Origin: Rhizobium sp. L51/94
GTDB lineage: Bacteria; Pseudomonadota; Alphaproteobacteria; Rhizobiales; Rhizobiaceae
Direction: 5' to 3'
Length of the DNA: 64,000 nucleotides
Assembly: GCF_019355555.1 (NCBI RefSeq)
Contig: NZ_CP072143.1
Span: 1-64,000 of the forward strand
Below, one piece after another: positions 1 to 64,000 of this stretch (positions are counted from its first letter, which is position 1; each line of letters opens with the position of its first letter). The notes below the pieces were generated by a model. It made no database searches and had not been told where the DNA came from. It saw only the letters and a program-made list of their open reading frames with translations. The translations under genes and the position numbers were made by a program.

Positions 1-64
1 CTTTGAACGATGTCAGAGCGGTCACCAGAACGAGTGCCCCGGCCAATGTCATTGCATATCTCAT
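1..64 (-). CDS. partial exported protein (N-terminus only)
   Basis: Reading leftward from an ATG at 62-64, the first 21 codons give a basic start (MRYAM) and a hydrophobic stretch ([13 protein letters not shown]) typical of a signal peptide; the gene then leaves the window. It begins 22 bases after the stop of the exported cupin, so it is probably the last visible member of the same leftward operon (cupin, alcohol dehydrogenase, cupin, this gene). The mature protein is not visible and no function can be given. Confidence 0.5.
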
Positions 65-86
65 CGAAGGCTCCCCGGTTCAGTGG

Positions 87-551
87 TCAGTCGAGATACT
101 GCTCGTCCGAGACCTTCTCCATCCAGGCGACGTTCGTGCCGTCCTTCATGTTGGTGATGGCGATATGCCCGACGCCAGTCGTTGCGGTCGCACCGTGCCA
201 ATGCTTCACGTCGGGCGGGCACCAGATGACGTCACCCGGCCTCATGACGCGCTTCTCAGCGCCTTCCTCCTGCACCCAACCCGTCCCCGATGTGACGATC
301 AGGATCTGGCCTGCGGGATGCGTGTGCCATGCCGAGCGGGCGCCGGGGTCGAATGTAACGTGGCCGCCTGTATTGCTCGTGTGCTCGTTGTTGGCATAAA
401 GCGGGTCAACCGTGACTGAGCCCGTGAAGTTGGCTGCCGGTCCCTTCATCGAGGGCCGGGAGCCGCCCTGCGAGAACTGCGAAGTTTCGGCATGGGCCGA
501 GGTCGATGCGAAGAGGGCGAGAGCGATGGCAGTTGCTGTAAGCTGTTTCAT
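87..551 (-). CDS. exported cupin-domain protein
   Basis: A 154-residue single-domain cupin with a cleavable signal peptide (residues 1-21, ending SAHA). The metal-binding cupin motif 1 is seen as W-H76-T-H78-P-A-G-Q and motif 2 as [10 protein letters not shown] followed by H117-W-H119, so a mononuclear metal site in a small beta barrel is likely. AAAGGACG lies upstream of the ATG. It is a close paralogue of the cupin at 1893-2288, which has no signal peptide, so the operon makes a periplasmic and a cytoplasmic version. Proteins of this type often sit beside carboxymuconolactone-decarboxylase-like and alcohol dehydrogenase genes; the substrate is unknown. Confidence 0.9.
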
Positions 552-588
552 GGTTCGTCCTTTCTTGTGCGGTTAAATGGGTGCAGTC

Positions 589-1800
589 TCAGGCCTTGCG
601 GCCCGCCGACATGTCGATGACGAAACGGTAGCGAACATCCTTCGCCATGACCCGTTCGTAGGCGCGGTCGATCTGGTCGGGTGTGATCACCTCGACATCG
701 GCCTTGATGTTGCGGGCCGCGCAGTAGTCGATAACCTCCTGGGTTTCGGCGATGCCGCCTATCATCGAGCCCGCAAGGCTCTTGCGGCCGAACCCCATCA
801 GCATGCCACTGAGGCCGCCTTGCAGCGTGCCGAGCGCGCCGACATTGACCATGGTGCCATCGAGCTTCAGCGTATCGATGAAGGGCTGCATCTGGTACGG
901 CTCGGGGACTGTCGAGATAAGCAGGTCGAACTGGCCGGAGAGCCGCTTCATCGCTTCCACGTCCGTTGACAGAACAGCGTCCTTCGCGCCGAGGCGCTTG
1001 GCATCCTCGACCTTTCCGGGCGTGGCGGTGAAGACAGTCACCTGTGCCCGCCGGGCGACGGCGAGTTTGACGGCCATATGGCCAAGGCCACCCAGTCCAA
1101 CGACACCGATCTTCTGGCCGGGTTCGAGCTCCCAGTGCTGCATCGGGGAGAAGGTGGTCACGCCCGCGCACAGGATCGGCGTGAAGGCAGCCAGATCGAC
1201 GGAGGGCGGCATCCGGATGACGAACTTCTCGGTAACGACGACGGCGTCGGAATAGCCGCCAAACGTGCGACCGCCACTGATCTTGTCCGGCGCGTCGTAG
1301 GTGAATGTCGTGCCGTTGACGCAATTCTGCTCGCGGTCTGCAAGGCAGTTCTCGCAGGTGCCGCAGGACGCGACCATGCAGCCGACGCCGCCGATGTCGC
1401 CGACCTTGAACTTGGTGACGGCGCGGCCGACCGCGCGGACACGTCCGACGATCTCGTGGCCTGGCACAAGGGGATAGTTCGCCGGACCCCAGTCACTGCG
1501 GACGGAGTGGATGTCGGAATGGCAGATCCCGGCGTATAGGATATCGAGAAGCACGTCGTTTGGCCCCACGGCCCGACGTTCGATCTCGATCTGGCTGAAC
1601 TTCGATGTCGCGCTCGTTGCGGCGAAAGCTCGAACCTTGCTCGGTCCAGTGTCGACGGGCTGAGACTCCGCGCTGGACTGCGCATTGGCACTTCCAACCA
1701 TCGCCATAAGAGGCGCGGCCGCCAGTCCTGCGCCACCGATCAGCAGGCCACGGCGGCTCGTTCCAGCCCCATGCGTAAAGTCACCACACGCTTCGCACAT
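589..1800 (-). CDS. zinc-dependent alcohol dehydrogenase with Tat signal
   Basis: A 403-residue medium-chain dehydrogenase of the YahK/cinnamyl-alcohol dehydrogenase type. Catalytic zinc ligands are visible as C93 (GICHSD), H115-E116 (GHEIVG) and C211; the structural zinc loop holds C146, C149, C152 and C160; the NAD(P) Rossmann motif is GLGGLG near residue 235. The first 40 residues add a twin-arginine leader (TSRRGLLIGG at 14-23, hydrophobic core, A-N-A cleavage site), unusual for a nicotinamide-dependent enzyme. A good ribosome site (AAGGAG) precedes the ATG. It follows the cytoplasmic cupin by about 92 bases and precedes the exported cupin by 37 bases. It probably reduces aldehydes; location and physiological substrate are inference. 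Confidence 0.92.
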   Translation of the reverse strand: MCEACGDFTHGAGTSRRGLLIGGAGLAAAPLMAMVGSANAQSSAESQPVDTGPSKVRAFAATSATSKFSQIEIERRAVGPNDVLLDILYAGICHSDIHSVRSDWGPANYPLVPGHEIVGRVRAVGRAVTKFKVGDIGGVGCMVASCGTCENCLADREQNCVNGTTFTYDAPDKISGGRTFGGYSDAVVVTEKFVIRMPPSVDLAAFTPILCAGVTTFSPMQHWELEPGQKIGVVGLGGLGHMAVKLAVARRAQVTVFTATPGKVEDAKRLGAKDAVLSTDVEAMKRLSGQFDLLISTVPEPYQMQPFIDTLKLDGTMVNVGALGTLQGGLSGMLMGFGRKSLAGSMIGGIAETQEVIDYCAARNIKADVEVITPDQIDRAYERVMAKDVRYRFVIDMSAGRKA

Positions 1801-1892
1801 TCACGATCTCCTTCTTAAGGATTGGACAGCATTCTCCGATCCCGCTCCGGAAAGCCTGGCGGGTTCGATCGTCGGAATTCGCTAAATTCAGG

Positions 1893-2288
1893 TCAGCCCT
1901 GGTACTGGTCGTCCGTGACGTGTTCCATCCAGTCGACTACCTTGCCGTCGACATGCTCCTGGATCGCGATATGCGTCATCGCGGTCGTCGGGGAGGCGCC
2001 ATGCCAGTGCTTTTCGCCCGGTGGAAACCAGACGATGTCACCGGGACGGATTTCCTCGATCGGGCCGCCTTCGCGCTGCACGCGTCCAAGGCCTGCCGTC
2101 ACAACAAGCGTCTGGCCGAGCGGGTGCGTATGCCACGCCGTGCGCGCGCCCGGTTCGAACGTGACCGTTCCGGCCGAGCCGCGACGGGCGTCGTTGGCTG
2201 CAAACATGGGATCGATGCGCACCGTGCCCGTGAACCAGTCTGCCGGTCCTTTGTTCGAGGGCGTGGTGCCGTTTCTCGTGATGTCCAT
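1893..2288 (-). CDS. cytoplasmic cupin-domain protein
   Basis: A 131-residue cupin paralogous to the exported cupin at 87-551, with the same HTHPxGQ and PGDIVWFPP...HWHG motifs but no signal peptide. The frame is open upstream to 2450, but the ATG at 2286-2288 (MDITRNG) is preceded by AGGAAGGA and aligns with the family N-terminus, so the shorter start is chosen. It heads the leftward operon and is transcribed divergently from the LysR gene at 2453, the likely regulator, with about 165 bases of shared promoter region between them. Confidence 0.88.
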
Positions 2289-2452
2289 GGCCTGATCCTT
2301 CCTGCTCTTGTTGAGAAGAAAGTAGCGCAGCACATTCAGAAGGATTAGATGTCTAATTCTGCAAAGACATATGGGCACAGCACATGAATAAAATATCGCG
2401 TCGTGGCGAATTTCTGCTAGATTGACGTTCGATCGATGCGAGGTGCCCATGA
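2289..2452. promoter_or_regulatory. divergent promoter region, cupin operon / LysR gene
   Basis: This 164-base AT-richer gap separates the leftward cupin/alcohol dehydrogenase operon from the rightward LysR gene, the classic arrangement for LysR autoregulation. The stretch around 2335-2400 is markedly A/T rich compared with its surroundings and holds several candidate T-N11-A boxes, but no single one stands out by eye. The regulator-target link is inferred from gene orientation only. Confidence 0.5.
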
Positions 2453-3343
2453 ATGCTGCGTGAGAATGTCAACGATCTGCTCGCGTTTCTCGTCGTCGCC
2501 CGTGAGCGTAGCTTCACCAAGGCTGCAGCGAAATTGGGTGTCTCGCAGTCGGGCCTGAGCCATACCGTCCGCGGCCTCGAGGAGCGTCTCGGCTTGCGCC
2601 TCCTGACGCGAACGACCCGCAGCGTTGCGGCCACGCCGGAAGGCCAGCGCCTGCTGACAATGGTCGGCCCGCGCTTCGAAGAGATCGAGCGCGAACTGAT
2701 CGCGCTGACGGATCTGCGGGAGAAGCCTGCCGGAACCATCCGCATCACCGCAGAAGACTTTGCGATCGACCATGTTCTCTGGCCGAAGCTCCGAGAGGTG
2801 CTGCATGAGTATCCCGACATCAAGGTGGAGTTCGTCGTCGACTATGGCTTGGTCGACATCGTCGCCGAGCGCTTCGATGCTGGCGTCCGTCTCGGCGAGA
2901 TCGTGTCACAGGGAATGATTGCGGTGCGGATCAGTCCGGAACAGCGAATGGTGGTTATCGGATCGCCGGATTATCTTGAGCGGAACCCCGCGCCAGTGGT
3001 TCCACAGGATCTGACGCACCACAACTGCATCAATCTCCGCCTGCCGACCAGGGGCGGATTGTATGTCTGGGAGTTCGAGAAGGAGAAGCAGGAGCTCCGG
3101 GTGCGGGTAGATGGCCAGATGACCTGCAACGGCATTACTCAGATCAGGAACATGGCGATCGATGGATTCGGTCTGGGCTTCATTCCCGAAGGGCTTGCCG
3201 CACCTGAGATCGAGGCAGGACGGTTGGTCGAGGTGCTGGGTGATTGGTGTCCTTATTATCCAGGATACCATCTGGTCTATCCGAGCCGGCGACAGTCTTC
3301 CGCGGCGTTCAAGGTCGTCGTCGATGCCCTCCGTGACCGATAG
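2453..3343 (+). CDS. LysR-family transcriptional regulator
   Basis: A 296-residue regulator with the usual winged-helix N-terminus (residues 5-64, including [20 protein letters not shown]) and a periplasmic-binding-like effector domain (about 90-290). The ATG at 2453 is the only plausible start because the alternative ATG three bases earlier runs into a stop. It is divergent from the cupin/alcohol dehydrogenase operon and convergent with the carboxymuconolactone-decarboxylase gene. It belongs to the subgroup that commonly controls aldo/keto reductase and dehydrogenase genes, and its C-terminal half resembles the LysR relic at 7920-8300. Confidence 0.93.
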
Positions 3344-3393
3344 TGATCGTGCCCGAGTCACTCGGAAGGGGGCACGATATCGCCGCGGCGAGA

Positions 3394-4179
3394 TTAGCTC
3401 GGCCGCTTTTCGAACACGTCCTTGACCACGGGAACAGCGGAAAAGACGTTTGGCCATCCGGCGTAGAAAGTGAGCTGGGTCAGCATTTCCGAGGCCTGAT
3501 CCTGTGTCAGCCCGGCATTCATCGCGCGGTTGAGATGGTAAGTGATCTGACCAACCTGGCCGGACGCGATCAGGGACGTTACGGTGATGAGGCTGCGATC
3601 GCGTGGCGCAAGACCGGGACGAAGCCAGAGATCCCTAAATAGGACACCGTTTGTATATTCCACAACGCCCTGTGAAACGGGTCCGACGTTATTCTCGACC
3701 CCCTTTGCGCGCTCGGCATCTGCAGCTTCATCTAGTTGGAGTGGAGCAGGGGATGCGTCGGGGATCTGGTCCGCGCCGATGCCGCGTGCGGCGAAGACCT
3801 GAGCGGCCACAGTAACTGCGCCGGTTGCGTTCCCCCAACCCGAATAGAAGGCGAGGTGGGTAATGATCTCCGAGAGCTCTACTGGCGTGACCCCGTTGTC
3901 GAGCGCCAGGTTGAAGTGGTACGGCATCTCGACTGGCTGGTTCCGGGCGATCAGGGCTGCAACCGTGATGACGCTGCGGTCACGCGGCGAAAGACCTGGT
4001 CGCTTCCAGAGGTCGCCGAGCAGAACTCCCTGCGTGTATTTGGCCAGAGCGGGTGAGACCGACTGAACGTCGGCCATGGTGACGGGCACAGACCCGAGAC
4101 GCTTCTTGTCCTCATCGGCAAGCGCCGGGAGCGAGGCAGCTAGCGTCATTGAGAGAGCCGTAGCGGCAAGCTTGTTCAT
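3394..4179 (-). CDS. exported double carboxymuconolactone-decarboxylase-like protein
   Basis: A 261-residue protein with a signal peptide (residues 1-21, ending LPALA) followed by two repeats of the alpha-helical CMD domain; both contain the signature LWxRPGLxPRDRSxITV and a Y-H-x-N-x-A segment. The AhpD-type CxxC redox pair is absent, so peroxidase-reductase activity is unlikely. The frame opens at 4191, but the ATG at 4177-4179 follows GGAAACGGA and starts the signal peptide, so it is preferred. It lies 54 bases downstream of the aldo/keto reductase on the same strand and is probably co-transcribed. Its reaction is unknown. Confidence 0.88.
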   Translation of the reverse strand: MNKLAATALSMTLAASLPALADEDKKRLGSVPVTMADVQSVSPALAKYTQGVLLGDLWKRPGLSPRDRSVITVAALIARNQPVEMPYHFNLALDNGVTPVELSEIITHLAFYSGWGNATGAVTVAAQVFAARGIGADQIPDASPAPLQLDEAADAERAKGVENNVGPVSQGVVEYTNGVLFRDLWLRPGLAPRDRSLITVTSLIASGQVGQITYHLNRAMNAGLTQDQASEMLTQLTFYAGWPNVFSAVPVVKDVFEKRPS

Positions 4180-4245
4180 TTCCGTTTCCATTCAAATATG
4201 GGCTCGTTCGGAGCCGGGCGGCGTCCGGTCGATTTCTCGGCATGA

Positions 4246-5232
4246 TTACCAAGCATAGGCTTCCGGTGCGCCGACCCCGTATCCCGGCCAGATCTCGTCG
4301 AGGCGATCGAGCGTGTCTTGAGACAGGGTAACGTCCAACGCTCCGAGATTCTCGATAAGTTGCTCGACGGTGCGCGGACCAGTGATGGGAGCGGTGACGA
4401 CAGGATTTTGCAGCAGCCAAGCCAGCGCCACGTTCGCAGGCTGCTCGCCGATGTTCCGGCAGAGCGCCTCGTAGGCTTCCAGTTGGGGACGGAACTTATC
4501 GATCTGCCTCGTGACCTTGGGTTTGGAGCGGCGACCATCAGCCGCCTTCTGCAGGATCCCTCCGAGCAGTCCACCGCCAAGCGGGCTCCAGGCAACCAAT
4601 CCCAAACCGTAGTGGCGGCAGGCCGGAATGACTTCCAGTTCGACGGTCCGCGCCGTCAGATTGTAGAGGCTCTGCTCGGAAACAAGACCGAGGAAATCGC
4701 GGGCCTGCGCCTTCGATTGAGCCGTGGCGATGTCCCATCCGGCGAAGTTGCTGGATCCGACATAGAGAACCTTGCCCTGTTGAACGAGCAGTTCCATCGC
4801 CTGCCAGATCTCCTCCCACGGAGTGTTCCGGTCGATATGGTGCATCTGGTAGATGTCGATGTGGTCCGTCTGCAGACGGCGCAGACTGTCCTCGCAGGCC
4901 TTCCGAATATGGTAGGCGGACAGGTATTTATCATTCGGACCAACCTCCATCGGCTGGTAGACCTTGGTGGCGAGAACGATCTTCTCCCGGCGTCCGCCTT
5001 GGGCAAGCCATCGTCCGATGATCTCCTCGGAAATGCCCCAGCCCTTCTTCATGTCTGGCGCGTTCGGTCCGCCATAGACATCTGCGGTGTCGAAGTAGTT
5101 GATGCCGACCTCCTGCGCCTTATCCATGATCTCGAAGCTCGTCGCCTCGTCGGTGAATTCACCGAAATTCATGGTTCCCAAGCAGAGCGGGCTGACTTTG
5201 AGGCCTGTGCGGCCGAGATGTCTGTATTCCAT
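4246..5232 (-). CDS. aldo/keto reductase
   Basis: A 328-residue NADPH-dependent (alpha/beta)8 oxidoreductase. The catalytic tetrad is visible as D48 (FDTADVYGG), Y53, K90 and H131 (YQMHHID), and the C-terminal cofactor site reads PITGPRTVEQL. AAGGACG lies just upstream of the ATG at 5232. Length and layout fit the AKR11/12-like bacterial group (YhdN/Tas type). The neighbourhood of alcohol dehydrogenase, cupins and glucose dehydrogenase suggests carbonyl detoxification or sugar-aldehyde reduction, but the substrate cannot be read from the sequence. Confidence 0.93.
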   Translation of the reverse strand: MEYRHLGRTGLKVSPLCLGTMNFGEFTDEATSFEIMDKAQEVGINYFDTADVYGGPNAPDMKKGWGISEEIIGRWLAQGGRREKIVLATKVYQPMEVGPNDKYLSAYHIRKACEDSLRRLQTDHIDIYQMHHIDRNTPWEEIWQAMELLVQQGKVLYVGSSNFAGWDIATAQSKAQARDFLGLVSEQSLYNLTARTVELEVIPACRHYGLGLVAWSPLGGGLLGGILQKAADGRRSKPKVTRQIDKFRPQLEAYEALCRNIGEQPANVALAWLLQNPVVTAPITGPRTVEQLIENLGALDVTLSQDTLDRLDEIWPGYGVGAPEAYAW

Positions 5233-5326
5233 GTCAAAGCGTCCTTAATATTGCATTTAAGATTCGGTTGGAACATTGAGCAGAGCTCTGGCGACGCATG
5301 GTGACGCCAGGAGGTCGTCCACTTAG

Positions 5327-7837
5327 TTATTTTGGAAGCGCAAAGGCCACGACGTAGTCACCCATCTTCTTGCTGGCACCCGTCCCGCCGGCGCTGATCA
5401 GCACGAACTGCCGACCGCTTTGCGGCGAGACATAGGTCATGGGCGTCGTTTCTGCCCCGACCGGCAGGCGCCCCTTCCACAATTCCTGGCCGGTGCGCAC
5501 ATTGATTGCGCGCAGGTAGTAGTCCTGTGTGCCAGCCATGAAGATTATTCCGCTGGAGGTCGTCACGGGGCCACCGCGCGTCGGCATTCCGATCGGAATG
5601 GGCAGGTGTGTCGGCATGTTGAGCGGGCCGAGATCTTCCGCGGTGCCCATCGGCATCTGCCAGGCGATCTTGCGCGTGGCGAGATCGATGGCCGTGAGAG
5701 TGCCGAACGGTGGTGCCTGGCAAGGCGTGCCGAGTACTGATGTGAATGTGCCCTGCTCGATGCCCCAAGGCGTACCTGCTTGCCTGCCACCAGCTCCTTC
5801 CGACCCTGGACCACTGTGGGTGGCGTCGAACTCAGTGCGAGGGACAAGACGGCTGGTGGTGCCGGTGCGGATATCGTTGACGATGAGATAGCCGAGGTTT
5901 TCCGCAATAGAAACAGAGCCCCAGTTCATGCCGCCAAACCAGCCGGGAAAGTGGATGGTGGTTTTGGCGCTAGGAGGCGTGAACGGGCCCTCGTATCGCG
6001 CCTTCTTGAAAGCGATGCGGCAGGCCAACTGGTCGAGCGGTGTCATCCCCCACATACGCGCCTCGGTGAGATGCTCCACGCCGATGGTGGGCATGCCCAA
6101 CGAGAACGGTTGCGTCGGCGAGGTGTGATCGTCGGCGACGCCGCCTTGAGGAACAGGTCGTTCCTGAACGTCGGCAATCGGACTTCCGGTCCGCCGATCA
6201 AGCATGAATATCTGGCCGGTCTTGGTTGTCTGGATCAGGGCTGGAATGGTGCTGCCATTGCCATCCGGGACATCATAAAGCGCCGGCTGCGACGGGACGT
6301 CGAAGTCCCAGATGTCGTGATGCACCGTCTGGAAGCGCCACCGCTCGCGACCGGTTGCCAGATCCAGTGCTACGATTGATGAAGAATATCGCTCGTCCGC
6401 TTTGGTGCGATGGCCGCCCCAGAAATCAGGTGTCGCGTTCCCGGTCGGCAGATAGATCAGCCCAAGTGCATCGTCATAGGCAGGTGTCGACCAGACGTTG
6501 GGCGTTCCGCGCGAGTAGTCTTCGCCCGCTGGCGGGAGGCCTGTAATGTTGGGGTTGCCAAGATCCCAGGCCCAGACAAGCGCTCCGGTGCGCACGTCGA
6601 AAGCGCGCACGACGCCGGATGGCTCATTGACCTCTGCATTGTCCCACACAAGACCACCGACGATGATCAGATTACGGGCAATCGTTGGTGCGGCAGTGGG
6701 AAAGTAGAAGCCCGGTTTGACGTTGCCCATGCCAGCGCCAAGATTGACAACGCCGTTGTCGCCGAAGTCGGTGCATGGCGCGCCCGTCGACGCATCGAGT
6801 GCCACGATGCGCGCATCCACCGTGGTGGAGATAATACGGCGGGTGCACAAGGCAGAGCTCGATGATGCTGCGGAAGCCCGCTGCGTTCCGGTCGATGAGG
6901 CGTCGTGATATCCGACGCCACGGCAACGCGGACGGTTGTTTCCGGTCGCCTTGGCATCGAACCGCCAACGCTCCTGCCCAGTTTCCGGATCCAGCGCGAA
7001 GATGGCGTTTGATTGGGTGCAGCCATATAGCAGCCCGTTCACAAATAGCGGCGTTGTGACAAAACCCTCGCCCTTGTCCGGGTTGGGGATTTCACCCGTG
7101 CGGTAGGTCCAGGCGACTCGCAGGCCTGAGACATTGTCAGGAGTAATCTGATCAATTGGGGCATAGCGTGTGCCAGAGGGTGTTCGGCCCCAATAGGACC
7201 AATTGGTGCCTGCAGTCGGACCAACAGCGGCGCCAGGAACAGGCTGCGGCGCGGCATCTGCGGTCACGATTGGATGAGGCTGGAAGGCCGAATATGTGGA
7301 CGCGGCAAGAGCAAGAAGGATAACAGCCGCCAAACCGTAGGAAGGAGCCTTGAACCGTCGGCGCGAACCACGGAGCAGGGCAGGCGTAACCAGCAGAACG
7401 GGCAGAGCAATGACAGCAGGCGCAAAAAGCCGGGACACGAGCGGCCAAAAGTCGAACCCGACTTCCCATATCGCCCACACAATCGTAGCGGAAAACACGA
7501 TAAGGAAAACAGCGGCCCCTGAAGGTCGCCGTCGAGCAATGAGATAACCGGAGGCAAGGAGTGCCGCACCAGCCAGAGCGAAATACCACGATCCTCCAAG
7601 AGTGATCAGGTATAAGCCGCCAATGGCCAGGAAAAGGCCGATTGCGATGATGAGAACGCCGAGGCCAGCAAGCGCAACTACCCCAGCTCGTGTGGAAAGT
7701 GAATGAGAAATTTTTCTTCTCCCTGTATTATAGGCCCGGGCACGACGGCGCGCGCCGGCCATATGCCTTGAAGCTAACATGGAGGATTCATGCCGACTAT
7801 TTCGTGATTCATGCATAAACATATGCACGGCACGCAT
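5327..7837 (-). CDS. gcd: membrane-bound PQQ-dependent glucose dehydrogenase
   Basis: The mature-like part matches quinoprotein glucose dehydrogenase (EC 1.1.5.2): an N-terminal block of about five membrane helices (residues 49-175) followed by a periplasmic eight-bladed propeller with repeated tryptophan-docking motifs (for example GxxRWRFDAKATGNN, GRERWRFQTVHHDIWDFDVP, GQELWKGRLP) that holds PQQ. It oxidises aldoses to lactones and passes electrons to ubiquinone. At 836 residues it is about 40 longer than typical Gcd; the first 40-45 residues are basic and no clear ribosome site precedes the most upstream ATG, so the start is probably one of the internal ATGs near 7762-7781. No PQQ synthesis genes are in the window. 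Confidence 0.92.
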   Translation of the reverse strand: MRAVHMFMHESRNSRHESSMLASRHMAGARRRARAYNTGRRKISHSLSTRAGVVALAGLGVLIIAIGLFLAIGGLYLITLGGSWYFALAGAALLASGYLIARRRPSGAAVFLIVFSATIVWAIWEVGFDFWPLVSRLFAPAVIALPVLLVTPALLRGSRRRFKAPSYGLAAVILLALAASTYSAFQPHPIVTADAAPQPVPGAAVGPTAGTNWSYWGRTPSGTRYAPIDQITPDNVSGLRVAWTYRTGEIPNPDKGEGFVTTPLFVNGLLYGCTQSNAIFALDPETGQERWRFDAKATGNNRPRCRGVGYHDASSTGTQRASAASSSSALCTRRIISTTVDARIVALDASTGAPCTDFGDNGVVNLGAGMGNVKPGFYFPTAAPTIARNLIIVGGLVWDNAEVNEPSGVVRAFDVRTGALVWAWDLGNPNITGLPPAGEDYSRGTPNVWSTPAYDDALGLIYLPTGNATPDFWGGHRTKADERYSSSIVALDLATGRERWRFQTVHHDIWDFDVPSQPALYDVPDGNGSTIPALIQTTKTGQIFMLDRRTGSPIADVQERPVPQGGVADDHTSPTQPFSLGMPTIGVEHLTEARMWGMTPLDQLACRIAFKKARYEGPFTPPSAKTTIHFPGWFGGMNWGSVSIAENLGYLIVNDIRTGTTSRLVPRTEFDATHSGPGSEGAGGRQAGTPWGIEQGTFTSVLGTPCQAPPFGTLTAIDLATRKIAWQMPMGTAEDLGPLNMPTHLPIPIGMPTRGGPVTTSSGIIFMAGTQDYYLRAINVRTGQELWKGRLPVGAETTPMTYVSPQSGRQFVLISAGGTGASKKMGDYVVAFALPK

Positions 7838-7919
7838 GAATTGAGGTATTTGGGTTCAGATGGAGATCATCGTTGATGGAGCGCGCATTGTTGATCGAAA
7901 AGGTGGCCAGCCCTCTGCG

Positions 7920-8300
7920 CTAGATGCGATACCGTAGTGCATCAACGAATGCGGAAAACGCGGGGGATGCCTGACGACGGTTCGGATAGTAGAGATGAAA
8001 TCCTGAAAAATACGGGCACCAGTCAGCTAGAACTTCTTACTAGCCTGCCGTCTGCTAAATGTGGAGCGGCAGGTTCCTCAGGCACATTGTTAGTCCTAAC
8101 CCTTAGATGGCGCCGTTCATGACATGCATGATAATGGTGAAAACGAGTTGTCCGTTGCCCTTGACCGTAAACTCCTTTCCATCCTGAACAAACTCCCAGG
8201 CGTAAATCGCGCCGGAAGGCTTGTGGCGAATATTGACGCACGCGTGATCGATTATTTTATACGGTGTGACAGGTACATTGTGACGCTGAAAATACAATTG
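7920..8300 (-). pseudogene. LysR regulator relic (C-terminal domain)
   Basis: Three reading frames on this strand give consecutive pieces of a LysR effector domain: YFQRHNVPVTPYKIIDH and CVNIRHKPSGAIYAWEF (to about 8103), then APHLADGRLV, then DWCPYFSGFHLYYPNRRQ to a TAG at 7920-7922. The order and spacing match the C-terminus of the LysR protein at 2453-3343 and its relatives. The HTH half is missing and there are at least two frameshifts, so it cannot make a regulator. It lies upstream of gcd and may be the remnant of that gene's former regulator (inference). Confidence 0.8.
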
Positions 8301-8434
8301 GCAAGGTCGTAAGTAGTGCTGTGAGGCTTCAGCAATCACGTCGCCTAGATTGACCTGCCGGTTCTGATCTTATGGCATAGTGTGGCGACCTTCGTGTTGA
8401 CCACGGACAGAAGAATGATTCTGGTGACGAGATT

Positions 8435-8905
8435 TTGGCATCGGAGGGTACTGACGAACAAAGGCCCATTACAGAAGCACTACTTTGGCAGTTTGAGGCA
8501 AGGCTGGTATGCGATGATTTTCGGTCTCTGCATTGGGAGCGCGATATGGCCGTTTTGGATACGGAGCATTCAGCATTTTTGCAGCCATTTTTGGACCAGC
8601 TGGGAAACAAGAAACGATGACAGATGTGTCCGCTTTACCTATCCGGGCTCATCGGTCCCGGTGACCGCAAGAGCATCGAGCCGATGGCGGAACGGTTTGC
8701 TCCAGGCAAGTATGACCGCCTCCACCATTTCATTGCCGACAGCGTTTGGGATGCTGTGCCTCTTGAGACCGAGCTTGACAGGCTGACAGGATCGTTGGTG
8801 CATCCGATGCGTTTCTGGTGATTGATAACACCGATCTGCCTAAAAAGGGCGATCACTCGGTCGGGGTCGCGCGCAACGGGCAAGCCATTTTTCTTGCTGC
8901 GATGA
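8435..8905 (+). pseudogene. IS701-family transposase relic
   Basis: The frame gives RSLHWERDMAVLDTEHSAF..., then an in-frame TGA at 8618-8620, then MCPLYLSGLIGPGDRKSIEPM and YDRLHHFIADSVWDAVPLE, and after a frameshift near 8815 LVIDNTDLPKKGDHSVGVA. These are characteristic N-terminal segments of the DDE transposases of the IS701 group (the D-D-T/S-x-L-PKKG-x-HSVGVA block carries a catalytic Asp). One nonsense codon, one frameshift and loss of everything after SVGVA show a dead fragment. It abuts the malate synthase relic. Terminal repeats were not identified. Confidence 0.8.
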
Positions 8906-8983
8906 GCATTCGACTTGTTGATCCGCGCCGAACCGAACCGGTTTTTCCCGGATCGAGTACCTCTGAGTGCGAAATCGTCAACC

Positions 8984-9148
8984 CGTCAGAATGCAGGCGA
9001 TCCGCTCTACCAGCCGATGGCAAAGGACTACGATACTTCCATCGCGTTCCAGGCGGCGCTGGAACTGGTGCTCGAAGGCCGCAATCAGCCCAACGGCTAC
9101 ACCGAGCCTGTCCTGCACCGCCGGCGGATCGCGCTGAAAGCTGCGTGA
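8984..9148 (+). pseudogene. glcB: malate synthase G relic (C-terminus)
   Basis: The frame from [17 protein letters not shown] through [18 protein letters not shown] and [16 protein letters not shown] to the TGA at 9146 reads like the last 54 residues of malate synthase G, the glyoxylate-cycle enzyme joining acetyl-CoA and glyoxylate. Only this C-terminus remains; upstream sequence switches abruptly to the IS701 relic, suggesting IS-mediated deletion. The terminator hairpin at 9161-9198 is still present. Assignment rests on motif recognition from memory. Confidence 0.65.
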
Positions 9149-9160
9149 GCCCATAGCTGT

Positions 9161-9198
9161 TGCCAGAGTGGGCGGTAGGTTTCTGCTCCACTCTGGCA
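9161..9198 (+). terminator. hairpin terminator after glcB relic
   Basis: Perfect 11-base arms TGCCAGAGTGG (9161-9171) and CCACTCTGGCA (9188-9198) enclose a 16-base loop, followed by a short T-containing stretch. The position 13 bases after the malate synthase stop, and the convergent gene ending at 9236, fit a bidirectional terminator. Confidence 0.65.
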
Positions 9199-9235
9199 TT
9201 CACGTCAGGCTAACGTTCCATGATCTCCGGGCCGG

Positions 9236-10267
9236 TCAAGTCTTTGCCGCTTTGGCAAACGTCGGATCGAAGGTCTTGCTGAAGGGAACATCGGCATTGG
9301 CAAGTCCTGGATCGAGCGTCTTCAGCACGCCCATCATCGAGTCGTAGCCTTCCTTGGTGACCAGACCATCCAGCGAGTACATCTCTTTCGAGTTCTTGAA
9401 CGCCTGCATGTACAGATCGCGGTTACCCAGCTGGTATTCCGTTGGCACCACGCTGGCCACATCCTCGGGGCTGGCCTGCCCAATCCACTTCAACGCCTTC
9501 ATGAATGCGTTGACGGTGCGCTGCGTGGTCACCGGATTGGCGACAGTGAACTCCTTCTTGAGATAGACCGTCGCAGCTGGATTAGGGCCGCCGAAGAGGG
9601 ACCGGGTGCCGGCCTCTGTGCGCGTATCGAGGAGAATGGCGATGTCGTTGTCGTATTGCAGCTGCGCGATGACAGGATCGACATGCGATAGGGCATCGAT
9701 CTGACCGCTCTTGAAGGCTGCGAGTGCGGCTGCACCTCCGCCGATCCCGATCAGCGAGGCATCGTCGGCCTTCAATCCGCTCTTCAGCATCGCGTACTGG
9801 ACCATCAGCGCTGTCGAGGAGCCGGGCGCGGTGATGCCGACCTTGCGCCCCTTCATGTCGGCCATAGACTTGATCTCGCCGGCGAGATCCTTGCGCACGG
9901 CAATGACGATACCGGGGAAGCGGCCGAGATTGCATATCCCGACGATATCCTGTCCCTTGGTCTGCATGCGGATCGTGTGCTCGTAGGCACCAGCGACAAT
10001 ATCGAGCGAACCGCCGACCAGACCTTCGAGTGACTTCGAACCACCCGAAAAATCATTGATCGTGACGTTCAGGCCCTCCTCCTTGAAGAAGCCTTTGCGT
10101 TCCGCGATTGTCAGCGGCAGGTAGTACAACAGGGGCTTGCCGCCCACTCCGATAGACACGTCGGTCTTTTCAGGCTTGGCGTCCTGTGCCATCGCCGACG
10201 GGATGCCGTTGAGAGATGCGCCGAATATCGCACCCGTCGTTCCGATCAGAAAAGTCCTGCGTTTCAT
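9236..10267 (-). CDS. ABC substrate-binding protein, nitrate/sulfonate/taurine type
   Basis: A 343-residue binding protein of the SsuA/TauA/ThiY class. It opens with MKRRTFLIG, a hydrophobic segment and a PSAMA cleavage site near residue 27. The mature part contains family features: KGFFKEEGLNV, the GS-hinge GSLDIVAGAYEH, and GITAPGSSTALMVQYAM. It would deliver a sulfonate-, nitrate- or pyrimidine-like anion to an inner-membrane ABC permease, but no permease or ATPase gene adjoins it, so it is an orphan here. A perfect palindrome lies 126 bases upstream. The ligand is unknown. Confidence 0.88.
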   Translation of the reverse strand: MKRRTFLIGTTGAIFGASLNGIPSAMAQDAKPEKTDVSIGVGGKPLLYYLPLTIAERKGFFKEEGLNVTINDFSGGSKSLEGLVGGSLDIVAGAYEHTIRMQTKGQDIVGICNLGRFPGIVIAVRKDLAGEIKSMADMKGRKVGITAPGSSTALMVQYAMLKSGLKADDASLIGIGGGAAALAAFKSGQIDALSHVDPVIAQLQYDNDIAILLDTRTEAGTRSLFGGPNPAATVYLKKEFTVANPVTTQRTVNAFMKALKWIGQASPEDVASVVPTEYQLGNRDLYMQAFKNSKEMYSLDGLVTKEGYDSMMGVLKTLDPGLANADVPFSKTFDPTFAKAAKT

Positions 10268-10392
10268 GTCTGCTCCTTGGTTTCGGTTTCGCTACAGGGT
10301 AAACGGTCAAGTAACTCATTGGCCGCGCGAGGCTGTGACGGGTACGGTGTCGCACTTGCTCCGCGTATCTCTGATGGCCCAGCAGACCGTGA

Positions 10393-10408
10393 TCACAAAT
10401 TTGTGATG
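10393..10408. promoter_or_regulatory. 16-base perfect palindrome, probable operator
   Basis: ATCACAAATTTGTGAT is a perfect palindrome in the upstream region of the binding-protein gene (start at 10267). The half-site TTTGTGA recurs at about 10433-10440 (TTTTGTGACG), giving one full and one half site. This is a plausible site for a dimeric regulator; the protein is not identified. Confidence 0.5.
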
Positions 10409-11181
10409 TGCCAAATGATGATTTTGTGACGCCCTAAGCAATTGCAATTATTAGATAACATGGGGTATATGCTAATACGTTGCCATGGATCTCTGCCGTA
10501 TTTATGCCCTAAAATCCCTCTCTAACCAGACTCTCTGCTTTATACATTGCGACTGGCGTGTTGACGGTATATTCGCGCCATTAGTCTCCGCAGGCACACA
10601 GGCCGCCGAGCATGCGGTTGCGAGGAGTCTTGCTATTTTCTGTTCCACCGTTGTCACGTCAATGCAGCTGTCGCTGGAATCATGCATTTGCGAGAGCTAA
10701 TACTCCCATCCGCTTGCTGTCTCGTCCATGGTCTAGCGAGTGCAACTTTCCACTTGGTGGGAGCTCCGCGTCTCCCTCCATCCTTTGAACGGCAGCAATA
10801 ACTGTCCGGAAAAACGGCCTCCATCTTGGCCAGTCAGCAGAGCGAAGACCTCGGTGTACAGTGTGTCAGCCTTGCGCCCGCATCCTTAAGAGCGGCCATA
10901 GATCGGATATCTCCTCTTTTGCCATCTTTTCGGTTCGTCAACGCGATTTCTGGATATCCATTTTAAGGGTGGTTGCCATGAGTATATAGCGATCGTCACT
11001 CGCTCGCCCGTAACCAGCTTTCTCGGTCTCGAAGACACGCCTCGCGGGCTCCGGCACATATTGCAAATTTCGTACGGCCTGTAGGAGGGCCCTGCGTTAT
11101 CGTTGCCACGGCGCTGACTTCCGCAGGGTTTTCCCCTTGTTTAAGAGATTGTCCCGTGTAATTGCGGATGACAGGACCTAG
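10409..11181. other. long stretch without recognisable gene
   Basis: About 770 bases with only short, codon-poor open frames on either strand (for example 10485-10700), none with a ribosome site or recognisable protein motif. It is flanked by the orphan binding protein and the HWE kinase and may hold decayed sequence that I could not place. Confidence 0.5.
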
Positions 11182-11241
11182 CTGCTTCAGGGGGAGGACG
11201 AGAACATCGCTAAGGCTCGGCTATCGCGCCGCCTATTCCTA

Positions 11242-12900
11242 TTGACGTCGCTGGCCCTAGCCCCGGCGATGGCGATCCTTTTCTACAATGTCGCGTCTAC
11301 CCGCATAGTAAAGGAGCGCGAAATTCAGGTTGAGGCCCTGCGCTCGGGTGAACTGGCTTCCTTGGAAATGACGCGGATCATCGATGGTTTACAGAACGTG
11401 ATGGCCACCCTGGCCGCCGCTCCGGTGGTTCAGGAATTCAACGTTGATGGCTGCAACACTTATTTGCAGCGCCTGGGAAAGAGCCTGCCGCAGTTTGCCA
11501 GTCTCGGTGTGGTCGATAGTGGTGGCACCGTGCGCTGTATTCAGGACGGGAAGGGCCTGGGCATCAAAATTGGCGACAGGCCCTATTTTCGCGAAGCCAT
11601 GAGCAAAGGCACCTTCATTGTTGGCGAATTCACCAAGGGTAGGGTCTCCGGCACCAACGTTCTGCCTTTGGCATTGCCGATCACGACTGACACGGGAGGC
11701 ATCTCCGGCATTGTCGTCGGTGCGCTGGATCTGAATTGGCTGGCAGCACGCCTGAAAGAACGCGATTTTGGTCGTAACAATGCACTGACCGTCGCGGATC
11801 GCAACGGCGTCATCCTGGCGCGGGAACCGTTTCCGGAAAGATTTGTCGGCACTCGAATCCCTAGCGCATACCTGGGGCTAGTCAGCGCTTTTGCTCCCGG
11901 CACACTGGAAGTCAGCAGCCAGGACGGGACAAACCGCATCCTTGGCTATTACCCGCCTGCAAGTAATGCGGCAGGCCTCTATGTCAGTGCCGGCATCTCT
12001 ACCGCTGACTTCTATGCCGACCTGAACCGCTCGACCTACATCAGTCTGGCGATCGTTTTGCTGGGCGTCATTGCTGCCTATTTTCTAGCCTGGTTCACAA
12101 GCACCCAGCTCGTGCGTCGGCCGGTTAGCCGCTTGGTCACAACCATCAAGGCCTGGCAGAAGGATGATGTCGGCGCGCGCACCGGCATGGACGAACGGGA
12201 TGGCGAGTTCGGGGTGGTTGGCTCGGCGATCGACCGGTTCATGGATGAGCTTGTTGCCGCCCGCCAGGAGCGGCGGCGCTCCGAGAAGCAGCGGGAATTG
12301 CTGGTCGGCGAACTCGACCACCGCGTCAAAAACCTTTTAACGACGGTCCAGGCGGTTGCTCGACAGACCTTCCGGGACAAGGAGCGCACGGACGAAGCGC
12401 TTGAGATTTTCAGCAAACGACTGACCGCGATGAGCGGAGCCCATCAATTGCTGATGAAGGACGACTGGCAAGCCGCCAGTCTTGCCGAGCTCGTGGCGGC
12501 AGCCGTCACACCCTTCGATAATCCGGAAGCGTCTCAGTTCAGCGTCTCGGGGCCGGATCTGATGATTCACTCCAAAGCCGCCTTGGCGCTTGGGATGGCC
12601 TTGCACGAGATGTGCACCAATGCCGTCAAGTACGGGGCCTTGCGCGAGCCCTCCGGGCGTATCAGGATCACTTGGTCTTCTGGCTCTGAGACCGGCGCTC
12701 CCGACCCTGAGTTCCGGTTCACCTGGTCCGAGCATGATGGCCCACCGGTTCGGCCGCCCGAGCGAAAAGGGTTTGGATCAAGGATGATTCAGCAGATCCT
12801 GGCGATCGAAATGGCGGCTGATGTCCATGTTGATTACAAAGTGACTGGCGTTGTCTGTCAACTCACGGCGCCATCTGCTGGATTGCGAGCCCCAAGATAG
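11242..12900 (+). CDS. HWE-family sensor histidine kinase (orphan)
   Basis: A membrane sensor of at least 552 residues. From the TTG at 11242: first membrane helix (2-18), a periplasmic Cache-like sensor (about 25-262, with GDRPYFREAM and NVLPLALPI typical of double-Cache domains), second helix (266-288), a HAMP-like linker, the H-box ELDHRVKNLLTTVQ with H360, the N-box ALHEMCTNAVKYGAL with N460, and W495-S-E497. The DHRVKN, HE..TNAxKYG and WxE signature defines the HWE class. No response regulator adjoins it. The true start is unclear: the frame is open back to 11182, and a strong GGGGAGGA at 11191-11198 points at codon 11206, which is ATC. Confidence 0.9.
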   Translation: MTSLALAPAMAILFYNVASTRIVKEREIQVEALRSGELASLEMTRIIDGLQNVMATLAAAPVVQEFNVDGCNTYLQRLGKSLPQFASLGVVDSGGTVRCIQDGKGLGIKIGDRPYFREAMSKGTFIVGEFTKGRVSGTNVLPLALPITTDTGGISGIVVGALDLNWLAARLKERDFGRNNALTVADRNGVILAREPFPERFVGTRIPSAYLGLVSAFAPGTLEVSSQDGTNRILGYYPPASNAAGLYVSAGISTADFYADLNRSTYISLAIVLLGVIAAYFLAWFTSTQLVRRPVSRLVTTIKAWQKDDVGARTGMDERDGEFGVVGSAIDRFMDELVAARQERRRSEKQRELLVGELDHRVKNLLTTVQAVARQTFRDKERTDEALEIFSKRLTAMSGAHQLLMKDDWQAASLAELVAAAVTPFDNPEASQFSVSGPDLMIHSKAALALGMALHEMCTNAVKYGALREPSGRIRITWSSGSETGAPDPEFRFTWSEHDGPPVRPPERKGFGSRMIQQILAIEMAADVHVDYKVTGVVCQLTAPSAGLRAPR

Positions 12901-12958
12901 TAACGCCATGCGCTGCCCTGTCAGGGGCGGCTCCGGGTTTCCAAATCAAATCGTCCAG

Positions 12959-12987
12959 CCGATGTCCGCCGCTCGTGGGGACATCGG
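12959..12987 (+). terminator. stem-loop after HWE kinase gene
   Basis: Perfect 9-base arms CCGATGTCC and GGACATCGG enclose an 11-base loop about 60 bases after the kinase stop. There is no T-tract, so it may be a rho-dependent pause or mRNA-stabilising hairpin rather than an intrinsic terminator. Confidence 0.45.
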
Positions 12988-13076
12988 TCTGTTGCCGGAC
13001 AGAACTGGAAAGCTGTCTAGACCGTCCTAACTACTCAAGTCTCGGACAAATTCATTCGTTAGGGACGGAGTAAATC

Positions 13077-13244
13077 ATGGAAGAGAAAAAACGACGCCTT
13101 CAATTGACGAAAGAAGAGCGGCGGCTTTTGGCTGAAAAATCTAAGGAAATCGCCTTCGCTGCGGAGAGCAGGCGCCTGGCCGAAGCAGCTGAAAAGACCG
13201 CAAGACTTCGCGCCCTTAGAGCCTCACACGTTTCAAACGCATAG
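13077..13244 (+). CDS. small charged helical protein
   Basis: A 55-residue frame starting at ATG 13077 after GGGACGGAG. The product (MEEKKRRLQLTKEERRLL..., ending SHVSNA) is very rich in Lys, Arg, Glu and Ala in a pattern predicting one long helix or coiled coil; it has no signal peptide. Its stop lies 11 bases before the start of the DUF4142 gene, whose ribosome site (GAGGAG) overlaps the stop, so they are probably co-transcribed. I do not recognise the family; small proteins like this are common in rhizobial stress loci (inference). Confidence 0.6.
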   Translation: MEEKKRRLQLTKEERRLLAEKSKEIAFAAESRRLAEAAEKTARLRALRASHVSNA

Positions 13245-13255
13245 AGGAGAAGAAA

Positions 13256-13781
13256 ATGAACAAGATCGCAGTCACTGCAATGTTTTTGATGATTTCAACT
13301 GGCGCCTTCGCTCAGTCGGCTGCCGAATCCACAGGCGTGAACTCTCTGTTGGGCAGCGCTCCCAAAACCGAAGATTTCGTTGCCGAGGCCGCTACCAGCG
13401 ACCTGTTTGAAATCGCTTCCAGTAAGCTCGCGGTCGAGCGGGCTGACCCCTACAAAAACGTTCGCGCAACAGATGATTACTGATCATACCAAGACTTCGA
13501 CCGAATTAAAGCAAATGGTCGACGCAGGAAAGGTCAAGGCAGTTATTCCCGCCGCCATGACATCTTCTCAGCAGAGCATGCTCGACAAACTCAACGGCTT
13601 GCAGGGTGACGATTTCAACAAACAATATCACTCCGAGCAGGTTTCCGCACATAAGGACGCGGTGGATCTCTTCAAGCGGTATGGCGATGGTGGCGACAAT
13701 GCCGACCTGAAGACGTGGGCAGGAACCACCCGACCTGCCTTGGAACATCATCTGATGATGGCGCAGGATCTCAAGAAATAG
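13256..13781 (+). pseudogene. exported DUF4142 protein, frameshifted
   Basis: The first frame (13256-13483) has a signal peptide ending AFAQ and the DUF4142 opening FVAEAATSDLFEIASSKLA; it then stops early. The +1 frame continues the family exactly (FAQQMITDHTKTSTELK ... HLMMAQDLKK, stop at 13779-13781). The shift lies in 13445-13460, which contains CCCC (13447-13450) and AAAAA (13454-13458), so one extra base in a homopolymer explains it. DUF4142 proteins are periplasmic helical-bundle proteins, often stress-induced. Whether this is a true mutation or a sequencing error cannot be told. Confidence 0.8.
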
Positions 13782-13791
13782 GTGTCTAGGA

Positions 13792-13818
13792 AGCGGCTGC
13801 TCGTCGGCCGCTCTTTTG
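13792..13818 (+). terminator. intrinsic terminator after DUF4142 gene
   Basis: AGCGGC (13792-13797) pairs with GCCGCT (13807-13812) across a 9-base loop and is followed by CTTTTG. It begins 10 bases after the DUF4142 stop. Confidence 0.7.
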
Positions 13819-14308
13819 CCAGGTCTGGTGCTCTGACATCCGGTGACCTATGCGTGAGGGCTTTGTAAGTTCGAAACGAAGCCCTTCGTGTATTGTAAAT
13901 CAGCAAAGAGTCCCAATGCCGATACGCGTAATAACCTTTGGTATTCCAAACGTTGATAGGGCTATTTATGCCGAATCACAGTGAGGGTAGAATGTCCGGT
14001 TCCAGGTGCCCGTATCTCCCATCAAACTCTCGATGAACGGCGCGCTGCGGCGCTCGAAGACGAGCCGCGAGCTGTTCATTCGCGCTTTGCTCGATGTCAT
14101 CGCCGAGCGTGATGGTTTAAAGATGCGGGAGACGGCATCTTGGGGGAATTATGGAGCGGCCGAAAACTGGACGCTTCCGCCGGTTACATTGGAGGCCCTG
14201 CTACCGGAAGGGTGATGTGTGTATCTGATAATCTCCATCATTTATCCCTCCCTGTTGGCGAAGCATGCCAGCGGTCCCCCAATAAGGCTGGCCGCCGGGC
14301 GGGTCCCG

Positions 14309-14506
14309 TTAGCGCTTGACGGCGATCCGCATGACCTGCATCTGCGCCTTTTCAGTCTTCGGCAAGGTAACGGTCAAAATGCCGTTCCTAAAGCTGGGAT
14401 CAACCTTGGCCTCATCGACTTCGACGCCGACCAAGATGCGGCGCTCGAAACGACAGTAGTAGAGCTCGGAGAACTGACGATCCTTTTCCGGGAATGCTGC
14501 TATCAA
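14309..14506 (-). pseudogene. Hsp20 small heat-shock protein relic
   Basis: The frame ends ...VDEAKVDPSFRNGILTVTLPKTEKAQ and IAVKR, which is the C-terminal half of an alpha-crystallin domain (the conserved A-x-x-x-NGVLxVxLPK signature) of an IbpA-type chaperone. The N-terminal arm and first half of the domain are not found upstream on this strand in any frame; the sequence beyond about 14480 is unrelated. It is a truncated copy with no start signal. Confidence 0.75.
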
Positions 14507-14670
14507 GGAAAACTGGGAAGAATTTTAGTGCCTGCCGCGACTCCAGCGATGGTCAACGGGCGGAAAGGTTACGACATCATTGCCTCTCCGTCTGCCGCTC
14601 GAATCGAAGCCTCAACTGGTTTCCCCTAGCGCACCGAAGAAAAGTGACGACCCAACTAATTCATGAATTC

Positions 14671-14973
14671 ATGTTTAGTATGCTGCAAAACAACGTGAGC
14701 AAGAACGGAATTCTCCAGGGTCGTGGACAAACAACAACAAACGCTCTTGAGCGCACGGCGATTACGCTCGGCAAGATTGCACGCGCGATTACCCCAGCCA
14801 TCGCGCAGACGGACAACGTGGACAATCAGCGACATTGTCGTGCGGCCTACCGCGCAGGCATGAGCTACGTCTCGACTATCTGTGAAGCTTCACCGTTTAA
14901 AAGCCTACCAAAACATCTGAGAGAAACTCTTGCTGTTGGACCGGAACATCCGGCAGGCGGTAACCAACCATGA
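14671..14973 (+). CDS. hypothetical protein
   Basis: An open frame of 100 codons (MFSMLQNNVSKNG... ending HPAGGNQP), hydrophilic with a central amphipathic section (ALERTAITLGKIARAITPAIA). No family is recognised, no good ribosome site precedes either ATG (14671 or 14680), and the frame is open further upstream across the Hsp20 relic. The main support is an excellent intrinsic terminator on the same strand 45 bases downstream, which implies a rightward transcript ends there; that transcript might instead be a non-coding RNA. Confidence 0.3.
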   Translation: MFSMLQNNVSKNGILQGRGQTTTNALERTAITLGKIARAITPAIAQTDNVDNQRHCRAAYRAGMSYVSTICEASPFKSLPKHLRETLAVGPEHPAGGNQP

Positions 14974-15017
14974 CAAGACCTTCAAGCTGATGATCGGCTG
15001 TCCTTTCCTGACACGCG

Positions 15018-15046
15018 ATCGGGCAGGCAAAGCTGCCCGATTTTTT
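15018..15046 (+). terminator. strong intrinsic terminator
   Basis: ATCGGGCAG (15018-15026) pairs perfectly with CTGCCCGAT (15033-15041) across a 6-base loop and runs into six T residues (15041-15046). The T-tract is only on the plus strand, so it ends a rightward transcript from the poorly understood 14.6-15.0 kb interval, not the leftward azoR gene. Confidence 0.85.
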
Positions 15047-15068
15047 CACATTATCACCGTCGAGACCA

Positions 15069-15104
15069 GCCGGCAGCTCCTCGGTTCCCGAAGGGGCTGC
15101 CGGC
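15069..15104 (-). terminator. stem-loop after azoR
   Basis: Arms GCCGGCAGC (15069-15077) and GCTGCCGGC (15096-15104) pair perfectly, with further pairing inside the loop. It lies 14 bases beyond the azoR stop. No T-tract follows on the minus strand, so termination efficiency is uncertain. Confidence 0.5.
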
Positions 15105-15117
15105 AATCGACACAGGA

Positions 15118-15729
15118 TCAGGCGGCGAGCGCTTCGATTTGGGCTTTGGCGGCGGATATCGCTGCTGCCTTGGCATCTTCACCCAAGGCAAGGCCTTCCG
15201 CGCGAATGATAGTCACGTCGGTGAGGCCAATAAAGCCGAGCACGCCGCGTAGATAGGTTTCCTGATGATCTAGACCAGCGGCAGGGCTGCCAGCCGAGTA
15301 GACACCGCCACGGGCCGACGCGAGGAAGACCTTTTTGCCCTTGACCAGTCCTTCGGGGCCATTGGCACCATACTGGAAGGTGCGGCCGGCAACGCAAACG
15401 CGGTCGATCCAGCCCTTCAGCTGCGTCGGAATGGTGAAGTTGTACATCGGTGCGCCGATGACGATGATATCCGCAGCAAACAGATCGTCGATATAGGCTC
15501 CGCCGGTGGCGAGATCCTGGCCGAGGGCGGGATTGCCGATTTCGCCACCCTGAAATACAGCCAGATGGGCATCCGATAAATGCATTGCCGCGTCAACGAC
15601 CAGATCGCGACGGATAACCCGCGCGTCCGGATGCAGCGCTTCCTGCTTGGCGACGATTTCAGCTGTGAGCGTTCGGCTCACCGAATATCCCCCGAGAATG
15701 CTGGAATCGATGTGGAGGATGGTTGTCAT
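15118..15729 (-). CDS. azoR: FMN-dependent NADH-azoreductase
   Basis: A 203-residue flavodoxin-fold quinone/azo reductase (AzoR/AcpD family, usually about 200 residues). Visible features: ILHIDSSILGGYSVSR (FMN phosphate loop), APMYNFTIPTQLKGWIDRV (FMN isoalloxazine and dimer contact) and ASARGGVYS. It reduces quinones and azo dyes with NADH as a cytoplasmic homodimer. The frame is open to 15807, but ATG 15727-15729 follows GGAGA and aligns with the family start. It is divergent from the LysR gene at 15979, the probable regulator. Confidence 0.93.
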   Translation of the reverse strand: MTTILHIDSSILGGYSVSRTLTAEIVAKQEALHPDARVIRRDLVVDAAMHLSDAHLAVFQGGEIGNPALGQDLATGGAYIDDLFAADIIVIGAPMYNFTIPTQLKGWIDRVCVAGRTFQYGANGPEGLVKGKKVFLASARGGVYSAGSPAAGLDHQETYLRGVLGFIGLTDVTIIRAEGLALGEDAKAAAISAAKAQIEALAA

Positions 15730-15978
15730 GGGAAAAGTCTCCATTTGCCCGGATTGATCGGCTTTGGCTGTGCGTGTGAAAAAATGTCTGAGCGTCTTTA
15801 TCATCAAAGATCCATCTCACGTGGCTCTGCATCTGAAAAGCCATGACGTCTCGATGGTACCCATCGGTAAATTCGATATGTTTGCCAATGATAATAGATC
15901 GGTGCCAGACTTGCACTGGGGGAGTTAGCCTTTATGGTTCGCTAAGACCTATCGGTTCAGCCGATATTGGAGGATGGC
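15730..15978. promoter_or_regulatory. divergent promoter region azoR / LysR
   Basis: A 249-base gap between azoR (leftward) and the LysR regulator (rightward). No repeat obvious by eye; the head-to-head arrangement is the usual site for a LysR operator. The start of the LysR gene is fixed by TTGGAGGA at 15967-15974. Confidence 0.4.
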
Positions 15979-16884
15979 ATGCTCGATGGCCTATCGCTCG
16001 ACCAGTTGCGGACATTCGTAGCGGCCGCCGACGAAGGGAGCTTTTCTGCAGCGGGCCGCCGGCTGCGCCGGACGCAGTCGGCGGTCAGTGAAACGATCGC
16101 CAACCTGGAGGCCCAGTTGGCAGTCATGCTGTTCGATCGGACCGGCCGTTACCCGCGGCTGACGGCGCAAGGCAACGCGCTGCTGGTCGACGCACGATCC
16201 GTCGTCAGCGCTGTCGACGGCATGAAAGCGCGGGCGAAAGGCATAGCAGGTGGACTTGAACCGGAGCTCTCTGCCGTCATTGACGTTTTCTTCCCCATTT
16301 CGGTGATCGCCGATGTGTCGCACGAGTTCCGGAGGGAGTTTCCCGCTACTCCGCTGCGGCTTTATGTCGAGGCCCTCGGCGGGGCTGTGCAGCCGTTGAT
16401 CGATGGTCGCGCCAGTTTCGGGCTGGTAGTTTCGCTGCCGACATTGCCCTCAGGGTTAGTTGGAGAGGGTCTCGCCAGCGTTGAATTTGTCATGGTCGCC
16501 GCCTCAACCCATCCGCTCGCCGCGTATGAAGGCTTGATCCCCAGGCAAGATCTGGCACGACATGTCCAGCTAGTACTGGCGGATCGCACCGACCTGTCAG
16601 CAGGCCGTGAGTGCGGTGTCATGTCGCCTTTAATCTGGCGGCTTGCCGATCTGTTTGCCAAGCACGCATTTCTCATCAGCGGCCTCGGCTGGGGTGGCAT
16701 GCCCCTGCATGCCGTGCGGAAGCACATCGAGGAGGGACGCCTCGTGCAACTCTCCATCCAGGATATTCCGCCAGGCGGCCTAAAGCTGCCGATGTCTGCC
16801 GTTTACCGGGTCGACGCGCCGCCCGGTCCTGCAGGGCGCTGGATGATCGACCGTCTCAAGCAATGCTCGGGGACTAAATGCTAA
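15979..16884 (+). CDS. LysR-family transcriptional regulator
   Basis: A 301-residue LysR protein: winged helix at residues 5-63 (LDQLRTFVAAADEGSFSAAG, then RRTQSAVSETIANLE) and effector domain from about 90. The frame opens with TTG at 15967, but TTGGAGGA there is the ribosome site for ATG 15979 (MLDGLSLDQ), which is chosen. Because it is head-to-head with azoR it probably controls that gene in response to quinones or other electrophiles (inference). Confidence 0.92.
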   Translation: MLDGLSLDQLRTFVAAADEGSFSAAGRRLRRTQSAVSETIANLEAQLAVMLFDRTGRYPRLTAQGNALLVDARSVVSAVDGMKARAKGIAGGLEPELSAVIDVFFPISVIADVSHEFRREFPATPLRLYVEALGGAVQPLIDGRASFGLVVSLPTLPSGLVGEGLASVEFVMVAASTHPLAAYEGLIPRQDLARHVQLVLADRTDLSAGRECGVMSPLIWRLADLFAKHAFLISGLGWGGMPLHAVRKHIEEGRLVQLSIQDIPPGGLKLPMSAVYRVDAPPGPAGRWMIDRLKQCSGTKC

Positions 16885-17140
16885 AATTGGGTCGTAAACA
16901 CTCCCGTAACACCGGTTTTCTACGAACACCACTGAAGGCGACAGTGTTCCAAAACAGCGGTTAAGTTTAAAAATTTGATCCGGAGGAAATATCCAAGCTA
17001 CCGTGAGTCGGCCGGTTAACTTCGGATCTTCTTTTGCCAGCGATTCCGGGAGACTGACACCACGAATGCCGCAGTAAGGACGTGAATTGCGTCTACCTTC
17101 CAGCGTCCAAGCAGATGCTCAATCCACTGATGCCCCGCGG
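16885..17140. other. gap with no recognised feature
   Basis: About 255 bases between the LysR stop and the IS630 relic. It includes a purine-rich CCGGAGGAAATA (about 16979-16990) that looks like a ribosome site, but no start codon with a significant frame follows. Confidence 0.4.
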
Positions 17141-17520
17141 TGTACGATCTGCCCAAAGAAGTGCAAGGGAGCAGGCATTGTCATGCCCTGGTGCGACATG
17201 CAGGAAAATAACGAACATCTTTCGGAAATCCGTGCCGAGGTCGATCCCGATGCGCACGCGGTGCTGATCCTTGATCAGGTGGGCTGGCACTCATTGGCCA
17301 AGCTGATCGTGGCGAAAAACATCACCTTGCTCTTCCCGCAGCCGCGTTCCCCTGAACTCAACCCATTAGAAACGTATGGCAATTCAGGCGCTACAACTGG
17401 CTGCCAACCGGTTTTCACATAGTATGACGATATCGTCGATCACTGCTGCAAGGCTTGTAACAAGCTCATCCATCAACCAAGGAAGATCATGTCAATCGGA
17501 TTACGCGATCGGGGCCATCG
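17141..17520 (+). pseudogene. IS630-family transposase relic
   Basis: Two frames together give the C-terminal half of an IS630 transposase: TICPKKCKGAGIVMPWCDMQ, then DPDAHAVLILDQVGWHS and PRSPELNPLE (the second catalytic Asp and the D-x-x-x-W-H / PELNPxE signature), followed after a frameshift near 17370 by SYDDIVDHCCKACNKL and MSIGLRDRAHR. The N-terminal helix-turn-helix and first Asp are absent. The element is dead. Confidence 0.85.
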
Positions 17521-17649
17521 GGCACGATCAATGCCCATTTATATAAGATCGATAACTTGGCTCATTCGCTCAAACAACGAAGATGAATGGTAGTAACGGC
17601 ATTTTTGCGTTTGCCGGCCTGGCCCGGCCAATCGAACAAATCACATCTG

Positions 17650-17890
17650 CTATGGCGATGCCGCGTCGCCGATTCCATATTCCGGTCGTGCCGACGAGAT
17701 CGGTGAAATGGCGACGGCCGTCGAGGTATTTCGGACAAACGCAATTGCCAAATCGCGTCTTGAACAAGAGGCTTTCACCCAACGCAGTATGACGGACGAC
17801 GAGCGCTGTCGAAATGCCGAAGCTGATCGGGTAAAGGATGAGACCATGGCTGAAGCGACCGCAGGTCTCGGCGAGGGACTAAAACACCTA
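17650..17890 (+). pseudogene. methyl-accepting chemotaxis protein relic (HAMP segment)
   Basis: The frame reads YGDAASPIPYSGRADEIGEM, ATAVEVFRTNAIAKSRLEQE and NAEADRVKDETMAEATAGLG, the HAMP-to-signalling-helix segment typical of rhizobial chemoreceptors (RxDEIGEMAxAVEVFRxNA). The transmembrane sensor, methylation helices and hairpin tip are missing. At about 17890 the sequence turns into the IS5 relic, so the receptor was probably broken by that insertion or a later deletion. Confidence 0.75.
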
Positions 17891-18414
17891 TGCGTCGGTG
17901 TCATGTGCTTTGTCGGCGAGGATCGTCGCGCCGTGCCGCAGGTCGCTCAACAGCTTTTCAGCCATCGGTGGATCGGCAGCTTGGCCAGCGGTGAGTTAAA
18001 GCCGAACCGGTCTGCCATCTGCATCGACAAGAGCGTGGATCTTTGTCGTCAGGCCGCCGCGCGAACGTCCCATGCAAGGATCGGCAGATCCCCCTTTTTA
18101 GCGTTGGCACCATGCTGGTGAACGCGAACACAAGAACTGTCGATCATCACGATGTCTCCATCGTAACGCTTTGAAACGGCGTCCAGAAGACGATCCCAGA
18201 CGCCCGCCTTGCGCCATCGGGAGAACCGATTGTAAAGCGTCGTGCGCGGGCCATAACGCTCCGGCACATCTCGCCAAGACGAACCAGTCCTGAAACGCCA
18301 GAGGATGCCGTTGATCACCCGGCGGTCATCGACATTTTCAATTCCACGGCTATTGTTCGGCAAAAGAGGTGCAATGATAGCCCATTCTTCGTCGCTCAAT
18401 TCGCAACGGCGCAT
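17890..18414 (-). pseudogene. IS5-family (IS427-like) transposase relic
   Basis: The intact first frame (18414 to 18049) reads RCELSDEEWAIIAPLLP, GILWRFRTGSSWRDVPERYG and MIDSSCVRVHQHGANAKKGD, the N-terminal half and first DDE aspartate of IS427-group transposases. These normally shift frame to a second ORF; here other frames give RSRGGLTTKIHALVDADGRP-like sequence and LRHGA..LADKAHDTDA, then homology ends near 17890. The C-terminal catalytic Glu region is absent. Upstream sequence at 18440-18480 (GTTCATCTTATTGAC on the minus strand) resembles the family terminal region. Confidence 0.8.
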
Positions 18415-18603
18415 GGCAATCTCCTTTCAAGGAAATTGAACCACACATCGTCAATAAGATGAACCCCGTTTATGGGAACACTGCCTAGACTAGACGGATG
18501 ACGGGGAAGGTCGCGAAGGCGTTCGGCGGCAATGTCGCGGTCGAGGACACCTGGGAAGAATTCTGGCGTTTTGATCTCGGCAGCTTCCCACGGCTTGGAA
18601 CCG

Positions 18604-19524
18604 TTAAGGGGGTACTATCTTATTGGCGTGCGTTCGACGGACTGCACATTCATGAGCAAGGAAATCGACAAGCGTCCGAACCGATGGAAGGAGCCCGCGC
18701 CGCGAGGGGAAGATAGCGTGAACTATACCTGCCTCCGGCCTCCAATCAGGCAAAAGATGTATTAGGCGCCCTGCTTTTATATCATCGCAAATGAAGACGG
18801 TCGGAAGTTGTACGGCACCAGCACCCGAAAGAGCCGCATCACGAAGGGTCGACATGTCATCTGTCACCAATCTTGGTGAATGGGGAATAATTGCAACTTC
18901 ACCGTTGGCGTGGTGCAGTTTCCAAGCGTACTCTCTTTGTGGTCGTCCCAAATCAAGGCTGGATAGTCTCTTTAAATCGACGGGCGATTTGATTTGACAA
19001 CTCAATAGGTTAGGCGCCGCAACAAGACACTGTAAACTCTCGTCAAGCTTTTTCATAACAAGACCGGTCGGCTCAAGTGGGGGAAAACGAACGCGGATAG
19101 ACAGGTCGAACCCCTCTGAAATCACATCAACGCGACGGTTTGTCCCGTCCAACTGCACTTGGATGTTAGGGTTTTGCATCATGAAACGCGCAATTATTTC
19201 GCTGAACTGCAATGAAAGTAGTCCTGAGGGGCAACTCATGCGCACTACACCGCACGGTTCTGATTTAACCGCTGCCACAATCTGTTCGGCTTCTTCCGCT
19301 TCAATCAGCATCGCAGTGCATCGCTCATGGAAAGCGCGCCCCACCTCGGTTACAGAGAAGTGGCGGGATGAACGGTTGATGAGACGGACGCCCAAGCGTT
19401 GCTCTAGGAGAAGCACGCGGCGGCTCAATCGAGATTTTTGAATTCCGAGCGCGCGCCCTGCTGGCGAGAACCCACCGTGGTCGACGACAACCGCGAAGTA
19501 GTACAGATCGTTTAAGTTTTTCAT
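18604..19524 (-). CDS. LysR-family transcriptional regulator
   Basis: A 306-residue LysR protein starting at ATG 19522-19524 (MKNLNDLYYFAVVVDHGGFS) with GAGGGG just upstream; the frame is open to 19740 but that extension lacks family sequence. The HTH is residues 2-60 (PAGRALGIQKSRLSRRVLLLE) and the effector domain 90-300, resembling the subgroup of Rhizobium regulators that act on quinone/aromatic-response genes. It faces the isochorismatase-type gene at 19998 across 470 bases and may control it. Confidence 0.92.
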   Translation of the reverse strand: MKNLNDLYYFAVVVDHGGFSPAGRALGIQKSRLSRRVLLLEQRLGVRLINRSSRHFSVTEVGRAFHERCTAMLIEAEEAEQIVAAVKSEPCGVVRMSCPSGLLSLQFSEIIARFMMQNPNIQVQLDGTNRRVDVISEGFDLSIRVRFPPLEPTGLVMKKLDESLQCLVAAPNLLSCQIKSPVDLKRLSSLDLGRPQREYAWKLHHANGEVAIIPHSPRLVTDDMSTLRDAALSGAGAVQLPTVFICDDIKAGRLIHLLPDWRPEAGIVHAIFPSRRGLLPSVRTLVDFLAHECAVRRTHANKIVPP

Positions 19525-19997
19525 CGTCCCCTCTATAGGACGCTGCGTCGCGTTGGGCAAGCTTTCAACGCTATCGTTGCACTGGTATGAAATTTCCGGA
19601 ACGATTTTTGTCAGCGAAGAACAGATAGCGGCGCGCTTATACAAAGACTGCCTATGAAGTCCGACGCCGATCTGCCAGCAGGCCATTCGACCGCGATTGT
19701 GGTGCCGACGGAGCAACCGTTCGAGACGGACAAAAGCCAAGCAAGGTTAAGACAGGGCTCTTTTGACCGCAAGTTCAGGATGGAGGAATTAAGATATTGA
19801 ACCTGTCAAGTGGTCGTTCAATCCGAACCGCCCAAGATTTAACAACCGGCCTCACTGCAACAGGAATTGTATTATTGAGACCTACTTGGACTATGCGCCG
19901 GCTACCTTTTCTCTGTGAAAAAGCGTTAGCTTACCCCTCCACTCGATAAAGGGCCCTGGCCCGACTTCAGCGAAATGTCTAATAAAGGAAATGTTTC
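19525..19997. other. divergent intergenic region LysR / hydrolase
   Basis: A 473-base gap between a leftward LysR gene and the rightward isochorismatase-type gene. The half nearest LysR (19600-19740) is GC-rich and open as an extension of the LysR frame and may be decayed coding sequence that I cannot assign; the half nearest the hydrolase is AT-richer and ends with a ribosome site AAAGGAAA (about 19984-19991). Confidence 0.4.
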
Positions 19998-20636
19998 ATG
20001 ACTAGTGAAGCAATACGCAATGCCAAGACTGATCATCTCCTCACCCCGGAGAATGCGGCATTTATCATTATCGACTACCAGCCGATTCAAGTCTCGTCGA
20101 TCCGCTCAATGTCACGCGACGAATTGGTTTTCAACATTGTGAGCACTGCCAAAGCCGCTGTGAATTACAACCTACCAATTATCCACTCGACCGTTAACGT
20201 CGTGTCGGGACGCAACAAGCCGCCAATTCAGCAATTGCAAGACGTTCTTGGCCACCTGCCGACCTACGACCGCACTTCGATCAACAGTTGGGAAGACACG
20301 GAGTTCAAGCAAGCCGTAAAGGCGATCGGCCGCAAGAAGCTTATAATGACGGCGCTTTGGACAGAAGCTTGCCTGGCGTTCCCTGCACTCGACGCTCTAC
20401 AGGAAGGCTATGAAGTTTATGTGCCGGTCGATGCGGTCGGCGGCACCTCGCTCGCCGCGCACGAGGCGGCACTGCGTCGTGTCGAACAGGCTGGCGCTAA
20501 GCTAATCAGCCGCGTCCAGATGTATTGCGAACTCCAACGTGACTGGTCGCGCGAGGCAACGGTACCGGGCTTCATGGACGTCTTCGCTAACTCCGACGGC
20601 TTCAACCCAGAGACAGCAGCTGATCATTCTGAATGA
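19998..20636 (+). CDS. isochorismatase-family cysteine hydrolase (YcaC-like)
   Basis: A 212-residue alpha/beta hydrolase of the isochorismatase/nicotinamidase superfamily, closest in pattern to YcaC. Visible: catalytic D26 in FIIIDYQ, the nucleophile C125 in ALWTEACLAFPAL, the INSWED segment, DAVGGTSLAAHEAALRR, and CELQRDWSREA near the C-terminus. YcaC-type proteins form cytoplasmic octamers and have no firmly known substrate. Its ATG at 19998 follows AAAGGAAA. It is divergent from the LysR gene and is probably that regulator's target. Confidence 0.9.
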   Translation: MTSEAIRNAKTDHLLTPENAAFIIIDYQPIQVSSIRSMSRDELVFNIVSTAKAAVNYNLPIIHSTVNVVSGRNKPPIQQLQDVLGHLPTYDRTSINSWEDTEFKQAVKAIGRKKLIMTALWTEACLAFPALDALQEGYEVYVPVDAVGGTSLAAHEAALRRVEQAGAKLISRVQMYCELQRDWSREATVPGFMDVFANSDGFNPETAADHSE

Positions 20637-20821
20637 CGATGAAATGGATTATGCGGCGACAGAATCGCTGTCACCGCACAGTTTCAAGGTAGGCAAGCAA
20701 CGAGTGAACTACGCAGAGATCTGTTGGCTCCTTTAGAAACCACCGTTCCAGAGGATCGTTTTTATCATGTTCCATCTAATGTCCTCGTCAATGTTATTTC
20801 TATAAAAGCGGCAGGGGTCAT

Positions 20822-21262
20822 CTAATTTGAAAAATTACCTCGTTTTGTCAGGCGGTGGCCAAATCCCATCTCTTTAGCGAGGCGAGATCTTGCTTCAGAG
20901 TAAGCAGGGGCGACCATGGGATAGTCGGCCGGTAACCCCCATTTTTGTCTGTATTGATCGGGGCTCATTTTGTAGTGCGTCATCAGATGGCGCTTCAACG
21001 ATTTGAATTTCTGCCCATCTTCAAGGCAGATTAGAAAGTTGTTTTGAATTGACTTTTTGATCGTGACTGGCAGTACCAGCTTGATTGGAGTAACTTGCTT
21101 TGGCAGCTCACCGCTGGCGCGACGGAGCGCGAAATGAATATCCTGTATTAGCTTTGAAAGCTCGCCGACGGGAACAACGTGGTTCCCAACATAGGCTGAA
21201 ACGATGTCGGCGGTGAGCTCTGCGGTCAAAGTAATCGAGATCTCATCAACTTGGGTAGTCAT
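20822..21262 (-). CDS. Ros/MucR-family zinc-finger-like transcriptional regulator
   Basis: A 146-residue regulator of the alphaproteobacterial Ros/MucR family, which binds AT-rich promoters and silences exopolysaccharide, motility and virulence genes. The N-terminal oligomerisation region (residues 9-60, LTADIVSAYVGNHVVP) and the DNA-binding domain FLICLEDGQKFKSLKRHLMTHY and YRQKWGLPADYPMVAPAY are clear. Classical Ros has C-x2-C; here the second Cys is Asp (CLED), a variant known in this family. A short ribosome site AGGAC precedes ATG 21262. It could act on the AT-rich small-protein genes around it (inference). Confidence 0.93.
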   Translation of the reverse strand: MTTQVDEISITLTAELTADIVSAYVGNHVVPVGELSKLIQDIHFALRRASGELPKQVTPIKLVLPVTIKKSIQNNFLICLEDGQKFKSLKRHLMTHYKMSPDQYRQKWGLPADYPMVAPAYSEARSRLAKEMGFGHRLTKRGNFSN

Positions 21263-21479
21263 TTTAGTCCTTGTTAATGGTTGTACGAAGCATCCAACTC
21301 GCTAGGGCACCACGGCCTATAGCCGACAAATCTTAGAGCGCATCACTTAACCACCATAATGTTATAACATCACATTGCGCGACGCAAGCGATTTAGTGTT
21401 TCCACCGGTTGCCGCCAATTATAGATAGCTTGAACGTTAGAGCATCAAGATCACAAAAATGCCGGTTGATGTGGTTGGT
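21263..21479. other. mucR-type upstream region
   Basis: About 215 AT-rich bases upstream of the Ros/MucR gene. Family members often repress themselves at such sites, but no clear operator is visible. Confidence 0.35.
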
Positions 21480-21645
21480 TATCTGCTTGCTAAGTGGCAC
21501 TGGCCAACTGCACCTCGAAACACAAAACAGTTGGCAAGTTATGTCGGCCTCGCGCCCATGCCGCACCAAAGTAGCAATGTCGATAGAGACTAGCGCATCG
21601 GTCGAGCACGCAACGCTCGGCGCGACGCTATCGCCTTTGCCGCAT
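21480..21645 (+). pseudogene. IS110/IS116-family transposase fragment
   Basis: One frame reads KQLASYVGLAPMPHQSSNVDRD, a stop, then RIGRARNARRDAIAF. This is the conserved C-terminal transposase_20 region of IS110/IS116-type DEDD transposases (YxGLAPxPxxSGxxxRxxxIGRAGNARxR). Only about 50 codons are left, with an internal stop. Confidence 0.65.
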
Positions 21646-21916
21646 GATTTGCAGAGATGCAAAAAGAATACCGAAAACTTCACACCCTTCGAAGGTTTTG
21701 ATCGAGCCTGCAACATTTCTCAATATCAAAGGACACACCGCAATAGCGAAGGGGCGCATAAAGATGACGTCGTGCATTGAAGGTTTCGACCCCATCGCGA
21801 CACTTACCGAATTTGAACATTGTGCGTGTTTGGCAGCTTCAAGCTCGGACGGCACGAAGTACGATCCGAGTGACGCTCAGATGCTTAAAGCATCACCAGA
21901 CCAAAGGAGGACGTCA

Positions 21917-22288
21917 ATGAAAAGCATAATCTCTGCGCTTAGTATGGCCGCATTCATCACAGTTGCCGGGGTCGCTCCCGCCCTCTCACAGGTGGTCATC
22001 AACAACGATCCTTATGCCGATCCCAACTCGGATGATGGCGAAACCGAGTACAGGTTCCTTAGGACCTGGAACCACGAGCACGACACGAGAAATCGATGGC
22101 AAGAACGCCGGACGAGTTTCGGGCCCCAGGATGTCATTCGATTGCTTGAGGCTCGCGGCTATAGTGTCAGAAACGTCGAAGATGTAGGGATGCGGTATCT
22201 TGTACAAGCTTCGCGCGGTGGCGATGATCTGCTCGTGAGCGTGTCGCGCAGCGGCGACATCATGGGTGTAGTGCATGATCGGCGTTGA
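21917..22288 (+). CDS. exported hypothetical protein
   Basis: A 123-residue protein starting at ATG 21917 after AAAGGAGG. Residues 1-24 are a signal peptide (MAAFITVAGVAPALS/Q). The mature part begins with an acidic linker (NNDPYADPNSDDGE) and ends with a compact domain (FGPQDVIRLLEARGYSVRNV, YLVQASRGGDDLLVSVSRSG) whose pattern resembles PepSY-like small domains: a helix followed by two strands of the type L-V-x-V-x-x-x-G. It is probably periplasmic. Function unknown. Confidence 0.75.
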   Translation: MKSIISALSMAAFITVAGVAPALSQVVINNDPYADPNSDDGETEYRFLRTWNHEHDTRNRWQERRTSFGPQDVIRLLEARGYSVRNVEDVGMRYLVQASRGGDDLLVSVSRSGDIMGVVHDRR

Positions 22289-22452
22289 GGTCGGCGATCA
22301 ACTCTGGGGTTCATGATTTGATCTGCGGTCATCTGAAAACCATTCAGCGTGAAGCCAGAGGCAACGTTTGTGCCGCAAAGCAGCACAGTTTGGATGCCGC
22401 GACTCTTCACATTCTATCAGAAGTCCCACCTCCCTTCGAGAAAGGAAATAAC

Positions 22453-23139
22453 ATGCCTAATCATCTTAATGGCGACTTGCTGTTGGCCTCCAACGTCCCA
22501 ACTTGTGAAGTCATCCGCGCCCGTAGGTTGTGGCAGCACCGTCACGAGATTGACGTTATTAATTTCAGGCCGCGGTCAAATCGCCGCCGGGTTCTGGCGG
22601 CCGGGACATTTGCATGCCTGCTCTGCGCGTTTTTCTATGCCCAGCCGATCGCCACTCCTGCTGTTACCTTAAATGACGAAAAGCTAGCGGTGCCAGCAAC
22701 GACAACCGTTGCCACGGTCGGTTCAACGAAACTACAGGGGGCCGTCGATGTGGCGCCCGCCTCGTCTGGAGAAATCAAGTCCGAACTTCCATCTCTTCCC
22801 GTCGTTGCTATCCCAACTCGGCGTCCCGTTCCGGCAGTAAAACGCGCGGCCGAGGCAGGCGGCGCGACCGGTTCAAAAGCAGAGTTAACGGCAGGCGTGG
22901 CTCGCTTCGATCAATGCAAGCCGCGGTGCGAGGCCCAGCATCCATTGATCTCGAGCTCCTCGTCTTCAAAGAAGAACCCGGTCGCCGTCACGATAAACAC
23001 TCAGACCGAGGAAAAACAACCCATGCCATCTGCGGTCTTTGATGGTGCTCGTTTCGTTCTGGTTCAAACCGCTGTCGCGCCTCTTACGGCCCTCAGAGTG
23101 GGTCGAGATGCTCTGGGAAAGATGGCCGGTTTGAATTGA
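22453..23139 (+). CDS. membrane-anchored hypothetical protein
   Basis: A 228-residue protein from ATG 22453 (GAGAAAGGAAATAAC upstream). A basic cytoplasmic N-terminus (RPRSNRRRVLAAG) leads into one membrane helix (about 48-65, TFACLLCAFFYAQP), then a low-complexity region rich in Thr, Ala, Val and Pro, and a serine run (SSSSSKK). Codon use and composition look coding, but no domain is recognised. The bitopic architecture with a disordered periplasmic tail suggests an envelope-associated role. Confidence 0.6.
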   Translation: MPNHLNGDLLLASNVPTCEVIRARRLWQHRHEIDVINFRPRSNRRRVLAAGTFACLLCAFFYAQPIATPAVTLNDEKLAVPATTTVATVGSTKLQGAVDVAPASSGEIKSELPSLPVVAIPTRRPVPAVKRAAEAGGATGSKAELTAGVARFDQCKPRCEAQHPLISSSSSSKKNPVAVTINTQTEEKQPMPSAVFDGARFVLVQTAVAPLTALRVGRDALGKMAGLN

Positions 23140-23235
23140 ATTGGCGTTGATCGGCGCCGCCCAACACAGCGCATGCACTCGAACACGCCGCAAGAGCAAA
23201 CGGCCTTCTTCAGAACATGCAGTTAGGAGTATCGC

Positions 23236-23682
23236 ATGGCGAAAGCCTTCAAATTAAAGCGGCGCCGCCCGGTTATCGTGTTCTTGCCAGAAAGCAGGTC
23301 AGGGGTTGTGGTTTCGACGCTAGTAACGAATGGATTCCACGTTGCGGAAGTATGGTCTGTACCAGAGCTTTTCGACGCTATTCGGTCGGGCCAATGCGCA
23401 GCTGTGGTCACTTCGGACACGTCTATAGCCCTCGTCCTCGCGATCGGCTCGATAAGGGTAATGGATGCCAATGTTTATTTCGTCTTGTCCAATCAGAGAT
23501 CGACGTTCGACCAAGCCGGTTTCTTGAACCGAATAAGTCTATTGGTCGACGCTGACGGACAACGCCACGGTGCCGTCTGCGACGTGACACACAAGAATGT
23601 CTCGGGCCATTCGCTCGGACGGCTGCTGAAGGCACTGAAGTTGATTATTTTTGGTCGCGCGCATCCCCCAGCTCTCAAGTGA
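23236..23682 (+). CDS. small receiver-like protein (paralogue A)
   Basis: A 148-residue protein (MAKAFKLKRRRPVIVFLPES...) with GTTAGGAG upstream. Its first 85 residues align without large gaps with the protein at 37451-37942: both have (P)VIVFL/ILVFL, VVxxLxxxGxxxxxVxxVPxLFDAxRSG, AVxT, and a later strand NVYFV/EVFFY. The strand-helix alternation is like a response-regulator receiver (CheY) fold but without the phosphoacceptor Asp and terminal Lys. It is probably a degenerate receiver or related Rossmann-like domain. Function unknown; the paralogue sits 14 kb away beside an ATP-grasp gene. Confidence 0.65.
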   Translation: MAKAFKLKRRRPVIVFLPESRSGVVVSTLVTNGFHVAEVWSVPELFDAIRSGQCAAVVTSDTSIALVLAIGSIRVMDANVYFVLSNQRSTFDQAGFLNRISLLVDADGQRHGAVCDVTHKNVSGHSLGRLLKALKLIIFGRAHPPALK

Positions 23683-23963
23683 AAGGGGAGCCTTTCGAAC
23701 GTCGGCCACGATCTCCATCACATCTATCAGGGCCGTTTGGTATCCGTGGATTAAGGTGGCTCAATGTAGGAGAAGCCTTGCATAATGGCTTTCCCAAATA
23801 GGCTTTTCGGCTGCTTCAGAGCGGCACGCGTTCCCATAGCAGGACGCTCGCGCGCGGAATGCTGGCCTGCTCGGTCACGCGACCACACGCTGTGCATTCA
23901 CCTCGATGCGATGCAAAGCTACTACCACATTTCCCAAACAACATATCCCTAAAAGAGAAGCAT

Positions 23964-24245
23964 ATGTCAAATTATCACAATGGCCTATTCTTAACCTTGC
24001 TGCTTACAACGCCACTGCTGACTGGTTGCGTCAGCGACGAAGACGGCTATGGACGACCCTCAATTTATTACCGAGATTTCAACGGCACACCGGCGAGCCG
24101 CGATCGTGCTCGTGAGGCCTGGCAGCGTCAGGAAGCGCGCCGCGACGAGATTACTCGTCGGCAAGATGCGGACAATCGACAGGCCAGTGACCATCACCGC
24201 TTTTGCCGAAGCGCACCATCGTCGCTATTCTGCCGCTATGACTAG
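23964..24245 (+). CDS. small lipoprotein
   Basis: A 93-residue protein starting at ATG 23964 (AAAGAGAAGC upstream) with a lipoprotein signal peptide whose lipobox is LLTGC (Cys at 21). The mature part is hydrophilic and Arg/Asp-rich (YYRDFNGTPASRDRAREAW, RQEARRDEITRRQDADNRQ), predicting a charged helix, and ends with two Cys (FCRSAPSSLFCRYD). It is probably an outer- or inner-membrane-anchored lipoprotein; no family is recognised. Confidence 0.65.
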   Translation: MSNYHNGLFLTLLLTTPLLTGCVSDEDGYGRPSIYYRDFNGTPASRDRAREAWQRQEARRDEITRRQDADNRQASDHHRFCRSAPSSLFCRYD

Positions 24246-24479
24246 AACAGCGGCACTGCCCACTCTTGCCGCATCTTTCGGTGAAAGGGACTATGCTTGT
24301 TCTCCCCCAGCTTCCGAGCCGATTAATCGGAAAGTGGCCACGCGCCTGTTGTGGGATGAAGGTATGAGGCGTCTAGTCGCGAGAGTCGCTGTTGGGCAGG
24401 GAGGGGAGAAAGGAGAAACACATTTCTGACTCCATATGCAAGGTTGCATTTAAAATACAACGTTGCTTTTAAAGACGAA
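24246..24479. other. gap without a recognised gene
   Basis: About 230 bases. A frame continues rightward from 24049 to 24429 but overlaps the lipoprotein out of frame and has no ribosome site, so I do not call it. Confidence 0.35.
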
Positions 24480-24835
24480 AGGACTTTGCCAATACAATCC
24501 CGCCGCTTTCGGTCGTTTTGACGCTTCGACTGTCGATCGGCGAGGCTTCCCTGTCCCTACAGCTCTCACGTCCCCATAACGAGATGATGCTTGATCCGCC
24601 GCCACAAGCCAGTCGCGCACCAATCGTAGAAATAACTGTGTACGGCTGAGTAGGGTGGAAATCCATTGGTAGCATACGGCATTGGCATCAGCTCGACGCG
24701 ATATAAAAGCAATGCATTTAAAACCTCGCGCAATTCCGTCTTGCGCGGTCGACTGAACCGGCAGGGCGTGGGAATAAACGGAGCAATCAGCGACCAGCCC
24801 CTGTCCGTCAGATCACTTCTTTGGTTGACACCCGG
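24480..24835 (-). pseudogene. IS5-family transposase relic (N-terminal half)
   Basis: On the minus strand consecutive frames give SDLTDRGWSLIAPFIPTPCR, RPRKTELREVLNAL, YRVELMP..., NGFPPYSAVHSYFYDWCATG and SVKTTESGG. This is the N-terminal half of an IS5-type (IS1031/ISL2-like) transposase, ending just after the first catalytic Asp region. There are at least two frameshifts, and the C-terminal half is missing. Confidence 0.8.
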
Positions 24836-25042
24836 AATGCAAAGTTTTTGATCGGATGCGCATATGATCGAGTGCGGTCTTCTGTGAGGCCTGCGAATGC
24901 GGCATGTTCAGAAGCCGCTGTCCGTTATGGTGATCTGCGGATCAGGTCCGGATCTTGCATTCGAGCTCCAAAGCTCAAAGCTCAAAGCGATCTACTGGCT
25001 TCCTTCACCCCGATCAGTTCGCCCATTCGGATCGTCGCCTTC
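24836..25042. other. spacer between two IS relics
   Basis: About 200 bases between the IS5 and IS110 relics with no recognised coding or structural signal. Confidence 0.3.
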
Positions 25043-25600
25043 TCACGCCCCCTTTATCCGGCCTTGGATAGTCTGTGCTGCAAGTCGTGCATCAACGAAT
25101 GCGTGCGTTGAATGTCGATAATCCTCAGTCTTCGTCAACATCGCCCATATCACTCGCGCCATCTTGTTCGCGAATGCGATCGCCACGAGCATTTTCGGCT
25201 TTTGCGCCGCCATGCGTTCTAGCCACGAGCGTTGCGGAATGAACTTCCGGCCCATCCATTTCAGACGCGACATCGCACCAATAATCATCAGTCGACAGGC
25301 GGCCGAGCCGCTCCTTTCTGCCTGTCGAAAATTGCCGTGGCCGAGCTCGAGCCAGACTGCGAGGTCGCGACCGCGCTAGAAACAGTTCATAGGAGGCGCA
25401 AATGCTTCAACGGCCAGGGCTGTTCATTGGTCCAATTCCTGGCATCGTCTGCATCCGCCGCGCCGTGTCATTGTCAGTCGACTGAGCTTTGATTTTCGCT
25501 GTACGGGCATCGATGCGGACCGTCGTTTCGGCAATCTGTTTAAGCAACTCCAGACATTCCTCCCGCGTCGAATAAGCTAGGTCGCTGTTAAGGTCGCATA
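25043..25600 (-). pseudogene. IS110-family transposase relic
   Basis: Segments in order on the minus strand: LLKQIAETTVRIDARTAKIK and ARRMQTMPGIGPM, then LAVEAFAPP, then RDLAVWLELGHGNFRQAERS, then LMIIGAMSRLKWMGRK and KPKMLVAIAFANKMARVIWAM. This is the C-terminal two thirds of an IS110 DEDD transposase (MPGxGPxxAxAxxAF signature), with at least two frameshifts and a short internal deletion between the last two blocks. It is inactive. Confidence 0.82.
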
Positions 25601-25794
25601 GGAGCTCTTCGATCTGCCTGGCCATCGCCCATTTCAAAATATCCTGTTTCAATGGGATGAAGACGGCACATACGATAAGCGCAACATATCTCAACATGAA
25701 AAAACACTCCGCAATATCGCGTTGCGGCATAGTAGCGATTGAGGCCGCCGATCACATCTCAAGCGGTTCCACTTGAAGAAAAACGAGGTATTTT

Positions 25795-26415
25795 ATGCAT
25801 TTCAAATTTGTAATGATAGCTACCCTAGTAGCTGGGTCGGCCATCGCGGCGCCGGTTTGCGCGGCTGATATGGTGGAGCAGGCCGCCCCTCAGCCCGAAG
25901 CAACGGTAAGTTCTGACTACGACTGGTCCGGATTTTACATCGGTGGGCAGGGCGGCTACAACTGGAATGACGCCAAATTGTTCGGTGAGGCGCAAAAACT
26001 AGACAGCGGTTCGGCAGGCGTACATGCCGGATACAACTTTCAATCCGGCAACATCGTCTACGGTATCGAAAACGATTTCAACTACAATTTTGAAAAGAAC
26101 AAGGGAACAGATTTGGAGTGGGACGCATCCGGACGGGGCCGCGTTGGCTTTGCTTTCGATCGTACCTTGGTCTTCGCCACCGCGGGCATCGCCGCAGCCA
26201 GTGGCAAGGTTGAGGTGCCAGCGGCTGGAAAGAAGGACGATATTCTTATCGGGTGGACGGCAGGCGGTGGCCTCGAACACGCTTTAACAGATAACATTCT
26301 CGTTCGTGGCGAGTACCGATACTCTGATTTTGGCAAGAAAGATTTTGGGTCCAGCATCGGTGACTTCAGCGCTACGCAAAATAAAGTCCTCATCGGCGCG
26401 AGCTACAAGTTCTAA
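25795..26415 (+). CDS. Omp25/RopB-type outer-membrane beta-barrel protein
   Basis: A 206-residue protein with a signal peptide (1-23, ending VCAADM) and the conserved YDWSGFYIGGQGGYNWN start of the rhizobial/Brucella Omp25-Omp31-RopB family, eight predicted strands (SAGVHAGYNFQSGNIVYGIE, GRGRVGFAFDRTLVFATAG, ILIGWTAGGGLEHALTDN, VLIGASYKF) and a C-terminal Phe for BAM recognition. It probably forms an eight-stranded barrel contributing to outer-membrane integrity. An inverted repeat lies about 180 bases downstream. Confidence 0.93.
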   Translation: MHFKFVMIATLVAGSAIAAPVCAADMVEQAAPQPEATVSSDYDWSGFYIGGQGGYNWNDAKLFGEAQKLDSGSAGVHAGYNFQSGNIVYGIENDFNYNFEKNKGTDLEWDASGRGRVGFAFDRTLVFATAGIAAASGKVEVPAAGKKDDILIGWTAGGGLEHALTDNILVRGEYRYSDFGKKDFGSSIGDFSATQNKVLIGASYKF

Positions 26416-26594
26416 TCCGATCGGGACTGAGCATTCATGAGCTCGTACACCAGCAAGGCGATGAGAAGCGGCCAAACCTACGACTCCTGTTCATATTGCC
26501 AGGCGGCTGAACTCAAGCCGCCATCGGGTTATTGTCAATCTCGCGGAGAAAAAGCCGCCAAGCGACTTAACTGCGGGTGTCGGCATGAACATTG

Positions 26595-26647
26595 GGATAC
26601 CCCTATTTCTCCTTCCACCGGCGACGCGAGAGAGATAGGGGGTATCC
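26595..26647. repeat. long imperfect foldback
   Basis: Arms GGATACCCCTATTTCT (26595-26610) and AGAGATAGGGGGTATCC (26631-26647) pair nearly completely, with one bulge and one mismatch, around a 20-base loop. It is not followed by a T-tract. It lies between the omp stop and the IS66 copy and may be a transcription stop, an IS end or a miniature element. Confidence 0.6.
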
Positions 26648-26715
26648 GTACGCGGAAGGCCGCGGAATCACCTCGCGCGTAGGTGCACGGCCTGGAGTAT
26701 AGTGAGGCTGCTAGG

Positions 26716-28399
26716 TCAGGCGATGCGGTCCTGCGCCTTTTCGGCCTCACGGAGCCTTTTCCATTCCCACGGCAACATCTCGTGCAGACGAGAGGCAGGG
26801 TGGTCGGCGATGCGTTCCAGTACGTCGGCGAGCCAGACCTTTAAATCGATGTCGTTGAGGCGGCATGTTGTGATGAAGGTGAGCATGACGGCGGCACGAT
26901 CGGCCCCACGCTGGGAGCCGGCGAAGGTCCACTTGCGGCGACCAAGTGCAATGCCTCTCAGCGCGCGCTCGGCTGCATTGTTTGTGAGACAAATCCTGCC
27001 ATCGCCAAGGAAACGAGCAAAACCATCCCAGCGCTCCAGCATATAGTCGGGGTCCAATCACCTCGGAGGATTTACTGAGCGTCACACGCTCCCGTTTCAG
27101 GCACTCGTGCATGTCATCGAAGAGCGGCTTGCTCCTCTCTTGCCGGACAGCCATTCGTTCTTCAGCGCTCAGTCCGTTGATCTGGCGCTCGATCTCGAAC
27201 AGCGCGTCGTACCGTTGGACTACCTCCAGGGCGATCGGCGAGATGGGCTTGCCCTTTCTATTTCGGTCACGGGCACTCTTCTGGATATCGGCCAGCTCAA
27301 AGAATTTGCGTCGTGCATGCGCATGGCAAAAGGCAAAGGTGATGGGCACCGCCTTCGTTTCGGCAATACTGAGTGGCTCGAAGCCATTGTAGCAATCACT
27401 CTGCAGAATGCCGCTATAGCTGGCCAGATGCTGTTGCGGATGTTCGCCGCGCCGGTCACTCGAAGCGTAGTCTATTGCAGCTGGCGCTGCCTTGCCCCCG
27501 AAGGGCCGATCATCACATACGTAGGTCCATATGCGCCCGGTCGTGCATTTGTCTTTGGCCTGGATGGGAATGGTCGTGTCGTTGCCGTGAAGGCGCTTAG
27601 CCGCAAAGACATGAGCCTCGATCAGATGAAAGACCGGCATAAGGGCCACCGCCCCAAATCCAACCTGATCGGCTAGCGTCGAGGTCGAAAGCTCGATGCC
27701 CTCGGATTTGAACCGATTGCTCTGGCGGTTGAGAGGGCTATGCATGCCGAACTTGTCGAAGAGGATTGTCGCCAGCAGATGAGGGCCGATAAAGCCGCGC
27801 GGCGTGACATGGAACGGCGCTGGCGGCTGGCTGATCGCCTCGCAGTCACGGCAGGTAAACTTCTCCCGCACCGTCTCAACCACGATAAACCGACGCGGGA
27901 TCTCCTCCAGCGTCTCGTTGACGTCCTCGCCCAGCTTCGACAAACGCTTCCCGCCGCAACATGCGCAGGTGGTCGGGGGATCGATGACCCGGCGCTCGCG
28001 CTCGACATTCTCCGGCCAATGCTTTCGCACCGGCCGTTTGCGCGTGAACGATCGCACGCTCGAAGCCTTGGCGGCAGCCACTTGCGCTGCAACCTCATCC
28101 TCTGTCGCCGCCATCACCAGCTCTTCGAGCTGCAATTCCATCTGGTCGATCAGGCGCGCCGTGCGCTGAGATCGCTGGCCGCGCAGTTCGCGCCTCAGCT
28201 TCTCGATCGCCAGTTCCGGGCGGACGATCAGTGCCTCACTATCCGACAGCATGGCTTGCTCATTGGCGGCGTGTGCCACCGCAATGTTGCACTCAGCGAC
28301 AACGGTATCGCGTTCAGCCTGCAGCATCTCACGCTCGGAAAGCAGCGCCAGATAGGCGCTAGCAAGGTCCGAAGGAAGATCGATGGGCTTCGAATTCAT
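26716..28399 (-). pseudogene. tnpC: IS66-family transposase TnpC, frameshifted
   Basis: An almost full-length IS66 transposase. From 28399 the frame gives a coiled N-terminus, the Zn-type motif CACCGGKRLSKLGED, LEEIPRRFIVVETVREKFTC, the catalytic-core segment HGNDTTIPIQAKDK, and CHAHARRKFFELADI; it then leaves frame at GGGG 27049-27052. The next frame supplies the rest: DYMLERWDGFARFLGDGRIC and NNAAERALRGIALGRRKW (catalytic Glu region) to a stop at 26716. Removing one base from the homopolymer restores a complete protein. TnpB lies just upstream; TnpA is missing. Confidence 0.9.
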
Positions 28400-28444
28400 G
28401 AAGCTATTCGGGTAGATTCCATAAACATTGTCAATGGGATAACA

Positions 28445-28790
28445 CTATCCAACTCGCGTTGGACAATACGTTTCCTGCGGATTTCGCCAGTCGATCCCGG
28501 ACAACAAATAGGACAATTGCGCCGGTGAGATTGCGACTGCACCGCCCTCCGTATTCGGCCAGATGAACCGACCTTTTTCCAGTCGACGGGTAAAAAGGCA
28601 TGCCCCCAGGCCATCATGGCAGATGATCTTCAAGATATCAGATCGGCGGCCGCGAGAGCCGAACAGATGTCCTGACAAAGGGTCTTGCTTGTACTTGAAG
28701 TGCCAAAGAGGGAAAGCCGCAGCACGTGTCCGTATATCCCGTCGAAAGCCAGACAAGGTTCGACATTAGCAGGGCCATCGTTCCGAACCA
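28445..28790 (-). pseudogene. tnpB: IS66 accessory protein TnpB, frameshifted
   Basis: Two frames join to give IS66 Orf2: VWLSTGYTDTCCGFPSLALQ VQ (28638-28790), then a one-base shift near 28690 and DPLSGHLFGSRGRRSDILKI, ARRLEKGRFIWP-like sequence, ISPAQLSYLLSGIDWR to the stop at 28445. It lies 46 bases upstream of tnpC on the same strand, the normal IS66 order. Confidence 0.85.
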
Positions 28791-28813
28791 GAGCTTTCCA
28801 AAAAGCTCTGGTT
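28786..28813. repeat. perfect 12-base hairpin
   Basis: AACCAGAGCTTT (28786-28797) and AAAGCTCTGGTT (28802-28813) are perfect inverted repeats with a 4-base loop, at the upstream edge of the tnpB relic. A second, smaller repeat, AGGAATTC / GAATTCCT, follows near 28886-28906. There is no T-tract on the plus strand. Confidence 0.6.
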
Positions 28814-28927
28814 GCAACATTTTAGAACATAACGAGACCTCGCGTAACATCGGAGTCTGCTATCAAGAGAATGGAAAAACGCGGCGAGGAATTCGCCACG
28901 AATTCCTGAGAAAATAGGGCATCACAA

Positions 28928-29035
28928 ATGACGACGATACAATTCGCGTTAGCAGCAACTATATTTATTTCGTGGCTGTGGATCACGCTGTACGCAGTTA
29001 AGACGAACATCTTAGGCATTGACAAAGCATGGTAG
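28928..29035 (+). CDS. possible small membrane protein
   Basis: A 35-codon frame encoding a strongly hydrophobic helix (MTTIQFALAATIFISWLWIT, then YAVKTNILGIDKAW). The composition fits a single-pass small membrane protein, but the ribosome site is weak and no neighbour suggests a function. Confidence 0.25.
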   Translation: MTTIQFALAATIFISWLWITLYAVKTNILGIDKAW

Positions 29036-29280
29036 CTATCCCTGCCATGAAAAAAGATTCTTGCTCGATTAGTTTCGTGCTATACGATTGCCGACTATGT
29101 TGCGGGGCGATATGACCTCAAATCGACGTCTATGCCCGTGCTGGCGAGGGGCTAAGCTAACATCACTATTGATCGCGCCGCTGCCAAGTTAGCGGAGATA
29201 ATGCGACAGAGCGCCGAATTTTCAATTAAAAATAATCGGGTCGAAGGGGTCGACGAACGGCTTTTACGGATTATCACCGA
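29036..29280. other. gap without recognised feature
   Basis: About 245 bases between the possible small membrane protein and the IS630 relic; no frame, repeat or promoter stands out. Confidence 0.3.
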
Positions 29281-29610
29281 TCAAAACCCATTCGCCCATT
29301 CTCTCCGTCCGATTGACATGATCCGCCAAGGTTGGATTTCGAGCTTTCGCCAAGTATCACAGCAGTGATCGACGATGTCGTCGTAAGATTTAAAGACACG
29401 GTTCAAGAACCATTTTCGCGCATGAAGTCCCAGAGGTTTTCGACCGGGTTTAGCTCCTGCGATTTCGGCGGGAGTGATAGGATGGTGATGTTTTCAGACA
29501 CGACGAGATTGTTGGACATGTGCCAGCCTGCCTGATGCATGATGAGAATGGTGTGGGCATCCTCATCGACATGGCGGGCGATTTCGCGCAGACAGGGGCC
29601 GGAGCACGAG
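29281..29610 (-). pseudogene. IS630-family transposase relic
   Basis: The minus strand reads REIARHVDEDAHTILIMHQA, GWHMSNNLVVSENITILSLP and SQELNPVENLWDFMRE, then after a frameshift NRVFKSYDDIVDHCCDTWRK and MSIGRREWANGF ending at TGA 29281-29283. This is the C-terminal half of an IS630 transposase, a different copy from that at 17141-17520 and in the opposite orientation. The N-terminal half has been replaced by the istB fragment. Confidence 0.85.
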
Positions 29611-29749
29611 CGGCCCAAATCGTCGCTGAGGTCGAACATACGATGAACGTCATGCGGCCCGAAGGATCCGGGGTCTGAGTAGATGTCGTAATGGGCATCG
29701 GGGCAAACATTAGCAGGTCCGATCTCTTAATATGTTGGCTTGAGGGCCT

Positions 29750-29929
29750 GAGTGGTTCAGGCCGCTCGTATTGCCGTGGCGACCACCGGGTCTCCAAAGA
29801 CAATCCCCATTCGCCTACGCTGCGGTTGGAGGTGATGAGGATCGAGCCCTTTTCATAGCGCCGCGACACGAGCTGGAAGAATAGATGTGCGGCATTGGCC
29901 TCGAACGGCAGGTATCCCAGTTCATCAAG
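29750..29929 (-). pseudogene. istB: istB 3' fragment (left of RIT element)
   Basis: The minus-strand frame DELGYLPFEANAAHLFFQLV and SRRYEKGSILITSNRSVGEWG continues the IS21 helper ATPase IstB from its Walker B motif onward. It is the exact continuation of the 5' part at 33416-33920; the RIT element sits between them. Further frameshifts follow (GDPVVATAI appears in another frame), and the end is lost against the IS630 relic. Confidence 0.85.
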
Positions 29930-29955
29930 TAATGTGTAGCACAACATTACTTGAT
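29924..29955. repeat. 12-8-12 palindrome at left RIT junction
   Basis: ATCAAGTAATGT (29924-29935), spacer GTAGCACA, ACATTACTTGAT (29944-29955): perfect 12-base arms around an 8-base spacer, the geometry of a tyrosine-recombinase core site (compare loxP/FRT 13-8-13). It spans the junction between istB and the RIT element. Confidence 0.8.
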
Positions 29956-30042
29956 TAACGTTCACTGCGCAGAGATGTGGAGTTGATACCGCATGAGCCC
30001 GCAACTGCGCACCATTCCAACGATACCACTCCACATAACTGA
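29950..30042 (+). repeat. left terminal inverted repeat of RIT element
   Basis: 93 bases, from CTTGATTAACG to CCACATAACTGA, complementary to 33323-33415 with five mismatches. Internally, ATGTGGAGTTGATACCG (from about 29974) is echoed inverted as CGATACCACTCCACAT (30021-30036), giving two opposed recombinase-binding-like motifs within each end, plus CTGCGCAG. Confidence 0.92.
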
Positions 30043-30092
30043 ATCATCGTCCGCCTAGATTGACCGCTCCCCAAACCCAACAGGAGAGCGCC

Positions 30093-31301
30093 ATGCTAAA
30101 GGTTTTATTCCCGAAGTCTTGCCATTACCAATATTCGCGCTTCGGCGCGGAGCTTGAATTGTTTGCCCGGTGGTTGCTCGCAGTAGGGTATCTCCCTGGT
30201 GCTGCGGCACGCCGTCATGTCCGCCGATTGAAGCGCATCCTCGAGGCCACAGCGGCCCTTGAGTGTGGCCAGTTTATACGCGAAGCCGAATTGGAAGAAG
30301 CGTTAGCCCTCGTTCCTGGCGCTCTGCGCGACGCTTCCACTGAGCGGGCATATCGCCGCTTCCTAGAGGCAGAAAGACGGCTTGAAGAAACAAAGCCGAA
30401 AGGGCCTCTGGAGCACTTGCTGCTACGATATCGAGAATATCTTCGAGACGTAAGGGGGTTAGCACCAGCGACGAGTGGCCAGCATCTGGCAACGATCGAG
30501 GTTTTTCTGTCCTTGTCGGCTGGACCAGCACAGGACCTTTCCGCACTGACATCAGAGCACGTCGAAAACTTCATCCATACCTTGAGCCGCAGAGTGCTGC
30601 GCCAAACGCTCCAGCATAAAGTCGCCCATCTGCGCGCTTTTTTGCGCTTTTGCGGCGATCGTGGTGAGACTGCGCGAGGGCTTGAGCGCATCGATACGCC
30701 CAGAACCTATCGTGGAGAATTGCCGCCTCGTGCCCTTGGTTGGGAGGTGATCGAAAAATTGCTGGCCTCGGTCGCCGGGACTGATTATCTCGGCCGACGT
30801 GACCATGCGATCCTCCACCTCATGGCCTATTACGGTCTGCGGCCTTCTGAGATTGCAGCGCTGACGCTAGACGCGGTCAATTGGAAGGGACGTACTCTGC
30901 GCGTAGAACAGCGCAAGACTCGTTCCACTCTGGTTCTTCCTTTGGCTGACCAGACCCTTGAAATCCTCGACAGATATCTTGCCGAAGGGCGTCCCTGCGG
31001 TACGGTGACGGACGTCCTGTTCCCGAAAGCGCGTAGTCCTGTGGGAGCCCTGACGAGCTGGGGGATATGCGACATCTTCACTAAACGGGCACGGCAAAGC
31101 GGCCTACCGCTCGATGGTGTCTCATCATATGCATTGCGACATTCGTTTGCCATGCGATTGCTAGGCCGAGGCGTCGGGGTAAAAACGATCGGTGACCTGC
31201 TCGGGCACCACAGCCTTGAGAGCACTTGTGTTTATCTTCGCATCGAGACGGACATGCTGCGTACGGTGGCTCTGCCAGTACCTGGCACTGCTGCTCATTG
31301 A
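30093..31301 (+). CDS. ritA: RIT tyrosine recombinase A
   Basis: A 402-residue phage-integrase-family recombinase, the first of three. A basic N-terminal extension (1-105) precedes the SAM-like core-binding domain (106-205) and the catalytic domain (212-395). Active-site residues are R250 (YYGLRPSEIA), K275, Y346-x-x-R349-H (the first His of HxxR is Tyr here), H372 (LLGHHSLESTCVY) and nucleophile Y381. The ATG at 30093 follows AGGAG; the frame is open back to 30060 but without a better signal. It ends 11 bases before ritB. It would cut and rejoin DNA at the element ends together with its partners. Confidence 0.92.
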   Translation: MLKVLFPKSCHYQYSRFGAELELFARWLLAVGYLPGAAARRHVRRLKRILEATAALECGQFIREAELEEALALVPGALRDASTERAYRRFLEAERRLEETKPKGPLEHLLLRYREYLRDVRGLAPATSGQHLATIEVFLSLSAGPAQDLSALTSEHVENFIHTLSRRVLRQTLQHKVAHLRAFLRFCGDRGETARGLERIDTPRTYRGELPPRALGWEVIEKLLASVAGTDYLGRRDHAILHLMAYYGLRPSEIAALTLDAVNWKGRTLRVEQRKTRSTLVLPLADQTLEILDRYLAEGRPCGTVTDVLFPKARSPVGALTSWGICDIFTKRARQSGLPLDGVSSYALRHSFAMRLLGRGVGVKTIGDLLGHHSLESTCVYLRIETDMLRTVALPVPGTAAH

Positions 31302-31312
31302 GGAGAATGGCA

Positions 31313-32290
31313 ATGTTCACAACCATCTCTCCGACACCCCTCGATCAGCCGATTGTGGCATGGCTTGCCCATCAGCGTGCTCTTGGCCGCCGCTATTACC
31401 CGGAGGAAAGGGTTCTAGTGACCTTGCGTGAATTTATCAGCCGCACCCCGGGACAGGATCTTGACCGTGCAAGCTTTGATCGATGGTGTGCCGCATTCCC
31501 TCATCTGGCAAGCAATACCTTGCGTTATCGCCAACGCGTTGTCCGCATGTTCTGCCTTTATCGGCGGCGCAAGGAGCCGGGCTGCTTTGTCCCCGATCCC
31601 TTGTACTTCGCGCGGCCCCGGCCGTACCGGCGTCCCGTTATTGTGGAGCCCGGGCAAATAGCCAGAATGCTGACCGCCGCTAACAATATGCCCGTCGCTT
31701 CTGGATCGCCGCTGCGGCCTGCGGTTTATAGGATGGCCGTCATTCTGCTGTACACGACCGGGATGCGTCGCGGCGAACTGTTGCGCCTTACGCTGGCAGA
31801 CTGTGAGCCTGAAAGTGGAGTGTTACGGGTTCGGGAGTCCAAGTTCCACAAATCAAGAATATTGCCGCTGTCGCCCGACGCACATACCGAATTGTGTAGC
31901 TACCTTCGAAAACGTCTCGCCCCGCCGTTCAGCCGGGATCCCGACACGCCACTTCTTATCAACACGGAAGGCGGTCTTCGTTCCTATACTGGCACTGGGA
32001 TCAGTGGCGGAAACCATGCCCTGTTCAAGGCCGCAAATGTTGAGGATAGCGAGGGCCGACGGCCCCGCATTCACGATCTGCGTCACAGCTTTGCAGTCGG
32101 GGCGCTCATCCGTTGGTATCTGGACGGCGCCGATGTGCAATCGAATTTGCCGAAGCTGGCTCTCTACATGGGTCACGTTAGCATCGCGTCGACGGCATGT
32201 TATCTGCACTTCCTTCCGAAGCTGAGAGCGATCGCCAGTGACCGCTTTGAAGAGGCTTTCGGCGGTCTTGTCAGTGAGGTTGTGGCATGA
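31313..32290 (+). CDS. ritB: RIT tyrosine recombinase B
   Basis: A 325-residue tyrosine recombinase with core-binding domain (10-100) and catalytic domain (110-310). The catalytic set is R152 (TTGMRRGELL), K177/K180, H254-D-L-R257-H, H288 (LYMGHVSIAST) and Y297. The ATG at 31313 has GAGGAGA upstream; longer in-frame starts lie inside ritA. Its TGA overlaps the ritC start as ATGA, so translation of the trio is coupled. Confidence 0.92.
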   Translation: MFTTISPTPLDQPIVAWLAHQRALGRRYYPEERVLVTLREFISRTPGQDLDRASFDRWCAAFPHLASNTLRYRQRVVRMFCLYRRRKEPGCFVPDPLYFARPRPYRRPVIVEPGQIARMLTAANNMPVASGSPLRPAVYRMAVILLYTTGMRRGELLRLTLADCEPESGVLRVRESKFHKSRILPLSPDAHTELCSYLRKRLAPPFSRDPDTPLLINTEGGLRSYTGTGISGGNHALFKAANVEDSEGRRPRIHDLRHSFAVGALIRWYLDGADVQSNLPKLALYMGHVSIASTACYLHFLPKLRAIASDRFEEAFGGLVSEVVA

Positions 32291-33318
32291 GGAAACATCA
32301 ATCCACGGCATTGGGACGAAGCATGGCACGCTTCTTTCAAGAATATCTTCCCGCTCTCCGCGGCATGAGCCATCATACGATCCGGAGCTATCGCGACACG
32401 ATGGTCCTGTTCCTGCGATTTGCAGCGGCAGAGACCAAGGGATCCGTCGAAAGCATCGACGTCTCCGACATCAATGCCGACAGGATCGGTAGCTTTCTCA
32501 CGTCGCTTGAGGTCGAGCGTGGCAACAGCATTGCGACCCGCAATGCAAGGCTGGCGGCGATGCATACCTTTGCGCGGTTCCTGATCTCAGAGCATCCCGA
32601 ACATATGGATAACCTGTAAATGGTGTTGACACTTCCCTTCAAAAGGGGCGCGCGGGTGGCACCTGTCGAATATCTCGAAGAGCCAGAAATCAAGAGCGTC
32701 CTGGCGTGTATCGACCGCCGCACGCCTTCAGGACGGCGGGATTACGCACTGTTCTCGCTGATGTTCAATACGGGTGCACGAGTTCAGGAAATTCTGAACC
32801 TTCGCATTTGTGACCTTCGTCTGGTATCGCCCTGCCAGGTGCGCCTGCATGGCAAAGGCAACAAGGTTCGCCTCTGCCCGATCTGGCGAAACACGGCCCA
32901 GCTTCTTCAGGAATTGATCAACACGCAGCATCCGCCCTCGGATAATCCCGCCGAGCAACGAGTCTTTCTCAACGACCGCGGCACACCGCTGACCCGGTTC
33001 GGTGTTCGATACTTGCTGCGCAAATATGTTGATATGGCCGCGCGGGAAGAGTCCACTCTGGCCGAAAAAAGCATCCATCCCCACTCGCTGCGGCACACAA
33101 CGGCCATCCACCTTCTCAAGGCGGGCGTTGACATTGCCACCATCAGCCAGTGGCTCGGCCACTCGGGCCTGAACGTAACGATGCGCTACGCGCGAGCCGA
33201 TATCGATATGAAGCGGCAAGCGCTCGAACAGGTCTTTCCGGACGTGATGTCATCTACAAAAGATCAGACGATCATTGCTTATGATGGCGGGATGTTAGGC
33301 TGGCTGCGCCGCTTATAG
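32287..33318 (+). pseudogene. ritC: RIT tyrosine recombinase C, interrupted by in-frame stop
   Basis: One continuous frame of 343 codons broken by TAA at 32617-32619. The first 110 codons are the core-binding domain (RGMSHHTIRSYRDTMVLFLR). After the stop an ATG follows immediately and 232 codons encode the catalytic domain: R54 (NTGARVQEIL), K79/K82, H155-S-L-R158-H (HPHSLRH), H181 (WLGHSGLNVTMRY) and Y190, counted from the second ATG. CAA to TAA is the simplest cause. Either the protein is lost, or two pieces are made by stop-start reinitiation at TAAATG. Confidence 0.88.
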
Positions 33319-33322
33319 CAGC

Positions 33323-33415
33323 TCAGTTATGTGGAGTGGTATCGTCGGAAAGGTGCGCAGTTACGGGCTCATGCGGTATCAACTCCACATCTCTGCGCAG
33401 TGCACATTAATCAAG
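33323..33415 (+). repeat. right terminal inverted repeat of RIT element
   Basis: 93 bases from TCAGTTATGTGG to ATTAATCAAG, inverted partner of 29950-30042, beginning 5 bases after the ritC stop. It ends with the junction hexamer ATCAAG, directly followed by the istB 5' part. Confidence 0.92.
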
Positions 33416-33920
33416 GATGAGCAGCTCCGGCCGGGACAGGAGCGTCAACTGCTTGTCGAGTACGCCGTCGTCATGGGCCTTGGCCAGTGTCGCCACCAAA
33501 GTGGCGGCCGCGATAAACTGGACATTGTAGTTCTGGCGGATCGCTTCGCGGCCAAGGCTCAAGGCCAAATGGGTTTTCCCAGTGCCGGGCGCCCCCAGGA
33601 ATAGGACCGTGTCACCGTGAGTGATCCGGCGGCAAGTCGCAAGCTCTCTTATCTGCCTTTGGTCCAGTGATGGCTGCGCGCCGAAGTCAAAACCGTCCAA
33701 CTCACAGACAAAAGGGAACTGAGCGATTTTGCACGACGTCGAGATCCGCCGTTCATCACGACGAGCAATTTCTCGCGACACCAGGAAAGCCAGAGCCTCG
33801 CGCAATGTCCATCTTCGAACGCGCGCTTTCATCGAGGAGTGTATCCAGTTGATCGCGGATCGCAGTCAGCTTCAACCGATCCAGTGTTGCGATCAATAGG
33901 TCATGATCTACTGTCGACAT
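33416..33920 (-). pseudogene. istB: istB 5' fragment (IS21 helper ATPase)
   Basis: Starts at ATG 33918-33920 after GGAGG with STVDHDLLIATLDRLKLTAI and DESARSKM, shifts frame near 33832, and continues LREALAFLVSREIARRDERR, GDTVLFLGAPGTGKTHLALS (Walker A, GAPGTGKT) to SRPELLIL, where the RIT element interrupts Walker B. IstB is the AAA+ ATPase that assists IS21 transposition. This copy is broken by a frameshift as well as by the insertion. Confidence 0.88.
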
Positions 33921-34010
33921 CACCAGCCTCCTCCAATAATAGCTTCATACTGGGCAAGCGGTCGCAACAGCATAGCAGGTTCGGTCTCAATACATTCGGC
34001 GTTTACCCGC
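33921..34010 (-). pseudogene. possible istA C-terminal remnant
   Basis: Just upstream of istB, where IstA should end, one frame reads AECIETEPAMLLRPLAQYEA IIGGGW and stops 4 bases before the istB start region. The position and the R-P-L-x-x-Y-E ending are compatible with an IstA tail, but the fragment is short and no catalytic part of IstA is present. Confidence 0.35.
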
Positions 34011-34550
34011 CCGTCAAGCCCGCAACGCTAACAAAATGCGCCGATCCACGATACGTTGTCGTCGACCAAGACATAGCGCATGGTCCGCAACAACCTGACC
34101 ACCGTGGCGAACAATGTCGCGGCCGCCCATAACGACAACCTGCACGCTCACCGATCAGACGCCAGGGTATAGAATAACTGTTCGTATCGAGGTCGACGGC
34201 ACAATCAGCCTGAACCTTACGGATGAGATCCCGCAGTTGCCCGAAGGGCGCACGTCCAGAGAGAGGTCGTAGCGCGCCGGCCTAAACGCAGGGGAATGCG
34301 GCGAGCAAAGGTCGCATTGGCGCGTAAGCTGGCGACAGTGCTCCATCGCATCTGGGTCGATGGAACAGAATTAGTCTGGGGCCAACAACTGGCGAGCATG
34401 GTTGCATAACCGGAAACCGAAAAGTTTGGGCGAGAAAGAAACCTCGCCCCATCAGGTCCCGTCGCCGGGGATCGGTCATCCCCCGTTCGAATCCCGAACA
34501 AGTTGACATTCTTATTGGATGAACGTTGCTGCATGCGTGGGTCGTTCAGT
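34011..34550. other. 540 bases without recognised gene
   Basis: Between the IS21 relic and the propeller-like gene. Several frames are open (for example 34217-34615 on the minus strand), but none shows a ribosome site or family motif. A TTCGAATC sequence near 34487 looks like a tRNA T-loop but has no pairing arms. Confidence 0.4.
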
Positions 34551-35846
34551 TTAACGTCCAGCATATTCAAAAAGCGCCTGATCTTCGGAGATAGCCACAA
34601 TGTATCCACCTCCAATAAGGCTTGTCGGTGTTCGAATGGTTTTTTCCAATGCCTTGGTTGTTGTGTTTATGACGGAGATGAGACCGTCGCCACCATGCGT
34701 GGCAAATGCCCATTTTCCGTCCGGTGTAATAGCAGCGTATCTGCCTTCACCGGCAACAGGTGTGGATCCGGAACGCGGCCGTTTTGTCAAGGATTGCAAG
34801 GGAATGTTGCCCACGATTGAACGAAATCCAGGAGATTGACTTTCGACATTAATCAATTTCAGAAAATCACCCTCGGGTTCGATCGTCGCGTAGGCAGCAA
34901 GTGTTGATGAAACTCCGCCTCTGCTGATGAGGCCTTTTGACAGCGGCGTCCTTTTTTCCGTGGCTGTTCTGATGTCGATCCAAAGGATATCCACGGATGC
35001 CGTCGCCCAGTCTGCGGGAATGACTACGGATACCGTCGGGCCAAACACTGTCTGTTGATCGGCAGTCATGCGCTGGCGATAATTTTGCCCGCCCGCTTTT
35101 CCGGCTACATCCCATGACACAGTCTTTTGCAGGCTCAGTCCTGCGGCTGTCAGCGCGCATATTACCATTCCCTTTGTGGTCGAGACACTTAGCGTCTGGG
35201 ACACACTGCTGAAGCTTCCTCCATGCCCCACTCCCACCGATAGAGAGGACTCCGGAGGAAATGTGCTTGCCGGCAATTGTGTAACAACACCCTTCAGAAG
35301 TTGATCGAATGGGTACGCTTCGAGATTTATTGAACGGTTCAGTATGACCTGCGCCGGAGAACCACCGACGAGGACCCCGAGCTCCGGCTCTTGTTTGGTT
35401 GTATCAACGTTTACTTGGCGTGACAGCTGTCTCCGGATATCGGCTAGGGTCAGAGTCTCGATTACATCCTCATCGTTATCTGATGTTGCAGCGACAAATC
35501 TTTGACTGGTGTCCACGGCAATCCACCCGAAGCGAGCGCCATGAACTAGGGGCGCTGACATCCGAACGGCGATTCTGGGCACGTCGCTATTAACATCAAG
35601 CACGTCCATCTCTTCGCGCTTTTCGTCCATGAATAGCAGTTGGTTATGAGATAATGAAATCGTCCCGGCATGACTGCCAAGCTTTATACCGGGAAAGTCG
35701 GCTAAAAGCGTCATTTCGGGTACGGAATAGACGAGTAAATGCTCTGCCTGCGTGTCAGCGACGATCAGCCTTGCCTCTCCAGCAGCAGCAGAATGGGTGA
35801 AGCAAATCAAAAAAATAGCAACCATATGTGAATTTAATAATCTCAT
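34551..35846 (-). CDS. exported propeller-like protein of unknown function
   Basis: A 431-residue protein with a signal peptide (1-22, ending SAAAG). The rest is a run of short beta-rich repeats typical of a propeller (LIVADTQAEHLLVYSVPEM, ISLSHNQLLFMDEKREEM, IAVDTSQRFVAATSDNDED, AAITPDGKWAFATHGGDG, ISVINTTTKALEKTIRTP), the last two being YVTN/WD-like. It has few Cys or His, so metal binding is not suggested. It is divergent from the ATP-grasp gene across a palindrome-bearing promoter region, which links the two. No specific function is recognised. Confidence 0.75.
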   Translation of the reverse strand: MRLLNSHMVAIFLICFTHSAAAGEARLIVADTQAEHLLVYSVPEMTLLADFPGIKLGSHAGTISLSHNQLLFMDEKREEMDVLDVNSDVPRIAVRMSAPLVHGARFGWIAVDTSQRFVAATSDNDEDVIETLTLADIRRQLSRQVNVDTTKQEPELGVLVGGSPAQVILNRSINLEAYPFDQLLKGVVTQLPASTFPPESSLSVGVGHGGSFSSVSQTLSVSTTKGMVICALTAAGLSLQKTVSWDVAGKAGGQNYRQRMTADQQTVFGPTVSVVIPADWATASVDILWIDIRTATEKRTPLSKGLISRGGVSSTLAAYATIEPEGDFLKLINVESQSPGFRSIVGNIPLQSLTKRPRSGSTPVAGEGRYAAITPDGKWAFATHGGDGLISVINTTTKALEKTIRTPTSLIGGGYIVAISEDQALFEYAGR

Positions 35847-35896
35847 CCCAAAAACCTATCTAGAAGAACTTCTACTCGTCGGCGCGGCACCTGTCA

Positions 35897-35918
35897 GTGT
35901 AATGATATTTCATTACAC
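35897..35918. promoter_or_regulatory. 9-4-9 palindrome, probable operator
   Basis: GTGTAATGA (35897-35905), spacer TATT, TCATTACAC (35910-35918) is a perfect inverted repeat in the 208-base divergent region between the propeller-like gene and the ATP-grasp gene. Size and symmetry fit a dimeric HTH repressor; the regulator is unknown. Confidence 0.6.
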
Positions 35919-36054
35919 GGGTATTGCAAATGATTTGTTGTGGTAGGCGCAATTTACGGCCGACCTGTCGCTTACGAGCAAAGCCAGAACAGGGTTTCGC
36001 AAATCCTAACGGATCTCGCGCGTCGTAGCGCCGCCAACCAATAGGAGTTTGAGA

Positions 36055-37104
36055 ATGTCAGAGATCGAAAAGTGTGACACGATGCACGTTAGTTCGTCTA
36101 TCGTTGACACTCTTAAAAGGGTGTGCGCGCAAATTGATGCAAAAATCCTGGTCGAAGAGACATGGAATTGCGTCGGTCAGATAACCTACAAAAGCGGAGT
36201 TCGTCGCTATTTTCGGACGTCGACGTTCGATCTAAACACTATGGGCGCATCGTCAATTGCTCGTGACAAGCAATATTCGCGATTCTTTCTTCACTCTATG
36301 GGTTATCCGGCTACCGAGGGGGAAAGCTTCTTTTCAGAGACGTGGGCTAGGAAAGTGAAGGCTTCGGACCGGGGATATATCGCAGCATTAGCATACGCCC
36401 GGCAGATTGGATTCCCCGTCTTCGTTAAGCCAAACAGTAAGAGTCGGGGGGTGGGCGTAAGCTTGGTCCGCAATGAAGGCGAGTTTAACGAATCTGCAAG
36501 GATCGCTTTGCAAGAGGATAAGGTTATCCTCGTCGAACGCCCGGCCGTCGGCAATGACTACCGCGTAGTCGTGCTGGACGGCAAAGTCATCTCAGCATAC
36601 CATCGCCTCCCGTTAACAGTCACAGGGGACGGCCAGTTGTCACTTCGTGAACTAGTCGATGGCGTTCAGCAAGAGTTCCGCCGGAACGGCCGTGGCGAAA
36701 CCATTGATTTAGCGGACTTTCGGATCAGGCGCACTTTGGAAGCAGAGGGGCTAACATTTGAAAGCGTCCTTGAGAGTGGCAAATCACTGAAGATGTTAGA
36801 AAATGCTAACCTTTCGTCAGGAGGTACAGCGATTGACGTCACCGACCGAATAAGTGAGGGTTTCACGAGACTCGCAAGGGATGTTTCGAGGGATATGGGC
36901 CTCCGTTTGGCGGGTGTCGATTTGATGATCGACGGGTTGATCGAAGACACCCCGTCGGCTAGTCCGCACCGGATTATTGAAATCAATTCTGCCCCTGGAC
37001 TGGACCACTACGCTTCGCTTGGGATCGCTCAGCGGAAGATCGTGGATGACTTGTATTATAAGTTGGTGATAGCGATGGAGCGCCCGGGAGAAAGGTTTTT
37101 GTGA
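36055..37104 (+). CDS. stand-alone ATP-grasp ligase (cyanophycin-synthetase-like)
   Basis: A 349-residue protein whose whole length corresponds to the ATP-grasp module of cyanophycin synthetase and bifunctional glutathione synthetase. Visible: IARDKQYSRFFLHSMGYPAT, FPVFVKPNSKSRGVGVSLV (ATP lysine and glycine loop), VERPAVGNDYRVVVLDGKVI, ENANLSSGGTAIDVTD, GLRLAGVDLMIDG and the metal site IIEINSAPGL. The Mur-ligase half of cyanophycin synthetase is absent. Such enzymes join a carboxylate to an amine through an acyl phosphate. AGGAG at 36042-36046 selects ATG 36055. Possible products: a short peptide or peptide-modified molecule (inference). Confidence 0.85.
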   Translation: MSEIEKCDTMHVSSSIVDTLKRVCAQIDAKILVEETWNCVGQITYKSGVRRYFRTSTFDLNTMGASSIARDKQYSRFFLHSMGYPATEGESFFSETWARKVKASDRGYIAALAYARQIGFPVFVKPNSKSRGVGVSLVRNEGEFNESARIALQEDKVILVERPAVGNDYRVVVLDGKVISAYHRLPLTVTGDGQLSLRELVDGVQQEFRRNGRGETIDLADFRIRRTLEAEGLTFESVLESGKSLKMLENANLSSGGTAIDVTDRISEGFTRLARDVSRDMGLRLAGVDLMIDGLIEDTPSASPHRIIEINSAPGLDHYASLGIAQRKIVDDLYYKLVIAMERPGERFL

Positions 37105-37450
37105 CGACCAATTTTGCGTGCAGCTTTGTGCTTTCGCACGAAGATTGCTGTCGAGCCGTGGAAAACGACGGTAAATATCTTAAAAATTGTAAGCCTCGTT
37201 TCGGACGTCTGGATGTCGAAGGCGTTAAGCTACGCATGGGCGCTGCCAGTCGGGGTATTCTGAGGTCTTCCCGTGATGTGACTCGCCGACCTGCGGTACC
37301 CCTCTAGTAGTGATGGTTGATCGAGGAGTTGCCTGCAGAGATCGATACGATCCCTTTTAAAAGTGATAGAGCTGCAACAAAATCGAATATTTCTACACAC
37401 ACCGCTGCAAAGACATGAGGTAGTTCTGTTAATAACCAGGAGTAATTATT
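37105..37450. other. gap between ATP-grasp gene and small receiver-like gene
   Basis: 346 bases. A 68-codon frame overlaps the ATP-grasp stop as GTGA (37101) but has no family likeness and no ribosome site. The last part is AT-rich and ends in the ribosome site CAGGAG (about 37437-37442) of the next gene, so a promoter probably lies here. Confidence 0.4.
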
Positions 37451-37942
37451 GTGACGCAGCAGTCCGAAATTGAGCACCGCAGCCCAATCCTCGTCTTTCT
37501 TACAAAGCGCGCAGCTGATGTGGTGATCTCACAGCTTGAGAAGCATGGATATACAGCGGTCGCTGTCTACACTGTCCCTGCATTGTTCGATGCACTCCGC
37601 TCAGGAACTTATACCCTGGCAGTAACAACCCGGCCAGGTATCGCTACGGTTCGAAACATAAAGCTCATTCCCGTCTTGAACCTTGAAGTGTTTTTTTATG
37701 ATGGCCACATTGATCAAACAGATTCCACCGCTTGGCCAAGGCGATTTGATGGCAATGCTTTCATGGAGCGCCTCAGAATCTTGAACGTTCCGAGGCTAAC
37801 GCGCGGATTTAGCAAATATGACAATCCTTCCTCAGAGCACCGCCGAAAAGTTGGGCTCTTCTCTACGTTGTTGAATGCTAGCATTTCATTTTATAACAAC
37901 CGGCTTCCTGCGATGCGAGTTGTTAAAAATGAACGTCGTTAG
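37451..37942 (+). CDS. small receiver-like protein (paralogue B)
   Basis: A 163-residue protein starting with GTG 37451, with CAGGAG 9 bases upstream. Residues 10-90 align with the protein at 23236-23682 (PILVFLTKRAADVVISQLEK, VPALFDALRSGTYTLAVTT, NLEVFFYDG). The predicted strand-helix order resembles a receiver domain lacking the phosphoacceptor. The C-terminus is basic and unlike paralogue A. It overlaps the next gene by 14 bases, so the two are translationally linked. Function unknown. Confidence 0.7.
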   Translation: MTQQSEIEHRSPILVFLTKRAADVVISQLEKHGYTAVAVYTVPALFDALRSGTYTLAVTTRPGIATVRNIKLIPVLNLEVFFYDGHIDQTDSTAWPRRFDGNAFMERLRILNVPRLTRGFSKYDNPSSEHRRKVGLFSTLLNASISFYNNRLPAMRVVKNERR

Positions 37943-38270
37943 GCAGAAGAGCCTTGGGCTAGATGAGGCCAGTGATACAAACAGCAAAATAGACCAATCG
38001 CTTGAAGCGGAGAAGAGTCCGTTTACGATTGCTCGGGAGAAACCTCGTCTCTGGATGTCCACGGTGGATGAGTTTCAAAATGCAGCTTTGAAGCGGGAGC
38101 TGCTTCTTTATGGAGGTTGCATCATCATGATATTGGCAATCGGCGCGGCTTCGACCGCGGGGTTAGTTATCACTGCCTTTTTCGTCCTCATTTCGATTGG
38201 CAACATCTTTAAGAAAGCGGTTCTCTCGGTGATAGGCGAAATACGTAATCACGTCGCTTTGAGGCGCTAA
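37929..38270 (+). CDS. small membrane protein
   Basis: A 113-residue protein (ATG 37929, inside the previous gene in another frame). A hydrophilic N-terminal part (SLGLDEASDTNSKIDQSLEA, WMSTVDEFQNAALKREL) is followed by two close hydrophobic segments (YGGCIIMILAIGAASTAG and LVITAFFVLISIGNIF) forming a hairpin or long helix, and a basic C-terminus. It probably sits in the inner membrane beside, or partnering, the receiver-like protein. No family recognised. Confidence 0.6.
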   Translation: MNVVRQKSLGLDEASDTNSKIDQSLEAEKSPFTIAREKPRLWMSTVDEFQNAALKRELLLYGGCIIMILAIGAASTAGLVITAFFVLISIGNIFKKAVLSVIGEIRNHVALRR

Positions 38271-38635
38271 GCGACTGGGCTAGTTCCCATGGCATTTTTT
38301 TCCTGTTTGTCGCGCGCGCTTGCTACATTACCATCGTGCTTATCGATAGATAGATTAGGCCCAAACAGTAGCTGGTTCTATCTCACTACCGTTCCGCGAC
38401 CGAGCCGCCACAACATACCGCAACATATTCGCATAGAACTTTGCAAGACAATCGACACCTTTTCTGATAAAGCGCTCCAGCCATCGAATTCCATGGGAAT
38501 GCTCTAGTCACTGGGCGCGAGGAGCCACTACGTCCAGCGGAAGGGACTTGTGTGGGATCTCGAACAATCAAAGATCTGATTGCCGCCCGCTGCAGACATT
38601 GAGACTAGGACGAGTGCAAATTAGGGCGACCAAAT
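38271..38635. other. upstream region of two-component system
   Basis: 365 bases with no convincing gene; a 72-codon frame (38289-38507) lacks a ribosome site. Expected to hold the promoter of the regulator-kinase pair; no specific operator was seen. Confidence 0.35.
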
Positions 38636-39370
38636 ATGGCGTACGATATGGTGGTTTCGGACCAGTCCAATGTACTCATCGTCGAGGATGACCCTGACAT
38701 CGCCGGCATGCTAGTCGAACTGGTTCAAGGAAATGGCTTTCAGGCGATGTCGGTCGCAAGTGGGCTCGAGATGGACCGACTTTTGCTCATCCAAACCTTC
38801 GATCTTATCGTACTTGATGCGATGCTTCCAGGCGAGGACGGTTTTAGCATATGTAGGCGATTGCGATCATCACGGTCGGTTCCGATCCTGATGTTGACCG
38901 CGATGCGTGAGGACATCGATCGTATTCTTGGCCTGGAGCTCGGAGCTGATGACTATGTGACCAAGCCTTTCAATTCTCGTGAATTAATAGCGCGGATAAA
39001 AAGCATCTTGCGTCGAAGCGCACACGGGAAGGATTCGGAACCCGATCTAGCGCCTATGACATTTGCAGGCTGGCGTATCGACCCCAAGAGCAGGCAGCTT
39101 CATGATCCAGATGGAGTGCAGGTTTCCATGACGACAGCTGAATTTGATCTACTCCTCGCGTTTTGCTCAAACCCGAACAAAATTCTAAACCGCGAGCAAC
39201 TACTTTCGATGACCCATGCGGGATCTGCCGGACCCGTCGAGCGAAGCATCGACGCTCATATCAGCCGGGTTAGACAGAAGATCGAGCCCAATCTTAAAGA
39301 TCCCACCTTTATCAAAACGGTGCGGCTTGGGGGGTATATGTTTGCCTCTAAGGTTGAGCAAACCCGATGA
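38636..39370 (+). CDS. OmpR-family response regulator
   Basis: A 244-residue regulator: receiver domain at 11-125 with acidic pocket E17-D18-D19, phosphoacceptor D61 (LIVLDAMLPGEDGF), T88 and K110 (YVTKPF), then an OmpR/PhoB winged helix at 145-240 (VSMTTAEFDLLLAF, RSIDAHISRVRQKIEP, TVRLGGYMF). It overlaps the histidine kinase by 4 bases (ATGA), so they form one system. The nearest downstream genes are a lipoprotein and an RND pump, which are candidate targets. Confidence 0.95.
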   Translation: MAYDMVVSDQSNVLIVEDDPDIAGMLVELVQGNGFQAMSVASGLEMDRLLLIQTFDLIVLDAMLPGEDGFSICRRLRSSRSVPILMLTAMREDIDRILGLELGADDYVTKPFNSRELIARIKSILRRSAHGKDSEPDLAPMTFAGWRIDPKSRQLHDPDGVQVSMTTAEFDLLLAFCSNPNKILNREQLLSMTHAGSAGPVERSIDAHISRVRQKIEPNLKDPTFIKTVRLGGYMFASKVEQTR

Positions 39371-40707
39371 GAAATTTACGTCGAGCTTCAATACAGCAAC
39401 AGATCCTTACACTTGCGACATTGCTTGTTGTGCTGGTTTCAGTCGTCGCTATGTTCACCGAGCCGTTCATATACGGTAGACAAGATCGTGAGTTCCAAAA
39501 TGGCCTGTTCGCTGGCCGAGCGGAAACGCTATTCGTATTATTGAAAGATGCCAAGACACCTCAGGAAGAAAAAGCTGTTCGGGATACAGCGGCAAGCATG
39601 GGGATTCTGGTCGAAAAGCTGCTGGCGAATGAGTTGTCGACTTCGCAGGTTGTTATCTCCTCTCCCGATGAACTCGTATCGCGGGCGAAAGCTCTAACAG
39701 CGGGTAATATACTCGAGTCCATCAGCTACTTATTTTTAGGCGAAATTGTGCCTAATGTTTTGACTGTGCGCGTCGATACAGAACGTGTCTTTACATTTTC
39801 CGTACCCAAGTTTCCTGCTGAAGTGTGGTTCGCGCCTGCCGTCGCGAGCGGACTTCTGAAAATTGTTGTGCCTCTCCTTGTCCTTGCCTATTTCAGCAGC
39901 CTGTTGATTACCAATCCGCTGCGGCGTTTCGCGGCGGCTGCAAAGCGAGTGAGTTTGGACGACAGCACTGACGAGCCGTTTCTGGCAGATGGTGCGTCTG
40001 AGATACGGAGCTTGGCGGAGTCATTGAATGTCATGCGCACCCGGATTCAGACCATGGCGGAATATCGAACCCGCGTCCTGAGTTCTGTCGGGCATGATCT
40101 TCGTACCCCTCTGACCCGTCTTAAAATGCGGGCCGAGCGCTCAACCGAGCCGGAACTCAAACAACTTATGTTAAGTGACATAACAACCCTAGCCTTTATG
40201 GTGGACGAATGTCTCGCCTACTTCAATGATCCATCTGCTACTGAAAAGGCACGTAAGGTCGACCTGTCTAGTCTTTTGCAAACAATCACATCCGACTTTG
40301 TCGATACCGGCGTTGACGTTACCTATATAGGACCTAGGAAGTTAGTATATGTTTGTAAGCCGCAGGCAATGACCCGCGCGCTCAACAATCTCATCGAAAA
40401 CGGCTCTCGATACGCAACGCGCATCGAACTGAAACTCAAAAACGTTGTCGATGGTGAGATCGAAATTCAAGTTTGCGACAACGGCCCGGGGTTATCGGGG
40501 GATTTGAAAGCAAAGGTCTTGGAGCCTTTTTTTAAAGCTGACGAATCGCGCCAAATTGGCATCAAGGGCGGTCTCGGACTCGGCCTTACGATCGCACAAG
40601 GCATTATTATAAAGGGGCATGGCGGGCGGTTCGAGCTGCGAGACAGTGTTCCAAATGGGCTCACAATTGCTATCAAACTCGTTCCGCAGCAGAGCGACCG
40701 TTTATAG
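39367..40707 (+). CDS. EnvZ-type sensor histidine kinase
   Basis: A 446-residue inner-membrane kinase: first helix 12-30, periplasmic sensor of about 125 residues (31-158), second helix 162-182, HAMP linker (NPLRRFAAAAKRVSLDD), dimerisation/phosphoacceptor box SSVGHDLRTPLTRLKMRAE with H243, and an HATPase domain with N-box NNLIENGSRYA, G1 DNGPGL and G2 GLGLGLTIAQGI. The H-box sequence GHDLRTPLTRLK places it in the EnvZ/RstB-like group. It would phosphorylate the regulator encoded just upstream. The signal is unknown. Confidence 0.95.
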   Translation: MRNLRRASIQQQILTLATLLVVLVSVVAMFTEPFIYGRQDREFQNGLFAGRAETLFVLLKDAKTPQEEKAVRDTAASMGILVEKLLANELSTSQVVISSPDELVSRAKALTAGNILESISYLFLGEIVPNVLTVRVDTERVFTFSVPKFPAEVWFAPAVASGLLKIVVPLLVLAYFSSLLITNPLRRFAAAAKRVSLDDSTDEPFLADGASEIRSLAESLNVMRTRIQTMAEYRTRVLSSVGHDLRTPLTRLKMRAERSTEPELKQLMLSDITTLAFMVDECLAYFNDPSATEKARKVDLSSLLQTITSDFVDTGVDVTYIGPRKLVYVCKPQAMTRALNNLIENGSRYATRIELKLKNVVDGEIEIQVCDNGPGLSGDLKAKVLEPFFKADESRQIGIKGGLGLGLTIAQGIIIKGHGGRFELRDSVPNGLTIAIKLVPQQSDRL

Positions 40708-40837
40708 CTGGTTAGGCGTCGTATAGTCGCCGAACATATTGAAACATTTCAGAAGACACCGCAACACGTAGATCGAATACAACAGGCTCCAGCAAACGAT
40801 GGTGTCAGAACACCCTTTCTTGGAGCCTATAGAGAAC

Positions 40838-41518
40838 ATGAAATTTATTCAGTTTAGTATCGGGTTGATCGCAATCTCTGCCGTTGTCTCGGGGTGTACG
40901 ACCGCTGACCCGACAGTCTATGCTGGGCTTGCTTCAGCTTCGCAGCTTCGACCCGCCACCGACGACGCGAGCGGTCGGGTGCCTTATCGCTACACGAGCA
41001 ACGTTGACTGGCGGCAGTATGATAAGATCATCGTGGATCCCGTCACCATATATTCAGGGCCTGACAATCAATTCGTCAAGATCGCTGACAGGGATAAGGT
41101 TGTCCTTGCTAATTATATGCAGAATGAATTCACAGCAAAGCTGAGGACGAAGTACGCGGTGGTGAGCAATCCCGGGCCCCGTACTGCGAGGCTTCACCTG
41201 ACCTTGACCGGCGCTAAGGACACAACGCCTGTTCTCGGCCCGTTTTCGCATATTGACGTAGGCGGGGGTGTCATCAACGCAGCTCAGGCGGTTCGCGGTC
41301 GTGAGGGGACAATGGCGGGTTCTGTCAGCTACGCCGTGGAACTTTATGATGCTTCGAGCAATCGGCTTCTATCTTCCTATGTCACCAAACAATATCCAAG
41401 CGCGATGAACATCGGTGCAACCTTTGTGCCTCTTAAGGGCTCCAAAGTCGGGATTGAAAAAGGCGCTGACGCGCTGTTGGAACAGATGTCGAAGCCTGTG
41501 CTCATCGCGGGTAATTAG
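40838..41518 (+). CDS. DUF3313-type lipoprotein
   Basis: A 226-residue lipoprotein with lipobox VVSGC (Cys at 20). The mature part (YTSNVDWRQYDKIIVDPVTI, FTAKLRTKYAVVSNPGPRTA, LHLTLTGAKDTTPVLGPFSH) matches the DUF3313 pattern, a small alpha/beta domain of outer-membrane-anchored proteins with unknown function. The frame opens at 40799, but ATG 40838 begins the signal peptide. It lies between the two-component system and the RND genes on the same strand. Confidence 0.85.
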   Translation: MKFIQFSIGLIAISAVVSGCTTADPTVYAGLASASQLRPATDDASGRVPYRYTSNVDWRQYDKIIVDPVTIYSGPDNQFVKIADRDKVVLANYMQNEFTAKLRTKYAVVSNPGPRTARLHLTLTGAKDTTPVLGPFSHIDVGGGVINAAQAVRGREGTMAGSVSYAVELYDASSNRLLSSYVTKQYPSAMNIGATFVPLKGSKVGIEKGADALLEQMSKPVLIAGN

Positions 41519-41753
41519 CCGCGGTTATTCGGAAAGGGATGAGCGTCGGGCAATTCGCGGTAAATTTCTGTTCCGATTATTTCAGCGGCAACAAGCGCAG
41601 GCGTCAAAAATGCTCGTAGCTCGGGTGAGGTCGGTGAAACGCGTCCCTCGTGAATAAATCTTCATCACGATTTGGCGAAACGACACCGTTTCGCGCTCGC
41701 CAAAAATGGGGTTTTCGGATCTTTCACCCAACGACGAGATATCGGGGTAATTT
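41519..41753. other. spacer before RND operon
   Basis: 235 bases likely carrying the RND promoter; no clear palindrome or other signal is visible. A weak ribosome site (TCGGGG) precedes the adaptor ATG. Confidence 0.35.
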
Positions 41754-42926
41754 ATGCCGTTTCTGCTTCAAACCACGCGCGCCGCCTTATTGGCGTGCGC
41801 CGTCCTCCCGCTGGCGGCCTGCAGCAAGGAGAACAGCGATAAAAAGGCTTCGGCAGCACCACCAACACCTGTGTCCGTCGTGCAGGTGAGGCCGGAAACT
41901 CTACCGGTGGTCAGTGAATTGCCGGGGCGCGTTGCTTCGATGATTACTGCTGACGTCCGTCCGCGCGTCACGGGGCTGGTGCTGAAGCGCGTTTTCGAGC
42001 AAGGAGCTGGCGTTAAAGAAGGCGATCTCCTTTATCTGATTGACCCGGCCCCCTTTCAGGCCAAGGTCGATTCAGCACAAGCTGCAGTTGACAGCGCCAT
42101 AGCGGCCCGGAAATTGGCTTCCCAGAAGTCCGATAGACAAACACAGTTGCAGCAAAGGGGGGTTACCAGCGCAGACGACAGCGAGACGGCAATCGCAACG
42201 CTGGCCCAGAGCAACGCGGAGGTCTCCCAAGCGGAAGCGAATTTGCGCTCGGCCCAGCTCGACCTTCAATATACGCAGATCAAGGCTCCCATCACCGGCA
42301 CAATCGGCCGCGCGCTCATCACCGAAGGCACGTTGGTCAGCCCAACCTCCGACGTGATGGCGACAATCCAACAGATTGATCCAATTTATGCTGACTTCAC
42401 CCAGCCCGCCGACACACTGATACTATTACGAAATGCTATCAAGACGGGTCAGCTTAAGGAGGAGGGCCGGGAGGGGGTAGCCATGAAGCTCGTGACGGAG
42501 CAGGGCAGTCCGTACCCGCACGAAGGCAAGCTGTTGTTTTCTGAAGCAAGCGTGAATGCGCAGACTGGGCAACTGATCCTTAGGGGCGAGTTTCCAAATC
42601 CGGAACACAATCTGCTTCCGGGCATGTATGTTCGCTCAAAACTGCAGCAGGGTTCTCTGGAAGGAGCATTCGCTGTGCCGGAGCAAGCAGTGCAACGCGA
42701 TACTGCCGGAAAACCTCAGTTATATATTGTCGACGCCAAAGGCAAAGTCGAAGTTCGCAACGTGACGCTCGGCTGGATTGTTGAAGGCCGCTGGGTTGTA
42801 GTCAAGGGTTTGGCCCCTGAAGACAGGGTCGTGGTGGAGGGATTTCAGAAGTTTGCCCCCGGCGCGGTTGTCAAGGCTGAGCCGTGGCCCGGGACAGCCT
42901 CGACAAGCTCCTCCGCAGAGAAGTAG
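41754..42926 (+). CDS. RND efflux periplasmic adaptor lipoprotein (MexA/AcrA type)
   Basis: A 390-residue membrane-fusion protein: lipobox LAAC (Cys 23), beta-barrel and lipoyl halves (PRVTGLVLKRVFEQGAGVKE, GDLLYLIDPAPFQAKVDSAQ), alpha-helical hairpin (about 95-165), the return lipoyl motif LQYTQIKAPITGTIGRALIT, and a C-terminal membrane-proximal domain. It bridges an inner-membrane RND pump and an outer-membrane channel. It is 11 bases upstream of the pump gene, an evident operon. Confidence 0.95.
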   Translation: MPFLLQTTRAALLACAVLPLAACSKENSDKKASAAPPTPVSVVQVRPETLPVVSELPGRVASMITADVRPRVTGLVLKRVFEQGAGVKEGDLLYLIDPAPFQAKVDSAQAAVDSAIAARKLASQKSDRQTQLQQRGVTSADDSETAIATLAQSNAEVSQAEANLRSAQLDLQYTQIKAPITGTIGRALITEGTLVSPTSDVMATIQQIDPIYADFTQPADTLILLRNAIKTGQLKEEGREGVAMKLVTEQGSPYPHEGKLLFSEASVNAQTGQLILRGEFPNPEHNLLPGMYVRSKLQQGSLEGAFAVPEQAVQRDTAGKPQLYIVDAKGKVEVRNVTLGWIVEGRWVVVKGLAPEDRVVVEGFQKFAPGAVVKAEPWPGTASTSSSAEK

Positions 42927-42937
42927 GGATAATTTCG

Positions 42938-45900
42938 ATGCCAGCCTTCTTTATCGAACGTCCAGTGTTCGCTTGGGTTCTCGCCATCGCAATTATGCTC
43001 GGGGGGGCGATCTCGCTCTTCCTACTTCCTATTTCCCAGTATCCAGATGTAGCGCCGCCTCAAATCACCGTCACGGCCACCTATCCTGGCGCTTCCCCGG
43101 AAGATACTTACGAAGGCGTGACGCGCCTGATGGAGGAGGAACTGAACGGCGTTCCTCGGCTGCTCTATTATGAATCAACATCCGACGCGGCTGGTTCGAT
43201 CAAGATTACTGTGACATTCGAGCCGGGAACGGTTCCTGAAACGGCGGCCGTCGACGTCCAAAACCGCATCAAACGGGTCGAAGCCAGGCTCCCGGCATCG
43301 ATTGTTCAACAAGGAATCAACGTCGACACAGCGGGGGGCGGAACGCTGCTTTTGGTGGCGCTCACCTCTAAAAGTGGTTCGACGGACGGCATTTCACTCG
43401 GCGATTACATGAGCCGAAACATTGCCAATGAGTTGCGCCGTGTTCCGGGTGTCAGCAACGCCCAACTGTTTGGTAGCGAGCGCGCCATGCGCGTGTGGCT
43501 CAACCCCGACAAATTGCTTGGCCTCAATCTGACGCCCGCCGACGTCACAGCAGCTATCCAGGCCCAAAATGCGCAGGTCGCTGCAGGCCGTCTTGGCACG
43601 TCCCCATCTTTGCCGGATCGCCGCACAACAGGCTCCCTATTGATCAAAGGCCAACTCACCACGCCGGAAGAATTCGGTAAGATCGTGCTTCGCGCAGAAA
43701 CTGACGGCTCGACTGTTCGACTTGGTGACGTGGCGCGAATTGAAGTGGGTGCAGATAGCTATGCGACATCGGTTCGCATCAATGGGAAGCCTGCCGCTGG
43801 AGCTTCCATAGAACTTGCCCCTGGCGGCAACGCGCTGAAGACAGCCACCGCCATTAGGGCTCGCCTGACCGAACTTGCACCCTCCTTTCCGAGTGATATT
43901 GAATATTCCATACCCTACGACACCACACCGTTCGTCAACATTTCTATCGAGCAGGTGCTGATGACGCTTGTCGAGGCAATGGTTCTCGTGTTCGCCGTGA
44001 TGTTCCTCTTCCTCCAGAACTTTCGCTATACGATCATTCCAACCATTGTGGTGCCAATCGCTTTGCTTGGTGCTTGTGGCGTCATGTACGTGCTTGGGTT
44101 CTCCGTCAACGTTCTCACCATGTTCGGCATGGTCCTCGCCATTGGGATTCTGGTGGATGACGCGATTGTCGTTGTCGAGAATGTCGAGCGGATCATGACC
44201 TTAGAAGGGCTTTCACCCAAGGAGGCGACAAAGAAGGCGATGACTGAGATCAGCGGGGCCGTCATTGGCATCACACTGGTTTTGACAGCCGTCTTCGTTC
44301 CTATGGCGTTCTTCCCCGGCGCTGTCGGCGTGATTTACAGGCAGTTTTCTTTAACAATGGTCGCTTCCATTCTTTTCTCGGCGTTCCTAGCCCTTTCACT
44401 GACGCCGGCACTCTGCGCGACGTTTCTTAAGCCCGTCGAGAAAGGCCAGTCTCACACAAAAAAGGGCTTCTTCGGCTGGTTCAACCGAGGCTTTCACCGA
44501 GGGTCGAAGACGTATAGCGGATGGGTGGCAAGCCTTCTGCGAAGGGCAGGTCGGGTGATGCTCGTATATCTCGCCGTGGCTGTGGTGACGGCGTGGATGT
44601 TCCTGCAGCTTCCATCGTCATTCTTGCCCAACGAAGACCAGGGGACGTTGCTGGCTCAGGTCCAGGGGCCAGCCGACGCGACAGCAAAGCGTACGCTCGA
44701 TTCTATCAAGGCCATGGAGAAAATCGTCACCTCAGAACCATCTGTTGAGCGTCTCGTCGCGATCAGCGGGTTTAGTTTCTCTGGATCGGGCGAAAACGCA
44801 GGACTCTCGTTCATCACTCTCAAGGATTGGAGCGAGAGGACGGCCAATCAGTCGGCACAGGCACTGTCGGCAAAGTTCAATGCCGGCTTCCAGATGATCA
44901 AGGATGCAAGTGCCTTCGCATTGTCACCACCTGCAATTTCCGGCCTGGGGAGCACCAACGGCTTCGCATTCCGGCTCCAGGACCGAGGAAATCTGGGGAC
45001 TGCAGCGCTGAACGAAGCGCGCGACCAATTTCTGGCAGAGGCCCGCAAGAGCCCCGTTTTGATTGGGGTGATGGTTGAGGGCCTTTCGGACGCGCCGCAA
45101 ACTGTGCTGACAATCGACCGCGAGAAGGCAAATACTTATGGCGTGACATTTGCCGATATCAACCAGACAATCAGTATTAACCTCGGCTCGTCCTACGTCA
45201 ACGACTTCCCGAACTCCGGACGGATGCAACGCGTGACTGTGCAGGCGGATGCGGGAAAGCGTGGGACCATCTTTGATGTGATGAAACTTACCGTCAGAAA
45301 CGCGGCGGGCGGAATGGTTCCGATTTCAGCATTCGCGAGATACGAATTCACCAAAGGATCCGCACAGATTGTCGGCTACAACGGTTTCCCGGCAGTCCGG
45401 TTCAGCGGGCAGGCAGCAAGCGGGTATTCATCCGGTGACGCCATCACGGAGGTCGAGCGCATCGCCAAGACGCTTCCAGCAGGCTTTGGCTACGAGTGGA
45501 CCGGCCAGTCGCTGCAAGAGATCCAGTCGGGATCGCAAGTTCCGATGCTTCTTGGCCTTTCCGTGCTGCTGGTGTTTCTTTGCCTTGCCGCGCTCTACGA
45601 GAGCTGGGCTATTCCACTCTCTGTGCTGCTCGTCATCCCTCTCGGTATTATCGGGGCTGTTGGCGCGGTGATGCTGCGCGATATGCCCAACGACGTCTAC
45701 TTCAAGGTCGGCCTGATTACGATCATGGGTTTGTCGGCGAAGAACGCTATTCTCATTGTCGAGTTCGCAAAAGACCTAAGGGCTGCTGGCAAGTCGTCAG
45801 TTGACGCTGCGGTCGAGGCGGCGCATCTTCGCTTCAGGCCAATTTTGATGACCTCACTGGCATTTTCCCTTGGCGTTGTACCTCTCGCTATTGCCACTGG

Positions 45901-46072
45901 AGCCGGGTCAGCCAGCCAGACTGCTATCGGTACCGGCGTCCTCGGCGGAATGATATCGGCCACACTTCTAGCAATCTTTTTCGTTCCAGTCTTCTTTGTC
46001 TTCGTGATGAAGTTTACGAAAAGCCAAAAGCAAGCTCAGGCTGTTGAGCGCCCACGAATTGCAGTAGAGTGA
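42938..46072 (+). CDS. HAE1-family RND multidrug efflux pump (MexB/AcrB type)
   Basis: A 1044-residue transporter, the normal length for AcrB. It begins MPAFFIERPVFAWVLAIAIM, with twelve membrane helices and two large periplasmic loops. The proton-relay aspartates are in GILVDDAIVVVEN, the relay Lys in GLSAKNAILIVEFAKD, and the signature GFAFRLQDRG is present. It exports hydrophobic or amphiphilic drugs, powered by proton influx. The frame opens at 42884, but ATG 42938 is the conserved start. No TolC/OprM-type channel gene adjoins, so it must use one encoded elsewhere. Confidence 0.96.
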   Translation: MPAFFIERPVFAWVLAIAIMLGGAISLFLLPISQYPDVAPPQITVTATYPGASPEDTYEGVTRLMEEELNGVPRLLYYESTSDAAGSIKITVTFEPGTVPETAAVDVQNRIKRVEARLPASIVQQGINVDTAGGGTLLLVALTSKSGSTDGISLGDYMSRNIANELRRVPGVSNAQLFGSERAMRVWLNPDKLLGLNLTPADVTAAIQAQNAQVAAGRLGTSPSLPDRRTTGSLLIKGQLTTPEEFGKIVLRAETDGSTVRLGDVARIEVGADSYATSVRINGKPAAGASIELAPGGNALKTATAIRARLTELAPSFPSDIEYSIPYDTTPFVNISIEQVLMTLVEAMVLVFAVMFLFLQNFRYTIIPTIVVPIALLGACGVMYVLGFSVNVLTMFGMVLAIGILVDDAIVVVENVERIMTLEGLSPKEATKKAMTEISGAVIGITLVLTAVFVPMAFFPGAVGVIYRQFSLTMVASILFSAFLALSLTPALCATFLKPVEKGQSHTKKGFFGWFNRGFHRGSKTYSGWVASLLRRAGRVMLVYLAVAVVTAWMFLQLPSSFLPNEDQGTLLAQVQGPADATAKRTLDSIKAMEKIVTSEPSVERLVAISGFSFSGSGENAGLSFITLKDWSERTANQSAQALSAKFNAGFQMIKDASAFALSPPAISGLGSTNGFAFRLQDRGNLGTAALNEARDQFLAEARKSPVLIGVMVEGLSDAPQTVLTIDREKANTYGVTFADINQTISINLGSSYVNDFPNSGRMQRVTVQADAGKRGTIFDVMKLTVRNAAGGMVPISAFARYEFTKGSAQIVGYNGFPAVRFSGQAASGYSSGDAITEVERIAKTLPAGFGYEWTGQSLQEIQSGSQVPMLLGLSVLLVFLCLAALYESWAIPLSVLLVIPLGIIGAVGAVMLRDMPNDVYFKVGLITIMGLSAKNAILIVEFAKDLRAAGKSSVDAAVEAAHLRFRPILMTSLAFSLGVVPLAIATGAGSASQTAIGTGVLGGMISATLLAIFFVPVFFVFVMKFTKSQKQAQAVERPRIAVE

Positions 46073-46280
46073 CGCCTAGGCCAGATATTCACTGGTCAGT
46101 GCTTGATGCCCTTCATGGGAAAAACTGAAGCCCGTGCTTGGTCGGAGGATTAATTCGTCTGAATGCAACAATAAGTCGTTCATCTTCAATCGTAAGCCGA
46201 TTTGTTGATCGGCCGGCTGACTGCTTCAGTCTAGGACAGGCTTAATTGGAATGTCGGACTGGCTTTGTGAAACAATGAAA

Positions 46281-46310
46281 GCAGCGACCCACCAATGTGT
46301 GAGCCGCTGC
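46281..46310 (-). terminator. stem-loop after leftward binding-protein gene
   Basis: GCAGCG (46281-46286) pairs with CGCTGC (46305-46310); on the minus strand the stem is followed by TTTCATTGTTT. It lies 17 bases beyond the stop of the binding-protein gene at 46327 and probably also separates it from the convergent RND operon. Confidence 0.55.
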
Positions 46311-46326
46311 AATCAGTTGAAAGTTA

Positions 46327-47334
46327 CTACTTTACGGCTAGGAATTTGTCAGCGTTCTCGGATGTGACATAAGTCCAGGGAACCGGATAGAGCTTGGCGG
46401 TGCCATCGCCCCAAGGCATTTGAGGATATTCACTCCAGCAATCCGACAGCGGCTTATAGGAGTCGCCAATAACCTTGCGCAGCGCAACGTCAACGGCCCC
46501 TTGTGCTTGAGTATGGGCGTCCTGGCGTATCGACAAGATCATTTCGCCATTCTTGACGGCTCTGATGGCGTCGGTCACACCATCGATGCCGACAACCGGA
46601 ATTGTCTTAGGGTCTATACCTGCCGCTTTCATCGCAGCGATCGCACCTAGACCCATCTCGTCGTTCTGAGCAAGGACTCCCTGTATCTTGCTCTTGTGCG
46701 ACGTGAGCCAATTCTGCATCAGCACCATGCCCTCGGAGCGCGACCAGTTGCCGGTCTTGCGTTCAAGAACGGTGATATCCTTGTTGGCATCGAGGGCGGT
46801 TTTGTTACCTTTCGTCCTCAACTCCTGGCCAAGGTTTCCTTCAGGTCCGATGAGCACAACGATATTGCCTTTGCCGCCCATCGCCTTGAAAAGCACTTCC
46901 GCTTCATATTGTCCAGCCGCGACGTCGTCCGAGCCAACGAACGACACAAGCTCGTCGCTCTTCGACGGACCATTCGAGCCGACGACCGGGAGACCGCGCA
47001 ATTCGGCTTTGTGAATCACGCCCTTGGCGGCATAGCTGTCGATCGGGATGTAGATCGCCACGTCATACTTCTGCGTCACCATCAGGTCGAACTGCGAAGC
47101 CTGGGTGGAATGGTCGTAGTTACCGTCAAACACTGTGATCTCCGCCAAACCATTGGAAAAGGCCGGGTGTTTCTTGATTTCGCTTGCCCAGATCTGGGCA
47201 TATTCGTTTTTCAGACCATAGACCGCGGCTCCCACCTTCACGGGCTTTGTTCCCGCTGCGAACGCTGCCCTTCCGGCCAGCGGCAGCATGCCCGCCGCGG
47301 CTAGCAGCCTCAGTGTATTTCTCCGAGTAATCAT
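46327..47334 (-). CDS. CUT2-type sugar ABC transporter, substrate-binding protein (cassette 1)
   Basis: A 335-residue periplasmic-binding-protein-like I (RbsB type) protein with a Tat-like leader (TRRNTLRLLAAAGMLPLAGR). Mature sequence shows the LacI-fold pattern: VKVGAAVYGLKNEYAQIW, YDVAIYIPIDSYAAKG, GLPVVGSNGP, GVLAQNDEMGLGAIAAMKAA, VVGIDGVTDAIRAVK. ATG 47334 follows GGAGGA; a TTG at 47346 is in frame but is part of that site. It is paralogous to the protein at 59114-60127. It follows permease and ATPase genes on the same strand. The ligand is likely a polyol or rare sugar. Confidence 0.93.
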   Translation of the reverse strand: MITRRNTLRLLAAAGMLPLAGRAAFAAGTKPVKVGAAVYGLKNEYAQIWASEIKKHPAFSNGLAEITVFDGNYDHSTQASQFDLMVTQKYDVAIYIPIDSYAAKGVIHKAELRGLPVVGSNGPSKSDELVSFVGSDDVAAGQYEAEVLFKAMGGKGNIVVLIGPEGNLGQELRTKGNKTALDANKDITVLERKTGNWSRSEGMVLMQNWLTSHKSKIQGVLAQNDEMGLGAIAAMKAAGIDPKTIPVVGIDGVTDAIRAVKNGEMILSIRQDAHTQAQGAVDVALRKVIGDSYKPLSDCWSEYPQMPWGDGTAKLYPVPWTYVTSENADKFLAVK

Positions 47335-47455
47335 CGCTTCCTCCAATTATGTGCAATGACGCGGGTGCACATCTCCCGAACGTGAGCGAAGAGGGCGACC
47401 CCTCTCCACAATGATGGTTGGTTTCGACCAGCGGCTACCGAGGCGATCGCTGCGT

Positions 47456-48418
47456 TTATCTTGCCCGCGCTCGTACGGTGTCCAGAAACACAGCGGAAAC
47501 GATCACCAGGCCCTTGATGACCTGCTTGTTGCCCGAGTCGACGGAGAGAAGATCGAGGCCGTTGTTGATGACGCCGATCAGCAGGGCGCCAAGAATCGTG
47601 CCGACCACGCCGCCGCGGCCGCCGGCAAGGCTGGTGCCGCCGATCACCACAGCCGCGATCGCATCGAGCTCGTAGCCAAGACCGGCCTGCAGGGAGGCTG
47701 ACGTCGCGCGCGATGTGAAGATGATGCCGGACAGCGCGGCACAAACGCCGCTGATAAGATAGACTGAGAATTTGATGAAGCCGATATTGACGCCTGCCGT
47801 CCGCGCACCGCGCTCGTTGCCGCCGACGGCGTAGACGTAGCGGCCGAAACGGGTGAACTTCAGGACCAGGAACGAGATGATGGCGACGACGGCAAAGATA
47901 TAGACGGAGTACTGAATGCCCCAGAGCTGCCCGTTGCCGATCATCATGAAATTGTCGGAGAGATCGGAAATCTGCGATCCGTGGTTATAGATCTGCGTCA
48001 GTCCGCGACCGGCACTGAGCATCCCGAGGGTAACAATAAACGGAGGAATGCTTCTCGACCCGGCAATGATCGCGCCATTGATCGCACCCGCGGCTGCGCC
48101 GACGGCCAACCCGACCAGCAATGCCGCAGCCATCCCGAGGTCGAGATCGGACGCGGTCACGACACTCGCGGACACGATACCGGCGAGCGCCAGAATGGAG
48201 CCGACCGAAAGGTCGATGCCGGCTGCCAGGATGACGAAGGTCAGCCCAACTGCCATGATGCCGTTGATCGACACCTGTGCCAGGATATTGCCGATGTTGT
48301 CCCAAGTCGCAAAATACGGGCTGGCAAACGACAGGAAAATGCAGAGGACGACAAAGCCGGCGGCAATTCCGTAGCGCGAGGCCATGTCGATCAGGCTTGC
48401 ATGGTTGATTCTGGACAT
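47456..48418 (-). CDS. CUT2-type sugar ABC transporter, permease (cassette 1)
   Basis: A 320-residue RbsC-type permease with eight to ten membrane helices and the family signatures AVGLTFVILAAGIDLSVGSI, FIVTLGMLSAGRGLTQIY, VYAVGGNERGARTAGVNI and YELDAIAAVVIGGTSLAGGR. The frame is open to 48685, but ATG 48416-48418 (MSRINHASLIDMAS) aligns with relatives and lies 11 bases after the ATPase stop. It forms the membrane channel with the ATPase at 48430 and the binding protein at 46327. Confidence 0.95.
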   Translation of the reverse strand: MSRINHASLIDMASRYGIAAGFVVLCIFLSFASPYFATWDNIGNILAQVSINGIMAVGLTFVILAAGIDLSVGSILALAGIVSASVVTASDLDLGMAAALLVGLAVGAAAGAINGAIIAGSRSIPPFIVTLGMLSAGRGLTQIYNHGSQISDLSDNFMMIGNGQLWGIQYSVYIFAVVAIISFLVLKFTRFGRYVYAVGGNERGARTAGVNIGFIKFSVYLISGVCAALSGIIFTSRATSASLQAGLGYELDAIAAVVIGGTSLAGGRGGVVGTILGALLIGVINNGLDLLSVDSGNKQVIKGLVIVSAVFLDTVRARAR

Positions 48419-48429
48419 GAAATTGTCTT

Positions 48430-49953
48430 TCACGATGCGAGATGAAGAAGGTGTTCGTGGGTGGCGTCGGCGGCGAGGATGTCGCCAACAATCCTGCCGC
48501 GCCGGAACACCAGAATTCGGTCTGCGACCTGGAGGATTTCGTCGAGCTCCGACGACACCACCAGGGCGGTTTTCCCGTCTGCGACGAAAGTCCGCAGGAA
48601 TGCGTAGATCGCCTGCTTGGCACCCTCGTCGATGCCACGTGTCGGCTCGTCGCACAGCAGGATGCGCGGGTTGGTTACCAGGCATCTGGATAGGACGACC
48701 TTCTGCTGATTACCCCCGGAGAGATCCTGGACGTCGTCTTCCGCCGATCCCATGCGCAGGGAAAAGGCCTGCGCCATCTCCGCGACGATCTTCTTTTCGC
48801 TGCGACGCTTGACAAAGCCGAACGACGAATATTTGCGCAGCGCGGACAGAGAGATGTTCTCCCGGATAGGGCGACACAGGATCAGGCCGGTCTCCTTCCG
48901 GTCTTCGGTCGCGAGCGCCATCCGCTTCGAGATCGCGTCTTGCGGCGAGGAAACCGTGACGCGTTTTCCGTCGATTTGGAGCTCGCCTTTATCCTGTTTT
49001 GTGATGCCGAACAGGGCATCCAGAAATTCGCTTCGCCCGGCGCCCATCAGCCCGAACACGCCGAGAATTTCCCGCTCGCGCAGTTTAAGGCTGATGTTCT
49101 GGAACTGGTCGCCCCTGGAGTAGTCCTTGACCTCGAGGACTGTCGCCCCCGGCTCGCGCTGATCCGCCGATAGTGGCTTGACGGCGCGGCCTACGATTAG
49201 CCGCACCAGTTCCTCCCGGTCGATGTCGTGAAGCTTGCCGGCTTGGACGAAAGCGCCATCGCGGAAGACGGTATAGTCTTCGGCAATCCGGAACAGTTCG
49301 CTCAGGCGATGCGAGACGTAGACGACGCCGACGCCTTGTCGTGTTAGTGACCGAATCGCCTCGAAGAGGATATCGGTTTCCGCCTCGCCGATGGCCGAGG
49401 TCGGTTCGTCCATGATCAGAACCTTGCTATTCTGACTGATCGCCTTGGCGATTTCGACCAGCTGTATCTTGGCGATAGACAGGTCGCCGGCGCGTGCCCT
49501 CGGATCTATCGGGAATTTCAACCGATCGAGTAACTCTTGCGCGTTCTTGAATAGAGTCGGGTAATCGACGACGCCGAAGCGGGTGGGCTCACGGCCAAGA
49601 AAGATATTCTCCGCGACCGTCGCCTCGAGAATGGGTCTGAGCTCTTGGGTGATGATCGCGATTCCGGCCTCCAGCGCTTCTCGCGGCGACCCGAAGTGCA
49701 CAGGCGCACCATCTAGATCTATCTGCCCATCGTCGGGACGGGTCAGCCCCATCAGGATGCTGAGGAAAGTCGATTTTCCAGCGCCATTGCCGCCACACAA
49801 TGCATGCACCGACCCTGGCCGCAGTTCGAGACGTCCATCGGTCAGCGCTGCGACATGACCATAGGTCTTCTTGATGCCGCTGGCCGACAACAGGAGGCCT
49901 GGGACGGCGGCGGGGATGCCGTGCCGTGGCGCTGTTTCGATAGAATTCGCCAT
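48430..49953 (-). CDS. CUT2-type sugar ABC transporter, double ATPase (cassette 1)
   Basis: A 507-residue RbsA/XylG/MglA-type protein with two fused nucleotide-binding domains. Domain 1: Walker A GGNGAGKST, Q-loop ITQELRPI, Walker B LIMDEPTSAIG. Domain 2: degenerate Walker A GLMGAGRSE, signature LSGGNQQKVVLSRCL, Walker B ILLCDEPTRGIDEG. ATG 49953 follows GGGAGGAG; the longer frame to 50154 runs into the promoter region. It drives uptake through the permease. It heads the leftward operon, facing the epimerase gene. Confidence 0.95.
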   Translation of the reverse strand: MANSIETAPRHGIPAAVPGLLLSASGIKKTYGHVAALTDGRLELRPGSVHALCGGNGAGKSTFLSILMGLTRPDDGQIDLDGAPVHFGSPREALEAGIAIITQELRPILEATVAENIFLGREPTRFGVVDYPTLFKNAQELLDRLKFPIDPRARAGDLSIAKIQLVEIAKAISQNSKVLIMDEPTSAIGEAETDILFEAIRSLTRQGVGVVYVSHRLSELFRIAEDYTVFRDGAFVQAGKLHDIDREELVRLIVGRAVKPLSADQREPGATVLEVKDYSRGDQFQNISLKLREREILGVFGLMGAGRSEFLDALFGITKQDKGELQIDGKRVTVSSPQDAISKRMALATEDRKETGLILCRPIRENISLSALRKYSSFGFVKRRSEKKIVAEMAQAFSLRMGSAEDDVQDLSGGNQQKVVLSRCLVTNPRILLCDEPTRGIDEGAKQAIYAFLRTFVADGKTALVVSSELDEILQVADRILVFRRGRIVGDILAADATHEHLLHLAS

Positions 49954-50261
49954 ACGATCTCCTCCCGAAAAACCTTCAAGTCTCCCGCTTGAAGCGCTTT
50001 CATAAACTACATGCAAAAAATCTGCAACATTTCGTTGGGTAAACGTGCAAATATTAGTCATTGCGTTGCAGCAGAATGATGTCTGTGATAAAAGCATTGC
50101 GATTAACTGTCCGAAATTGCTTATATAAACGGCGTTCGCAATTGCAAACGGCAACTTATGGCATAAAATTTTCGCTGTTCCTGCCGATTATTTAGTTGCA
50201 TTAACATACATATATGGCCTAATCAAACGTCATGTACAGCATAAGCTACGGAGGTAAGGGC
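49954..50261. promoter_or_regulatory. divergent promoter region with repeated TTGCA/TGCAA motifs
   Basis: 308 bases between the leftward transporter operon and the rightward catabolic operon, clearly AT-richer than the genes. TGCAA or TTGCA occurs repeatedly (near 50011, 50022, 50045, 50065, 50140 and 50197), including CGCAATTGCAAACG around 50134-50147. ROK repressors bind AT-rich repeated sites, and the ROK gene is downstream, so these are candidate operators. The ribosome site ACGGAGG (about 50248) fixes the epimerase start. Confidence 0.55.
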
Positions 50262-51149
50262 ATGCGACGCTTGGGAATTCACTCATTTGTATGGACTGGC
50301 GGCCAATCTCAGGACGGGCTGGAGATGGCGCTCAGGAAGACAGCCGAGCACGGCTATCGCACGATAGAGTTCGCCTATCTGCGGCCCGAGATATTCAACT
50401 TAGACAAACTCGCAAAGCTGGCACAATCGCTCGACGTCGAGATCGGTGTGACGATGGGCCTGTCGCTGGACAAGGACGTGTCGAGCGAGAACGCCGAAGA
50501 AGTCGCCGGCGGCAAAGCGGTGTTGGCCGATGCTATCCGGGCGGTCCGTGACATCGGCGGCAACAAGCTTGGAGGCATCCTCTATTCAGCCCACACCAAG
50601 TATAACCGCCAGCCGACCAAAAAGGGCTGGGACAACAGTGTTGCAGCGATCGCAAAGACCGCGGATGTCGCCAAGGAAGCCGGCGTGGACCTCGTTCTCG
50701 AACTGGTCAACCGGTTTGAGACAAATCTGCTAAACACCACGGCGCAGGGGCTGCGCTTCATCGAAGAAACCCGATCCGATCACGTTCGGCTGCACCTCGA
50801 CACCTTCCATATGAACATGGAGGAATCAAACCCGGCCGCAGCGATCCGGCTGGCCGGCGACAAGATCGGCTATTTCCATATCGGCGAGAGCAATCGCGGT
50901 TACCTCGGCGATGGTACGATCAACTTCGACTTGATCTTCGATGCATTGCTAGACATCGACTACCAACGCGACATCGTGTTCGAAAGCTTCTCGACCGCCG
51001 TTGTCGACGAAGGCCTGTCTCTGGCCTGCGCGATCTGGCGCGATACCTGGACCGAGAACGACCCCCTAGCCGCGCATGCGAAACGTTATATCGAGCTGAA
51101 GATGGACGAAGCAAAGCGTCGCCGCTCCACCAACGCGCGGCTCCGTTAA
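50262..51149 (+). CDS. ketose 3-epimerase (D-tagatose/D-psicose 3-epimerase-like)
   Basis: A 295-residue TIM-barrel protein of the sugar-phosphate isomerase/epimerase family. The metal and catalytic residues of D-tagatose 3-epimerases are all seen: E147 (LELVNRFETN), D180 (LHLDTFHMNMEE), H206 (YFHIGESNRG) and E241 (FESF). These enzymes invert C3 of free ketohexoses, for example D-tagatose to D-sorbose or D-psicose to D-fructose, in the cytoplasm. The start at 50262 is set by GGAGG; a longer frame begins at 50232. It is the first gene of the rightward catabolic operon. Confidence 0.88.
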   Translation: MRRLGIHSFVWTGGQSQDGLEMALRKTAEHGYRTIEFAYLRPEIFNLDKLAKLAQSLDVEIGVTMGLSLDKDVSSENAEEVAGGKAVLADAIRAVRDIGGNKLGGILYSAHTKYNRQPTKKGWDNSVAAIAKTADVAKEAGVDLVLELVNRFETNLLNTTAQGLRFIEETRSDHVRLHLDTFHMNMEESNPAAAIRLAGDKIGYFHIGESNRGYLGDGTINFDLIFDALLDIDYQRDIVFESFSTAVVDEGLSLACAIWRDTWTENDPLAAHAKRYIELKMDEAKRRRSTNARLR

Positions 51150-51213
51150 ACCTTTAGACGATCTGTCCCGACGGTGTAGAGTTGGGACAGATTAACATTT
51201 TCGGATTGAAAAA

Positions 51214-52467
51214 GTGAACGATATCGCCTCACCAGGAAGCTCCCCTCGTCGCATCAGGCAGACCAACGTCGCTGCAGCTCTCAGGAGCCTGTACACGTTC
51301 GGGTGCATGAGCCGCGCGGATTTGGCCAGACGGCTTGGCCTGAACCGATCGTCTTCGGGACAGATCGTCGTGGAACTGACCGAGAGCGGTTTTGTCCATG
51401 AAGTCGAGGAGTCCAGTGACCGTAAGGGCGAGCAATCCCGTGCCGGGCGACCGGGGATTCTGTTGGAGCTTGTGCCGGATGCGGCTTTCTTCTTCGGCAT
51501 CGAAATCGGCGTGGAGCATATCGCCGCTGTGATTATCGACCTGTGCGGTCAGGTCCATTCCTTCCGCACCCAGGCTTTCGACGCCCCCAGCAGGAGCGTC
51601 GAACAGGCGGTGAGGCAAGCATTCGAGCTTGCGCTCGGCGACATCGAAGGCAAAGTGCTGCAGCGCTGTCGCGGCCTCGGGCTGTCGGCGCCCGCCCATG
51701 TCGACGCGCATGGATTTGTCAGCCTGGCGCCGATCATCGGCTGGCGCAACGTGCCTTTGTCGCAGATCGCCAAGGCAGCCTTTCCTTTCGACGTGCCGAT
51801 CATCATCGAAAACGACGCCAACGCCTTCGCCATCGGCGACAGCTACAAGCACGGCCATTCCGGCGTGACGCTGTTCCTGTTGATGGAAACCGGGGTCGGC
51901 GGCGGCGTGCTCGTCGATGGCAAGCTGTTCCGTGGCGGACACGGTCTGGCGGGTGAAATTGGCCACACGCTGGTCCCGGGCAGTGGCGGCCAGAGATTCG
52001 AACAGTTGATTGGACGGGAAGCGCTGGTCTCGCAATATCGACTGGCGAAGGGAGACGGCACCGTCGACTTGGCAGAATTTCTGGATGACGTCCGGGATCG
52101 GGTTCCCGCGGCCGTGACGATCGCCGAGACTTGGTCGAGACACCTGGCGCTTGCGCTGACGCAGGCCTGTCGCCTGCTCGATCCCAACAGGATCGTGCTG
52201 GGCGGTTCCGTCGCATCCCTCTACCCGATGGTCTCCGCCCGGGTGGCCGTCTACATGGCCGAGGGCCAGGAAATCGCCTTTCCGGCGCCGCAGATCGTCG
52301 TCGATGAAGACGCAGAGCTCGGCTCGGCCTTCGGCGCAGCCTGTCTTCTGCATCAGCGGTTTCTGTCGCTCGAGAGCGACACCTTCGCCGGCGAAGACAC
52401 AACGCAAATTGGTGCGGCCGGCGGCGAAGCGCCGCCGCCGACGAATGACGAAAGACAACGCACATGA
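51214..52467 (+). CDS. ROK-family transcriptional repressor
   Basis: A 417-residue protein starting with GTG 51214. A winged helix (residues 13-70, [40 protein letters not shown]) precedes the ROK domain (85-390), which shows [18 protein letters not shown], the sugar-site segment [27 protein letters not shown] and [11 protein letters not shown]. The ROK zinc motif (CxCGxxGCxE) after the His is replaced by [10 protein letters not shown], so zinc is probably not bound. It overlaps the kinase gene by 4 bases (ATGA). It likely represses the flanking operons until a sugar binds. Confidence 0.92.
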
Positions 52468-53444
52468 ATGCCAATCCCTTGGCGCCTAACAGCCTTGGAC
52501 CGACGGTCTGCATCGGAGAGATCTTGGTTGAAATCGTCGCCACCGACGTCGGCACGGGCTTTTTGGATGCGCAGCCGCTGGTCGGTCCCTATCCCAGTGG
52601 CGCGCCGGCGATCTTCATCGACCAATGCGGTCGGATAGGCGGCAATGCGGCGATGGTCGGGGCCGTCGGCAACGACGATTTTGGCAGGGTCAATGTCGAC
52701 CGGCTGTTGCGGGACGGCGTCGATGTTTCGGCGATATCGGTCGACCCGGACTTCCCGACAGGTAGCGCCTTCGTTCGCTATCGCGCCGACGGGTCGCGTG
52801 ACTTTGTTTTTAATATCGCCAAGTCGGCGGCGGCCCGTTTCGGATGGACCGACGCCGTTCAAAGCCTGATCGAACGCAGCGGCCACCTGCATATCATGGG
52901 CTCGGCGCTGCCGATGGCGAGCGCGGTGGAAGTGATCGACAAGGCGGTGGGCGCGGTCAAGGCCCGCGGCGGAACGGTGTCCGTCGATCCGAACATCCGC
53001 AAAGAACTGAAGCTGGACGAAGCCACAGAGCGTCGGTTCACCAATCTGATCTCGATGACGGACCTGCTGTTGCCCTCTGGCGAAGAGCTCGAGCGCGCGG
53101 CTGGCGTCGAGGGCGAAGACGCGGCAATCGCCCGCCTTTTCGAAATCGGCGTCAAGGAAATTGTCCTGAAGCGAGGCGCTGACGGCGCAAGCTATTTCGG
53201 TCGCGGTCAGGAACGGATCGATGTCGCGGCCTTTGCCGTCGAGGAACTGGATCCAACCGGCGCCGGCGACTGCTTCGGCGGTGCTTACCTGACATGCCGG
53301 CGCCTCGGAATGTCGCCGTCGCAATCACTCACCTATGGCGCCGCCGCCGGGGCGCGAAACGTGACGGTCCGCGGACCAATGGAAGGCGCGGGCAGCCGCG
53401 AAGAGCTGGACTCTTTCATTTCTAAGACGAAAAGGCGCTCCTGA
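52464..53444 (+). CDS. PfkB-family carbohydrate kinase (candidate D-tagatose/ketose kinase)
   Basis: A 326-residue ribokinase-fold enzyme. PfkB signature 1 region [16 protein letters not shown] (59-74) and signature 2 [13 protein letters not shown] (263-275, catalytic base D269) are intact, and the anion hole is G266-A-G-D. It phosphorylates a sugar with ATP. Being translationally coupled to the ROK gene upstream and, by TGATG, to the GatZ-type gene downstream, it most likely supplies that protein's substrate, a ketose phosphate such as D-tagatose 6-phosphate. Fructokinase or another sugar kinase activity cannot be excluded. Confidence 0.9.
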
Positions 53445-54718
53445 TGCAGGTAAGATTGGCAGAATTGGCGACGCTGCGACGCAACGGAACGCCAAAGGGA
53501 GTGACGTCGGTATGCTCGGCCCATCCTGCGGTGCTGCGGGCGGCACTTCGCCACGGCAAGGCGACATCGACCACGGTACTGATCGAGGCGACGTGCAATC
53601 AGGTCAACCACCTCGGCGGGTACACGGGCATGCAGCCTTCGGACTTCGCGGCCCTTGTCTATCGGCTGGCCAAGGAAGAGGGATGCCCTGCCGAACAGAT
53701 CATTCTGGGCGGCGATCATCTCGGCCCCAATCCCTGGCGCCACCATCCGGCGGAAGACGCCATGGTCGAGGCCGAGGCGATGGTCACAGCCTATGTGACT
53801 GCGGGCTTTCGCAAGATCCATCTGGACGCCTCGATGGGTTGCCTGAATGAACCCGCAGCCCTTGACGACGAGACGACGGCTCGACGTGCCGTCCGCCTTG
53901 CCGCCGCCGCCGAAGCCGCGGCTGAGCAGGCCGGCGGTCAAAAGCCTGTCTACGTCATCGGAACCGAGGTGCCGCCACCGGGTGGCGCCGACCACACATT
54001 GACGGCAATCGAACCGACGGCGAGCGACGCGGCCAAGAAGACGATCGATATCCATCGGCGGGTTTTTGCCGAAGCCGGCCTATCCGACGCATTCTCGCGC
54101 GCCATCGGACTGGTGGTGCAGCCGGGCGTCGAGTTCGGCAACCGCAATGTCATTTTCTACGACCGAAGCAAGGTCGGCGCCCTGACGGAGCTGTTGGCCG
54201 ACGAACCGCAGTTCGTGTTTGAGGCGCATTCGACGGACTATCAGGGGACAGCCTATCTCGGCGAACTTGTGAAGGACGGTTTCCCGATCCTGAAAGTCGG
54301 GCCGGAATTGACCTTCGTGCTGCGCGAGGCACTTTACGCCCTGGACCTAATCGCCTCCGACGTCTCACGAGATTATGGCGATCGTCCGCTGTATCGGGCG
54401 ATGGAAGCGCTGATGACCGCCCATCCCGACAATTGGAATCGCCACTACCACGGAAGCGATGAGGAGACGCGGCTGTTGCGCCATTATTCCTTGTCGGACC
54501 GTATCCGCTATTACTGGGCGATGCCCGATGCGAAGGCGGCGGTCGAAAGGCTCTATGACGCCCTTCGCGGACAGTTGCTTCCGCGGCCACTGTTCTGGCA
54601 GCACCTGCCTGACGCCCAACATTTCGCCGACATCCCCTTTGATCCGGAGGCGGTCCTGGTTTGGCGTGTCGAAAAGAGCCTGGCCGCCTACCAACGCGCC
54701 TGTGGCCTGGTTTCCTGA
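53444..54718 (+). CDS. GatZ/KbaZ-family tagatose-phosphate enzyme
   Basis: A 424-residue TIM-barrel protein of the GatZ/KbaZ family. Typical segments: GVTSVCSAHPAVLRAAL, IEATCNQVNHLGGYTGMQPS, ILGGDHLGPNPW, KIHLDASMGC, YVIGTEVPPPGGA, EAHSTDYQ, LKVGPELTFVLREALYAL and IRYYWAMPDA. In E. coli, GatZ assists tagatose-1,6-bisphosphate aldolase GatY; in Agrobacterium a homologue has been assigned as a D-tagatose 6-phosphate 4-epimerase. No GatY/KbaY gene is in the window, favouring the epimerase role, giving D-fructose 6-phosphate. It starts one base inside the kinase stop. Confidence 0.9.
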   Translation: MQVRLAELATLRRNGTPKGVTSVCSAHPAVLRAALRHGKATSTTVLIEATCNQVNHLGGYTGMQPSDFAALVYRLAKEEGCPAEQIILGGDHLGPNPWRHHPAEDAMVEAEAMVTAYVTAGFRKIHLDASMGCLNEPAALDDETTARRAVRLAAAAEAAAEQAGGQKPVYVIGTEVPPPGGADHTLTAIEPTASDAAKKTIDIHRRVFAEAGLSDAFSRAIGLVVQPGVEFGNRNVIFYDRSKVGALTELLADEPQFVFEAHSTDYQGTAYLGELVKDGFPILKVGPELTFVLREALYALDLIASDVSRDYGDRPLYRAMEALMTAHPDNWNRHYHGSDEETRLLRHYSLSDRIRYYWAMPDAKAAVERLYDALRGQLLPRPLFWQHLPDAQHFADIPFDPEAVLVWRVEKSLAAYQRACGLVS

Positions 54719-54765
54719 AATCGAAATGATCCCAGACTATCGAACATGAATTCGGAGGAAAAAAC

Positions 54766-55491
54766 ATGAACGAACTTCAAGGGAAAGTCGCCGCCGTCAC
54801 CGGCGCTGCATCCGGCATCGGCCTTGCATCGGCAGAGGCCATGATCAATGCGGGGGCGACGGTGGTGTTCGTCGATCGCGACGAAAAGGCGTTGCGGGCG
54901 GTCTGCGACCGGATCGGCGCAAGTGCCATCCCGCTGGTCATCGATCTTCTGAACCCTGAGGACTGTGCATCGCTGCTCGACGGTGTGCTTGCCAAGACAG
55001 CACACCTCGACATTCTGCACGCCAACGCCGGAACTTATATCGGCGGCGATCTGGCCGAGGCCAATCTGGACGCCATCGACCGTATGCTGAATTTGAACGT
55101 CAACGTCGTCATCAAGAACATCCGGTCGGTCGTCCCCCATATGATCGAGCGGAGCACCGGCGACATCATCGTCACGAGTTCGGTGGCCGGCCATACGGCG
55201 GTGCCGTGGGAGCCGGTTTATTCCGCGTCGAAATGGGCAATGACAAGCTTAGTCCAGACGATGCGCCGGCAGCTGCTCAAGAACGGCATCCGTGTGGGAT
55301 CGGTCTCGCCCGGACCCGTTATCAGTGCGCTGCTCGCCGACTGGCCCGAGGAAAATCTGAGAAAAGCCAAAGAGAGCGGCGCGCTGATCGAGCCAAAAGA
55401 GGTCGCCGAGGCGATCATCTTCATGCTCACCCGACCGCGAACGGTGACAATTCGCGACGTGGTTATCCTGCCAAGCGCTTTCGACATTTAA
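54766..55491 (+). CDS. short-chain dehydrogenase, ribitol-dehydrogenase-like
   Basis: A 241-residue SDR with TGAASGIG (12-19), D37 for NAD preference (VVFVDRD), the variant HANAG (85-89), and catalytic S138/S139, Y152 and K156 (YSASK). The run of the sequence (LDILHANAGTYIGGD, VPWEPVYSASKWAMTSLVQT, RVGSVSPGPVISALLADWP) closely follows ribitol dehydrogenase. It would oxidise a polyol such as ribitol, D-altritol or galactitol to a ketose with NAD. GGAGG precedes the ATG. It is part of the catabolic operon, 11 bases before the next SDR. Confidence 0.93.
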   Translation: MNELQGKVAAVTGAASGIGLASAEAMINAGATVVFVDRDEKALRAVCDRIGASAIPLVIDLLNPEDCASLLDGVLAKTAHLDILHANAGTYIGGDLAEANLDAIDRMLNLNVNVVIKNIRSVVPHMIERSTGDIIVTSSVAGHTAVPWEPVYSASKWAMTSLVQTMRRQLLKNGIRVGSVSPGPVISALLADWPEENLRKAKESGALIEPKEVAEAIIFMLTRPRTVTIRDVVILPSAFDI

Positions 55492-55502
55492 GGATTGCAC
55501 AG

Positions 55503-56276
55503 ATGACCTATCAGGAACGGTTTCGTCTCGATGGTGAAGTGGCTGTCGTCACGGGAGGCGGCCGGGCGATCGGCCTTTGCTGCGTCGAAGCTTTGGCGGA
55601 AGCAGGGGCGCGCGTTGTCGTCATCGAGCGCAGCGAGGCCGATGCCTCTGAAGCGCTGGCGCTGCGGCAAAAGGGCTATGACATCGACCTTTTGATTGGC
55701 GATGTCGCGAATTCGGGACGTGTCGAAGAGATGGCCAGGCAATTGGCGGACGAGGGGCGTGCGGCGACGATTCTCGTCAACAATGCGGGGATCGGCCAAA
55801 GCGGTGTCGCGTCCGAGGATATTGTGGATGCCGATTGGCTGAGGATCATGGACGTCAATGTGAATGGCGTTTTTTGGTGCTCGCGCGCGTTCGGTAGGCA
55901 CATGATCGACATGAAGCGGGGTGCAATTGTAAACCTCGGCTCGATGTCCGGTCATATCTGCAACCGGCCGCAGCCGCAGACCCCCTATAACGTCTCGAAG
56001 GCGGCCGTCCATCACATGACGCGGTCCATGGCAGCGGAATGGGCGGCTCACGGCGTTAGGGTGAACGCGGTCGCTCCCACTTATATCGAAACTCCCATGG
56101 TCGCGGCTGTCGAAGCCAACCGTGATCGCATTCCCGTCTGGCTTGCCGATACGCCAATGGGAAGAATGGGGACGCCCGACGAGGTCGCCAGTGCCGTCCT
56201 TTTCCTGGCGTCCAAAGCATCGAGCCTGATGACAGGCGCTATTGTCAACGTCGATGGCGGCTTCACCTGCTGGTGA
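55503..56276 (+). CDS. short-chain dehydrogenase, galactitol-dehydrogenase-like
   Basis: A 257-residue SDR beginning MTYQERFRLDGEVAVVTGGG, with the glycine motif TGGGRAIG (17-24), NNAG (93-96), S147, Y162 and K166 (YNVSK). The start Y-x-x-x-F-RLDG, the segment NVNGVFWCSRAFGRHM, NLGSMSGHICNRPQ and the C-terminal GGFTCW follow Rhodobacter galactitol dehydrogenase, a Mg-dependent tetramer that makes L-tagatose or D-tagatose-type ketoses from galactitol. ATG 55503 is chosen; the open frame upstream lies within the previous gene. It is the last gene of the catabolic operon. Confidence 0.93.
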   Translation: MTYQERFRLDGEVAVVTGGGRAIGLCCVEALAEAGARVVVIERSEADASEALALRQKGYDIDLLIGDVANSGRVEEMARQLADEGRAATILVNNAGIGQSGVASEDIVDADWLRIMDVNVNGVFWCSRAFGRHMIDMKRGAIVNLGSMSGHICNRPQPQTPYNVSKAAVHHMTRSMAAEWAAHGVRVNAVAPTYIETPMVAAVEANRDRIPVWLADTPMGRMGTPDEVASAVLFLASKASSLMTGAIVNVDGGFTCW

Positions 56277-56548
56277 GCCGCTAAAAGGCAGATCAAACTT
56301 CAGATTTGAGAGCAGCTGACGTGCTGACGTAGGTTTGCACATAGCACAGGCATGCGCAGTCCCTAGCATATTTAAATTATTGATATCGTTTCATAATATT
56401 TGATTTCAAGGTGTTTTTAGCTTGACGCTTCTCTATTTGTTGTGAAAACATACTAATTTAGTGGGAGGCCCATTAGCAATGAAAACTGACCTGCGCAAGC
56501 GGGCTGGTTGGAGAGGCTTCTGGGTGTGGAGAAAATGGAGGGGAACTG
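56277..56548. promoter_or_regulatory. upstream region of transporter cassette 2
   Basis: 272 bases, AT-rich between about 56365 and 56460, unlike the GC-rich genes on both sides. It probably holds a separate promoter for the second transporter. The ribosome site GGAGGGG (56536-56542) directs translation from ATG 56549. A short frame from 56479 overlaps the ATPase gene out of frame and is not considered real. Confidence 0.45.
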
Positions 56549-58072
56549 ATGGCCGAAGGCATTGTAGGCACGCATGGCGAAGAGTCTGTTCAACCGTTCC
56601 TTTTGTCGGCGTCGCACGTCGCAAAAAGCTTCAACAAGGTTCCCGCGCTCATCGATGGTCGCATCCGCCTGAGATCGGGCTCGGTCAATGCATTGTGCGG
56701 CGGCAATGGCGCGGGAAAGTCGACCTTTCTCGGCATTCTCATGGGACTTTTGCAACGCGACAGCGGGACAATCGCAATCAAGGGCGACGAGGTGAGTTTC
56801 GCAACGCCGTCGGCTGCTCTCGACCGCGGGATTGCGATTATCACGCAGGAGCTCAGTCCTTTCCTCGACATGACAGTCGCAGAAAACCTCTACCTCGGCA
56901 GGGAGCAACGGCGCGGCCGCATTTTCGTCGATGATCGGCAGATGATTACGGATGCGGAAGACATCCTTACGCGACTAAAATTCCCGATCTCGCCACGCGC
57001 CCGCCTGCGGGACCTTTCCGTCGCGCAGGCGCAACTGGTCGAAATCACCAAGGCGATCAGCCGTCGAAGCGAAATCCTGATCATGGACGAACCCACCTCC
57101 GCCATCGGCGAGCGGGAGACAGGCATGCTCTTCGATGCGATCAAGACCTTGACGGCGCAAGGCGTCGGTGTGATCTACGTTTCGCATCGTTTGACCGAAA
57201 TTTTTGAGATCGCCGATGACTACACGGTCTTTCGCGACGGACGGTTCGTAGAAGCCGGCGCGATCACCGATACCGATCGGCAGGGGCTTATCCGCTCGAT
57301 TGTCGGGCGGGATCTTCTTGACCATCGGCGGGAGTCGAAGACATCGGAAGACGCCAAGCCACTGCTCGAAGCGCATGGCTTCGCCTCCCAGGGGAAATTC
57401 GACGGTATCGATGTCACCCTGCACGCGGGGGAAATTGTCGGGTTGTACGGCCTGCTCGGTTCCGGCCGCAGCGAATTTGTAAACGCGCTTTATGGCATCG
57501 CGCCGCGCGATGGCGGCGCTATTCTGATCGACGGACTGCCGGTCGTGCTGAAGACGCCAGCCCAGTCGATCGCCGCGGGAATATCGCTCGTCACCGAAGA
57601 TCGGAAGCAGACGGGGCTCTCCCTGACAGCGTCGGTCGCTCACAACATCACGATCGCGAACCTTTCGAACTATTCCAGAGCCGGCTTCATGAGCGCCGCA
57701 GCCGAGCGGAAAAGTGTTCGTGAACGCATCAAGCGCTTTTCCATCAAGACGGCATCACCAGACCTTGAAGTCCAGAAACTCAGCGGCGGAAACCAGCAGA
57801 AAGTCGTGTTGGCCCGCTGTGTCGACACAAACCCTCGGGTGCTGATTTGCGACGAGCCGACGCGCGGCGTCGACGAGGGGGCAAAGCGAGAGATCTACGC
57901 TTTTCTTTCCGAGTTCGTCGCCGCCGGAAACGCAGTGCTCATGGTCTCCTCGGAAATACCCGAAATTCTCGGCAACGCCGACAGAATTATCGTGTTTCGC
58001 CGCGGCAAGATCGCCGGAACCCTGTCGGGGGCCGAGGCGAACCAGGAAGCGCTCGTCCATCTGGCATCCTAG
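56549..58072 (+). CDS. CUT2-type sugar ABC transporter, double ATPase (cassette 2)
   Basis: A 507-residue paralogue of the ATPase at 48430-49953, equal in length. Domain 1 has Walker A GGNGAGKST and Walker B LIMDEPTSAIG; domain 2 has degenerate Walker A GLLGSGRSE, signature LSGGNQQKVVLARCV and Walker B LICDEPTRGVDEG. It powers the permease encoded 27 bases downstream. Gene order ATPase-permease-binding protein matches cassette 1. Confidence 0.95.
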   Translation: MAEGIVGTHGEESVQPFLLSASHVAKSFNKVPALIDGRIRLRSGSVNALCGGNGAGKSTFLGILMGLLQRDSGTIAIKGDEVSFATPSAALDRGIAIITQELSPFLDMTVAENLYLGREQRRGRIFVDDRQMITDAEDILTRLKFPISPRARLRDLSVAQAQLVEITKAISRRSEILIMDEPTSAIGERETGMLFDAIKTLTAQGVGVIYVSHRLTEIFEIADDYTVFRDGRFVEAGAITDTDRQGLIRSIVGRDLLDHRRESKTSEDAKPLLEAHGFASQGKFDGIDVTLHAGEIVGLYGLLGSGRSEFVNALYGIAPRDGGAILIDGLPVVLKTPAQSIAAGISLVTEDRKQTGLSLTASVAHNITIANLSNYSRAGFMSAAAERKSVRERIKRFSIKTASPDLEVQKLSGGNQQKVVLARCVDTNPRVLICDEPTRGVDEGAKREIYAFLSEFVAAGNAVLMVSSEIPEILGNADRIIVFRRGKIAGTLSGAEANQEALVHLAS

Positions 58073-58099
58073 CCATCGAAAGTTCGTGGAGGTTTTTTT

Positions 58100-59068
58100 A
58101 TGAATGCTATGACCCAAAGAATTGGCGATTCCCCTGCCGCGACCATTATCGCGCGCTACGGCATCGTCATCTCCTTCGTCCTCCTGTTCGTCGTTCTGTC
58201 GATGGGTTCACCGAATTTTCTGTCGGCCAACAATCTCATCAACGTTCTCCGACAGGTGTCGATCAACGGTGTTCTTGCCGTCGGCATGACCTTCGTCATC
58301 CTGACCGCGGGGATTGATCTTTCGATCGGCTCACTCCTGGCGCTGGCGGGTGCCGCAAGCGCCAGTTTGGTGACGGGGCCGGATGCCCTCAATCCGGCGA
58401 TCGCCCTCGTCGCCGGTGTCATTGCCGGCTCGTTCTGCGGTGCGGTCAACGGCGTGTTCATCGCCCATTTCAGGGTTCCGGCCTTCGTCACCACCCTGGG
58501 AATGCTGAGTGTGGCCCGCGGGGCGACGCTTCTGTATTCCGGTGGGCGGCCCATCCCGAACCTCAGTATCGGCTTCCGTTGGCTGGGGCAGGGGTCGATC
58601 GTCGGCATCCCGGTTCCGGTGATCATTTTTGCGATTGTCTTTGCCATCGCCGCCGTCGTCCTTCGCTACACGGTTTACGGCCGGCGCATCTATGCGGTCG
58701 GCGGAAATCCACGCAGTGCAAAGACGAGCGGCATCAATGTCCGCGCGATTACCTTTTCCGTCTACATGATCATGGGCGGCTTGGCAGGCCTTGCCGGCGT
58801 GATGCTGACGGCACGTACGACATCCGCGCTGCCGCAGGCCGGCGTCGGCTACGAACTCGATGCCATTGCGGCCGTTGTCATCGGTGGCACCAGCCTCACC
58901 GGCGGCGTCGGACGCATCGGCTACACGCTCGTCGGTGTCCTGATCATCGGCATGATCAGCAACGGGCTCGATCTGATGGGCGTGTCTTCATACTACCAGC
59001 AAATCATCAAAGGTTCGATCATCGTCATGGCAGTGCTGGTCGACAGATCCCGGATGCGTGGCGAATAA
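58100..59068 (+). CDS. CUT2-type sugar ABC transporter, permease (cassette 2)
   Basis: A 322-residue RbsC-type permease with the same signatures as cassette 1 (AVGMTFVILTAGIDLSIGSL, FVTTLGMLSVARGATLLY, IYAVGGNPRSAKTSGINV, YELDAIAAVVIGGTSLTGGV). GGAGG precedes the ATG. It is 27 bases after the ATPase and 45 bases before the binding-protein start, so the three form one operon. Confidence 0.95.
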   Translation: MNAMTQRIGDSPAATIIARYGIVISFVLLFVVLSMGSPNFLSANNLINVLRQVSINGVLAVGMTFVILTAGIDLSIGSLLALAGAASASLVTGPDALNPAIALVAGVIAGSFCGAVNGVFIAHFRVPAFVTTLGMLSVARGATLLYSGGRPIPNLSIGFRWLGQGSIVGIPVPVIIFAIVFAIAAVVLRYTVYGRRIYAVGGNPRSAKTSGINVRAITFSVYMIMGGLAGLAGVMLTARTTSALPQAGVGYELDAIAAVVIGGTSLTGGVGRIGYTLVGVLIIGMISNGLDLMGVSSYYQQIIKGSIIVMAVLVDRSRMRGE

Positions 59069-59113
59069 TATCAATCAACGGCAATGCTGCCTTGAACAGT
59101 GGAGGAGAAAAGC

Positions 59114-60127
59114 ATGAAAATAACGAGACGAGTGCTTCTGGGAGCGGCTGCGAGCCTGGCATTTATGACGCCGATGGTATTGGCGGGCGTCGCAAACGCG
59201 AAGCCGTTCAAAATCGCCGCCATCGTGCAAAGCCTCAACACCGAATACAATGTTTTGTGGGCCGATGCGGCAAAAGCTCATCCGGCGCTAGCCGATGGCA
59301 CTGCAACGTTAACGATTCTGGATGGTCGACAGGACGTGCTGACGCAGTCCAACCTTTTTGACACCGCGATCACCGACAAATACGACGCCATCATATTCAT
59401 CCCCATCGATATCGACGCCGGCAACGATCCCATCCAGCGCGCGAAGACCGCCGGCATCCCGGTGTTCGGCTCGAACACCGTGGTGTCCCAGGCAGAGCTT
59501 TACGATGCTTACATCAACTCAAACGACGTCGAGGCCGGGGAACTTCTCGCAAAGGCAGTCATCGACAAGGCCGGCAAGAATGCCAAAATCGTTCTGCTGG
59601 AAGGCATGCTGGGCCAGTCGGCGCAGGTTCAGAGGCTCGAGGGTATCCAAAATGTCCTAAAGGCCAATCCCGGCGTTACCGTGCTGGGACAAAACACAGC
59701 AAATTGGTCGAGAGCAGAAGCGATCACCCTGATGGAAAATTTTCTCACGTCGCATGGTGAAGATATCCAGGGTGTCATGGCCGAAAACGATGAAATGGCG
59801 GTCGGCGCGATTGAAGGTATCCGCAGCCATGGCCTCGATCCCAAGAGATTGCCGGTCGTCGGCGTGGACGGAATTAAGGATGCACTGGAAGCCGTCAAGC
59901 GCGGAGATCAAGCAATGTCGATCCTGCAAGACGCCAAGGGTCAGGCACAGGGCGCAATCGACCTCGCCCTCAACAAACTGGCTGGCAAAGGCTACAAGCC
60001 GCGTGCAGCGGTCTGGGATGTTAATAATGGCAAGCTTGTTTGGAATGGCGGGAAGGAACAGCACTACTACGTCCCGTGGCTCGTCGTTACACCCCAAAAT
60101 GTCGATGAGGTTCTTGCTACAAAATAG
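59114..60127 (+). CDS. CUT2-type sugar ABC transporter, substrate-binding protein (cassette 2)
   Basis: A 337-residue RbsB-type protein with a Tat-like or Sec leader (KITRRVLLGAAASLAFM, cleavage near VANA). It aligns along its length with the cassette 1 protein: YDAIIFIPIDIDAGNDPI, GIPVFGSNT, NWSRAEAITLMENFLTSH, GVMAENDEMAVGAIEGI, VVGVDGIKDALEAVKRG. ATG 59114 follows GGAGGAG; an in-frame GTG at 59099 is just upstream. The ligand is probably a hexitol or rare sugar related to that of cassette 1. Confidence 0.94.
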   Translation: MKITRRVLLGAAASLAFMTPMVLAGVANAKPFKIAAIVQSLNTEYNVLWADAAKAHPALADGTATLTILDGRQDVLTQSNLFDTAITDKYDAIIFIPIDIDAGNDPIQRAKTAGIPVFGSNTVVSQAELYDAYINSNDVEAGELLAKAVIDKAGKNAKIVLLEGMLGQSAQVQRLEGIQNVLKANPGVTVLGQNTANWSRAEAITLMENFLTSHGEDIQGVMAENDEMAVGAIEGIRSHGLDPKRLPVVGVDGIKDALEAVKRGDQAMSILQDAKGQAQGAIDLALNKLAGKGYKPRAAVWDVNNGKLVWNGGKEQHYYVPWLVVTPQNVDEVLATK

Positions 60128-60157
60128 CGGCTCACTGAGGTAACATTTGCGGCTGAT

Positions 60158-60193
60158 AAACCTGGGATGATCGCGACGCGATCGTCTCAGGCT
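60158..60193. terminator. stem-loop between convergent genes
   Basis: A long imperfect stem, CCTGGGATGATCGCG paired with CGCGATCGTCTCAGG around a single A, lies about 33 bases after the cassette 2 stop and before the convergent epimerase gene. No strong T-tract follows, but the stem is GC-rich and could stop transcription from both sides. Confidence 0.55.
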
Positions 60194-60259
60194 ATTGAAC
60201 GATTTAACCCCGCGAAGTCCAATGCCCCCGATGGCATGGAAAAAGCCTTGGACCGCTTG

Positions 60260-60916
60260 TCAGTTCGGGTCGTGAGCCAATGACCGCTTGTTTTCAAGCA
60301 TCACAGCAAGGCTTTTTGATCGACTACCAGCCTGGCCATCAGCGAACAAGGCCGCTCCTACGACCGCAAGGTCCACGTTAAGACCATTGAGACGATCAAA
60401 ATGTTCGGTAGAGATTTTTCCGTCGACAATAGTGTAGAGCTCCGCGGGAAGCTCCTTTAGACGATCAAACGCCGTCCGGTCGAACTCTCCGCCGCCGGCA
60501 GGAGCGGTCAACATCAAGCACCCGTCGATGTAGCTGAGGAGTTGGTGTAGGGCAGACGTCGACGTCGTATGGCGGAGCGCAGCGTAAGCTTTAACGCCAT
60601 TCGTCCTGGCGATCGCCACTAATTCAGCAAAATCCACGTTAGTCGATTCGAGGTGTATGGCGATCGAACGCACGCCCATCTCGGAAAATCGAATAACCGA
60701 ACTTGCCGGATGCTCCACCATCAAGTGAACATCGAGTGGAACTGCGGTCCTCTCCAGCAGCTCCTTAGCGACCCGCGTGGTGAGGCCGAACTCCGGCGCA
60801 AACATTCCGTCCATAATGTCCAGGTGAAAGGATTCAACGTGCGGCGAGACGGCCTCGATTTCCTCGACAAGGCGAAAGGGGTCGGCAGCATAAAGGGAAG
60901 CGGAAAGGGAAGTCAT
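60260..60916 (-). CDS. ribulose-phosphate/allulose-phosphate 3-epimerase-like protein
   Basis: A 218-residue TIM-barrel epimerase. FHLDIMDGMFAPEFGL and VPLDVHLMVEHP carry the metal-binding His and Asp pairs, and TIVDGKIS the C-terminal catalytic Asp of Rpe-family enzymes. The usual phosphate loop (MTVxPGFGGQ) is altered to MLTAPAGGGEF, suggesting a substrate other than ribulose 5-phosphate, such as D-allulose 6-phosphate (AlsE role). ATG 60914-60916 overlaps the ATPase stop (ATGA), so it belongs to transporter cassette 3. The open frame to 61069 is not used. Confidence 0.85.
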   Translation of the reverse strand: MTSLSASLYAADPFRLVEEIEAVSPHVESFHLDIMDGMFAPEFGLTTRVAKELLERTAVPLDVHLMVEHPASSVIRFSEMGVRSIAIHLESTNVDFAELVAIARTNGVKAYAALRHTTSTSALHQLLSYIDGCLMLTAPAGGGEFDRTAFDRLKELPAELYTIVDGKISTEHFDRLNGLNVDLAVVGAALFADGQAGSRSKSLAVMLENKRSLAHDPN

Positions 60917-62409
60917 GCGGCGGTCGCCCATGCGGCCTCGCGGAGTTTGGGAAGCGACCATTCCGCAACGGGCTTGCTTTCGGAGGTGCAATAGCCGTGC
61001 TGGAAGATCGCGATACGGTCGCAGATTTCCATCAACTCCTCCTCTTCGCTGGAGACCACGATGATGCAACGGCCTTCGTCGGCCAAGCGCTGGATGATCT
61101 TGTAGATGTCGGACTTCGCGCCGATATCCACGCCTTTGGTCGGCTCGTCCAAAAGAATGAGGTCCGCGTTCTGCTCTATGATGCGGCCGAGCAGGACTTT
61201 CTGCTGATTCCCGCCGGACAAGGACTTCACGGGCGAACCCAGCTGCCCGCGCGTGCCGATCGAAGACAGCGTGCGTCTGGCAGATGCCTGGGCTCCGGCG
61301 ACGTCTACGAAGCCGCCCTTGCGATATCTTTGAAGCGTCGAAAGGACCACGTTCTGAAACGAAGACATCAGGGGGATGAAGCCGTCTACCTTGCGCTCTT
61401 CCGTGAGAAACGCGATCCCGCTTCGGAGCGCCGTCTGCGCGTTCGTTGGGTGGTATGGTTTGCCGCCGAGCACCACCGTGCCGGAAGCAACGCCCTCGAC
61501 GCCGTATAGCGTCCGAAGGAAGCGCGTGCGGCCTGATCCGACTAGGCCGTAGAGGCCGAGTACCTCTCCCTTGCGGGCCTGCACGTCGGCACCTTTCAGC
61601 CGGGTTCCCGACAGACCCTTGACCGTGAGGAAAACCTCGCCAGCTTCGCGGGTGGCGCGCTCACCACCGCCATGCGCGACGTGAGCGTCACCGACGATTG
61701 CATCGACGATGGCTTGCTTGGAGATGTCCGAACCGGCGGCATGGTGGACGACCCGGCCACCGGAGAGGACGGTGGCCTCGTCGCATACAGCGAGGACTTC
61801 GTCGAGCTTGTGCGATACCAGAACCACACCGATGTTACGTTCGAGAGCGATGCGCCGGACATTGGCCAGCAGCTCGTTGGACTGCTTTCCATCGAGAGCG
61901 GTCGTCGGTTCGTCGAGGAAAAGGTAGCGAACCTTTCCTTCAAGGTTCGCAATGACTTCGATCAATTGCTTCTCGGGATGCGAAAGGCCCTTAACCTGGC
62001 GCTTTACGTCGATGTTCAGGCCATAGCTTTTAAGCAACGTCGTGCTGTAGCGGTTCATCTCCGCCGTTAGCTTCAGGCCACGCAATTTGATCTCGCGTCC
62101 GAGGAAGAGATTTTCCGCGACCGTCAGATTGGGTATGAGACGGAGTTCCTGGTAGACGCACCCGATACCTTTGCCCAACGCTTCTCTCGGCGAGGATAGG
62201 ACGGTGATCTGGCCATCGACCGTCAGTTGGCCGTTGTCCTGCGATTGCGCACCGGCCAGAATTTTCAAGAGCGTGGACTTGCCCGCACCGTTATGGCCGA
62301 ACAGGCCGTGGATGGTGCCAGGCCGGACTTCGAAGTCTATCCCGTGCAGGACGCTGACGCCGGAAAAGGCCTTGGTGATACCGGTTGCTCTGTAGCTCGC
62401 CGTGGACAT
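60913..62409 (-). CDS. CUT2-type sugar ABC transporter, double ATPase (cassette 3)
   Basis: A 498-residue RbsA-type protein: domain 1 Walker A GHNGAGKST, Q-loop VYQELRLI, Walker B LFLDEPTTALDG; domain 2 degenerate Walker A GLVGSGRTR, signature LSGGNQQKVLLGRII, Walker B ILLDEPTKGVDIG. It is less like cassettes 1 and 2 than they are to each other. GGGAG precedes the ATG. It follows the binding-protein gene by 57 bases and is coupled to the epimerase gene. Confidence 0.95.
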   Translation of the reverse strand: MSTASYRATGITKAFSGVSVLHGIDFEVRPGTIHGLFGHNGAGKSTLLKILAGAQSQDNGQLTVDGQITVLSSPREALGKGIGCVYQELRLIPNLTVAENLFLGREIKLRGLKLTAEMNRYSTTLLKSYGLNIDVKRQVKGLSHPEKQLIEVIANLEGKVRYLFLDEPTTALDGKQSNELLANVRRIALERNIGVVLVSHKLDEVLAVCDEATVLSGGRVVHHAAGSDISKQAIVDAIVGDAHVAHGGGERATREAGEVFLTVKGLSGTRLKGADVQARKGEVLGLYGLVGSGRTRFLRTLYGVEGVASGTVVLGGKPYHPTNAQTALRSGIAFLTEERKVDGFIPLMSSFQNVVLSTLQRYRKGGFVDVAGAQASARRTLSSIGTRGQLGSPVKSLSGGNQQKVLLGRIIEQNADLILLDEPTKGVDIGAKSDIYKIIQRLADEGRCIIVVSSEEEELMEICDRIAIFQHGYCTSESKPVAEWSLPKLREAAWATAA

Positions 62410-62466
62410 TTGACAATACTCCCATGAGAGAGACGCGCGGCGCAGGGCCGCGCGCCGATGTCGATA

Positions 62467-63423
62467 TCAGTATGCCTTGTCGGCCGTATCGCCCGCGTTG
62501 GACTTGTTAACAAGCAGCGGGGGGTTGTCGACGACAGGCTCCAGCTTCTCGCCGGCGAAGAACTTTTTGATGTTCTCGACCTGGATCTGTGCGAGCTTGG
62601 CGGGTTCCTGGATAGCTCCGGCCTTTAGGATGGAGTTCTCCTGGATATTCTGGACCCCGAGCTTGTCGACGAAGGCATAGAGCTTCACGTCATTACGGCT
62701 CAGCTGCTGGATCGCGGCAAGAGCGCCAAGAGCCGACGGTTCCGTGTCCGAGTAGACGATGTTGATGTCGGGATGACCCTGAAGCATTTCGGTCGTCACC
62801 TTCAGGGAAGTCGTTTCTTCGACCTTGCCGTTGACTAGCGCGACGAACTTCACGTTCGGATTCGATGCCAGAGCTTCTTTGAAGCCGTCGTCGCGGGCGA
62901 TGGCGGCGACCGACGTCGGCTCTCCTACGATGCCGATGACGGCCTTGCCGTCCTTGCCGATATCGTTGAGTAGCTGCTTGCCGATATAAGCTCCGCCGGC
63001 CTTCTGGTCGGTCTGCACCGCCTGTTCGACCTTGAGGCCCTCGGCCTTGAGGCCCTCGGGATCCGGGAGCAGGTTGATCGTGAAGACCGGAATCTTCGCC
63101 TGATTGAGTTCCGACACCGATGCGACGCAAGGGCCCGACGATACGCAGTTCAGCGCGACGGCTGAAACGCCCTGCTGAACAAGCGTTTGTACCTGCGAGA
63201 GCTGCTTGGCGTCGTCGTTGTCGGCGATCAGAACGCGCACTTCGAAGCCCTGAGCCGCGCCATTCTGCTCGAAGCTTTTCTTCATGGCGACGTAGTAGGG
63301 ATTGGTCAGGTTCGGCAGCGCCACACCAAGGACTTTCTTGTCCTGTGCGTGTGCCAGCGAAGCGCACACGGTAAGGCTAAGCCCCAACACGGCGCATGCG
63401 GAATTCCTCCAGAGTTTTTTCAT
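62467..63423 (-). CDS. CUT2-type sugar ABC transporter, substrate-binding protein (cassette 3)
   Basis: A 318-residue RbsB-type protein with a Sec signal peptide (MKKLWRNSACAVLGL..., cleavage after LAHA). The mature start VLGVALPNLTNPYYVAMKKS and later GVSAVALNC, IPVFTINLLP and VYSDTEPSALGALAAIQQL follow the family. It includes an internal duplication EGLKA-EGLKV encoded by two near-identical 15-base units (about 63031-63060). AGGAGGAG precedes the ATG. Ligand unknown; the linked epimerase suggests D-allose, D-allulose or a related sugar. Confidence 0.93.
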   Translation of the reverse strand: MKKLWRNSACAVLGLSLTVCASLAHAQDKKVLGVALPNLTNPYYVAMKKSFEQNGAAQGFEVRVLIADNDDAKQLSQVQTLVQQGVSAVALNCVSSGPCVASVSELNQAKIPVFTINLLPDPEGLKAEGLKVEQAVQTDQKAGGAYIGKQLLNDIGKDGKAVIGIVGEPTSVAAIARDDGFKEALASNPNVKFVALVNGKVEETTSLKVTTEMLQGHPDINIVYSDTEPSALGALAAIQQLSRNDVKLYAFVDKLGVQNIQENSILKAGAIQEPAKLAQIQVENIKKFFAGEKLEPVVDNPPLLVNKSNAGDTADKAY

Positions 63424-63489
63424 CGTAGTCTCCTCCTATTTTGATGAAATCGAACGGTATTCGTCGCCCGCGATCTCGCGGGTTAGACC

Positions 63490-64000
63490 TCAGGCGCTGC
63501 CGGAAAGCTTCTTCTTCAGAATCTTCGCCCATGGCAGGGAAAGACGGCTGGATGCCCGCATGGTGTCAAAGGTGACGCCGACCAGAATGATCACGCCGAT
63601 GACGAGCGGCTGCCAATATGCGCTGACGTTAAGCACGTTCATGAGATTGGAAATGGTGGCGATCAACGTCGCACCGATCATGGCTCCGTAGACCGATCCG
63701 ATGCCGCCAAAAAGGCTGACGCCGCCAACCACGGCTCCGGCGATCGAGAAGAAGAGCTCGTCGCCGCGTCCTGCCGTCGGATATCCGGTCATCAGGCGGG
63801 AGCCATAGATCAGGCCGCCGCATGCACCGCAAAAACCAGAGATCGCATATACGAGGACCGTGATCCGCGAGGTGTTGACCCCTGCCAGGCGGGCCGCTTC
63901 GGCGTTGCCGCCGACCGCGAAGATATGGGTTCCGGTCACGGTCCGCTTGATGAAGATGGCGGCGGCGGCGATTGCGATCGCAAGGGCAATGACCGGGAAG
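63490..64000 (-). CDS. CUT2-type sugar ABC transporter, permease (cassette 3, partial)
   Basis: The C-terminal 169 residues of an RbsC-type permease; the gene enters from beyond the right edge. Visible: FPVIALAIAIAAAAIFIKRT (membrane helix), HIFAVGGNAEAARLAGVNTS, AISGFCGACGGLIYGSRL, GGVSLFGGIGSVYGAMIGAT and a basic C-terminus KILKKKLSGSA. It lies 66 bases upstream of the binding-protein gene; the operon order is permease, binding protein, ATPase, epimerase. Confidence 0.94.
   Translation of the reverse strand, partial: FPVIALAIAIAAAAIFIKRTVTGTHIFAVGGNAEAARLAGVNTSRITVLVYAISGFCGACGGLIYGSRLMTGYPTAGRGDELFFSIAGAVVGGVSLFGGIGSVYGAMIGATLIATISNLMNVLNVSAYWQPLVIGVIILVGVTFDTMRASSRLSLPWAKILKKKLSGSA

Follow-up and report, generated by a model that had tools for sequence, protein, structure and literature searches.

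The divergent gene pair and its palindrome

The stretch of DNA analyzed here (64,000 nucleotides of Rhizobium sp. L51/94, hereafter the window) contains a divergently transcribed pair of genes. The gene on the minus strand (34551–35846) encodes an exported propeller-like protein of 431 aa, delineated from its open reading frame, repeat matches and relatives. The gene on the plus strand (36055–37104) encodes a stand-alone ATP-grasp ligase of the cyanophycin synthetase type (349 aa); it starts with ATG, and the mechanically called frame begins 6 bases earlier, at TTG. Downstream, also on the plus strand, are genes for a 163-aa protein (37451–37942) and a 131-aa hydrophobic protein (37875–38270), which overlap by 68 bases, followed by those for a response regulator (38636–39370), a sensor histidine kinase (39367–40707) and a DUF3313 protein (40799–41518), the last three recognized by Pfam matches and relatives. 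A search of positions 34000–39000 against Rfam families gave no match.

Between the two divergent genes lies a perfect 9-4-9 palindrome, GTGTAATGATATTTCATTACAC (35897–35918); the ATG of the propeller gene is 50 bp away from it, and that of the ATP-grasp gene 136 bp. The preliminary description had placed this element in the shared promoter, and the palindrome stands as a real operator candidate: its pattern with up to 3 mismatches occurred in none of 100 shuffles of the window, and when the 208-bp intergenic stretch was shuffled 2000 times, a perfect inverted repeat of this size arose in 11 of the shuffled versions, which places it beyond chance. A sigma-70-like promoter directed toward the propeller gene (TTTGCA - 17 - TATCAT; 35902–35930, minus strand) is predicted from its consensus match, and the predicted -10 element falls within the palindrome.

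Judged by its sequence, the palindrome looks like an operator of Zur, the bacterial zinc-shortage on-off switch. We scored it with an alphaproteobacterial Zur matrix built from five EMSA-tested Paracoccus sites (PMC5387054, from its Table 7); the scoring covered Zur-type sites, as distinct from iron-type boxes (Fur, RirA, Irr, Mur). The palindrome obtained 20.97 of a maximal 26.25, ranking third among 127,972 window positions, and none of 2000 shuffled versions of the intergenic sequence contained a site scoring as high. Sites scoring at least as high number 4 in 1.56 Mb of this genome, with none inside open reading frames of at least 150 aa. The palindrome is identical to the aztA box at 13 of 15 positions, and its distances from the two start codons compare with 41 bp for the Zur box of znuA and 153 bp for that of zniC in R. 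leguminosarum (PMC12183173). The promoter of the propeller gene thus contains an operator matching tested Zur sites, as a member of the Zur regulon would. Two genes of the FUR family were found in this genome, each at most a candidate for encoding Zur.

The exported propeller and its relatives

The exported beta-repeat protein announced in the preliminary description was confirmed as a protein with propeller-type repeats. It matches the YVTN propeller structure 1l0q at the repeat level (E 8.7e-11), and its score with the NCBIfam YVTN repeat model, 18.4 bits, is under the cut-off of 27.85; the single-sequence AlphaFold model has a pLDDT of 31, and the signal peptide was assigned by reading the sequence.

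The family was compared through three relatives, from Bosea (39–40% identity), from a genome that is probably Liberibacter crescens (37%) and from Rhodococcus (26–27%). Both of the closer relatives have a Zur-like box in their promoters. In the probable L. crescens genome the box scores 23.8 and ranks first among 35,974 positions; L. crescens is reported to possess Zur (PMC3885570). In Bosea the box scores 15.1 and ranks third among 34,366 positions, the two better sites being located between a Fur-family and a cobW gene and directly before a family-5 binding-protein gene. The Bosea propeller gene has as neighbors two cobW GTPase genes, ZnuA, a Fur-family gene and a PRA-CH paralogue, a gene set of the kind known from Zur regulons (PMC2770081). 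The Rhodococcus relative has a genomic setting unlike the others, and its 17-kb locus contains no site above 6.6 with the alphaproteobacterial matrix. Two histidines, H59 and H208, are invariant among three aligned members of the family.

The Bosea propeller is therefore embedded in a cluster resembling the zinc clusters described for Zur regulons and COG0523 proteins, with their cobW GTPase, ZnuA, HisI paralogue and peptide-type ABC transporter, and the Zur-like boxes at the two closer of the three relatives are a further feature shared with such clusters. In the window, by contrast, the pair is isolated, flanked on its plasmid by mobile DNA on one side and a signalling module on the other, and the partner of its propeller is an ATP-grasp ligase. 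Since the palindrome before its gene resembles the zinc-shortage switch, the propeller probably belongs to a rare new family of zinc-starvation proteins. The COG0523 survey ties cytosolic WD40 propellers to Zur sites (PMC2770081); the accessible portions of the open-licence literature on Zur together with beta-propellers yielded no description of the family found here. A search of a phage collection produced no match. A contig scan with the propeller alignment returned 284 pattern matches and no relatives, a silence that carries little weight because it also missed the sequence type of the probable L. crescens relative.

The obvious point of comparison is AztD, the periplasmic zinc metallochaperone of the AztABCD importer (Paracoccus denitrificans, Citrobacter koseri; PDB: 6CK1, 6CMK, 6N01). 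Both proteins are exported, of the propeller type, about 400–430 aa long and linked to zinc starvation, and a Zur-like box together with the strong induction of P. denitrificans aztD under zinc starvation (PMC5387054) might suggest that the window protein is a true AztD. The sequences, however, make this the least credible of the alternatives that we considered. The propeller has no NCBIfam match at E <= 1 to the AztD model NF038015, which has no match in this genome either; a profile comparison with AztD gave a probability of 1.1%; and an alignment with three of four AztD loci (L063, for which no clean frame was obtained, was left out) gave 15–16% identity. The zinc sites of AztD comprise a His/His/His pore site and HGxHxD plus a C-terminal His (PMC6689063), whereas the window protein shows none of the motifs HGxHxD, HHG and HGE in the alignment, does not end in His and is encoded outside an azt operon. 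On these grounds membership in AztD was rejected. The propeller is thus not AztD by sequence, and perhaps works in an AztD-like manner.

The ATP-grasp ligase and the module hosting the pair

Family and fold matches bear out the earlier assignment of the ligase as a stand-alone ATP-grasp module of the cyanophycin synthetase type without the Mur ligase half. It shares this module with CphA1, CphA2 and the GshB half of GshAB, which provide its best sequence and fold matches, the best fold matches being CphA structures. It differs from them in being only 349 aa long, in having neither the Mur-ligase half nor most of the N-terminal portion, and in scoring far under the curated cut-offs: it aligns with positions 194–450 of an 871-position cyanophycin synthetase model at 170.9 bits (cut-off 877) and with the ATP-grasp part only of TIGR02068 at 158.5 bits (cut-off 850). 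It therefore does not count as a cyanophycin synthetase, for which both an ATP-grasp and a Mur-ligase domain and more than 850 bits with TIGR02068 are required. The predicted structure (pLDDT 62.8), which the preliminary description had proposed as a guide to the acceptor, supports the family and gives no indication of the acceptor.

Two features could point to a degraded remnant of a cyanophycin synthetase gene: the best family matches are to the middle of CphA, and relatives are scarce, with only 2 besides the window enzyme among 394 genomes of the family. We nevertheless regard decay as very improbable. Relatives in other genera also stand alone and are mostly of similar length, and the core residues K125, D289, E309 and N311, which we take to be the nucleotide- and metal-binding residues, are conserved together with the NLSxGG and PG motifs in all six aligned sequences (the window protein and five loci, of which L053, with no upstream start codon, was read from 9959). 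Codon changes relative to plasmid pTi6.2 comprise 4 synonymous and 2 nonsynonymous ones. The enzyme is hence not obviously a truncated cphA product; such truncation is what the preliminary description had named as counting against its proposal.

The 163-aa and 131-aa genes open a separate signalling module that is common in rhizobia. Both genes occur at all 8 further plasmid loci examined, where a response regulator and a histidine kinase gene follow downstream (7 annotated loci plus L055, whose kinase pair was unannotated), with identities of 77–85% and 50–77%, respectively, in each of the 7 annotated loci. The 163-aa and 131-aa genes of the window and its kinase pair are homologous to their counterparts in this rhizobial and agrobacterial module (163-aa protein, small protein, response regulator, histidine kinase, DUF3313 protein) and have the identical order. 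The 163-aa protein had been described as receiver-like, which its family searches do not support: it has no Pfam match at E <= 1, Response_reg included, and no NCBIfam match. The 131-aa gene is present as described, and the membrane nature of its product follows from a reading of its hydrophobic stretch.

Unlike the other plasmid modules, that of the window has the propeller and ATP-grasp genes between an outer-membrane beta-barrel gene (25795–26415, plus strand) and the 163-aa gene. A relative of the outer-membrane gene directly precedes the 163-aa gene on two related plasmids; this gene thus delimits the insertion on the left, and the propeller and ATP-grasp genes are inserted within a two-component module. 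A 9.17-kb stretch (26688–35860) with an IS66 transposase, a recombinase trio, an istB piece and the propeller gene is absent from pTi6.2, which has kept the Zur-like box and the ligase and is missing the propeller. None of the 14 differences between the window and pTi6.2 in 194 bp falls in the 18-bp core of the palindrome, too few to mean much.

The preliminary description had joined the propeller, ATP-grasp, 163-aa and 131-aa genes into a single pathway that forms peptides or amides and has an envelope component, to be abandoned if the genes never co-occur elsewhere. The ATP-grasp, 163-aa and 131-aa genes do occur together on pTi6.2. However, the stretch concerned is 98.4% identical DNA, so that the co-occurrence reflects one event and not independent conservation. 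The 8 other plasmid loci (stretches of 9–16 kb) have the 163-aa gene, the response regulator and the kinase and no ATP-grasp gene of the window type; the other gene of the pair is absent from all 3 propeller-relative loci and all 8 ATP-grasp-relative loci outside pTi6.2 (one a 3.8-kb stretch). With pTi6.2 as the near-identical exception, the genes therefore largely fail to co-occur, and a single four-gene pathway appears slightly less credible still than decay of the ligase gene. Zinc control of the propeller and ATP-grasp pair is the better organizing idea.

Proposed zinc control of the pair

The reading that we favor, with somewhat better than even confidence, is that the locus consists of two unrelated adjoining units: a divergent pair with a Zur operator, made up of a zinc-starvation propeller and a ligase, and a separate signalling module that hosts the insertion. 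When zinc is plentiful, zinc-loaded Zur would occupy the palindrome, over the -10 element of the propeller promoter, and silence the propeller gene; under zinc shortage, Zur would leave the palindrome and the gene would be turned on. The exported propeller would most likely bind periplasmic zinc and pass it to, or store it for, a zinc importer, by analogy with AztD and AztC. The ATP-grasp gene, which has the operator in common, may be co-induced, and its product would, like its relatives, couple an amino acid to some acid through an acyl-phosphate step. The second unit, beginning with the 163-aa and 131-aa genes, is the response-regulator, histidine-kinase and DUF3313 module into which the first was inserted.

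Alternatively, the palindrome could be the operator of another, for example local or plasmid-borne, regulator, its likeness to zinc operators being coincidental and the propeller and ligase genes unrelated neighbors. The usual Zur core is TTATAA, whereas that of the palindrome is ATATTT. Nor is the genome enriched in the looser pattern GTAATGNNATNNCATTAC when up to 3 mismatches are allowed (65 occurrences versus 60 for the reversed control). A high matrix score is also no proof of Zur, given a higher-scoring site at 21356, upstream of a ROS/MUCR gene, and another, scoring at least as high as the palindrome, at C3:349968, where there is no clear gene; no zinc gene was seen near either. The matrix is a blunt tool, since it gives only 14.5 to the box upstream of the zinc ABC operon in this genome and hardly more to that of the Bosea propeller. 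The Rhodococcus relative, with its box-less locus, would fit another regulator; yet the two closer relatives, at 37–40% identity and in different genera, have Zur-like boxes that rank third or better within their loci, and the Bosea propeller lies within a zinc cluster. We therefore consider another regulator unlikely, though a serious competitor to Zur.

A more elaborate version of zinc control, in which the Zur-controlled ligase makes a small acidic zinc-binding peptide or amide (a zincophore or periplasmic buffer) and the propeller captures or delivers the complex, is in our view improbable. Against zinc control of the ligase, in the favored reading as well, no Zur-like site above 12.1 was found near the genes of the ATP-grasp relatives (7 of 8 scanned), the best scores being 12.0 in L049–L053, 10.8 in L048 and, about 8 kb away, 15.5 in L047. 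Zinc thus goes with the propeller and not with the ligase, and because the relatives examined have neither such a box nor a propeller nearby, what links the ligase to zinc is the common operator alone. In the open-licence full-text literature, we found no paper combining ATP-grasp, Zur and zinc limitation, nor ATP-grasp and zincophore together.

If zinc control by Zur holds, an unnamed family of exported propellers, distinct from AztD, joins the zinc-starvation response, and an ATP-grasp ligase of unassigned substrate is placed beside a Zur-type operator. The locus also illustrates how a cassette can come to lie within a widespread signalling module, here on the companion plasmid of a tumor-forming Rhizobium.

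The surroundings of the ATP-grasp relatives, inspected by eye, are varied. An ABC-transporter gene lies directly upstream in L004 and L005; in L050, a second ABC-type gene precedes the upstream ABC-transporter gene. One locus has a Rieske-type protein downstream, and two Roseibium loci have other neighbors.

Two gene units on a companion plasmid

The window forms the start of contig C3, which accounts for 364,788 bp of the 6.05 Mb in this Rhizobiaceae genome. C3 most likely represents a companion plasmid of Rhizobium rhododendri L51/94 rather than the Ti plasmid of that strain. The four genes and the palindrome of the preliminary description were all recovered: the propeller gene (34551–35846, reverse strand), the palindrome (35897–35918), and the ATP-grasp (36055–37104), 163-aa (37451–37942) and 131-aa (37875–38270) genes on the forward strand. 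The exported protein is indeed propeller-like, with a YVTN propeller match at the level of the repeat. The ATP-grasp protein aligns only with the ATP-grasp part of cyanophycin synthetase, as proposed, and its predicted structure (pLDDT 62.8) has CphA1/CphA2 and GshAB as best PDB matches. The 163-aa protein, previously called receiver-like, matched neither a Pfam nor an NCBIfam family at E ≤ 1. The four genes had been regarded as one peptide- or amide-forming cluster; they are better divided into two units, given that none of the eight loci compared outside plasmid pTi6.2 that carry the 163-aa gene contains a window-type ATP-grasp gene.

A candidate Zur operator at the propeller gene

The best-supported step, judged from sequence, is putative control of the propeller gene by the zinc regulator Zur. 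We scored sites with a matrix (maximum 26.25) built from the five EMSA-tested Paracoccus Zur sites in Table 7 of PMC5387054. The palindrome scores 20.97 and ranks third of 127,972 window positions, the first two being both strands of one site at 21356. Dinucleotide shuffling of the intergenic sequence, repeated 2000 times, never produced this score. The 1.564 Mb scanned (26% of the genome; 32,500 N) contain four sites with this score or a higher one, the palindrome included, and none of them lies within an ORF of at least 150 aa. Two overlapping promoter-like matches in the intergenic stretch both point toward the propeller gene, with the -10 element inside the palindrome; no match there is directed at the ATP-grasp gene. 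Matches to the looser pattern GTAATGNNATNNCATTAC show no genome-wide enrichment (65 vs 60 for the reversed control), and the box at the genome's own zinc ABC operon scores only 14.5; the matrix therefore misses some Zur sites, and its hits are not each proof. Two FUR-family genes were found in the genome, neither confirmed as zur.

The propeller family is rare. Among 394 family genomes it occurs in this strain and G044; no further relative was found in 397 order genomes, 385 class genomes, the phage collection or a genome-contig scan (a weak search), and 2 of 72,556 plasmids carry it. G044 is a single contig of 1,504,659 bp that we take to be probably Liberibacter crescens. The highest-scoring Zur-like site in the 18-kb G044 locus (23.8) lies 20 bp upstream of the start of the propeller gene. 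Zur is described as present in L. crescens and absent from CLas and CLso in PMC3885570. In Bosea, the site at the propeller gene (15.1) is third best in its locus; the two better ones, between a Fur-family gene and cobW and just upstream of a family-5 binding-protein gene, belong to the same cluster, which comprises two cobW GTPases, ZnuA, the Fur-family gene and PRA-CH. COG0523/HisI sets of this kind occur in Zur regulons, as described in PMC2770081. The Rhodococcus relative (26–27% identity) is an unannotated gene in a different setting, and the Paracoccus matrix gives no score higher than 6.6 anywhere in its stretch. Its phylum may use a different Zur motif. H59 and H208 are invariant across the three closer proteins, including the window's. 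By analogy, the propeller likely binds zinc. Sequence comparison ruled out AztD, a periplasmic propeller-type zinc metallochaperone, as the identity of the family.

Three other sites in the scanned part of the genome score above the palindrome. The box at 21356–21378 (21.4), also found on plasmid pTi6.2 (L002:14674), lies ~93 bp upstream of a ROS/MUCR regulator gene; it may link that regulator to zinc, or it may be the regulator's own motif. The top score in the scanned part (25.7; G000:C2:288243, L024) neighbors genes for a metal-type Peripla_BP_2 binding protein, a phosphoesterase and a TonB receptor, a candidate zinc or zincophore uptake locus. The site at G000:C3:349968 (23.9; L081) adjoins no clear intact gene. 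A weaker one (16.2; G000:C1:14872, L028) precedes a cobW GTPase gene by ~60–80 bp, followed by a WD40 protein gene; such pairs near Zur sites are reported in PMC2770081.

The ATP-grasp gene and the pTi6.2 comparison

The ligase may plausibly be under Zur control as well, since the box lies 136 bp from the ATP-grasp start, comparable to the 153 bp given for Rhizobium leguminosarum zniC in PMC12183173; no relative supports this. Of the eight relatives outside pTi6.2, the seven scanned have no Zur-like site above 12.1 near the gene, and none of the eight has a propeller relative in its locus stretch. This family is also rare: this strain and two others among 394 family genomes, and five of 385 class genomes (1e-30), including self and one CphA-length frame (909 aa). 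The genome-contig scan gave five loci, two of them in Roseibium and the others in a Phyllobacteriaceae bacterium, Zhengella mangrovi and an alphaproteobacterial MAG; these last three coincide with the loci of G123, G021 and G1015. Core residues are conserved in 6/6 proteins. At 7975–10397 of L048 (G810), read by eye, a stand-alone CphA-type ATP-grasp gene stands directly before a distinct Mur-ligase-like gene, forming a predicted split cyanophycin-synthetase-like pair.

On pTi6.2, counterparts of window 6910–26687 and 35861–38357 are joined directly, so that 9.17 kb including the propeller gene is missing and the palindrome core and ligase are kept. Since the palindrome occupies the expected place of the propeller's own operator, we favor a loss of the propeller from pTi6.2 over a chance insertion. 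The ATP-grasp genes differ at 6 of 1050 bases and the intergenic stretches at 14 of 194, with none in the 18-bp core, numbers too small to mean much. Within the 9.17 kb, three tandem phage-integrase-family genes (30060–33318), presumably a recombinase-in-trio element, lie within 93-nt inverted repeats (95%; 29950–33415) and adjoin an IS21 istB piece (33407–33832), into which the element looks to have inserted.

The two-component module

The 163-aa protein matched 31 plasmid records (tblastn), eight of which were compared, not counting pTi6.2. An annotated response regulator gene (window 38636–39370) lies downstream in seven, followed by an annotated histidine kinase (window 39367–40707) in three and an "ATP-binding protein" in four, all four 50–55% identical to the window kinase. 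In pRt1078, insertion sequences separate the 163-aa gene from this pair. The eighth locus, CP087973 (L055), has the regulator in two pieces (73–87%) and the kinase (61%), both present though unannotated. Identities to the window are 77–85% for the regulator (n=7), 50–77% for the kinase (n=7) and 62–63% for DUF3313 (40799–41518; three compared). The 131-aa protein is detectable in seven of the eight loci, the exception being L058. Directly before the 163-aa gene, two of these plasmids carry an outer-membrane gene 68–69% identical to window 25795–26415; the propeller gene, palindrome and ATP-grasp gene therefore sit between genes that are neighbors elsewhere. Immediately 3' of the DUF3313 gene, the window encodes an HlyD-type adaptor and an AcrB-type RND pump (41754–46072). 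A second copy of the 163-aa protein, 34% identical, is encoded on pTi6.2 (L002:16555–16863).
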